Assembly (NCBI RefSeq): GCF_027322205.1
Contig: NZ_DAHVHY010000016.1
Location: 1 to 35,052, forward strand
Length of the DNA stretch: 35,052 nt
Direction of reading: 5' to 3'
DNA from: Acidithiobacillus sp.
GTDB lineage: Bacteria; Pseudomonadota; Gammaproteobacteria; Acidithiobacillales; Acidithiobacillaceae
Shown here: positions 1 to 35,052 of the stretch, piece by piece
How the letters are laid out: every line of letters starts with the position of its first letter
Position numbering within the stretch: position 1 is the first letter of the stretch
Translations under genes and position numbers: made by a program
The notes under the pieces: model-generated
What the model was told of the DNA's origin: nothing
Database searches by the model: none
Seen by the model: only the letters and a program-made list of their open reading frames with translations

Positions 1-104
1 ACCTCGACGATAAAGCGGGCAAGATGCCCTTCGGGTAACCAGTCCTCCATGGACGGAGGCAGGAGATAACTGGTCTTGCGGTCGGGGTCGATAAAGTGGG
101 CCAT
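1..104 (-). CDS. IS1182-like transposase, N-terminal part (runs off window)
   Basis: The minus strand from an ATG at 104 reads open to the window edge (34 codons) and begins MAHFIDPDRKTSYLLPPSME, followed by DWLPEGHLARFIVE. The pattern DRxTxYLLPPSxxxWLPExHLARF is the N-terminal signature I associate with IS1182/IS5-group DDE transposases that carry a DUF772 N-terminal domain. The catalytic DDE residues would lie beyond the window, so intactness cannot be judged. The upstream side (105-150) is AT-rich and should contain the outer end of the element, but I could not identify a terminal inverted repeat because the other end is missing. Confidence 0.75.
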   Translation of the reverse strand, partial: MAHFIDPDRKTSYLLPPSMEDWLPEGHLARFIVE

Positions 105-567
105 AATTCACTCATCATATTGAATTATAAATAGTTATACATCAATAGACTGACCCGTGAAAGTCCGGCTGCTAGTAAGCGTCACCCAAGCACGCTGCGT
201 ACTGACCACCAATTTCTGGACGCCCGCTAACGCTGCATCACCGACCATCCGCAGCGCCCACATCACGCCGCCTGGTGCTCCAGAACTTCACAGTCGACGC
301 GAGCTAACCCGGAAGTCAACCTTCGGACGTAGGGCGAAACTACCGGCTCCTCACGCAGCAACGTGACACTGAGGAGCGACGGGGCTGGCTGGCATAGGTA
401 TGGTCCATCTGCAGGAAATATACTATGATCCTGTCTGATATGCATTTGCAATCGAAGACTTGCCCTTGACATGAGGCTACCCAATGCAGAAAGGGCGATC
501 CTGGACATTCGCAAGCTGCGAGAATACACCCTGAATCCCGGTCATCTGATGATGAAGGAGTAACCCC
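105..567. other. Intergenic region, transposase to iro
   Basis: No convincing gene is seen. The first ~45 bases are AT-rich and hold the upstream region and probably the outer end of the transposable element. The middle (160-370) has short open frames on both strands without protein-like composition or good ribosome sites. A Shine-Dalgarno AAGGAG lies at about 556-561, seven bases before the iro ATG. A TATACT hexamer at 419-424 could be a -10 element, but no good -35 lies at the right distance, so no promoter is called. Confidence 0.5.
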
Positions 568-888
568 ATGAGTGACGAACAGAATGGAAGCAATAAATTG
601 AAGCCTGAAGGTATGCGTCGGCGTGATCTGTTGAAGGGTATTGCGATTACGGCCAGCATTGTGGCGGCAGGATCCATTACAGGTGTGAATCCTATTGGCG
701 CAGCCCACGCGGCAGAGAAATGTCCTGGAATGACACCGAAGGCTACGTTGCAGTATCAGCCACATCCCAAGGGTAAGGATCAATGTTCCATATGCACGCA
801 TTTTATTGCGCCACACTGCTGCACAGTCGTAGCTGGCTCAATTGTGCCTGCCGGATGGTGTATGGCATTTATACCGAAACCAGCGTAA
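568..888 (+). CDS. iro: Iro/HiPIP-family high-potential iron-sulfur protein, Tat-exported
   Basis: This 106-residue precursor begins at an ATG seven bases after AAGGAG. Residues 16-23 (MRRRDLLK) are a twin-arginine motif, followed by a hydrophobic stretch and a probable cleavage site after AHA (residue 48), so the protein should be exported folded with its cofactor to the periplasm. The mature part has the HiPIP pattern: Cys73-x2-Cys76, Cys85 and Cys98 (GWC) as likely ligands of one [4Fe-4S] cluster, with the PHPKGKDQC lead-in typical of the family. Known members carry electrons in periplasmic respiratory chains; the Iro subfamily of iron-oxidising acidithiobacilli was first described as an iron oxidase. 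Oddly, Cys52 and Cys84 are extra, Cys84 lying next to a presumed ligand. A terminator follows at 935-955, so it appears monocistronic. The HiPIP call is firm; the exact electron partners are unknown. Confidence 0.9.
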   Translation: MSDEQNGSNKLKPEGMRRRDLLKGIAITASIVAAGSITGVNPIGAAHAAEKCPGMTPKATLQYQPHPKGKDQCSICTHFIAPHCCTVVAGSIVPAGWCMAFIPKPA

Positions 889-1348
889 TAGGGGGTATAA
901 GCGCGAACCGCGAACCGTCGAAAGTTCTGTCGGCAAACCTTGATGGCAAGGTTTTCGGCTACAACGCCTGTCCGACTCGGTTTTCCGTGTACGGTTTGCT
1001 TAATTTTGAGCGGCATTTGCGGCCAGTTGTCAGCGGTGCCGGAAAACATATGTTTGGCGACAGCCCCGCCAATGCTGACTCTGCGCCCACGCCGGGCGTG
1101 GACTACGGAGTATGGTCGGTTTGGTCTGCACCATTTTGGTGAGAGGTGGGGTCTGGAGAGAGGATGCCGCTTTTTTCGCCTTGGCGCCTTCCATCTCCGT
1201 TTCAAGGTGCTGATGGACCACTTCATGCCCGACTGACGCCATCAAAGGCATCCGCTCAATCCTTTGCCGGTGCGGCGGGAGGTGTGATGTCACGCATTGC
1301 GCGACCGCCTCATACAGTCCAAAATCCACCCCTACACGAGGGGGACCC
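889..1348. other. Intergenic region, iro to ffh
   Basis: Apart from the terminator at 935-955, no gene is supported. A compact inverted repeat CCACGCC/GGCGTGG lies near 1085-1099. Short open frames exist on both strands but lack good ribosome sites and recognisable protein sequence. The ffh ribosome site (GAGGGGGA) ends just before 1349. No clear sigma70 promoter was found, although the ffh operon presumably starts here. Confidence 0.45.
935..955 (+). terminator. Rho-independent terminator after iro
   Basis: AAACCTTG (935-942) and CAAGGTTT (947-954) form a perfect 8-bp stem with the tetraloop ATGG, and the T-rich 3' side runs into TTTT. It lies 47 bases after the iro stop codon. Confidence 0.6.
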
Positions 1349-2725
1349 ATGTTTGACAATCTGACCCAGAAACTGACCCAGACCTTCAAGAACTTGCGCG
1401 GCCAGGGACGGCTGAGTGAGGATAATATCCGCGACGCATTGCGCGATGTGCGGCTGGCGCTGCTGGAGGCCGATGTAGCCCTGCCGGTGGTCAAGGACTT
1501 CATCAATAACGTCCGCGAAGAGGCTATGGGCGAAGCCGTGGTCAAGAGCCTCACGCCGGGGCAGGTCTTCGTCAAGATCGTCAATGATGAGTTGGTGAAG
1601 TTGATGGGCGCGCACAATGATCGCCTTGATCTCAGCGCCCGCCCCCCGGCGGTGATCCTGCTCGCGGGTTTGCAGGGCTCGGGTAAGACCACCACCAGTG
1701 CCAAGCTTGCCCTGTGGCTCAAGGATAAAGAAAAGAAGCGTGTGCTGATGGTCAGTACCGACGTCTATCGTCCTGCCGCCATGGAGCAGTTGGTGCATCT
1801 CGGTAAAGATATTGCGGTGGATGTGTTCCCCTCCAGCCCCGACCAGCAGCCGGTGCGCATCGCCCAGGATGCGGTGGAAGCGGCGCAGCGCGGCGTCTAC
1901 GACGTGCTCATCGTCGACACGGCGGGGCGTCTGCACGTGGACAGCGAGATGATGGCCGAGGCGCAGGCACTGACCGCGGCGGTCAAACCGGTGGAACTGC
2001 TTTTCGTGGTCGATGCCATGACTGGTCAGGACGCGGTGAATACCGCCAAGGCCTTTAACGACGCTCTGCCGCTGACCGGGGTGATCCTCACCAAGGCGGA
2101 TGGTGACGCCCGCGGTGGCGCGGCCCTGTCGGTGCGGGCCATTACGGGCAAACCCATCAAGTTCATCGGGATCGGTGAGAAAATTCGCAAGGGTCTGGAG
2201 CCTTTCTATCCGGATCGCATGGCCTCGCGTATTCTGGGCATGGGCGACATCGTCAGTCTGGTGGAGCAGGTCCAGCAGGATGTGGACGAAGATCAGGCCC
2301 GGAAAATGACCGACAAGCTGCGCAACGGCAAGGGCTTCGATCTGGAAGACTTCCGTGAGCAGTTGCGCCAGCTTGAGCGCATGGGCGGTATGGCCAGTAT
2401 CATGGATAAGTTGCCCGGTATGGGCGAGTTGCCCGCCGAGGCGCAGAACGCCATGCAGGATGGCAAGTCGATGCGCCGTCTGGAGGCCATGATTAACTCC
2501 ATGACCCCCGGCGAACGGCGGCATCCGGACATCATCAAAGCCTCGCGGCGACGGCGGATTGCGGCGGGTTCCGGGACGACCGTCACCGAGGTCAACCGCC
2601 TACTTAAGCAGTTTGAAATGATGCAAAAGATGTTCAAAAAAATGGGTAAAGGGGGCCGGGGGCTCAGCCGTTTGCTGGGAATGAATCCCAAATCGATGTT
2701 GAAGGGCGGTTTACCCTTCCGTTAG
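1349..2725 (+). CDS. ffh: Signal recognition particle GTPase Ffh (SRP54)
   Basis: This 458-residue protein is the usual length for bacterial Ffh. It binds 4.5S RNA and nascent signal or membrane sequences, and delivers ribosomes to FtsY at the inner membrane. The order is clear: an N-terminal helical N domain (about 1-95), then the G domain with the P-loop GLQGSGKTTTSAKLA, a DTAGR switch motif and TKADGDARGG, and from about residue 300 the methionine-rich M domain, ending in MMQKMFKKMGKGGRGLSRLL. The start follows GAGGGGGACCC. It is first in the cluster ffh-rpsP-rimM-trmD-rplS, an arrangement common in proteobacteria that couples protein targeting with ribosome assembly genes. Nothing is odd in the sequence. 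Confidence 0.98.
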   Translation: MFDNLTQKLTQTFKNLRGQGRLSEDNIRDALRDVRLALLEADVALPVVKDFINNVREEAMGEAVVKSLTPGQVFVKIVNDELVKLMGAHNDRLDLSARPPAVILLAGLQGSGKTTTSAKLALWLKDKEKKRVLMVSTDVYRPAAMEQLVHLGKDIAVDVFPSSPDQQPVRIAQDAVEAAQRGVYDVLIVDTAGRLHVDSEMMAEAQALTAAVKPVELLFVVDAMTGQDAVNTAKAFNDALPLTGVILTKADGDARGGAALSVRAITGKPIKFIGIGEKIRKGLEPFYPDRMASRILGMGDIVSLVEQVQQDVDEDQARKMTDKLRNGKGFDLEDFREQLRQLERMGGMASIMDKLPGMGELPAEAQNAMQDGKSMRRLEAMINSMTPGERRHPDIIKASRRRRIAAGSGTTVTEVNRLLKQFEMMQKMFKKMGKGGRGLSRLLGMNPKSMLKGGLPFR

Positions 2726-2754
2726 AGCTTGTTTTTAGTTACGATACGCGCCTT

Positions 2755-2773
2755 TCTCCCGCACAGTGGGAGA
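2755..2773 (+). promoter_or_regulatory. Hairpin in the leader of rpsP
   Basis: TCTCCC (2755-2760) and GGGAGA (2768-2773) can pair around a 7-base loop, 22 bases before the rpsP start codon. There is no T-run, so it is not a standard terminator. It may shape translation or mRNA processing between ffh and rpsP; the role is inference. Confidence 0.3.
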
Positions 2774-2795
2774 GGATCATGGTTAAGGAGAACAC

Positions 2796-3056
2796 ATGGT
2801 AGTCATTCGTATGGCCCGGGGCGGCGCCAAGAAGCGGCCTTTTTATCACATTGTGGTGACCGACAGCCGTAGCCGTCGGGATGGTCGTTTTATTGAGCGA
2901 CTGGGCTTTTACAATCCCATTGGCGCAGTAGCCGAGCTGCGGATCAACAAAGAACGCGCCGCTTACTGGTTGAGCCAGGGTGCCCAGCCGTCCGATACCG
3001 TCGCCGGCTTTCTGAAGAAAGAAGGCGTGAGCAAGACGGGTGTCGCCAGCGCCTGA
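2796..3056 (+). CDS. rpsP: 30S ribosomal protein S16
   Basis: This 86-residue protein has the S16 beginning [20 protein letters not shown] and the block [16 protein letters not shown], both diagnostic of the family. S16 is a small-subunit protein needed for early 30S assembly. The ATG follows AAGGAGAACAC. The last 17 bases overlap the proposed GTG start of rimM, which points to translational coupling with the maturation factor of the same subunit. Confidence 0.98.
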
Positions 3057-3555
3057 CGCCGGGGAGTGGGTGGTGCTGGGGCGTGTCTCCGGCATCTATG
3101 GTGTGCGCGGTATGGTGAAGGTTTTTTCTTTTACCGAAGAGCGCGACGCCATCCTCAACTACTCGCCCTGGTATCTCGGCCCGGCCCGGCGCCCTTGGGT
3201 GCTGGAAGACGGGCGTATGCAGGGCGAGGGTGTGGTGGCCAAGCTTGAGCAGGTAGAGGACCGTGAGCAGGCGCGTGCCCTTATCGGGCAGGAGATCGCA
3301 GTGCCCAGGGTTGAATTGCCTGATCTGGGAGCCGGTGAATTTTACTGGAGCACGTTGATCGGGCTGCGGGTACTGAACCGGGAAGGTGTCGCTCTGGGCA
3401 CCGTGTCTGCTTTCCTGGAGACCGGGGCGAATGACGTGATGGTGGTCGACGACGGCAAGGGCGGTGAGCTGCTCATTCCGTGGTCGGCCGAAGCATCTGC
3501 GGGTGTGGAGCTGGCCGCCGGGCAGATTATCGTGGATTGGCAAGCCGACTGGTGA
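3040..3555 (+). CDS. rimM: 16S rRNA processing protein RimM
   Basis: RimM (171 residues with the GTG start at 3040) helps 30S maturation by binding S19 and the 16S head. The N-terminal RimM domain has [19 protein letters not shown], matching the family GRxxGxxGxxGxVKV signature, and the C-terminal PRC-barrel includes [11 protein letters not shown] and ends in a [11 protein letters not shown] tail. The GTG start overlaps the end of rpsP by 17 bases; another GTG at about 3070 would begin closer to the first beta-strand, so the exact start is uncertain. Its stop overlaps the trmD ATG (TGATG). Confidence 0.95.
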
Positions 3556-4298
3556 TGCGTTTCGACGTCATCACCATTTTTCCGGGGCTGATCCACGGTT
3601 ATTTGCAGGAGGGCATTGTCGGACGCGCGTTGACCCGCGGGCTGATTGAGGTGCAAACCTGGAATCCGCGGGATTTCAGTGACAGCGCCTACCGACGGGT
3701 GGATGACCGCCCTTTTGGCGGCGGGCCGGGCATGCTGATGATGGCGCCGCCTTTGCTGGCGGCTATCGCGGCGGCGCGGGAGGCCAATCCGGGGGCACCG
3801 GTGATTTACTTGTCGCCCCAGGGGCAGCGCTTGCAGCAACAGGCGGTGCAGGATTTCGCGGCGTTGCCGGGCCTGATTTTACTGGCAGGCCGCTATGAAG
3901 GCATTGACGAGCGGGTGCTGGCAGCGGTGGATGTGGAATGGTCCATCGGCGACTATGTGCTGGCGGGTGGCGAGTTACCGGCGCTGGTGCTGATGGAGGC
4001 GGTGGCGCGGCAGTTGCCGGGTCTACTGGGGCATGTGGATTCAGCGGCGGAGGACAGTTTTGCGGCGTCTGGCTTGCTGGATTGCCCGCATTATACCCGG
4101 CCTGAAGTGGTGGCGGGGGAGGGGGTTCCGGAGGTGCTGCTGTCCGGAGATCACGCACGTATCCGCCGCTGGCGTTTGCAGCAGTCATTAGGGCGCACCG
4201 CCGCGCGGCGCCCGGATTTGCTGGAGCAACGGGGGTTGCAGGTGGGTGAAAAAGAATTATTGGAAGAGTATCGCCGTCAGGACGGCGAAACGCAGTAA
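3555..4298 (+). CDS. trmD: tRNA (guanine37-N1)-methyltransferase TrmD
   Basis: TrmD methylates G37 next to the anticodon, using S-adenosylmethionine, and prevents +1 frameshifting. The 247-residue protein begins [11 protein letters not shown], carries [11 protein letters not shown], and has the SAM-binding trefoil-knot segments [13 protein letters not shown] and [16 protein letters not shown], all family signatures. I chose the ATG at 3555 because it overlaps the rimM stop and starts exactly at the conserved MxFDVITxFP; an in-frame extension upstream lies inside rimM. Near the 3' end, CGCCGTC/GACGGCG (4272-4287) can form a 7-bp hairpin before rplS, possibly affecting the relative output of the two genes. 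Confidence 0.97.
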
Positions 4299-4319
4299 TA
4301 CTAGGCTAAGGAGTTGGGG

Positions 4320-4664
4320 ATGAACATCATTGACGAAATCAATCAGGAACAGATGAAGTCGGCACTGCCGACTTTTGGTGCGGGCGACACGGTGGCCGTT
4401 CACGTAAAGGTGAAGGAAGGCGACCGCGAGCGAATCCAGATTTTTGAAGGCATTTGCATTGCCCGCCGTAACCGTGGCCTGCACTCTGCTTTCACGGTTC
4501 GCAAAATCTCCAACGGTGAAGGGGTGGAGCGCGTTTTCCCCTCCTATTCGCCGCTGGTGACCAAGGTAGAAGTGAAGCGTCGTGGTGATGTGCGCCGCGC
4601 CAAGCTCTACTACCTGCGTGACCTCTCCGGTAAAGCTGCGCGCATCAAAGAAAAGCTGGGCTGA
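4320..4664 (+). CDS. rplS: 50S ribosomal protein L19
   Basis: L19 (114 residues) sits at the 30S-50S interface. The sequence has [23 protein letters not shown] followed by [20 protein letters not shown], typical of the whole family. An in-frame TTG lies at 4314, but AAGGAG at 4308-4313 abuts it, whereas the ATG at 4320 has the normal six-base spacing, so 4320 is the start. It is last in the ribosome/SRP cluster; an 18-bp perfect palindrome follows 16 bases after its stop. Confidence 0.97.
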
Positions 4665-4680
4665 TGCAGCCTGACGCGGC

Positions 4681-4698
4681 ACTCGGCCATGGCCGAGT
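4681..4698. repeat. 18-bp perfect palindrome over the start codon of the next gene
   Basis: ACTCGGCCATGGCCGAGT is a perfect palindrome whose centre falls inside the ATG at 4689. In RNA it could fold with a minimal loop and hide that start codon. It lacks a T-run, so it is a weak candidate as the rplS terminator. Confidence 0.5.
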
Positions 4699-5918
4699 TC
4701 GGGTTGGATGAGGGGGAGTTGACGCCGGGTTCGGGGGAGATCCTCGAGCGCTGGCGTTCTGCTTCTGTACCTGAGCGGGAAATCCTCTGGGCCGATTCCG
4801 CTCAGCGCTTGGCTCTGCGCGCCGCTTGGCAGCAGTGGCTGTTGCCGCACTGGTGGGCCGCCGCAGATGCGCAGGCTCTGCAGATTGTGGCGGACACCCT
4901 GGCGCTCCTCGCTGATGCGGAGTCTTTGCCCCCTGCACTGTTAGCGACTGCCTTGCAGGTGCAGGAGGCATCGCTGGTGCAGCCAGCAGCTATCCTGCCC
5001 GCTGCGCTGAGGTCGGAGGCCGCCAACCCCATGCCTTTGGACATGGAGGCGGACACCTTCGCCAAGGCTATTGAAGACGGTGATCTGGAGACGCTGGCGC
5101 CGCTGCTGTTCAGTATGGCGGAGGACGAGAACGCCCGGCGAATCGTCCTTACCCGGCTGGCCCAGCGTCTGGCCGATGACAACCATGCCCAAGGCCTGCG
5201 TACCATTCTTTATGGACAGTGGCATGATGCCGCCGCCGATCTCCCCGTTCAGCCCTTCTCGCTGGGGGCGATGGCGCTTTTGCAGAGTCACTGGCAACTG
5301 CCTGCCGGGGTAGCGGTGGTGGTCCCAGAGGGGCGTGCCAGCCGCGACCCGGCCACGGACAAGCCCCTGCTCCATGCCCTGCGGGATCGCGATCTGCCCG
5401 CCTTCATGGGGCGTATCCGCGCCCTCGGCGACCAGCCCCTGGACGCCATACGCCAGCTGTTCCTGACCGTTACCCTGATGATCATTGAGGGCGGTGGCGA
5501 CAATGATCCCCTGCCGCTGATTCGTCTCTATGTCTGGCTCGGCAGTTTGCTGGCATTACCCCACCGGAGTTTGCGGCAGGCGCGGAAAGTGTTGTTCAGT
5601 GCTGCGGCTACCACTTTTGGCTTTGCCGGATGGCAGCGTCAGGAAGACTGGCCGGACTTCAGTACGCTGGCCGCTTATCGTGAGCGGGCAGCACTGGAGC
5701 CGGTGCCCGCGCCATTCAGTTGGCAGAGGGCCTTGTATGCCGCGGCGTCCGGCTCTGGCCCGCAGTGGTGGTTACAGGTGGCCGAGCGTGGTGTGGCGCA
5801 AGGTTGTCCAGAAGGTTTCTGGTCTTTGTGGCGCACTGCGCAGCGCGCGGGTTCCTTGACGGGAGGGCCATTGGCATGGATTCATCCTCTGGTAGTGACG
5901 CGCCTGTATCTGGCTTGA
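4689..5918 (+). CDS. Hypothetical protein between rplS and xerD
   Basis: This 409-residue protein is not one I recognise. It is rich in Ala, Leu and Trp, with long predicted helical stretches (for example residues 40-80 and 125-170) and no signal peptide or clear membrane segment; the C-terminal third contains several Trp-rich helices. No catalytic motif stands out. The long frame has codon use like its neighbours, and its end overlaps the proposed xerD start by 43 bases, supporting a real gene cotranscribed with xerD. The start is uncertain: the ATG at 4689 lies in a palindrome and has no good Shine-Dalgarno, and TTG codons at 4704 and 4719 are alternatives. It could be a cytoplasmic helical-repeat protein, but no function is assigned. 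Confidence 0.7.
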   Translation: MAEFGLDEGELTPGSGEILERWRSASVPEREILWADSAQRLALRAAWQQWLLPHWWAAADAQALQIVADTLALLADAESLPPALLATALQVQEASLVQPAAILPAALRSEAANPMPLDMEADTFAKAIEDGDLETLAPLLFSMAEDENARRIVLTRLAQRLADDNHAQGLRTILYGQWHDAAADLPVQPFSLGAMALLQSHWQLPAGVAVVVPEGRASRDPATDKPLLHALRDRDLPAFMGRIRALGDQPLDAIRQLFLTVTLMIIEGGGDNDPLPLIRLYVWLGSLLALPHRSLRQARKVLFSAAATTFGFAGWQRQEDWPDFSTLAAYRERAALEPVPAPFSWQRALYAAASGSGPQWWLQVAERGVAQGCPEGFWSLWRTAQRAGSLTGGPLAWIHPLVVTRLYLA

Positions 5919-6829
5919 GTGCCGCAACTGCCGCCCTGTCGGCAGAACGTCGGCAGATCGACGCCTTTCTCGATGCGCTGTGGCTGGAAAAAAACCTCGG
6001 TGAAAATACTCTGATGGCTTATCGTCAGGATCTGCTGCAGTTGGCGACCGCACTCGCGGAACAGGAGTTGACCCTGACCACCGCCGATGAAGGTGCTCTG
6101 GCGCGCATACTGGGACAGAAACTACAGTCCGGAGCGGCTCTGCGCTCTGTGGCGCGCCTACTCTCCAGCGTGCGCCGCTTCTACGGCTATGCGGAGCGGG
6201 AGGGTTGGGTAGCCCGTGATCCCAGCCGTAATCTACACAGTCCCCGTCTCGGTCGTGTGTTGCCTCATGTCCTCAGCGAAACGGAAATAGAGGCTCTGCT
6301 TGCGGCTCCCGACTGTACACGTCCCTTGGGATTGCGCGATGCTGCCATGCTGGAGTTGATGTACGCCTGCGGTTTGCGGGTATCGGAGTTGGTGAATCTG
6401 GAAATGCGCCAGGTGGACCTCAGCGCCGATCTGGTGGTGGTCTTTGGCAAGGGTCGCAAGGAACGCTTGGTGCCCATGGGGGAAGTGGCTGCCGGACGCA
6501 TGGCGCAGTATCTGCAAAGTGGTCGTCCGCACATTTTGGGTGAACGCATCAGTGCTGCCATTTTTGTGACTGGACGCGGGGCTGCCATGACGCGGCAGCG
6601 TTTCTGGCAAAACATTGAGCATTATGCGCAGTCCGCCGGGATCACTCAGCCAGTGTCGCCTCATGGCTTGCGCCACGCCTTCGCTACCCATTTGCTGAAT
6701 CACGGCGCAGACCTGCGCAGTGTGCAGTTGATGCTCGGCCACGCGAACCTCTCCACCACCGAGCTTTATACTTATGTGGCGCAGGCACGGCTCAAGGAAC
6801 TACATCAGAAGCATCATCCGCGCGGGTAA
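5876..6829 (+). CDS. xerD: Tyrosine site-specific recombinase XerD
   Basis: XerD, with XerC, resolves chromosome dimers at dif during division. The 317-residue product has the N-terminal SAM-like core-binding domain (IDAFLDALWLEKNLGENTLM, then AYRQDL) and the catalytic domain with YACGLRVSEL (first Arg), GKGRKERLVP (Lys), HGLRHAFATHLL (His, Arg) and LGHANLSTTELYTYV (His and the nucleophilic Tyr). The C-terminal KHHPRG is characteristic of XerD rather than XerC. The ATG at 5876 was chosen for GGGAGG nine bases upstream; the open frame extends further back but only inside the preceding gene. No dif-like site was recognised nearby. Confidence 0.93.
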   Translation: MDSSSGSDAPVSGLSAATAALSAERRQIDAFLDALWLEKNLGENTLMAYRQDLLQLATALAEQELTLTTADEGALARILGQKLQSGAALRSVARLLSSVRRFYGYAEREGWVARDPSRNLHSPRLGRVLPHVLSETEIEALLAAPDCTRPLGLRDAAMLELMYACGLRVSELVNLEMRQVDLSADLVVVFGKGRKERLVPMGEVAAGRMAQYLQSGRPHILGERISAAIFVTGRGAAMTRQRFWQNIEHYAQSAGITQPVSPHGLRHAFATHLLNHGADLRSVQLMLGHANLSTTELYTYVAQARLKELHQKHHPRG

Positions 6830-6899
6830 TGCTTTTATAATTCCCAAAATCTGGGGTTCTGACAGGTGGTGAGAGACTAGCGGTTCTCCGATCACGCAC

Positions 6900-6938
6900 A
6901 AAAAACACCCCGCGACCGATGGTGCGCCACGGGGTGTT
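6900..6938 (-). terminator. Rho-independent terminator of the Do-protease gene, possibly bidirectional
   Basis: AACACCCCG (6904-6912) pairs with CGGGGTGTT (6930-6938). Read on the minus strand the stem is followed by six T residues (6900-6905), 18 bases after the protease stop. On the plus strand it is followed by the weaker TTCTTCT and could also end xerD. Confidence 0.8.
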
Positions 6939-6955
6939 CTTCTGCAAAACCAGAC

Positions 6956-8473
6956 TTATTTTTTAGGTAAGGTCACCACCACATAGATGCTGGCTTTACC
7001 CTGCCGCACCAGCAACGGGATGGGTTGGTTCGCGGGCAGACTGGCAACAATGTGCTCCAACTCGGCGGGACTGTTGATGTCCTGTTGATCAATCTGCTGG
7101 ATGATCATGCCCGGCATGATCCCGGCTTCCGCCGCCGCCCCTTCACTCACCCCGACTACCACGACACCGTGATGCACGTCCAATTGCTTCTTAATCTTGG
7201 GGGTCAGAGATTGGACATGGATGCCCATACGGGAGACTTTGCCCATTTTGGCAGGCTTGGATGATTCCTGGCTGCCGGAAGGCCCTTCCATGTTTTTGGG
7301 CAGGGCAGTAACCAGAACATCCTTGGTTTCCGCTTCTCCGCGATGGAGGATGCCGACCTTGGCCTGCGTGCCCGGCAGGGTATTACCAACCATAGGCGGC
7401 AATTGCCCGACATTGTACACCGGCTTGTTGTCATAGGTGACGATGACGTCACCGGGCTTGATGCCCGCCTTGGCGGCCGGGCTGCCCGGCATGACGGAGG
7501 CGACGAGTGCGCCCACCGGTTCTTTGAGGTGCAGTGCTTGCGCCATTTGCGGCGTGACATCCTGCACTTCGACGCCCAGATAGCCGAACTGGATCGCTTT
7601 GTGGTCCTTGAAGTCCTGCACCACCCGCATCACGGTATTGATGGGGATCGAGAAGGACAGGCCCATGTAGCCGCCGCTGTTGGTATAGATCTGGTCATTG
7701 ATGCCCACCACCTGGCCTTTCATGTTGAAGAGCGGTCCGCCCGAGTTGCCGGGATTGATGGGCACGTCACTCTGGATGAAGGGGATGTATTCGTCATCGG
7801 GCAGCGGGCGGTTCATGGCACTGACCACACCTTGGGTCACGGTATTGTAAAAGCCGAAAGGCGCGCCAACGGCGAGCAGCCATTGGCCGACCTTCAGGTG
7901 ATCCGAGTTGCCGAGGGGTACGGTGGGCAGGCCTTTGGCGTCGATTTTGAGCAGTGCCGTGTCATAACGTACCGAAAGACCGATCAGCTTGGCCGGATAG
8001 GCGTGGTGATTGGTGAGGGTGACGACGATATGGTTGGCGCCGCGCACGACATGGCCAGCGGTGACGATATAGCCGTCAGGGCTGATAATGAAGCCGGAGC
8101 CAAGCGACTGGATTTTTTCATGTTGCTGTGGACTTGGACCATTTTGTCCAGGGGGCATGAAGTGGTGAAAAAACTGATAGAACGGCGAATTGGGCGGAAA
8201 GGGATTGTTTTGCTGGTGAATGACCTTGTTGGTGGTGCTGCTGATATTCACTACCGCAGGGCCGTAACGGTCGATGATCGGGGTGAAATCCGGCAGAGCG
8301 ACCAACGCCTGTTGAGGCGCCGTGTTCGTCGAGATAGACAAAGCCGGTGCTGTAGGCGCATCGGCTTGTGCCCACTCCGTCGCACCCAGTGCAAAACCAA
8401 AACACGCCGCTACCACGGCAGTAACTACTAGTTTACGGCGTTTCAACATGGAATTCGGGCGATCATTCGCCAT
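6956..8473 (-). CDS. Do-family (DegP/DegQ/MucD) periplasmic serine protease
   Basis: This 505-residue protein degrades or refolds damaged proteins in the periplasm. Residues 11-36 form a hydrophobic signal or anchor segment after a KRRK start. The trypsin-like domain shows His141 (VTAGH), Asp171 (YDTALL) and Ser244 (NPGNSGGPL), a complete triad. Two PDZ domains follow, the first beginning with the FGYLGVEVQD block, the second near GIHVQSLTP. Two-PDZ architecture fits DegP, DegQ and MucD; I cannot separate them from sequence alone. The frame opens 30 bases earlier, but AAGGAG lies just before the ATG at 8473, so that start is preferred. It follows cnoX on the same strand with a 148-base gap, suggesting a shared envelope and protein-stress role. 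Confidence 0.93.
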   Translation of the reverse strand: MANDRPNSMLKRRKLVVTAVVAACFGFALGATEWAQADAPTAPALSISTNTAPQQALVALPDFTPIIDRYGPAVVNISSTTNKVIHQQNNPFPPNSPFYQFFHHFMPPGQNGPSPQQHEKIQSLGSGFIISPDGYIVTAGHVVRGANHIVVTLTNHHAYPAKLIGLSVRYDTALLKIDAKGLPTVPLGNSDHLKVGQWLLAVGAPFGFYNTVTQGVVSAMNRPLPDDEYIPFIQSDVPINPGNSGGPLFNMKGQVVGINDQIYTNSGGYMGLSFSIPINTVMRVVQDFKDHKAIQFGYLGVEVQDVTPQMAQALHLKEPVGALVASVMPGSPAAKAGIKPGDVIVTYDNKPVYNVGQLPPMVGNTLPGTQAKVGILHRGEAETKDVLVTALPKNMEGPSGSQESSKPAKMGKVSRMGIHVQSLTPKIKKQLDVHHGVVVVGVSEGAAAEAGIMPGMIIQQIDQQDINSPAELEHIVASLPANQPIPLLVRQGKASIYVVVTLPKK

Positions 8474-8621
8474 AGGACTCTCCTTCGGGATTTTGTCTTG
8501 CAACGTCAGGGCTTATCGGTATGCTCCGGGTTGGACTCTGGAAAAAGGCCGAGAGTTCCAGCCAATCGTCGTAGCATAACACATAAATCGCAATGGGAGG
8601 CGATAGTGGACAGCAACATTC

Positions 8622-9491
8622 TCAGTGCAAAGCGCGGGACAGGCGGGTCCGGTAAAGCTCCACCAGTGGTCCCTGATTACCCTGCAGAGCGAATATCTTG
8701 AGTACGGTTTTGCGGGCCAGACCGTCCTGATAGTTTTTGTGGCGCTCGACCATCTCGATGAGCTGATCCAGTGCTGCTTCTTCCTGTCCCTGCAAAAGCA
8801 GGAGTAAAGATCGCTGGTACATCGCCTGCGCGCGGAGGTCGCCCTTTTCGCTGGTGATGGTGGTTTCCAGTTCGGACATGGGTGGTGCGCTGCGGGCCGT
8901 TTCGGTGAATTCGAGTAGAGCTTTCAGGCCTTCTACTTCACTTTCCAGTTGAAAAACCGGTGACATGGCATCAATTTGCGCCTGTGCGTCTGCATGACGG
9001 TTTTGCTGGATGGCGAGGCGCGCCAACGCCAGGCGCGCCTGATCATTCCGGGGACTGAGACGGATGGCCTGTTCCAGTAGTTGCTCTGCCTCCACAGGCT
9101 TGCCCTGCGCTATAGCACTCAACGCCTGCGCACGCAGTTCATCGCCAGGGAGAGGGAGATTTTTTTCGATGAACTGGCGGATGGTTGACTCGGGTAGTGC
9201 TCCGGTAAATTCGTCAACGACTTTACCGTCTTTGAAAGCTTTGACGGCGGGAATGCCGCGTACCTGATACTGACGGGACAAGTCCGCGTTTTCGTCAGAG
9301 TTGACCTTGGCGAGCACGAAGGCGCCGTCCATCTCCGCTGCCAGTTTTTCGAGGACCGGACCCAGGGCCCGGCAGGGTGCGCACCAGGGCGCCCAGAAGT
9401 CGACCAGTACCAGCACCTTCCGGGATAGCCCTACGACGGCTTCCTGAAAATTACCGAGATTCACTTCGAGAACGTGTCCACTGACTGTCAT
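8622..9491 (-). CDS. cnoX: Thioredoxin-TPR protein, CnoX/YbbN family (co-chaperone)
   Basis: This 289-residue protein has an N-terminal thioredoxin fold with WAPWCAPC (Cys37, Cys40), GIPAVKAFKDGKVV and the cis-proline region, followed by a helical TPR-type half (PRNDQARLALARLAIQ and others). CnoX/YbbN proteins protect substrates from over-oxidation and pass them to GroEL and DnaK. The E. coli protein has an incomplete active site, whereas this copy keeps both cysteines and may be redox-active, as described for the family in other bacteria. There is no signal peptide, so it is cytoplasmic. It lies between a hypothetical gene and the Do protease, all on the minus strand. Confidence 0.9.
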   Translation of the reverse strand: MTVSGHVLEVNLGNFQEAVVGLSRKVLVLVDFWAPWCAPCRALGPVLEKLAAEMDGAFVLAKVNSDENADLSRQYQVRGIPAVKAFKDGKVVDEFTGALPESTIRQFIEKNLPLPGDELRAQALSAIAQGKPVEAEQLLEQAIRLSPRNDQARLALARLAIQQNRHADAQAQIDAMSPVFQLESEVEGLKALLEFTETARSAPPMSELETTITSEKGDLRAQAMYQRSLLLLLQGQEEAALDQLIEMVERHKNYQDGLARKTVLKIFALQGNQGPLVELYRTRLSRALH

Positions 9492-9607
9492 ACGGACTCC
9501 TGAGAAGAAGAGGTGAGAAAAAGAGGATAGACCGTACTGCCTTTATTTACCGTTTCAAGTATGGCCAAAACGGGGCATTTTCAAGGCGCGGCTGGTTTCC
9601 GGGGCGG

Positions 9608-10162
9608 TTACTGCTGTTCAGCTTGAGCCAGGGCGTCCAGCACGGACTGGAGCAGGCTGCGCCCGAGGGGTCCCATGCCGCGCTCCAGTTTGAGGCGGTC
9701 GTACTGACCCCGGGAGAGAGGGCCAAGGGCCGCGCCCATGCGCGCCATGTCGCCGCCGGCCCGCTGCATCTGACTGGCCATACGGCCCAGCCAGGCGATG
9801 GCTTCCGGCTCACCGCGGCGGGCGGCGAGGATGACGCTGGCCAGACCGGGCGCGGCGAGGGTGGGGTCGGCCTGGTCGCCGGCTTTGGGCAAGGTCTCTG
9901 GATTTTGCAGGCCCATGAGGATGGATTCGATGATGATGCCGTCTTCTTCGTCCAGTCCCTGCAGCAAACCCGGCGCACGCTGCCCGGCCAGAATCTGGCG
10001 GATGACGGTGACCAGATCGCCCCAGCCATTGGCGGCGGCGACGCGCAGACTGTCTTCCAGCGGCGCCCGGAGATGAATATTCTGGCAGGCGGCGATGACC
10101 TGCAGGATGAGGGCCGCGTGGGCGCTGCGGATCTGCTCTCGGCGTTCGGGGAGGACGGGCAT
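9608..10162 (-). CDS. Hypothetical helical protein downstream of uvrA
   Basis: This 184-residue protein is not recognised. It begins MPVLPERREQIRSAHAALIL and is predicted to be mostly helical, with an Ala- and Gly-rich middle, a MASQMQRAGGDMARMGAALG stretch and no membrane segment or signal peptide. The start at 10162 is preferred over an in-frame ATG at 10231 because TGGAG lies a suitable distance upstream and the longer version would overlap the end of uvrA. It follows uvrA by 65 bases on the same strand. Function unknown; its long frame and coding-like composition make it a probable gene. Confidence 0.7.
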   Translation of the reverse strand: MPVLPERREQIRSAHAALILQVIAACQNIHLRAPLEDSLRVAAANGWGDLVTVIRQILAGQRAPGLLQGLDEEDGIIIESILMGLQNPETLPKAGDQADPTLAAPGLASVILAARRGEPEAIAWLGRMASQMQRAGGDMARMGAALGPLSRGQYDRLKLERGMGPLGRSLLQSVLDALAQAEQQ

Positions 10163-10227
10163 GCGGTGAACTCCAGTCAATGGTTGCCGGTTATTTTGCG
10201 GTATTGGCTGCGGGTGTGCAAAAAAGC

Positions 10228-13032
10228 TCAACGATTGAGATGTCGCGCCAGATAATGCCCGGTGTGGGACAGGGGATTGTGCGCCACTTCGTCCGGTGTG
10301 CCGGTGGCGATGATCTGGCCGCCGCCGGAACCTCCCTCGGGGCCGAGGTCGATGACCCAGTCTGCCGTCTTGATGACATCCAGATTGTGCTCGATAACGA
10401 CGATGGTGTTGCCCGCGTCGGCCAGCTTCTGCAGCACCTCGAGGAGCAGGGCGATGTCGTGGAAGTGCAGCCCGGTGGTGGGTTCGTCAAGGATGTAGAG
10501 GGTCCGCCCGGTGTCGCGACGGGAGAGCTCCCGGGAGAGTTTGACGCGCTGCGCTTCGCCGCCGGAAAGGGTGGTAGCCGACTGGCCCAGACGCAGGTAA
10601 CCGAGGCCCACATCCAGCAGGGTCTGCAATTTGCGGGCGACGGAGGGGACAGGGTCAAAAAAGGCCCGCGCATCCTCCACCGTCATCTCCAGGACCTCAT
10701 GAATGTTTTTGCCCTTGTAGTGGACATCCAGAGTCTCGCGCTTATAGCGTTTGCCGCCACAGACGTCGCAAGGCACATAAATGTCTGGCAAAAAGTGCAT
10801 TTCCACCCGGATCACGCCGTCGCCCTCACAGGCTTCGCAACGCCCGCCCTTGACATTGAAGCTGAAGCGGCCGGGATTGTAACCGCGGGTGCGGGCCTCG
10901 CCGGTGGCGGCGAACAGCTCGCGAATGGGGGTGAAGAGGCCGGTGTAGGTGGCCGGATTGCTGCGCGGGGTGCGGCCGATGGGGCTCTGGTCGATGGCGA
11001 TGACCTTGTCCAGTTCTTCCAGCCCGCGCAAATGCTGATGCGGCGCGGGGCTCTGGCTGCTGCCCACGAGCACGCGGGCGCAAGCAGGGTAGAGAGTGTC
11101 GTTGATGAGGGTCGATTTACCGGAACCGCTGACCCCGGTGATACAGGTGAAGAGGCCGATGGGGATACGTGCATCCACTGACTTCAGGTTATTGCCGGTG
11201 GCGCCTTGCACCTCCAGCCAGCGCTGGCTGGCATTGCTACGCCGTCGCTCAGGGACGGCGATGCAGAGGTTGCCGGTCAGATAGCGTCCGGTCAGCGAGT
11301 CGGGGTTAGCGCGGATTTCTTCGGGTGTTCCCTGGGCGATGACTTTGCCGCCGTGGGTACCGGCGCCGGGACCCATGTCCACCACATAATCGGCGGCGCG
11401 GATGGCGTCTTCATCATGTTCGACGACGATGACGGTATTGCCGAGATCGCGCAGATGCTTGAGGGTGCCGATGAGGCGGTCGTTGTCGCGCTGGTGCAGG
11501 CCGATGGAGGGCTCGTCGAGGACGTACATCACCCCCACCAGACCGGCACCAATCTGCGAGGCGAGACGGATACGCTGCGCTTCCCCACCCGACAGGGTTT
11601 CGGCGGAGCGGTCGAGGCTGAGGTAGTCGAGACCGACATCCACCAGAAACTTCAGACGGCTGCCGATTTCCTTGAGGATGCGCTCGGCGATGAGGGCTTC
11701 CTGCCCTTCCAGTTGCAGATGGGTAAAATGCTGCAATGACGCGCGGATGGACAGCGCCGAGACTTCCTGAATGGCCAGCGGGCCAACCCTGACCATGCGC
11801 GCCTCTTCACGCAGGCGGCTGCCATTGCAGACGGGGCAACGCAGGCGGCCCATATAGCGCATGATTTCTTCGCGGATGAGGTTGGACTGGGTTTCCCGCA
11901 AGCGCCGTTCCAGACCGGCAATGACACCTTCAAAGCTCAGCTTGTGACTGTGCGTCCCTTGCTGGACGGTGATGCGTTCGGCACTGCCGTGGAGAATCTG
12001 CTCGCGGATGTCGAAAGGCAGATCCCGCCAGGGGGTGTCCAGGGAAAAATGAAAGTGTGCGGCCAGCGCCGTGAGCAGGGGCGCGTAGTGCTCCTGATGG
12101 CGCTTGGTCCAGGCGGCGATGGCCCCGTCACGCAGGCTCAGTTCTGGGTTGGGGACGATCAGGTCGGGGTCAAAAAAGGTGACCTCGCCGATGCCGTCAC
12201 AGCGCGGGCAGGCCCCGGCGGGATTGTTGAAGGAGAAGAGGCGCGGCTCCAAAGGCGGGAAGGAGCGCCCGCAACCGGGGCAGGCATGGTGAGCGGAAAA
12301 CAGTCGCTCTTCCGCATGCTGCGGTCCCATGAGGACGACGATAGCCTGATCCTCGGCGAGGCTGAGGGCGGTTTCCAGCGATTCGGCCAGGCGCGGCCCG
12401 CTGTCGGCACGCAACACCAGCCGGTCGATGACCGCTTCGATGCGATGCTTGCGCTTCTTGTCCAGGGTGGGGATTTCGTCCAGTTCGAGAAGTTGACCGT
12501 CCATCCGGGCGCGGATCAGGCCGCGGGCGCGCAGGCTGCCGATGATGTCCTCGTGACTGCCTTTGCGGTCACGCAGCACCGGCGCCAGGATCATGAGCTT
12601 TTCGCCTTCGGGCAGGGCCAGGAGCTGATCGACCATCTGGCTGATGGTCTGACTCTGAATGGGCGCGCCGCAGCACCAGGGGGTGCCGGCACGGGCAAAG
12701 AGCAGGCGTAGATAGTCGTGAATCTCGGTGACGGTGCCGACGGTGGAACGGGGGTTATGGGAGGTGGATTTCTGCTCTATGGCGATGGCGGGCGACAGTC
12801 CTTCAATCGCGTCCACATCGGGCTTGCCCATGAGCGAAAGAAACTGGCGGGCATAGGCCGAGAGGCTTTCCACATAGCGGCGCTGACCCTCGGCGTAGAG
12901 AGTGTCAAAAGCCAGCGACGATTTGCCTGAACCCGACAGCCCGGTGATGACGATGAGGCGGTCGCGCGGTAAGGTAAGGGAGATATTCTTGAGGTTGTGG
13001 GTGCGGGCGCCCCGGATATGGATGTGTTCCAT
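10228..13032 (-). CDS. uvrA: Excinuclease ABC subunit A (UvrA)
   Basis: UvrA (934 residues, normal length) is the damage-recognition ATPase of nucleotide excision repair and loads UvrB. Two ABC modules are present: Walker [21 protein letters not shown] near the N-terminus and [18 protein letters not shown] in the second half, with signatures [16 protein letters not shown] and [16 protein letters not shown], each followed by a YxLDEP Walker B. Zinc-finger cysteine pairs occur at [20 protein letters not shown], and [14 protein letters not shown]. The ATG at 13032 begins the conserved [17 protein letters not shown]. It is divergent from ssb with only 85 bases between, so the two DNA-repair genes probably share a promoter region; I could not read a clear LexA box there. 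Confidence 0.98.
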
Positions 13033-13117
13033 GCAGCCGACATGCTCTTTTTGGGGATAATGGGTTAGTATAAGGCTTTCGGGGACGGTCGTCCCCTGCA
13101 GATAAGGAGATCAGACG

Positions 13118-13591
13118 ATGGCGGGAGTGAACAAGGTCATATTGTTGGGGCATCTGGGACGCGACCCGGAGATGCGTTATCAGCCCAGTGGCGGCGCCAT
13201 CGCGAACTTCAGCATCGCGACTTCCGAGACCTTCAAGGACAAGGAAGGCAATAAGCAGGAGCGCACCGAATGGCATCGGGTAGTGCTCTTCGGTCGCACC
13301 GCAGAAATTGCTGGCGAATACCTGCGCAAGGGCAGCATGGCTTATGTGGAAGGCCGCCTGCAGACGCGCAAGTGGACCGACAAGGAAGGGCAGGAGCGTT
13401 ACACCACGGAGATCGTCGGCGATCGTCTGCAACTGGTGGGCGCGCGTGGCGGCGGTGGCGGCGGTGCGGCCAGCTTTGATGAGGAAGATCAATCCCGACC
13501 GAGTGGTGGCGGCAGCAGTGCCGGTGGCGCGCGGAAGAATGAGATGTCGCCCGCGCCGGCAGAGGACTTTGATGATGATATCCCGTTTTGA
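13118..13591 (+). CDS. ssb: Single-stranded DNA-binding protein
   Basis: SSB (157 residues) coats single-stranded DNA in replication, recombination and repair. The OB-fold is clear: [38 protein letters not shown] and [12 protein letters not shown] Gly-rich flexible linker follows (about 110-140), and the tail ends DFDDDIPF, the acidic tip that recruits partner proteins. AAGGAG lies nine bases before the ATG. Nothing unusual. Confidence 0.98.
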
Positions 13592-13898
13592 GGTGGCGCG
13601 AACGCCGGGCATCCTCGCTACTGGTGGCGGAACCGTGATGCTGACACCAAACGGGACTGACTATGGCCTCTTTCGACAAACTGGGTATGCCCCGTCTGCT
13701 CCGTGGCTATTATGCCGTTGACTTTTTCAGCAGCCCCTTAGGCACAGCCTATTGACTATGGTGGCAAGGCGATTCAGGCTGCACTGTGATCCGATAAGGT
13801 AAGAGCCCCACCAGCATGTCACTACGGTTAATGCTCATCATCTGCGTCCACCGCCTTAGGATTGCCGCTGCCATCGATTGTCGGCAGGGGCTTCACCC
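13592..13898. other. Intergenic region, ssb to GGDEF-EAL gene, with one small open frame
   Basis: An ATG at 13663 opens a 30-codon frame to a TGA at 13753-13755, starting MASFDKLGMPRLLRGYYAV. It has protein-like composition but no good ribosome site and I do not recognise it; it could be a remnant. Nothing else is supported here. No terminator with a T-run was seen after ssb. Confidence 0.3.
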
Positions 13899-16800
13899 GT
13901 GAGGGAGTTGTATCTGCCCTCTCCGGACCTACGGGTAAGATCGTCCCGGCTCTTCCTTTTGAACGCCGAAATTCTTTTTGCCTACGTCGCTCTCACCGCT
14001 GTCACCCTGATCCTGACCACCAGCCACCAACCCCAAGATTATGACATTTGGCCCCTTTGGCCTGGCGCAGGATTGGCCACCTTTGCCGTGATGCGTTTTG
14101 GGAAATGGGCGGCCCCCAGCATATTTCTCGGATCCACAGTCGCCAATATCCTGCTGATCGGAATGTCTCCCACCATTGCTCTATGGGTCTCCATGGGGAT
14201 CACTTCCGCCCCCCTCATCGCCTTGGCTGTGCTGCGGTGGTTACGTCCTCGATGGTCCGGTTTCCATTACGTAAGGGATGTAGTCGCTTTCATTGCAGTG
14301 ATGGGCATATTCAATGGCGCAATCAGCGGCTTGGGAGGAGCGCTGGGAGTAGTGGTTGGCTGGGATCATTTTCGCATCAATACGTTCGACAAACTCTGGT
14401 TGAGTTGGTCCGTAGGAGATATCTGCAGCATCCTAGGCTTCACCACGATATTCCTGCTTTGGAATTGGAATAGGCCGCGCTCTTTGCCAGGAGGCGCAGC
14501 AGAGCAGTGGCATCTGGGGTTCACCGCCCTCTTGATTCTGGGGCTCACCGCTGGATTATTCCTGGTTCATTATCCCCCACGAAGCATCATGGAAGGAGTG
14601 GTCGGTCTATTGATACTGCCCTTTCTCTGGGCCTTGACTCGATTTCCCATGGAGGAAGTATATCGTATTGGCCTGATGTCCTACATCATTGCTGCGGTTG
14701 GAACCGCTTTCGGTCGAGGACCTTATCAGGCGGTCACCTTGGTTCAACCGGAGACCATGATGCAAATGGTAGCTATCGGGTTGGCGTGCGTCGGTCTCAT
14801 AGCCGGTGCCATGGTCGCCGAGGCCAATCGTGCCAAACTTGCGCTGCAAACAGCCAACCATGCACTTGAGGATCGGGTCCGCGCACGTACTGCCGATTTA
14901 CAACAAAGCCATCAGGAGTTACTGATTCGTGAATCCTTGTTGTTCTCTTTGAGCGAAATCAATCGCCTCTTTGCCAGCGCTCCCGACCGCGAACTGATTC
15001 CGGTATTACAGCAATTTTGCGAGATCCTGACAGATCGTCTAAGCCTGCAAGCCGTTTGGTTAGGGAAGGTGGCAGCGGGAAAGAATGAGGTGGAGATTCT
15101 CGCCAAAGCCGGGCCGTTGGCCCGGATGCTCGAACAGGTGCATATTTCCGCGAATCCGGATATTCCTGGGGGTGGCGGGCCTACTGCCCAGGTTTTCATG
15201 ACGGGGAAGGCGATGCTTTTTGATGCAGGCGACTCTCACTATGACTCTTGGCGCCCTATGGTCGAAGCCTATCAATTGGGAGGGAGCGCCCATGTACCGC
15301 TACCTTGGTCAGATGGTGGCCGAGGCGTGATCACCTTATATCGTGGCAAAGGAGAGTCCTTTCCACAAGCGATTACCATACTTCTCAATCGCCTTGCCGA
15401 AGACTTGGCGGTTTTTCTTGAGCACCGCGAAGTTGCCTTTGCTCTTAGCACTGCGCAGACGCTCCAGCGAGCCATGATTTCTGCTGGGGATATCGCCCTG
15501 AGGGCCAGGGACGAGCAAGGCATGTTGGATAGCATGTGCCAGAAACTGATCGACAGCGGACTTTTTGTGGCTGCGTGGATTGCCAAGCCGGATGCAAATG
15601 ACTGCTTTGTACCACTCGCTTCAGCTGGAGAACTCGCGGCCAATGCCTTGAAACAGTGGTGGCCTGCGTCGGCCACTATGCCGGAAGGTTATACCGTAGG
15701 TGCCCGCGCGTGGCGCAGCGATACGATGGTTTTCCAGCAGGATTATCTCAGCGATCCGTTGATGGCCCCCTGGCGGGACCAAGGTATGACATACGGTTGG
15801 CGAGCCGCCGCCGCCACTACTATCCATCGACAAGACTCGCGCTGGGGAATCCTGGCGGTAATTGGCAATCAGGTAGGCATGTTTACTCCAGAAGTTCGCG
15901 AGGTCTTGTCCCGCATTGCCGAGCTTGTGGGTCATGGCCTGGATGAAATTTTCCTCAAAAATGTCCTCGCCGAAGGGCAACAGAAACAGAGCTACTTGGC
16001 CAGCCATGACATGCTCACCGGCCTTCCCAATCGCCGGGGATTGACCGAATACCTGCAGAAGGCGTTGCTTCGAGCAGAACGACACCAAACGCTTCTCGCC
16101 CTGGGAATCCTTGATCTGGATGATTTCAAGCCGATTAATGATGTCTATGGTCATGCTGCCGGTGATCTGCTTTTACAAGGTGTCGCTGGGCGATTGTGCG
16201 ATATTCTGCGCGCCTCGGACTTCGTGGCCCGCCTTGGAGGCGACGAATTTGTACTCGTGATGGATGATATCCAAGAACGGGACGCCATCCCCTTGCTACT
16301 CGACAAAATATACGATGCCATTGTGCAGCCCATCGCTCTCGCTGACGGTACCCTGGTAAAGGTGGGCGTTAGCTTGGGTCTTACCATTTATTCCCACGAT
16401 AACGCGGACACTGACCTTGACCTTCTGCTGCGTCATGCCGATCACGCCCTCTATAAATCTAAAAAAGAAAAAAACACGCGTGAACATTTCTGGGTCATCT
16501 ATCCGCCTGATAAGAAGGAGGGTGTAGATCATCATTTGCCTCATGTGTTGCATTTGCTTTACCACGGAGGGTTGCGCGTACGCTATCAGCCGGTTCTGGA
16601 ATTGAGTACAGGAAAAGTGGTGGGTATAGAAGCCCTAGCCAGATTAAGAGATGCAACCGATGAGATCGCTCCTGATAAATTCTTACCCCAACTCCGCAGT
16701 GGCGATCAATGGGCGCTGACCTCAGGCGTAATTGCGCAGGTTCAGAAAGACATGCAAAGCGTGGTTGGGGCTTGTGATAATATATGGGTATCCATCAATG

Positions 16801-17609
16801 TATTGCCGAAATTTATTTGCAATCCCGACGATCGAAAAAAGCTTCTCACCCTTTTAACCGCCACGAATCTATCCCCACAGCGCATCATCCTAGAACTGCT
16901 GGAAAGCAGCGATTTTTTCTCCCATGAGCTGGCTATAGCGGGCATCGCTGATTTCAGGAAGTTGGGTTATCGTATTGCCCTGGATGATGTTGGTAGTGCC
17001 TATGCTTCCCTGTTACGCCTCAAGAACTTGCCAGTAGATGAAATCAAGATTGATCAAGCCTTCGTACGTCATTTAGGCCGCAAACCAGAGGATCTGTACT
17101 TCATAAAATCATTGCTGGACTTGGGTAACGCCATGCATGTGGACGTCATTGTGGAAGGCGCTGAAAGCACCGAAATCCTGGGTGCTCTGCGCGCTATCCA
17201 TGTCCCCATGGCACAAGGTTATGCTATCGCGGCCCCTATGCTCATGCCGGAGTTACATGCCTGGCTGGACAAGCAGATCCCACCGTGCAGTACAGCTACA
17301 CCACAAGGTCTCCTTAGCCTTTACGCCCACAGTGTATGTTATCATTTAGCCATACAGAATCTCGTTGGCCAAGCCCCCAAATTATTTGTGGATATGGCTC
17401 CATGGATACGCCAGCGTTGCCCTACCGCTGTCCGCATCAAAGACCTAGGGCTCGAAGGCAGCGCAGTTGATATTGCCCATACCGAGTACCGCCGCACTTT
17501 AGAGGCTATTGGTAAGAATATTATGTTGGGCAAATCCACTGATCAGGCGGATTTACAGCTGAGCCTTAATCACTTTCAGGAAACATTAAGAGAGGCAAAC
17601 CGTATTTGA
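13899..17609 (+). CDS. MASE1-GAF-GAF-GGDEF-EAL c-di-GMP turnover protein
   Basis: This ~1236-residue membrane protein should make and/or break cyclic di-GMP. Order: MASE1-type membrane sensor with about eight hydrophobic segments (about 15-310), a short coiled coil (ALEDRVRARTADLQQSHQEL), two GAF-like domains (about 345-505 and 520-690), GGDEF (about 700-865) and EAL (about 875-1120). The cyclase motif ARLGGDEF is intact, with an RxxD inhibitory site (RASD) five residues before it. The EAL domain keeps IEALARLRD, SINV, LELLE, ALDDVGSAYASLLRLK, IKIDQ and VEGAE, so phosphodiesterase activity is possible. A ~105-residue C-terminal extension resembles that of the protein at 25071-28292. Start: GTG at 13899 follows AGGGG by 8 bases; TTG at 13878 is the alternative. 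Which activity dominates cannot be told from sequence. Confidence 0.92.
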   Translation: MRELYLPSPDLRVRSSRLFLLNAEILFAYVALTAVTLILTTSHQPQDYDIWPLWPGAGLATFAVMRFGKWAAPSIFLGSTVANILLIGMSPTIALWVSMGITSAPLIALAVLRWLRPRWSGFHYVRDVVAFIAVMGIFNGAISGLGGALGVVVGWDHFRINTFDKLWLSWSVGDICSILGFTTIFLLWNWNRPRSLPGGAAEQWHLGFTALLILGLTAGLFLVHYPPRSIMEGVVGLLILPFLWALTRFPMEEVYRIGLMSYIIAAVGTAFGRGPYQAVTLVQPETMMQMVAIGLACVGLIAGAMVAEANRAKLALQTANHALEDRVRARTADLQQSHQELLIRESLLFSLSEINRLFASAPDRELIPVLQQFCEILTDRLSLQAVWLGKVAAGKNEVEILAKAGPLARMLEQVHISANPDIPGGGGPTAQVFMTGKAMLFDAGDSHYDSWRPMVEAYQLGGSAHVPLPWSDGGRGVITLYRGKGESFPQAITILLNRLAEDLAVFLEHREVAFALSTAQTLQRAMISAGDIALRARDEQGMLDSMCQKLIDSGLFVAAWIAKPDANDCFVPLASAGELAANALKQWWPASATMPEGYTVGARAWRSDTMVFQQDYLSDPLMAPWRDQGMTYGWRAAAATTIHRQDSRWGILAVIGNQVGMFTPEVREVLSRIAELVGHGLDEIFLKNVLAEGQQKQSYLASHDMLTGLPNRRGLTEYLQKALLRAERHQTLLALGILDLDDFKPINDVYGHAAGDLLLQGVAGRLCDILRASDFVARLGGDEFVLVMDDIQERDAIPLLLDKIYDAIVQPIALADGTLVKVGVSLGLTIYSHDNADTDLDLLLRHADHALYKSKKEKNTREHFWVIYPPDKKEGVDHHLPHVLHLLYHGGLRVRYQPVLELSTGKVVGIEALARLRDATDEIAPDKFLPQLRSGDQWALTSGVIAQVQKDMQSVVGACDNIWVSINVLPKFICNPDDRKKLLTLLTATNLSPQRIILELLESSDFFSHELAIAGIADFRKLGYRIALDDVGSAYASLLRLKNLPVDEIKIDQAFVRHLGRKPEDLYFIKSLLDLGNAMHVDVIVEGAESTEILGALRAIHVPMAQGYAIAAPMLMPELHAWLDKQIPPCSTATPQGLLSLYAHSVCYHLAIQNLVGQAPKLFVDMAPWIRQRCPTAVRIKDLGLEGSAVDIAHTEYRRTLEAIGKNIMLGKSTDQADLQLSLNHFQETLREANRI

Positions 17610-17903
17610 TGTTACCCAGCCGAAGTGGCTGAATAATTCAGCAGACAGTTACGGGCACTGGTGGGGGTGCGAGGAAAAGTCAATGTCCCCCGGCATGGTT
17701 CGCATGGGCATGAACGACTGCTCCGTCAGATGATTGGAGTGAGTGATGCAAGACTACTGGGGTGATACCCCCGACGGAAAGACCAAAAGCAAGAGGAACA
17801 GTGCGCTGTCCAGGGCCTGCGCAATATGTAACATAATTAAAACATCTTGTTTCTTTCTGTTACCACTGAAAATCGGCAACTTACTTGAATATACTCGACT
17901 GCC

Positions 17904-17927
17904 TGTTTCATAAATGAAACATTTTTT
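17904..17927 (+). promoter_or_regulatory. TGT-N12-ACA palindrome, possible activator site; also terminator-like
   Basis: TGTTTCAT/ATGAAACA (17904-17921) is an 18-bp near-perfect palindrome. Its centre is 86 bp before the -12 part of the sigma54-like element at 17985-18000, a usual place for an enhancer-binding protein. It is directly followed by six T residues, so the same bases could form a terminator hairpin (stem TGTTTCA/TGAAACA, loop TAAA). Both roles are possible; the spacing and the similar elements at the other two sigma54 promoters favour an operator. Confidence 0.5.
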
Positions 17928-17984
17928 ATCGTCAGCCTTCCACCGATGGTACCATTTTCTATGGAATACATAGAGTTATAGTAG

Positions 17985-18000
17985 TGGCACCATATTTGTA
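17985..18000 (+). promoter_or_regulatory. Sigma54-like promoter of the first activator gene (weak -12)
   Basis: TGGCACCATATTTGTA matches the -24 TGGCAC perfectly with correct spacing, but the -12 GC is GT. The start of transcription would fall near 18011, 35 bases before the preferred ATG at 18046. Confidence 0.5.
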
Positions 18001-18045
18001 TTATGATCGTTGCGATACATTCTGGCGGGTGGGGTGGAATCAATT

Positions 18046-19443
18046 ATGGGGACCACTATATACAGTCAACTTGCGGGGCAGCGTGCCGTTGTTACTGGCC
18101 GCCCCCTACTGTATTTCGGCGCGAAGCGGACTATCGGGCCATGGGCGGAGCGTTTATGCAGCGAGGGCTGGCAACTAGTGTATGCAGAAGATATCAGTGA
18201 CCTGCAAAAACTCTTGGCCACAGCGGATTTCAAAGTAGGAATCGTCGCTCTAGACCCCCAGGCTATCATTGATAATGGTCGGCGGGTGGAGTCCACCATC
18301 GCCAAGGCGGAGCAGATCCGCTGGATCGCCTTGCTCCCCAGGGAGGCCATGGACCTTCACCCCCTGCGTGAGTTGATCGGCGGCGCATTTTACGACTACC
18401 ACACCCTGCCTATTGACCCCAACCGGTTGCTACTCACCCTGGGGCATGCCTTGGGGATGGCAGAGATTGCCGCCGACGCGCTCCCGCCCGAAGAACGGGA
18501 AGTGCGCAACAATGGCGAAAGTGAAATGGTCGGCACCAGCCCACAGATGCAAAAGGTGTTCAAAGAGATTCGCAAAGTGGCCGGGGTGGTGGCTCCTGTG
18601 CTGATTACCGGTGAAAGTGGCACGGGCAAGGAACTGGCCGCGCAGGCCATCCACGAACGCTCCCCGCAGGCCGCTGGCCCCTTCATTGCCGTGAACTGCG
18701 GGGCATTGCCCGCGAACCTCATCCAGTCCGAGCTCTTCGGCCACGAAAAGGGCTCCTTCACCGGTGCCCACCAGCGCAAAATTGGCCGTATCGAGGTCGC
18801 CTCCGGCGGCACCCTCTTCCTCGATGAAATTGGCGATCTGCCCATGGAGCTCCAGACCAACCTTCTGCGTTTCCTGCAGGAAAAAACCATACAGCGGGTG
18901 GGTGGCCGAGAAGACATTACCGTGGATGTGCGAGTGATTGCCGCCACCCACGTCAATCTGGAAAAGGCCGTTCACGAGGGCTGCTTCCGCGAGGATCTCT
19001 ACTATCGCCTCAATGTCCTGCAGATCAAAATGCCCGCTTTACGCGAACGTATCGGCGATGTGCCCCTGTTGGCCCAATATATCTTCCGCCGCTTCGCCGA
19101 CGAAAAGGGGCGTCGGGTCAAAGGATTCAGCGAAGATGCTCTGCACACCATGAACCACTACGACTGGCCTGGTAATGTCCGCGAGTTGATCAATCGGGTA
19201 CGCAGAGCCATGGTGATGTGTGACAAGTTCTTAATCTCCCCTGTCGACCTGGGACTGGAACGGAGAATAAACTCCCGAAGCGTGGTTACTCTGAGCGAAG
19301 CGCGCGACAAGGCGGAAATAGACACCATCCGCGCCGCGCTCGGCCAAAACCGGGGCAGTGTCTCACTGGCGTCGAGACAACTTGGCATCTCTCGTGTCAC
19401 GCTATATCGTTTTATGGAGAAACACGGGCTTAGCAGAATATAA
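18046..19443 (+). CDS. Sigma54-dependent activator, VpsR/FleQ-like (regulator 1)
   Basis: This 465-residue protein has a divergent receiver-like N-terminal domain (about 20-140, with FYDYHTLPID at 115-124), a AAA+ ATPase domain and a C-terminal Fis-type helix-turn-helix (about 430-462, ASRQLGISRVTLYRFMEKHG). The ATPase has Walker A GESGTGKE (189-196), Walker B LFLDE (257-261) and a sigma54-contact loop GSFTGA (236-241) rather than the standard GAFTGA. VpsR-type regulators control biofilm matrix genes, several in response to c-di-GMP. I prefer the ATG at 18046, preceded by GGGGTGGA, over a TTG at 18010. It is followed after 58 bases by the beta-barrel gene on the same strand. The family is clear; targets are inferred from the sigma54 elements in the window. 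Confidence 0.9.
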   Translation: MGTTIYSQLAGQRAVVTGRPLLYFGAKRTIGPWAERLCSEGWQLVYAEDISDLQKLLATADFKVGIVALDPQAIIDNGRRVESTIAKAEQIRWIALLPREAMDLHPLRELIGGAFYDYHTLPIDPNRLLLTLGHALGMAEIAADALPPEEREVRNNGESEMVGTSPQMQKVFKEIRKVAGVVAPVLITGESGTGKELAAQAIHERSPQAAGPFIAVNCGALPANLIQSELFGHEKGSFTGAHQRKIGRIEVASGGTLFLDEIGDLPMELQTNLLRFLQEKTIQRVGGREDITVDVRVIAATHVNLEKAVHEGCFREDLYYRLNVLQIKMPALRERIGDVPLLAQYIFRRFADEKGRRVKGFSEDALHTMNHYDWPGNVRELINRVRRAMVMCDKFLISPVDLGLERRINSRSVVTLSEARDKAEIDTIRAALGQNRGSVSLASRQLGISRVTLYRFMEKHGLSRI

Positions 19444-19501
19444 TGCCTTTATTATTATGATAAAACGCAGTTAACTATTACCACTAGGGAGAACCACCTT
19501 T

Positions 19502-20554
19502 ATGAAACGACATGACTTGATGCAACCAGCGATTTACGCATCCGCGATACTGGCAGGTGTTTTATGCAGCGCCGGACCCGCCTGGGCCGATAATGCTTCC
19601 TCTAGCGAAGCGCCACCGAGCAAGCCAGTCGGGCAAGCTCCAGCCAAAGAGAATCGTCCACCGGCCGTCGAAACCCTCATCAGCACCACCGGTGTACTTA
19701 CGCCGGCAGGCAAGTTCGTCATTGAGCCCTTTATCCAATACACCCACTCATCATCCAGTATCGCCGCCGTGCAGGGCTTCGTGCTCGCCCAAGTACTGGC
19801 GATTGGCAACATCAACATTCAGCAGTATACCAACGACACCGTCTATACAGGTGTCACCTTCCGCTATGGGGTGAGCAATCGCCTGGAAATGGACCTCAAG
19901 GTGCCTTTCGTTTATGCGCAACAAAACACTTCCGTCTCCAACCTGACCAACAACGGTGTCCAGCAGGCATTCAACAGTACGGGCTCGGGTCTGGGAGACA
20001 TTGAGTTCTCCATGCATTATCAAATTAATCAGGGTGGCAATAATTCGCCCTATTACATTGCCAATTTGCAAGTAAAAAGCATGACCGGCAGTAGTCCCTT
20101 CAGCATGCCCACCTATCAAAGTTATCCGGTCGGCATTCTCGAACAGCAGCCGACGGGTACAGGCTTCTGGGGTGTCCAGCCCAGCCTCACGGTACTCTAT
20201 CCCTCCGACCCGGCCGTTTTTTACGGGAATGTGAGTTACCTCTGGAATATTGGTCACAATGCCGCCGGCACCTATATCAGCCCTGGCAACGCCGTCGGCT
20301 TTGGCTTTGGTGCGGGCCTGTCTCTGAACGACCGCGCGTCGATCAGCCTGGGTTACAACCAAAGCATCGTCAGTCCGCCCGAAGTGGGTGGCGTTACCCC
20401 GCCCCTTGCCACAACCCTGGAGGTAGGTTCTTTTCTGGTGGGTTGGTCTTACACCCTCAATAAAAGCACATCCATCAATCTGAATCTGGCTGTGGGCGCC
20501 ACCCGGCAGGCACCGGACGTGCAACTCACGCTGCGCGTGCCTTACACTTTCTAA
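19502..20554 (+). CDS. Outer-membrane beta-barrel protein, possible FapF-like amyloid exporter
   Basis: This 350-residue precursor has a signal peptide ending at AWA (about residue 29), a proline-rich linker (about 33-55), then a beta-barrel of alternating strands ending in VQLTLRVPYTF with the C-terminal Phe usual for outer-membrane proteins. Motifs such as TTGVLTPAGKFVIEPFIQYT and YGVSNRLEMDLKVPF resemble a family of predicted outer-membrane transporters which I recall from Fap-like loci. In Pseudomonas, FapF is the trimeric pore that secretes amyloid subunits, with a helical plug before the barrel; the linker here is short. It is convergent with the amyloid operon and probably cotranscribed with regulator 1. 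Outer-membrane placement is well supported, FapF equivalence is inference. Confidence 0.75.
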   Translation: MKRHDLMQPAIYASAILAGVLCSAGPAWADNASSSEAPPSKPVGQAPAKENRPPAVETLISTTGVLTPAGKFVIEPFIQYTHSSSSIAAVQGFVLAQVLAIGNINIQQYTNDTVYTGVTFRYGVSNRLEMDLKVPFVYAQQNTSVSNLTNNGVQQAFNSTGSGLGDIEFSMHYQINQGGNNSPYYIANLQVKSMTGSSPFSMPTYQSYPVGILEQQPTGTGFWGVQPSLTVLYPSDPAVFYGNVSYLWNIGHNAAGTYISPGNAVGFGFGAGLSLNDRASISLGYNQSIVSPPEVGGVTPPLATTLEVGSFLVGWSYTLNKSTSINLNLAVGATRQAPDVQLTLRVPYTF

Positions 20555-20583
20555 GGGGGTATGGCGGCGGCCTATCGATGCAT

Positions 20584-20608
20584 GGGAGCCACATGGCTCC
20601 CTGTTTTT
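20584..20608 (+). terminator. Rho-independent terminator after the beta-barrel gene
   Basis: GGGAGCC (20584-20590) and GGCTCCC (20595-20601) form a 7-bp GC-rich stem with loop ACAT, followed by TGTTTTT. It ends the plus-strand regulator/barrel unit 30 bases after its stop codon. Confidence 0.88.
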
Positions 20609-20628
20609 ACCGCCTCCCAGGACAACGG

Positions 20629-21321
20629 TTACAACGTCTTGGCGAAGGCAAAGCCTCCGTATCCGGTACTAGGCAGACCACTGATGTAGTTGACTCCCCC
20701 CTCCCCTTCCACACGCCAGCCATCACCCAGAGCAACAGAGACAAAGGCCCCTACTTGGTGGATGCGATAATTGATCCCACCCTGCAAGACGCCTTCAGGG
20801 CCGAAGCTCAACCATGACACCGGTCTAACCCCTACCCGGAACTGGCTCCAGTAGGCACGCTGGCCAAAGGAATAGCTGGCCATGGTGCCGGCATAAAGCA
20901 TGGGGGTGAAATCGTAGCGCGCCTGAATCTGGGGGGTGAAGGTCACGGTGCCGCCCACCGGACCCCCTGCTCCGAGATCAGAATGGACCGAAAAGTATTG
21001 ATAACCCAAAGCACCCGAGAGGGCCAACTGATAGGCTGTCCCTCCCCACGCATACCCCAAACCACCCTGAACGCCGGGGGCCTTAACGCTCACTGTCCGT
21101 GTGGTGTGGTAATGATAAGCCAAATAGTTGGCAAAGATCGTCCCAAACCAACCAGATCCCAAACGCGCGCCCGCAAAAGGCATGATCGCCCCCAAATAGC
21201 TATAGGAGTTTTCCTGTGCCATCTGCGTGCCTCCCAGTAGCAAGGGTTGGGCCATGGTCGGCTCCACCCCCACCCCCATGCACAGGCCCATCAATACCGC
21301 TATGCCGATCCAATGACGCAT
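20629..21321 (-). CDS. Secreted beta-barrel protein, possibly BcsS-like (cellulose-associated)
   Basis: This 230-residue precursor has a signal peptide (MRHWIGIAVLMGLCMGVGVE to TMAQ) and a Gly- and aromatic-rich beta-strand pattern ending in a Phe-rich C-terminus (GYGGFAFAKTL), as expected of a small outer-membrane barrel. The block YSYLGAIMPFAGARLGSGWF resembles the start of the cellulose biosynthesis BcsS family as I remember it; this is a suggestion, not a firm match. An upstream in-frame start exists, but GAGAGGA before the ATG at 21321 decides for the shorter form. It is the last gene of the amyloid operon and converges on the other barrel gene. If BcsS-like, it would link this operon to the BcsA-like synthase at 28353-30512. 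Confidence 0.65.
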   Translation of the reverse strand: MRHWIGIAVLMGLCMGVGVEPTMAQPLLLGGTQMAQENSYSYLGAIMPFAGARLGSGWFGTIFANYLAYHYHTTRTVSVKAPGVQGGLGYAWGGTAYQLALSGALGYQYFSVHSDLGAGGPVGGTVTFTPQIQARYDFTPMLYAGTMASYSFGQRAYWSQFRVGVRPVSWLSFGPEGVLQGGINYRIHQVGAFVSVALGDGWRVEGEGGVNYISGLPSTGYGGFAFAKTL

Positions 21322-21403
21322 TGCCGTTCCTCTCTTTCTGTTCCTCCTGTAGCACTTGATGCCGGCGCCCCCATCCCCCGATTGCCAGCATACGCCCAGA
21401 GGC

Positions 21404-21826
21404 TCAGTTGCCGCTGAAGGAACCAGATGACTGCACCACGGACGCGGGCAGATTTTGCACATTGGGTAGGATTGGTACTAGCGACTGCGGTGCGCCCAGT
21501 CTGACACCTCCTTGGATATGGCCCCGGGAACTACCACCCGTGCCTTGGGTGTTGGAGGATGTGGCCGACATGGGCAGTTCATCCCAGAGCATGACCACTG
21601 GCATTTGACGGGCAGCGGCTGCCAAGCTGGGTACAGCCATTTCCCCACCCCTGGCTTGCCGCAAAATGGCGTTACTGACGATAGCGCCCCTATCGAAGGC
21701 CGCCAGTTGCATTGCTGGAGAGGTGGTATGGTCACCTGCTGGCTCTGCCGCCATGACGGGCGCCCAGGCCCATATTCCCAACACCACTCCGGCGCCGATC
21801 AGCATCCGTATCATCTTCCGAGACAT
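21404..21826 (-). CDS. Small secreted protein of the amyloid operon
   Basis: This 140-residue product has a clear signal peptide (MSRKMIRMLIGAGVVLGIWA, cleavage after VMA near residue 26). The mature part is Gly-, Ser- and Pro-rich without membrane segments. It contains RQARGG at 56-61, which loosely recalls the double-glycine motif of the next protein upstream. The C-terminal half (GTGGSSRGHIQGGVRLG) looks disordered. AAGGGGG precedes the ATG. I do not recognise a family. It lies between the LRGGF protein and the BcsS-like barrel, so a role in assembling or decorating the fibre or matrix is possible by context only. Confidence 0.7.
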   Translation of the reverse strand: MSRKMIRMLIGAGVVLGIWAWAPVMAAEPAGDHTTSPAMQLAAFDRGAIVSNAILRQARGGEMAVPSLAAAARQMPVVMLWDELPMSATSSNTQGTGGSSRGHIQGGVRLGAPQSLVPILPNVQNLPASVVQSSGSFSGN

Positions 21827-21852
21827 GGCAACCCCCTTCCGTCTTGTCCACC

Positions 21853-22401
21853 TTACGGAACGTTCAAACTCCGAATGTTACCCTGCTGCAGAGCCTGACC
21901 AACCTGGGTCATTTGCTGGGTATGTATCGCGTTGCTGACATCCAGATTGATTACGGTCGCATGCTGGATCACCTGATTGTTGAGGTTGTTCTGCACCACC
22001 GCCAAGGCGCTGGTAGCCTGGTTGAGGAGGCTGCTGGAAACCTGGTTCGCATTCCCCACCTGCACTACCTGCTGTACACCATTTCCCTGTGCCACCACCA
22101 TGGTCTGCTGAACACGGGTATTCTGCGATGCGATGATGCTATTACCGCTAGAGCCGGAGTCGATCCCCGAGCGTGATGCCAGCATTCCGTTGATATAGGT
22201 GGTCATCTCCACACCAAACTTCACCATCATGCCCCCGACATCGAAACCTCCGCGCAATTTTGCCAACTCAGCTACAGGCACCGGCATTCCGAGCACAGGC
22301 ATGACCGACGCACTGGCGGGTCCTGCCATGCTGAGGATGATCACGGCACTCATCAGGGTATGCTGGAAAGACTGTTTCGACTTGCAAGAGAACTCATCCA
22401 T
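21853..22401 (-). CDS. Secreted protein with LRGGF motif, possible amyloid accessory/minor subunit
   Basis: This 182-residue protein has an N-terminal hydrophobic signal region (about 15-32, ending SAS). Residues 46-53 read LAKLRGGF, like the end of a double-glycine leader (L-x2-L-x-GG), and the matching peptidase type is encoded directly upstream. After FDVGGMMVKFGVEMTTYING the sequence is Asn/Gln/Val-rich with amphipathic alternating stretches (SNAIHTQQMTQVGQALQQGN), in keeping with a fibre subunit or nucleator. ATGs lie at 22407 and 22401; GGAGG has better spacing (8 bases) for 22401. It could correspond in role to FapE or FapB of Pseudomonas, but I see no decisive similarity. Confidence 0.75.
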   Translation of the reverse strand: MDEFSCKSKQSFQHTLMSAVIILSMAGPASASVMPVLGMPVPVAELAKLRGGFDVGGMMVKFGVEMTTYINGMLASRSGIDSGSSGNSIIASQNTRVQQTMVVAQGNGVQQVVQVGNANQVSSSLLNQATSALAVVQNNLNNQVIQHATVINLDVSNAIHTQQMTQVGQALQQGNIRSLNVP

Positions 22402-22431
22402 GATCATTTCCTCCGGTTATTTTAAGATGCT

Positions 22432-23145
22432 TCAAAAACTTCCTGCCCGAGGCAGCGTGAGCAGGAAGGAACCCAGCGACGGTTGCTGCTGCATAGCTGC
22501 AGCCAGCGGCGCGCGGGGTACTTTGTCCCATTCGGCAATGCTGTTAAAGGAGGCCTTGGCCAGCTTGATGCCCGGCCCACTGGTAATGACGAAAAGAATC
22601 CCGTTTTTCTTCCACATGGCATCAAAGGATTTCCGAGGGATAAGGCGCAAGCCCAAGGCCGGATCGCCGACCAGCACCTCATCCTGCTCGACCCCTTTCA
22701 CCACCACAAAATGCATGTAGCCGTTAAAATCGATAAGAGCAATCGCTGGCAGATTCACCTTGGCCAGATTGCGCAAAGAAGTCCGGAAGCCGTTGGCCGC
22801 AAAGCCATGGGCGTCCAGATAGCTTTTCATATCAAGGAGGGAGAACCCTTCCTTTTCAATGACCGCTTTGTCACCATGATCCCACATCCACTTAAAGACT
22901 TTCATCTCATCCGTGGGGTCGCCATAGCTATAGGTGAGCAAGGTGGCTACCGCCGCGGATCCACAGCTAAAATCATACTTTTGATGGATCACCGACTGAA
23001 AGTGCATGGCATTCATGCTCTTGACGGGAATATTGAATTGACCGCCAGCGGTGGACAAAAAAGCATCGGCCACGGCCTGCCCCTGACTCAGGACCAGCGT
23101 GACCAATAATGAAGCCATTGCCAACAACCAGCGTTTAGCAGACAT
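22432..23145 (-). CDS. C39-type periplasmic cysteine peptidase, FapD-like
   Basis: This 237-residue precursor has a signal peptide (MSAKRWLLAMASLLVTLVLS, cleavage near AVA at 24-26) and a papain-like C39 fold: Gln55 (oxyanion), Cys61 in QKYDFSCGSAAVATLL, His145 in YMHFVVVKG and Asp161 in GDPALG. All residues of the catalytic set are present. FapD in Pseudomonas is a C39-like protein required for Fap secretion or maturation; stand-alone C39 peptidases of this type cluster with such operons. ABC-transporter C39 domains cut after double glycine, which makes the LRGGF protein encoded next a candidate substrate. The ATG follows GGGAG by six bases. It is the third gene of the operon. Peptidase family is firm, substrate is inference. 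Confidence 0.88.
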   Translation of the reverse strand: MSAKRWLLAMASLLVTLVLSQGQAVADAFLSTAGGQFNIPVKSMNAMHFQSVIHQKYDFSCGSAAVATLLTYSYGDPTDEMKVFKWMWDHGDKAVIEKEGFSLLDMKSYLDAHGFAANGFRTSLRNLAKVNLPAIALIDFNGYMHFVVVKGVEQDEVLVGDPALGLRLIPRKSFDAMWKKNGILFVITSGPGIKLAKASFNSIAEWDKVPRAPLAAAMQQQPSLGSFLLTLPRAGSF

Positions 23146-23157
23146 GACAAACTCCCA

Positions 23158-23517
23158 TCAATGCATGGTCAGATTGATCTGCATCGCATTCTGAATGAGG
23201 ACATTATTACCCGAATTCTGAATGACCGTTACAAAACCGGAGGCATTGCCAAAGGCGCCGCCCTGGATGATGTTGCTGCCGGTAACAACCCCATTACCTA
23301 CCATATTTCCCGCTGAAGTCCCATTCATCACCAAGGTGGACAAGCTCTGATTGGGCAATGCCTTGCCCGCAGAATGTACTAACGCCTGGCTGCCTACGGC
23401 AGTACCCAGCAGGGCCAAACCGGATACGCCATCCATCGGCAAGGTGGCCGCTTGCGCGCCGAATGCCCAGGATAGCAAAATACCCGTCATGAATAAGTGA
23501 CGCATGCGAATGTTCAT
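23158..23517 (-). CDS. Small secreted protein with one amyloid-type repeat
   Basis: This 119-residue precursor has a signal peptide (MNIRMRHLFMTGILLSWAFG, cleavage after AQA near residue 23) and ends in a unit that matches the repeats of the neighbouring large subunit: GAFGNASGFVTVIQNSGNNV then LIQNAMQINL. The shared pattern F-x2-ASG-x8-NSG-x2-x3-L-x-QN-x-x-x-x-V/I suggests a common fold. It could be the minor or nucleating subunit, as FapB is to FapC. GAGGAGAG lies directly before the ATG at 23517; the frame extends upstream but without a better start. Its stop lies 12 bases before the FapD-like gene. Confidence 0.8.
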   Translation of the reverse strand: MNIRMRHLFMTGILLSWAFGAQAATLPMDGVSGLALLGTAVGSQALVHSAGKALPNQSLSTLVMNGTSAGNMVGNGVVTGSNIIQGGAFGNASGFVTVIQNSGNNVLIQNAMQINLTMH

Positions 23518-23592
23518 GATCTCTCTCCTCACATTCTTGGTAAAAATGGGGAATGCCGGAATACTGGCACCCCCCATCTTGCATCGCGTGAC

Positions 23593-24651
23593 TTACCGAT
23601 TGACCTGGATGGAGGTCTGGTTCTGCAACATGCTGTTGGCGCCGGTGTTCTGGTTGAGCGCGATCACACCAGAGGCATGCTGGAAAGCGTTGCCACCGAT
23701 GGTGGCGTTAGCCGCATAGTTCGCCTGGGTGAATGCACACGGATTGCAAGGATTGCCCGTGGCAGATACCTGCAGAGCGTTCCCCGCTACCACACCCCCC
23801 AGCGCGCCAAAGGCGTTGCCGCTGCTGGAACCCACCTGGCTGACCTGTACGTTGGTCTGATTCTGCAGGAGGCTATTGGCGCCGCTGTTCTGGTTGGCCG
23901 AGATGATGCCCGATGCGCTGTTGAAGGTATTGCCATTGATGGTGGCATTGGCATTGTAATTGGTCAGACCATTCTGGCCATACCGGTTGTACCCAGGATC
24001 AGCGGAGATATCGACCGTGTTTCCCAAGACGGCGCCCCCCTGCAAAGAGACCAAATCCACTTTACCGGTAAAGCATTTGCCATCGGCGCAAGGACTCAAT
24101 TCGTTGACCTGCACGTTGGTTTGATTGTCCAGGAGGCTGTTGGCGCCGCTGTTCTGGTTGAGGGAAATGATACCCGATGCGTTGGCAAAGGCATGGTCGC
24201 CCAGATAGGCGTTACCGTCATAGTTGGTCTGGGCACCGTCGGTGCTTACCCCGATCCGGTTTCCATGCACCAAGCCCAGATCTACGCTCTTCATTTTCGC
24301 GTGGATGTCACCACTGACGGCATTCACCTGCACCTGGGTCTGATTTTGCAGCAAGCCGTTGGCACCGCTGTTCTGGTTGGCCGAAGCGACACCGGTCACA
24401 TTCTCAAAGGCCTGACCATTGATGGTGGCATCGGAGCCGATATTGGTCTCGCTGTTGTTCAACCCGTTACCACTGGTCGCAGAGACTGAATTACCGTGAA
24501 CCACGCCCACCTTCACCACGTCGCTATTGGCCTTGGCGGGTTTGGCCGAATGGTGGGGTGGGGGTGGGGGTGGATTCCCGTTGTCCCAAGCAAACGCGGC
24601 ACCAGAAAACGCAAGAGCCAATGCAGAAACTAAAAGTGCTGACTTTTTCAT
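23593..24651 (-). CDS. Secreted four-repeat Asn/Gln/Gly-rich protein, likely major amyloid subunit (FapC-like)
   Basis: This 352-residue precursor starts MKKSALLVSALALAFSGAAF and is probably cleaved after AFA; a His/Pro-rich spacer (27-40, six-plus prolines) follows. Four 35-residue units at 75-109, 148-182, 236-270 and 316-350 share A-x-I-x-G-x2-F-x2-A-S-G-(I/V)-x3-NQN-(S/T)-GAN-x-(L/M)-L-x-NQT-x-(V/I)-QV, separated by linkers that contain V-x-GN and NY. This repeat-and-linker design, Asn/Gln richness and neighbouring C39 peptidase match the logic of Fap fibres. Cys188/Cys193 and a CNPC pair (302-305) lie in the linkers; Pseudomonas Fap subunits also carry a CxxC. GGAGGAAG precedes the ATG. 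First gene of the operon, 110 bases after a sigma54 promoter. Amyloid formation is inference. Confidence 0.85.
   Translation of the reverse strand: MKKSALLVSALALAFSGAAFAWDNGNPPPPPPHHSAKPAKANSDVVKVGVVHGNSVSATSGNGLNNSETNIGSDATINGQAFENVTGVASANQNSGANGLLQNQTQVQVNAVSGDIHAKMKSVDLGLVHGNRIGVSTDGAQTNYDGNAYLGDHAFANASGIISLNQNSGANSLLDNQTNVQVNELSPCADGKCFTGKVDLVSLQGGAVLGNTVDISADPGYNRYGQNGLTNYNANATINGNTFNSASGIISANQNSGANSLLQNQTNVQVSQVGSSSGNAFGALGGVVAGNALQVSATGNPCNPCAFTQANYAANATIGGNAFQHASGVIALNQNTGANSMLQNQTSIQVNR
23602..24429 (-). repeat. Four imperfect 35-codon repeats in the amyloid-subunit gene
   Basis: Units at codons 75-109, 148-182, 236-270 and 316-350 are clear at protein level, with start-to-start spacings of 73, 88 and 80 codons. 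Units 3 and 4 keep NQTNVQV/NQTSIQV endings and unit 1 has NQTQVQV. At DNA level the CAGAACCAGAC-type core recurs but the linkers have diverged, so this is old duplication rather than recent slippage. Confidence 0.9.
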
Positions 24652-24725
24652 GACTTCCTCCAAAAATTCGTGTTCCCAAAAGGTTCCAGAAGGATCTCCT
24701 GATCATCCTGGATCGTCGCTTTAAT

Positions 24726-24752
24726 GCGTCCCCAAAACTTCGGGAGGGACGC
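24726..24752 (-). promoter_or_regulatory. Leader hairpin at the expected 5' end of the amyloid mRNA
   Basis: GCGTCCC (24726-24732) and GGGACGC (24746-24752) form a perfect 7-bp stem with a 13-base loop. The sigma54 promoter predicts a transcript start near 24750-24752, so the hairpin would sit at the very 5' end and could stabilise the mRNA. Confidence 0.45.
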
Positions 24753-24761
24753 CTTTCCAAT

Positions 24762-24777
24762 AGCAATCCCCATGCCA
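24762..24777 (-). promoter_or_regulatory. Sigma54 promoter of the amyloid operon
   Basis: On the minus strand the sequence is TGGCATGGGGATTGCT. It has GG and GC separated by exactly 10 bases and fits the consensus TGGCAC-N5-TTGCW with one change in the -24 element. It lies 110 bases upstream of the first ATG. Confidence 0.82.
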
Positions 24778-24795
24778 TTTTTATAAGTAGTTATG

Positions 24796-24808
24796 TATCA
24801 ATAAGTTA
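24796..24808. promoter_or_regulatory. IHF-consensus match between activator site and sigma54 promoter
   Basis: TATCAATAAGTTA matches WATCAANNNNTTR at every fixed position and is embedded in AT-rich DNA. Its place between the promoter (24762-24777) and the upstream palindromes is the standard one for IHF bending at sigma54 promoters. The same bases also form part of a looser TGT-N11-ACA element (24795-24811), so an activator half-site is an alternative. Confidence 0.6.
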
Positions 24809-24842
24809 CAAATAATTTCCCGAACCGTGACCTATGGCAATC

Positions 24843-24870
24843 TGTAAGGCATCCGCAACAACCATTGCGG
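24843..24870. promoter_or_regulatory. Candidate upstream activator sites of the amyloid promoter
   Basis: Two overlapping elements are seen. TGTAAGGCATCCGCAACA (24843-24860) fits TGT-N12-ACA, centred 88 bp from the -12 GC. CCGCAA-N6-TTGCGG (24853-24870) is a perfect inverted repeat centred 98 bp away. Either could bind a Fis-type activator dimer; which one is real cannot be told from sequence. Confidence 0.5.
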
Positions 24871-25070
24871 CGAATCCATGATGGACCCCCATTAACCACT
24901 GCTGTCATTGCATTTGTCATGGCATTCCTGGCGTGGTACAGACTTGCTGCAGGAAAGATACATGTGGGGATGTTGCTCCCATCTCAGCAGAAAGGTGGGG
25001 GAGCGTTGGAAGAACGGTTATCCGGGAGGTTACGGGGCTGGCGGGCAGGAGAGGGCGTACTGTCGGGGTC

Positions 25071-28000
25071 TTATGGTTTAGGAAAGGGTGGACTATGTCC
25101 GTTGGCCTCACGAATCGCGCTGAGGAGGACCTGCTGGAAAAAACCCGCCGCATCCTCGGCGGCCGTCCAGTCCACCGCGCCCTCCGCTCGAAAAGCCTTG
25201 ATCGTGGCCTCCAGCACACGATGATAGGCATGATGCGCAATATCAATAGTCGTGCCTGCCAATCCCAGTGCCGCAATGGCGGCCGTTATGGGGGAGGACA
25301 ACGCATCCTGCAGCGGCAAACCGGTCAGCCACGGGGGATTTTTCACGGCCAATCCCTGGATCAGGCTGACATAAGCAAGGTGATGGGCAAAAATACCGAG
25401 GAGGCTGTAGAGCGAGTCTTCCCGTGGCGGGGGTGAACACCGCAGCCATTCGTGCAGGACATCGACAGGCATCGCCGGAGCAATGGCGTAGCCCTGTACC
25501 ATGGGCACGTTGAGCACTTTCAGCGCATCGAGCACATCGGCTGTCTCACAGCCCTCCGCCACAAAGTCCACCCGCAGGCTGCGACTCAGATCGAGCAGGG
25601 TCTGAATAAAATGCAGACCATTGGGGTTGGCCTTCAGGGTGTGCACAAAGGTCTGGTCGAGTTTGATTTCATCAATGGGAAGGTCCTTGAGCCGCAAGAG
25701 CGAGGAGTAGGCACTGCCAATATCATCCAGGGCTACCCGCACACCAAGGGCCTTGATCTCGAGAATCCGCTCCCGCGCTTCGTCCATGGAAGGAAAATCG
25801 CTGCCCTCCAGGATCTCCAGAACGATGCGTGACGGGTCAATGCTGGCTGCTGTGGCCAGGATACCATCCAGACAGCTCAGGCAGATGCCGGAGATGAGCA
25901 ATTCTGGCGTGACATTCACCGAAACCCACAGGGCATGGCCCGCCTTGTCCAGTTCGATCAGGTCCGTAATGGCCCGGGAAAGCATCAACTGGGTCAGCAT
26001 GTGCTGGTCTTCGGGGTTGAACTGGGGTAGAAACTCCTTGGGCAGGAGGATAGCGCCTTCGCTGTTTTCCAGTCTGGCCAGCGCCTCTATGCCAACGATA
26101 CGATGGGAGGCGAGATCCAGCACCGGCTGGTAAAACACCCGCAGACCACCAGCGCCCAGCAAGGAGCGCAGCGTCTTACCGGCTTTTCGACTTTGATCCA
26201 GGGCGTCATTGTAGTAGCTCCAATACTGATTTCGTTGCTCCTTGGCCGCTTTCGAAACATAGAGCGCCTGATCCGCATGGCGCAGGAGCAGGTCTGCATC
26301 GCAGTCGTCCAGGGGATATACGGTGAGTCCCAGGCTGCCACGCACCTGGATGGTGAGACCTTCGTCGAGGCTGAAAGGTAATTCAAGGGCTTCGCCTACC
26401 TTGGCGATGATTGTCTCCAGGTCACCCAGGTCGCGCAGGTCTTCCAGGATCAGCACAAACTCATCACCCCCCAGGCGTGCGGCAACGTCCGTATGGCGCA
26501 GGGCTTGTTTCAAGCGTTCGGCCAGAACCATGAGCAGGCGATCGCCCATGGCATGTCCATGGGTATCGTTAATAGCCTTGAAATCATCGAGATCGAGCAT
26601 ACCTACACCCAGCAATCGCTCATGGCGAAGTGCCCGCGCCATGGCATCGCCCAGGCGCCGGGCAAGGCCGAGTCGATTGGGCAGGCCCGTGAGACAATCG
26701 TGGTGGGCCTGCCAGGCATGAGACTCCCGTTCGGCGGCCAGTTGTTGACGGCTATGATATTCATCCAGGGCAATACGAATAGTACCCACCAGTTGATTCA
26801 GGAGATTTTGCAGCGCCGGACTAAAATAATCGGCCTCGGTGGACTCCACCATCAGTACGGCTACCGGCGTCGCCCCTCCTCCCGCAAAAATGGGCCATCC
26901 ACCCAATGCCTGCACCTCCCGATTCAGGGATTCTCCCCAGCCTGCACGGATATCTTGATCTTCTTGCACGTCCTCAATCACCAGCGGTGTTGCCGCATGG
27001 TAAACCCGCGCGGCGGCCATGTGGCCATAGGGAAGGTGATCGGGGTTCAACGACACCTGGAGTTCTCGCAGGGCATCTTCGCGCCCCTTGGACCGCGCAA
27101 CTACCGCCGCTTGCTGCAGCCATTCGCTAGCCGGCTTTACCCTCCACACCAACACCCCCAAGGCATCGGTGTATTCCATCAGCAATTGCGCCAGCCGCTG
27201 ATAGAGTATCTCCGGTGCCGGTTGACGCAACATTTCCTGTTGCAGTATCTCCAGCGCCTTCTGGTAATGGTGTAAACGTGCAAGTTCCAGGGCCGTTTTC
27301 CGGCGATCCAAAAAAGCCCCAAGGTCTTTCGCCAAACGGGAAATCAGGCCTCTGATACCTTCCGGGAAGGTTTCGCCATCGCGTCGGTAAATGGAAACGA
27401 TACCTCGGCCGCCTTCGCCGAAATAAAAGGGCGCTCCGGCAAAACCCTCAATGCCATGGGTAACAGCCAGATCCCGCCAGGGCGCCATGACCGGGTCGTC
27501 GCGATGGCAGATATAGGGCTGGCCCGAAAAGATGGCCTGTCCACTCGGACCATACCCTTCGGGCGTATCCGGATCTACAGATATGCGCATGTCACCAAAA
27601 ACCTGTGTGGCAGGACCCGCAGCGGCGGCGATGGACAGCACTGATTGCCCATGGGAGGCGATGCCAATCCAGACCATGGGGGCATGCAGGATATTGGTCA
27701 TTTGGGTGACCACCCGGGAAAAAATATCCTCAACGGAGGACTCTGATTGCGGATGCGTCAGCATCCGGTTTACCTGGGTAATGGCCAGGTAAAAAACCTC
27801 CCGGGAAGCCGCCAGTCGTGCCGCTGCCTGCTGAAAACCTTCCCCCAGCCAGAACATATCCAACTGCAGGCGTTTGCACAGGGCGTGCCAGAGCGACCGA
27901 GACCGTTCCGGTGTAAGGCCCAGCGCTTCCACTCCGGTCTCAAAATCCTCGGCGAGAAGACCATAACACAAGGTAATCGACTGAATGGGCAGGCCCATCT

Positions 28001-28292
28001 GTTGGTAGCCAGCGCCTGCATGCTGCAGAACAGTCCGTCGCTCAGCGTCATACTCTGCACACAGGAGCGCAGCATAATGACTTTCCATGAGCTCCCGAGC
28101 TTGGGTCGGAAACGCTTTACGCAGTAGCGGCCGCAAACTCTGCTCTTGTTGCAGGAGTGTTATCCAGCGCTCGGCAAATGCCCCCCGCCGCAGTGCGATG
28201 CAAGGGCCATAGCGCCGCAGCAAGGCCTCCTCGCCCGGAGTGGGTACGAGGAAGGTTGGCGGAGGATCTGATCCGGCATCAATGAGCGACAT
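25071..28292 (-). CDS. Globin-like/GAF-GGDEF-EAL c-di-GMP turnover protein
   Basis: This 1073-residue soluble protein has no membrane segments. Residues about 20-155 resemble the protoglobin sensor fold, but the position of the heme-binding His (before GLP) is Tyr96 (GYQQMGLP). Two GAF-like domains (about 185-355 and 370-520) follow, then GGDEF (about 535-700; ARLGGDEF intact, RHTD inhibitory site five residues before) and EAL (about 715-955; IEALARLEN, SVNVTPE, LEILE, ALDDIGSAYSSL, IKLDQ, AEGCET), so both activities are possible. A C-terminal extension of about 115 residues resembles that of the protein at 13899-17609. AAAGGAGGG precedes the ATG. It follows the BcsA-like gene by 60 bases, so it probably supplies or removes the c-di-GMP that the synthase's PilZ domain binds. 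Confidence 0.92.
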   Translation of the reverse strand: MSLIDAGSDPPPTFLVPTPGEEALLRRYGPCIALRRGAFAERWITLLQQEQSLRPLLRKAFPTQARELMESHYAALLCAEYDAERRTVLQHAGAGYQQMGLPIQSITLCYGLLAEDFETGVEALGLTPERSRSLWHALCKRLQLDMFWLGEGFQQAAARLAASREVFYLAITQVNRMLTHPQSESSVEDIFSRVVTQMTNILHAPMVWIGIASHGQSVLSIAAAAGPATQVFGDMRISVDPDTPEGYGPSGQAIFSGQPYICHRDDPVMAPWRDLAVTHGIEGFAGAPFYFGEGGRGIVSIYRRDGETFPEGIRGLISRLAKDLGAFLDRRKTALELARLHHYQKALEILQQEMLRQPAPEILYQRLAQLLMEYTDALGVLVWRVKPASEWLQQAAVVARSKGREDALRELQVSLNPDHLPYGHMAAARVYHAATPLVIEDVQEDQDIRAGWGESLNREVQALGGWPIFAGGGATPVAVLMVESTEADYFSPALQNLLNQLVGTIRIALDEYHSRQQLAAERESHAWQAHHDCLTGLPNRLGLARRLGDAMARALRHERLLGVGMLDLDDFKAINDTHGHAMGDRLLMVLAERLKQALRHTDVAARLGGDEFVLILEDLRDLGDLETIIAKVGEALELPFSLDEGLTIQVRGSLGLTVYPLDDCDADLLLRHADQALYVSKAAKEQRNQYWSYYNDALDQSRKAGKTLRSLLGAGGLRVFYQPVLDLASHRIVGIEALARLENSEGAILLPKEFLPQFNPEDQHMLTQLMLSRAITDLIELDKAGHALWVSVNVTPELLISGICLSCLDGILATAASIDPSRIVLEILEGSDFPSMDEARERILEIKALGVRVALDDIGSAYSSLLRLKDLPIDEIKLDQTFVHTLKANPNGLHFIQTLLDLSRSLRVDFVAEGCETADVLDALKVLNVPMVQGYAIAPAMPVDVLHEWLRCSPPPREDSLYSLLGIFAHHLAYVSLIQGLAVKNPPWLTGLPLQDALSSPITAAIAALGLAGTTIDIAHHAYHRVLEATIKAFRAEGAVDWTAAEDAAGFFQQVLLSAIREANGHSPPFPKP

Positions 28293-28352
28293 GTCCGGCC
28301 CTCCTTTCTCGCAGTATAGGGCAGCAGCGCCTACCCCCTGAGCGCCGTTCGC

Positions 28353-30512
28353 TCATCCCGACGCACTTTCCGCCGCCTGGTAGACATAAACCGGCGCCGC
28401 AGAACTACCCACCCGCTCACTGAAATCCGCCTTGATACGCAGAAACTGCCGCTGGTATTTGCCTTGTGTCAACATTTGCACATCTGCCTCAGGCCCAAGC
28501 GTATCATAGGTCATAAATACGCGTGATCCGCTGGTATTGGCGGAAATCAAACCCACATACTGCTGATCTCCCGGAACGTCCAGCCGATGATAAAAAACAG
28601 GTATCCAGCGTCGAACTTTATTGCCACGGAGTCCCTGGCCCATCAACCAGATCCGCAGACTTTCCAGAGGGGTGCGTACCCGCTCGGATAGCCCGAGAAC
28701 GCGCCACTGCAAATCTGAGCCATGCAGAAATGACCCCAAACGGTCCCTGGTCGCATCGTCCCGCCAAAGGAAGCGGCAACCCACAGTGCGCATCTTGCCT
28801 GTTCCACCCTTATTTTCACCAACCACTTCCGCAGCAAAAGGAATTTCTACGTCAGGGAGCAGTAAGCGACCGCTAATTTTACCATGCACGGCGATCTCTT
28901 GCGCCAGGCGCGAATAAATACGAAATCCGGAAAGCGAAATGTCTTCGGCAATGGCCAGTTCGGTCAAGTCTAGCGGATCATCAATACGCACCACGATAGG
29001 CACAGGAAACCGGTATTCGCCGCGACGATGACGACGCACCATGGTCATAGTCACTACCAGAGCCGCCAGACCGATGTTCACACTGGCCCACAGCACGCCT
29101 GCCACCAAGGCACCCGTGGGGATCGTGTGATATCCGGAAAGTCCCCATAACCCAAAGGGAATGGCGACCGCATTCGCCCCAAGTATAGTATACTGGGGAA
29201 CCATATAATGTTGTTCTCCATGGATAGCGCTGGCAGTCTTTGGTGTCACGATAAAAGTGATTTTTCTCCTGAACCAGCCCAGCGTGGACACCATAAGTGC
29301 CCAAAATCGCGTCATATTGAACTGCTCCGTCTGGAGCACGCGGCCATAGCCACGATTAATTTCCTCAAAGGCCCAGAACGTGAACACATAATAAGGGATG
29401 AAGTGCCACAGAAAGGTGGAACTGCCCATATCCACGATGGGTAACCACCCCAGGACCAATACCAGTACCGGTGCTGTATAGAATATCGCTTTCTGCCAAC
29501 CATCGAAGTAGGTGATGGCTGATGCCAGGTAATTGATCCGCTGCGGTATCGTCAGGCCGCGAGCCAAGAGAATGCCCTCCTTGCGCCACACCTGCATGGC
29601 TCCCTGCCCCCAACGTGTGCGCTGCCGCAGATAAGGACCGATAGCCAGGGGCGCCAACCCATAGGCCAGGGATTCCGGGTGATAGACCGATGTATAGCCC
29701 TTCTTGTGTAAGCACAGGGAAGTATGAAGGTCCTCCGTGACCGTTCCCGTGGCGAAGCCACCAATGCTATCCAGCGCTGACCGACGGATCACCGCGCAGC
29801 TACCGCAAAAAAATGCCGCATTCCAGTAGTCCTTGCCACGTTGTATCACGCGAAAGAATAGCGACTGCTCCGACCAGATGCTCTGGTTTCTGGGGCTTTT
29901 GATATGCTGATACGAATCTAGATTATAGAAATCCTGTGGGGTCTGCACAAAAGCCACATTCTCGTCGCCAAAATATCCCAGCGTATGTGTTAAAAATTCC
30001 TTCGATGGAATATGATCTGCATCGAAAATGGCCAGAAAATCAGCTTCTACATGGCGCAGGGCATTATTCAATGAACCAGCCTTCGCATCGGTATTTTCCG
30101 GACGCGTGAGATAGTTGCAACCGAGCTCCTTGGCGAGGCGCCGCATCTGCGGGCGACGACCATCATCCAGCAACCAGGTCTGATGGGGATAATCCATGCG
30201 GATGGCACCCAGCAATGTTTGCCGCAGCATGGCTACCGGCTCATCGAGGGTGGGAATGAGTACCGCCACCTTTAACCCTGGGGGTGCGGGTGGAGATTGC
30301 CGTAGCGCTAGCCGCCACGTCATGAACAGATGGAGCATGATGGTAAAGAAGCTGAAAAGCTCCGCTCCGTACAGCAGAATGGAAAAAACCAGATGGTTAT
30401 CATTCAAGACCCCCGCCCGCCATGGGAGATACCAGGCTGCGGCGAGAAGGAAGATAAATACAACGACTATTTTTTCCTTACCCAGGGACTCATAGGGCAT
30501 ATGCTTGGTCAC
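28353..30512 (-). CDS. bcsA: BcsA-like cellulose synthase catalytic subunit with PilZ domain
   Basis: This 719-residue inner-membrane family-2 glycosyltransferase would polymerise glucose from UDP-glucose and move the chain outward. Seen: N-terminal membrane segments (about 14-65), DD (116-117), DAD (164-166), TED (259-261), QRTRW (297-301), further membrane segments, the gating-loop motif FIVTPK (420-425), and a PilZ domain with RGEYR (497-501) and DISLSG (524-529) for c-di-GMP binding. The set is complete for a c-di-GMP-activated synthase. The start is GTG at 30512, three bases after GGAGGTGA. No bcsB, bcsC, bcsZ or bcsQ lies in the window, which is unusual since BcsB is normally needed; they may be elsewhere, or the product may be another beta-glucan. 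The GGDEF-EAL gene follows in the same unit. Confidence 0.92.
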   Translation of the reverse strand: MTKHMPYESLGKEKIVVVFIFLLAAAWYLPWRAGVLNDNHLVFSILLYGAELFSFFTIMLHLFMTWRLALRQSPPAPPGLKVAVLIPTLDEPVAMLRQTLLGAIRMDYPHQTWLLDDGRRPQMRRLAKELGCNYLTRPENTDAKAGSLNNALRHVEADFLAIFDADHIPSKEFLTHTLGYFGDENVAFVQTPQDFYNLDSYQHIKSPRNQSIWSEQSLFFRVIQRGKDYWNAAFFCGSCAVIRRSALDSIGGFATGTVTEDLHTSLCLHKKGYTSVYHPESLAYGLAPLAIGPYLRQRTRWGQGAMQVWRKEGILLARGLTIPQRINYLASAITYFDGWQKAIFYTAPVLVLVLGWLPIVDMGSSTFLWHFIPYYVFTFWAFEEINRGYGRVLQTEQFNMTRFWALMVSTLGWFRRKITFIVTPKTASAIHGEQHYMVPQYTILGANAVAIPFGLWGLSGYHTIPTGALVAGVLWASVNIGLAALVVTMTMVRRHRRGEYRFPVPIVVRIDDPLDLTELAIAEDISLSGFRIYSRLAQEIAVHGKISGRLLLPDVEIPFAAEVVGENKGGTGKMRTVGCRFLWRDDATRDRLGSFLHGSDLQWRVLGLSERVRTPLESLRIWLMGQGLRGNKVRRWIPVFYHRLDVPGDQQYVGLISANTSGSRVFMTYDTLGPEADVQMLTQGKYQRQFLRIKADFSERVGSSAAPVYVYQAAESASG

Positions 30513-30863
30513 AGGTCACCTCCATTGGTTTATTATTTCGTACTGATCGCGCTGCGTATTCCGGGGCATCGTGGGCATTGATTCCCAGCCTAATCTGCCC
30601 CAGTATCGGACCTGACCCCCAAATCACCACATTTGGCAGATGGGAGAAATTGTTGCACGCAGCAACTGAGGCGGATGAGCAGCAAGGCATAGGACTCCCC
30701 GTTCTTTTGCACACGGTGGATCGCCTAGACAATGCGCTGCTCCAGCGAAAATCTGCCTGCTGGATCATCAGGCACCAACTCCATATCGACCCCCTTGGTT
30801 CATGAAGATCCGGGAAGCGATAGCAGCGCCCGCCCTGCATCTATTTCTTGCTGTATACTTAAA

Positions 30864-30879
30864 AGCAAGGGTCATGCCG
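30864..30879 (-). promoter_or_regulatory. Sigma54 promoter of the bcsA/GGDEF-EAL operon
   Basis: The minus strand reads CGGCATGACCCTTGCT: GG and GC are exactly 10 bases apart and the TTGCT -12 element is identical to that of the amyloid promoter, with the same GGCAT -24 core. It lies about 350 bases before the bcsA start. Confidence 0.72.
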
Positions 30880-30952
30880 TGAAGCATAATGGCCCGTGGG
30901 TGCCATAATCCGGGTGACCCCGGCCACAAAGGAGGGATCCCATCTTCGGCTT

Positions 30953-30972
30953 CTGTAACGCAGTTGTAACAG
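30953..30972. promoter_or_regulatory. Candidate activator site upstream of the bcsA sigma54 promoter
   Basis: CTGTAACGCAGTTGTAACAG is an inverted repeat of CTGT(A/T)AC arms around six bases and contains TGT-N12-ACA at 30954-30971. Its centre is 97 bp from the -12 GC, about one helical turn more than the similar elements at the other two promoters. Confidence 0.5.
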
Positions 30973-31160
30973 CTTTTGCCGACTGCCCTTCGGAAACTGG
31001 CATTTACATCGGGTTCTTTGCCCCTTTTTGGGGGCGGTGCAAAATGTTTCAAGGGAGCAACAGTCAGTTGGAAGCGCACCCCGCCTGTAAACCCCTGAGC
31101 CAAGATAATAACCGGCCTATATGGCCCGAAATCGTATAGATGCGAAGCGAGGAAGCCTTG

Positions 31161-32546
31161 ATGTCAACCATCCCAGTTGTCCAGCGCATGGATTTAGCTA
31201 GCAGCCCGTCGGTTTTAGCTTCGGGCTGCCGGCCATTGCTCATATTCAGCAGACTTCCCATCCCTGGCCTTTCTACCGTCCTGATGCGTAGCTTTGGTTG
31301 GGAGCCCTGCTGGGTCAGCACAGAACGAGATTGCCGAGTGGCAACAGCGGCACAGCCACACATATCTACCGCATTGGTCTATCCAGACGCTGAGGACAAA
31401 TGGTTGCGACAGATGGAAGCGGCTTTTTCCCGATCCCCCCAGCACATCCAGATAGTCGCCATCGTGGATCATGACCGCATGCGAGACCCGCGCCTGCGGC
31501 GCTTCGTCGCCCAGTTCTGCTTCGACTATCACTCCCTACCCCTCAATTTATCGCGCCTCTTTTACAGCCTGGGCCACGCTTATGGTGTGGCGATCATCGG
31601 TGACGGGTGTGGTGACCTGCATCCGCTGGACACCATGGTGGGTGGCAGCAAAGCCATGCTGGCGTTATTTGGGCAGATTCGGAAAGTGGCTACCGTGGAT
31701 GCGCCCGTACTCATTACGGGTGAAACGGGTACAGGTAAGGAGCTTACCGCGCTGGCCATTCATGAGCATTCAGCACGGGCGCACAAGCCCTTTGTGGCGA
31801 TCAACTGCGGCTCCATTCCTGAACAACTCATTCAATCGGAACTGTTTGGCCATGAAAAAGGAGCTTTTACCGGCGCCCACGAGCGCAAGATCGGAAAAAT
31901 TGAGGCTGCTGCGGGTGGCACCTTATTCCTTGATGAAATTGGCGACCTGCCCCTGACGATGCAGGTAAATCTCCTCCGCTTTCTCCAGGAACAATGTTTT
32001 GAACGCGTCGGGTCCACACAAAGCCTCCTGGCTGATGTACGCATCATCGCTGCCACCCATGTTGATCTGGAGGCAGCGGCGAAACAGGGACAGTTTCGGG
32101 AGGACCTATACTATCGCCTCAATGTGTTGCGCTTACAGGTGCCAGCACTGAGAGAGAGGGAAGGCGATGCGCCGCTCCTTGCCCATTATTTCCTCCAGCA
32201 CTTCGCCCATGAAAAAAATCCCCACATCAAAGGGATCGGCCAAGTCGCGCTGGGCGCCATAAGCACCTATTCCTGGCCAGGCAATGTCCGTGAATTGATC
32301 AACCGCATGCGTCGGGCCATGGTGATGAGTGATCATGCGCACATCTCCATTGAAGATCTTGGCCTTCCTGAACAGGATCCGGTATTCTTGACGCGATTGG
32401 ACCTGGCCCGGGAAAAGGCCGAGCGGGAAGCCATCATCGTCGCTATTCATGCCTCTGGAAAAAACCTTTCGGAGGCGGCACGCACCCTCGATATTGCCCG
32501 AGTCACCCTGTATCGACTTATGGACAAATACGCCATTGATGTCTGA
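31161..32546 (+). CDS. Sigma54-dependent activator, VpsR/FleQ-like (regulator 2)
   Basis: This 461-residue protein is a clear paralogue of the one at 18046-19443. It has a receiver-like N-terminal domain (about 25-145, with FDYHSLPLN at 121-129), a AAA+ domain with Walker A GETGTGKE (187-194), a standard sigma54-contact loop GAFTGA (234-239) and Walker B LFLDE, then a Fis-type helix-turn-helix near the end (RTLDIARVTLYRLMDKYAI). The upstream ATG at 31140 is in frame, but AGGAAG precedes the ATG at 31161, which is preferred. It is divergent from the bcsA-like operon and so likely acts on its sigma54 promoter; the amyloid operon is a second candidate. Ligand (c-di-GMP or phosphorylation) is not visible from sequence. 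Confidence 0.9.
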   Translation: MSTIPVVQRMDLASSPSVLASGCRPLLIFSRLPIPGLSTVLMRSFGWEPCWVSTERDCRVATAAQPHISTALVYPDAEDKWLRQMEAAFSRSPQHIQIVAIVDHDRMRDPRLRRFVAQFCFDYHSLPLNLSRLFYSLGHAYGVAIIGDGCGDLHPLDTMVGGSKAMLALFGQIRKVATVDAPVLITGETGTGKELTALAIHEHSARAHKPFVAINCGSIPEQLIQSELFGHEKGAFTGAHERKIGKIEAAAGGTLFLDEIGDLPLTMQVNLLRFLQEQCFERVGSTQSLLADVRIIAATHVDLEAAAKQGQFREDLYYRLNVLRLQVPALREREGDAPLLAHYFLQHFAHEKNPHIKGIGQVALGAISTYSWPGNVRELINRMRRAMVMSDHAHISIEDLGLPEQDPVFLTRLDLAREKAEREAIIVAIHASGKNLSEAARTLDIARVTLYRLMDKYAIDV

Positions 32547-32681
32547 ATAATGGTTAGGCGCTGGTCACGCCGGCCTTGACCATTGGCTCTGTCATTCGGT
32601 TCACAAAAAATCAACCTGCACGAGTACGGAAATGAATGTGAACCAAAAGCTGGTTCGAGGCGGGGCAATGAACCATTGAAG

Positions 32682-32870
32682 CTATCTTCCCAACGCCCTT
32701 TCAATCTTCTTGTCCGTCTTGTACTGACTCAACGCATACACCGCCCAGATGGCCGCGGGCACCCAGCCGATCAGCGTGATCTGCAAAATCAGGCAAATAA
32801 TCCCCGCAATCGGGCGACCAATAGTGAAAAACACCAGAAATGGCAGAAAAATAGCTAAAAACAGGCGCAT
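32682..32870 (-). CDS. YqaE/Pmp3 family membrane peptide
   Basis: This 62-residue protein has two hydrophobic helices (LFLAIFLPFLVFF; then IAGIICLILQITLIGWVPAA) and the family hallmark GRPIAGIICLILQITLIGW with a WAVYAL ending. UPF0057/Pmp3 peptides are small inner-membrane proteins linked in yeast and plants to membrane potential and salt or cold tolerance; the bacterial role is unclear. GGGGGAG lies three bases before the ATG at 32870. It stands alone on the minus strand, convergent with regulator 2. Confidence 0.9.
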   Translation of the reverse strand: MRLFLAIFLPFLVFFTIGRPIAGIICLILQITLIGWVPAAIWAVYALSQYKTDKKIERALGR

Positions 32871-33038
32871 GTGCTCCCCCTATAGGCCTTCTCTTGTCGC
32901 CTGTCCATACTACGACCGGCGCTGTCAGCGCTTCAAGCCCTTGCCGCACTTTTACCGGGCAAGCGTTGCCTTCTGCTAAACTCCGGGCCAGACCCCCCAG
33001 GGATGCGCCCGTGCCCGCCCTCACCTACAGGAGCTATA

Positions 33039-34331
33039 GTGACCGCTGCCAAACCAGATCGGACTCGAAGACTACGTGTGCTGCGCCGCTGGGCGCTGGG
33101 TTTGTTGCTGGGGGCGCTAGCGCTGTTTCTGGTGGCTGCGGCACACGACTTTGCCGGGCCTTGGGCCTGGGCAGGGGCCTTTGCGGAGGCGGCCATGGTG
33201 GGTGCTTTGGCGGACTGGTTTGCGGTGGTCGCACTCTTCCGGCATCCCCTGGGATTGCCCATTCCGCACACGGCGATCCTGCCGCGGAACAAGGCGCGTC
33301 TGGCGCGCCGTCTGGCGGAGTTTATCCGCGATCACTTTCTGGAGGCCGAGGCGATTGTGCGCCTGTTGCGACGCGCCGATCCGGCCACCTGGCTGGCGCA
33401 ATGGCTGAGTGACACTGGGAACAGCGGACTGCTGGCCCGGCAGATGGCCGTTCTGCTCCAAAAGGCTCTGGCCCTCAGTGACGACCGCGAATTGCGCACC
33501 GCTCTGCGTACTGCGTTGGGGCGGCAACTGCAGGGCATCGACGGCGCGCGTTGGGTGGGGAGTATTCTGGCGTTGCTGACCGAAGATCACCGGCACCAGA
33601 CACTGCTCGATGATGGCATTCAGCGCCTGCGCCGCTGGCTGGACGGTGAGGACACCCAAAGCCTGCTGGCGGATCAGATCGGGGCGATTCTCCAGCGCGC
33701 CTATCCGACCCTGTTCGCGTGGATGGGGGCGGTCATGGACCCCGCCACGCTGAGTGAGAATCTGGCTCGCAATCTGGTGAAGGCGGCGCATCAGTTGTTG
33801 CAGGAAATCGCGGATGACCCGGAGCATCCCCGCCGCCTGGCCTTTGATCGCTGGATGCAGGATGCCATCCTGCGTTTGCAGACGGATGCCGCCTTCCAGG
33901 CGCGGGTGCAGCGCTGGCAGAATGGTTTGATCGCCCATCCGGCGGTGCAGGCCTATGTGGATGGCCTGCTCCGCGATCTGCGCTCCTGGCTGGAGACCGA
34001 CTTGCAGCGCCCGGATTCCCGACTGCAGAGGCAGATGCAGCGCCTGTCGCAGCAACTGGGCTTTTTCCTGGGCGAGCAGCCGGCATTGCGCGATGCGCTC
34101 AATGGCTACCTGGAGGACAGCGCCCGCCGTCTGGCACCGGCCCTGCGCGATGGTCTGGCTCAACACATCGAAGCGACGATACATGCCTGGCCGGATAAGG
34201 ACATGGTCCGCCTTCTGGAGGAAGGGGTGGGTACGGATTTGCAGTACATTCGCGTTAACGGGACGCTGGTGGGCGGAATGATCGGTATTGCCATTCATGC
34301 CCTAGCTCTGGCGGTACCTCTGCTGATGTAG
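33039..34331 (+). CDS. DUF445 family membrane protein (YjiN-like)
   Basis: This 430-residue protein has an N-terminal membrane segment (LGLLLGALALFLVAAA), the family block AFAEAAMVGALADWFAVVALFRHPLGLPIPHTAI, then IPxNKxRLA-type text (LPRNKARLARRLAEFIRDHF), long helical coiled stretches, and a C-terminal membrane segment (GGMIGIAIHALALAVPLLM). DUF445 proteins have no settled function. The GTG at 33039 is favoured by AGGAG five bases upstream; an ATG at 33003 would add 12 residues without a ribosome site. Its stop lies 12 bases from the end of convergent murI. Confidence 0.88.
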   Translation: MTAAKPDRTRRLRVLRRWALGLLLGALALFLVAAAHDFAGPWAWAGAFAEAAMVGALADWFAVVALFRHPLGLPIPHTAILPRNKARLARRLAEFIRDHFLEAEAIVRLLRRADPATWLAQWLSDTGNSGLLARQMAVLLQKALALSDDRELRTALRTALGRQLQGIDGARWVGSILALLTEDHRHQTLLDDGIQRLRRWLDGEDTQSLLADQIGAILQRAYPTLFAWMGAVMDPATLSENLARNLVKAAHQLLQEIADDPEHPRRLAFDRWMQDAILRLQTDAAFQARVQRWQNGLIAHPAVQAYVDGLLRDLRSWLETDLQRPDSRLQRQMQRLSQQLGFFLGEQPALRDALNGYLEDSARRLAPALRDGLAQHIEATIHAWPDKDMVRLLEEGVGTDLQYIRVNGTLVGGMIGIAIHALALAVPLLM

Positions 34332-34343
34332 CCTCCCTCTTGG

Positions 34344-35052
34344 TCAGAGAGGCCCGGATCGGGATACTCCCTGCTGCGGTACGAGGAATAAATCCTGATT
34401 CGTATCCATGCGCACCCCGCTTGCGGCCAAAAGCTGGCGCGCTAACGGGCTTTTTACATCGTTGTCGGCGGTGAAATGCAGGGATATCCGCGCATGACCG
34501 GGTAGGGGGGGTATTACACCGGCCTCAGTGGGGACGCCCAGCCGGTGACACAATTGACGGGCCACCCCATCATTGCCATCGACAACAGCAATGTCGCGGC
34601 CCAGAACATCTCGTATTGGGTCGCCTATCCAACAGTAATGGGTACAGCCCAGGACGACGGCCCGTGTATCCTGTTGTTGCGCTGGTCGGACCTGCGCTTG
34701 CAGATAGCGGCTGGCGCGTTCGCGCCACTGTGCATCGTGTGTTTCGATGATTTCGGCGAGACCGGAGCAGGCGAGGGGGCGGACCCGCTCCGTGCCGCCT
34801 TCGAGACGACCCAACAGTTCTTGCAGTTTGACGCCGCTGACGGTAACGGCGGTGGCCAGGAGCAATATTTCGCCCCGCGGGTGATCTTCGAGCGCCTTCT
34901 TGATGGCGGGTTCGATGCCGATAATGGGTACGTCGGCGCGCTCCCGCAACGGCGCGACGGCGGCACTGGTCGCGGTATTGCAGGCGAGCACTACCGCATC
35001 TACGTCGGCGCTGATGAACCAGGCATAGGCTGCTTCCGTCCACCGCCGCACC
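34344..35052 (-). CDS. murI: Glutamate racemase MurI, C-terminal part (start beyond window)
   Basis: The frame reads open to the right edge and shows two catalytic-cysteine motifs of glutamate racemase: ACNTATSAAV and LGCTHYCWIGDPI, plus GIEPAIKKAL. MurI supplies D-glutamate for peptidoglycan. About 235 residues are visible; the N-terminal segment with the first substrate-binding Asp/Ser block is outside the window. The C-terminal tail after VVDGNDGVARQL is about 60 residues long, and this part was not recognised. No frameshift is seen. Confidence 0.93.
   Translation of the reverse strand, partial: VRRWTEAAYAWFISADVDAVVLACNTATSAAVAPLRERADVPIIGIEPAIKKALEDHPRGEILLLATAVTVSGVKLQELLGRLEGGTERVRPLACSGLAEIIETHDAQWRERASRYLQAQVRPAQQQDTRAVVLGCTHYCWIGDPIRDVLGRDIAVVDGNDGVARQLCHRLGVPTEAGVIPPLPGHARISLHFTADNDVKSPLARQLLAASGVRMDTNQDLFLVPQQGVSRSGPL

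Follow-up and report, generated by a model that had tools for sequence, protein, structure and literature searches.

The Fap (functional amyloid of Pseudomonas) systems are the closest described relatives of the locus presented here, and the published statements below follow excerpts of the articles cited. In Pseudomonas, the active-site Cys of FapD is needed for secretion of FapC (PMC5557850). FapE is the one protein without N-terminal peptides; these are missing over approximately 70 residues, beyond the motif discussed below, and the FapF linker is also without peptides (PMC5557850). The substrate of FapD is stated to be unclear (PMC5557850, PMC6173800), and Fap proteins are said to have no canonical C39 sequences (PMC5557850). 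The double-glycine leader for C39 peptidases is of the type L(-12)xxxE(-8)L(-7)xxxxG(-2)G(-1) (PMC6959990). The fapA gene does not define a Fap system because it is missing in 6 of 16 genera (PMC3792158). Fap in Acidithiobacillus has already been published (PMC3792158, PMC6173800, PMC10853474), so the kind of system is known. New here are a second class of FapD, its FapE and its leader motif; the excerpts of these three articles, drawn from the open-licence PMC literature, contain no description of a second Fap class.

The window, the whole 35,052-nucleotide stretch of an Acidithiobacillus sp. contig that was analyzed, contains six close minus-strand genes at 20629-24651. All six ORFs are open, with intergenic gaps of 12-82 bp, and a basic/hydrophobic stretch, judged by eye, gives each product, and the neighboring FapF, a Sec-like signal at its N-terminus. 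By homology, the locus is a Fap system with a complete gene set. This agrees with the initial annotation, which had described a divergent, Fap-like set of six packed genes, all for exported proteins. The Fap profile searches proposed there as a check matched the repeat protein to FapB (NF058557, 7.1e-13), the peptidase to FapD (NF058616, 1.4e-40), and a neighboring gene to FapF (NF058560, 9.7e-39). "Divergent" was also apt: all three matches lie under the NCBIfam curated equivalog cut-offs (48.6 against 190 bits for FapB, 138.9 against 330 for FapD, and 133.3 against 700 for FapF), and the system is therefore not filed as Pseudomonas-type. The proposed parallel to fapB/C/D/E holds but was incomplete, as it had missed the adjoining fapF (19502-20554, plus strand). 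No ORF of at least 100 aa lies wholly inside 24651-25071, the interval checked for fapA. Near copies of the locus numbered only two in a scan of genome contigs. Taken together, the window probably encodes a Fap system for amyloid secretion that is complete and belongs to a second, ancient class; FapD-cut leaders are the proposed mechanism.

The fapC-like gene (23593-24651, minus strand) encodes a 352-aa protein, recognized by alignment as well as by the FapB model. Its four repeats, counted as such in the initial annotation, are strict Fap repeats of the form G-x4-N-x3-G-x6-N, and at least four strict repeats occurred in 0 of 20,000 shuffles of this protein (mean 0.10, maximum 2). FapC is the predicted amyloid-forming major fibre subunit. 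A PDB search with the FapC profile returned no match up to E=1. The partner that had been read as single-repeat, the FapB-like predicted minor subunit (23158-23517, minus strand; 119 aa), does have one repeat-like unit, with Ile replacing the first Asn. Its phmmer homologs sit before fapD in L029-L033. In 14 of 21 second-class loci, leader-like sites in FapB score above the control 99th percentile. The FapB of the window has no convincing leader; the GK site VGSQALVHSAGK is plausible by eye but was rejected, as it scores 0.8 where the 95th percentile of the controls is 3.7. The GK sites of its two nearest relatives score -1.2 and -0.7. The best-scoring stretch of the window FapB reaches 6.7 but is without the Gly.

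The fapD gene (22432-23145, minus strand) encodes a C39 peptidase with a Sec-like signal (Pfam PF03412, 5.3e-21). Residues C61, H145, D161 and Q55, to which we assign catalytic roles from family knowledge, are all present, so the peptidase is intact as first proposed, and each is conserved in 55 of 55 aligned FapDs. The window FapD is 37-42% identical to the usual Acidithiobacillaceae FapD. A quick-method tree of 55 sequences splits 21 | 34 with support 100; L087 and L090 (FapD frame cut short) are left out of the tree, and the duplicates L061 (of L048) and L079 (of the window) out of the analysis. The second deep clade, which includes the window, also contains Cupriavidus, Sphingomonadales and Photobacterium, and genome G038 has one FapD from each class. 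Position 63 of FapD is Ser in 19 of 20 loci whose FapE carries GG and Ala in 35 of 35 K/R loci. As a specificity switch this position is contradicted by L078 (Ala with a GG FapE) and by GR-bearing FapBs beside Ser63, and it stays as a lead only. L088 belongs to the second-class clade and has GR and Ala63; at the 34 class-splitting columns it has the K/R residue at 2, the GG residue at 14 and neither at 18.

Directly after fapD lies the gene for the protein first described by its LRGGF motif (21853-22401, minus strand; 182 aa). The motif is present, and to it can be added an identity: by position and profile comparison, the protein is a second-class FapE, with a double-glycine leader and a repeat-like C-terminus. 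An hhalign comparison of 22 GG-type with 25 K/R-type FapEs (10 of the 35 K/R-type sequences were left out of the alignment) spans 41 columns at probability 96.8; the match runs from the leader into the residues that follow, and the mature part alone gives probability 11. The NCBIfam FapE model does not reach the window FapE and matches 2 of the 22 GG-type FapEs. The leader, VPVAELAKLRGG (22246-22281, minus strand), comes after the Sec-like signal and is the predicted FapD cleavage site, with the cut between G52 and F53 (VPVAELAKLRGG|F), which suggests what FapD cuts. Of the five positions of the literal consensus (L at -12, E at -8, L at -7, G at -2 and -1), the window FapE departs at -12, where it has Val, and the segment is therefore called leader-like. 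The full consensus occurs in 2 of 22 GG-type FapEs and in 0 of 310 controls, which are what is left of 397 control ORFs after removal of 87 Fap-like ones. A looser version (a hydrophobic residue at -12, L or M at -7, GG) is present in the window FapE and in 21 of 22 GG-type FapEs, a class chosen by its GG, against 9 of 310 controls. With the window clade excluded from training, the window leader scores 22.5, and none of the 360 controls exceeds 12.6; under a FapB-trained leader profile it reaches 18.4, with 0 of 360 controls higher.

The motif is widespread. The gene that follows fapD carries an RG[GKR]-type motif in 57 of 57 scanned loci and in L085, thus in 58 of 59 loci overall, using a pattern widened after 13 of 59 loci had been missed in the first scan. 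L046 is the only one of the 59 loci with a C39 match that has no such motif after fapD; it and L085 stand outside the 57-locus scan. Run behind other genes, this three-frame scan gave hits in 8 of 350, 4 of them with GG. RGG is found in FapE in 20 of 21 second-class loci in the tree. At position -1, first-class FapEs carry K or R, which is not usual for C39. With the FapB-trained profile, the FapE motif is the top-scoring segment in 43 of 43 sequences. FapB and FapE leaders from the same locus resemble each other more closely than they do after re-pairing (22.3 against 16.3; 5 of 5000 permutations, n=15), and the smaller test with the LWDE protein described below is weak (156 of 5000, n=8). 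Near-copies are left out of these reduced tests, and L083 and L087 are absent from the FapB table. The FapB and LWDE sites were picked without reference to FapE, by a score computed on each protein's own sequence; since that score favors G[GKR], comparing the sites with one another is not a fully independent test. Low scores occur in the LWDE protein of L031 (-5.6) and the FapB of L088 (-7.1), and second-class FapBs carry GR beside a GG FapE in L071, L072, L078 and L082. FapB and FapE have a common repeat-like segment (probability 94.5), so they may be paralogs and their shared leaders may reflect descent. Gene conversion could be another source of the likeness within a locus.

The small Gly/Ser-rich protein of the initial annotation (21404-21826, minus strand; 140 aa) resembles a small protein of other Acidithiobacillaceae Fap loci, here called the LWDE protein (hhalign, 46 columns, probability 88). 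The LWDE motif occurs in 15 of 21 loci scanned, and phmmer homologs were found in L029 and L030 only. Its leader-like segment, VSNAILRQARGG (21644-21679, minus strand), scores 9.0 against a control 99th percentile of 8.4, with 3 of 360 controls higher. The LWDE protein is probably a second FapD substrate, as judged from this segment.

The pore gene fapF is convergent to the operon, and its product matches the FapF structure (PDB 5o67, 6.8e-33). No N-terminal coiled coil was seen in FapF when the N-termini were inspected by eye. Beside it lies a gene for a sigma-54 activator with a VpsR domain (18010-19443, plus strand; Pfam Sigma54_activat 6.4e-73, VpsR 3.3e-19), the probable regulator, and homologs are found beside fapF in L029, L031, L032 and L043. 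The only perfect sigma-54 promoter match of the window, TGGCATGGGGATTGCT (24762-24777, minus strand), is located ~110 bp upstream of the start codon of fapC; shuffled sequences contain a mean of 0.07 matches, and 7 of 100 have one. A match is found in a like place in L030, L031 and L032.

In the proposed mechanism, the VpsR-type activator and sigma-54 would switch on fapC-fapB-fapD-fapE-LWDE-bcsS, and the products would reach the periplasm by Sec. There, FapD would remove a second leader by cutting behind the double glycine, in FapE and probably in the LWDE protein; in other second-class loci it would cut FapB too. Trimmed FapE may then license or start export of FapC and FapB via FapF, and FapC, stacked by its four repeats, would form a surface amyloid that aids attachment. 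We lean modestly toward the general form of this reading, in which all Fap systems use a double tag, a Sec signal plus a C39-type leader cut by FapD, with FapE as substrate everywhere, FapB in the second class and the LWDE protein in the Acidithiobacillus family. An unlikely, though not negligible, alternative is that the system is Fap as described and FapD acts elsewhere, for example on the FapF plug, with RG[GKR] being a conserved element for folding or docking that the related proteins FapE and FapB inherited. Cleavage of FapF was raised as a possibility by Rouse et al. in the excerpt consulted (PMC5557850), and both the conservation beyond the leader motif and the repeat-like segment common to FapB and FapE are consistent with this alternative. 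However, the LWDE protein has no Fap repeat and yet carries the leader motif as well; this motif resembles the C39 leader at -12, -7, -2 and -1; and the window FapF has no leader match (best score -4.3).

Two further explanations take the locus away from amyloid. A C39 and FapF-type module for small bioactive peptides, as in nap/Fil, would account for the FilB (7.5e-34) and FilC (1.8e-7) matches and for the union of C39 peptidase, FapF homolog and GG peptides in nap (PMC11798529, in excerpt), yet it is very improbable: the FapD and FapF models outscore FilB and FilC, four strict Fap repeats are present, and the leader proteins are 140-182 aa. It was set aside as the main reading on the amyloid repeats and the better FapD/FapF scores. 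Still less credible is a cellulose or exopolysaccharide accessory operon with the last gene and a nearby BcsA-like synthase as its core and the repeat proteins as matrix proteins. That gene (20629-21321, minus strand), rightly seen at first as a cellulose-related small barrel, encodes a BcsS-like outer-membrane barrel (Pfam PF17036, 1.2e-13; 51.7 bits against a cut-off of 24). The BcsA-like synthase, with PilZ, lies at 28353-30512, and 4 of the 5 further BcsS sites in relatives lie on a contig with a BcsA-like gene (the exception is G023). Against this, bcsS is a remnant with stops in A. ferriphilus, and therefore dispensable, and in G025 and G026, where fapC-B-D-E and fapF are retained, no bcsS was found. 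It is a remnant with 2 stops in G012, and it is intact in G020. BcsS was accordingly rejected as a core part, being whole only in the window and G020, and is treated as an accessory gene.

The second-class FapE is close to having a canonical C39 sequence, and the substrate of FapD becomes directly testable. Since the leader ends in GG and not K/R, the cut would be distinguishable from that of trypsin in ordinary mass spectrometry. Second-class Fap systems are largely missed by current annotation. In the Croceicoccus record the second-class subunits are listed as "hypothetical protein", so the spread of Fap amyloid may be under-counted, and, if the double-tag reading is correct, some FapD/FapF matches called false in an earlier survey would be genuine second-class Fap. 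For biomining bacteria, one operon and its promoter are named as candidates for attachment.

Like Pseudomonas Fap (fapABCDEF; NF058557-NF058560, NF058616), the window locus has repeat subunits B and C, a C39 FapD, FapE after fapD, and a FapF pore. Loci whose FapD passes the NCBIfam cut-off carry a similar motif in FapE, as LKDxE[LM]AxLRG[RK][YF] in L051-L057 and VPEHELAEMRGRY in L058. The window differs in its separate FapD clade, the order C-B-D-E, the convergent fapF, a single-repeat FapB, a short FapE with RGG, and the extra LWDE and BcsS genes; no fapA or FapF coiled coil was seen. With the usual Acidithiobacillaceae Fap (PMC3792158; F. caldus, PMC10853474; both in excerpt), the window shares the convergent fapF, an LWDE-type protein, sigma-54 sites and a repeat-rich FapC. 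In those systems, FapB has 2-3 strict repeats (five loci looked at) and FapE is ~250 aa with GR/GK, and 8 loci have a glycosyltransferase beside fapE or fapF, an arrangement that differs from the window set. The one glycosyltransferase scanned, in L042, is PgaC-like and accompanied by a PgaA-like gene. The Neisseria nap island, as excerpted, also combines a C39 peptidase, a FapF-like pore and GG-motif substrates, but these are bacteriocin-like peptides without amyloid repeats (PMC11798529). Finally, the peptidase-containing ABC transporters PCAT1, LahT and ComA share the C39 domain (6mpz, 9.2e-6) and the leader type (PMC6959990, in excerpt). Their C39 domain is cytosolic and fused to the ABC transporter, whereas the window FapD stands alone and bears a Sec-like signal, which would place leader cleavage in the periplasm.

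The six minus-strand genes that the initial annotation read as a divergent Fap-like operon are present as stated in the window, which is one entire contig of an Acidithiobacillus-like genome. They run from the promoter outward as fapC-like (23593-24651, 352 aa), fapB-like (23158-23517, 119 aa), fapD, encoding a C39 peptidase (22432-23145, 237 aa), fapE (21853-22401, 182 aa), the LWDE protein gene (21404-21826, 140 aa) and bcsS (20629-21321, 230 aa). The gene list omitted fapF, the convergent neighbour of the operon (19502-20554, plus). The Fap-like reading is upheld by profile matches and repeats. The FapC-like protein carries four strict Fap repeats, a number reached by none of 20,000 shuffles, and the profile search proposed for this repeat protein placed it in NCBIfam FapB (7.1e-13). 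The peptidase matches NCBIfam FapD (1.4e-40), and the 19502-20554 product matches both NCBIfam FapF (9.7e-39) and the solved FapF (6.8e-33); none of the three NCBIfam matches reaches its equivalog cut-off. By eye, no N-terminal coiled coil is present in nine FapFs from the window's order, and one is seen in L033, L041, L048 and L082 (L numbers denote compared Fap-type loci, G numbers compared genomes). Fap in Acidithiobacillus is already known. In the account of Dueholm et al., FapC has 4-8 repeats and FapB two, fapA is often missing and fapF is detached (PMC3792158); F. caldus vesicles contain FapF and FapD (PMC10853474). Taken together, the operon and fapF make a real, complete second-class Fap gene set, for which fibre formation and a role in attachment are predictions.

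The target of FapD has been described as unclear; FapE is suspected because its N-terminal peptides are absent, and canonical C39 sequences are said to be missing from Fap proteins (PMC5557850). C39 leaders follow the consensus L(-12)xxxE(-8)L(-7)xxxxG(-2)G(-1), and binding requires -7 and -12 (PMC6959990). A leader-like motif follows fapD in 46 of 59 loci by a first pattern and, after the pattern was broadened on inspection of the loci missed, in all 57 scanned plus L085. Used identically behind other genes in these loci, the wider pattern matched 8 of 350, four of them GG. At L046 no leader-like motif follows fapD, and the neighbour there is not FapE-like. The final leader residue is G in 22 FapEs and K or R in 35. 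In the GG type, the preceding Arg is invariant, as is one Asn far downstream. The literal C39 consensus occurs in 2/22 GG-type FapEs versus 0/310 controls, and [LIVM]xxxx[LM]xxxxGG in 21/22 versus 9/310. Allowing G, K or R at -1 gives 55/57 FapEs versus 13/310 controls, the former partly by construction because FapE sites were chosen by L/M, G and G/K/R. Most of the value here lies in the leader, which reduces the problem of the FapD substrate to a single bench experiment. Plasmid p5 of Acidithiobacillus sp. AMEEHan (L085, 6.5 kb) carries a split fapD, fapE and a glycosyltransferase gene.

Second-class FapBs mostly bear a leader-like motif as well, separate from their repeat. With a profile built from 14 FapB leaders, the FapE motif was the top window in 17/17 GG and 26/26 K/R FapEs, exceeding the control 99th percentile in 15/17 and 16/26, respectively. 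Conversely, a FapE profile placed 14/21 FapB and 10/15 LWDE sites above the 99th percentile. With the window's clade left out of training, window FapE scored 22.5 on a FapE profile (top control among 360, 12.6) and 18.4 on a FapB profile (0/360 controls higher), and the LWDE protein scored 9.0 and 10.7 (99th percentiles 8.4 and 9.7). The low scores of the window FapB site (0.8), the L031 LWDE (-5.6) and the L088 FapB (-7.1) count against the leader reading. Two residues past the catalytic Cys, FapD position 63 (numbered as in the window) is Ser with most GG-type FapEs and Ala with GK/GR-type FapEs, including L088 in the second-class clade; exceptions exist.

Mature FapB and FapE of the window and its second-class relatives have a common repeat-like C-terminal segment (40 columns, hhalign probability 94.5), so the two may be paralogs, with FapE perhaps a FapB-related fibre subunit in its own right. 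Descent alone would then suffice for similar leaders. Leaders are most alike within one locus: same-locus FapB/FapE likeness was 20.7 versus 15.6 when re-paired (1/5000, n=21), or 22.3 versus 16.3 without near-copies (5/5000, n=15), and LWDE/FapE likeness was 27.6 versus 22.4 (2/5000, n=15), or 25.8 versus 21.3 without near-copies (156/5000, n=8), counts that are not strict probabilities because related loci are not independent. This pattern needs something beyond descent, either gene conversion or, as we propose, a shared FapD. The LWDE protein is likewise proposed to be a secreted FapD substrate. The LWDE motif was seen in 15 of the 21 loci scanned, in the window's family and in L031; phmmer links the window protein to L029 and L030 only, and hhalign aligns it with the usual family copies at probability 88.

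The window and G020 have an intact bcsS, and in A. ferriphilus a remnant with two stop codons lies between the LWDE gene and fapF (G012:C210:4143-4319). In 4/5 other places where BcsS occurs, a BcsA-like gene is on the same contig. The window also encodes a BcsA-like synthase with PilZ (28353-30512, minus), with two relatives at 82% and 70%, matches in other relatives at 37% or below, and a partial second copy in its own genome at 42%.

A sigma-54 site, TGGCAYRNNNNTTGCW, occurs once in the window, ~110 bp upstream of fapC (0.07 expected). Matches were found in 16/90 loci, duplicates included. Gene maps place them upstream of fapC in L030, L032 and L031, the last with two fapC copies, and at the LWDE gene in L040, L042, L043 and L045. 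In the usual Acidithiobacillus loci L034 (10959-10974), L036, L037 and L039, a perfect site lies by a glycosyltransferase gene near fapF; the few remaining matches are in other places. Profiles were run on one such glycosyltransferase, that of L042, which is PgaC-like and is followed by a PgaA-like gene. The arrangement suggests that amyloid and polysaccharide genes share a regulon. In L031, two fapC paralogs (8257-9162 and 11657-12643), each with its own site, bracket fapB-D-E and the LWDE gene. A homolog of the window's sigma-54 activator (18010-19443, plus) adjoins fapF in L029, L031, L032 and L043, and we infer that the window activator drives the fapC promoter. A second sigma-54 activator (31140-32546, plus) has a weaker VpsR domain match (5.9e-8). 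Two large GGDEF-EAL proteins flank the Fap region (25071-28292, minus; 13878-17609, plus), one with Protoglobin and GAF domains and the other with MASE1 and GAF.

FapD matches occur in 20/40 genomes searched, including the window's own, though a match does not always mark a Fap locus, as at L046. Two are close to window FapD, those of Acidithiobacillus ferriphilus DSM 100412 (L027, 95% identity) and of a metagenome-assembled genome (L028, 87%); the remaining same-family copies are at 37-42%. G025 and G026, which belong to a different family of the same order, are at 54-56%, and G026 has an additional copy (38%) that contains a stop. In a quick tree of 55 FapDs, assessed by SH-aLRT only and with several long branches, support of 100 separates 21 rows, including the window, from 34 that include the usual Acidithiobacillaceae FapDs and those above the NCBIfam cut-off. 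Among the 21 loci, FapE has RGG in 20 and VGR in L088. The window's side includes plasmid or secondary-replicon loci of Cupriavidus, Croceicoccus, Polymorphobacter and Photobacterium. A Vibrio locus and a second Photobacterium locus, both with RGG FapEs, have a short FapD frame and were excluded from the tree. The NCBIfam FapE model found 24 of the 25 K/R-type FapEs tried (of 35) and 2/22 of the GG type, and the Croceicoccus record labels the genes as hypothetical protein, C39 family peptidase and transporter. The second class is a fresh variant within the already known Fap kind. Dueholm et al. describe Fap clusters as genus-specific with little transfer (PMC3792158), whereas here both classes are found within one genus, and G038 carries one locus of each (L033 and L048).
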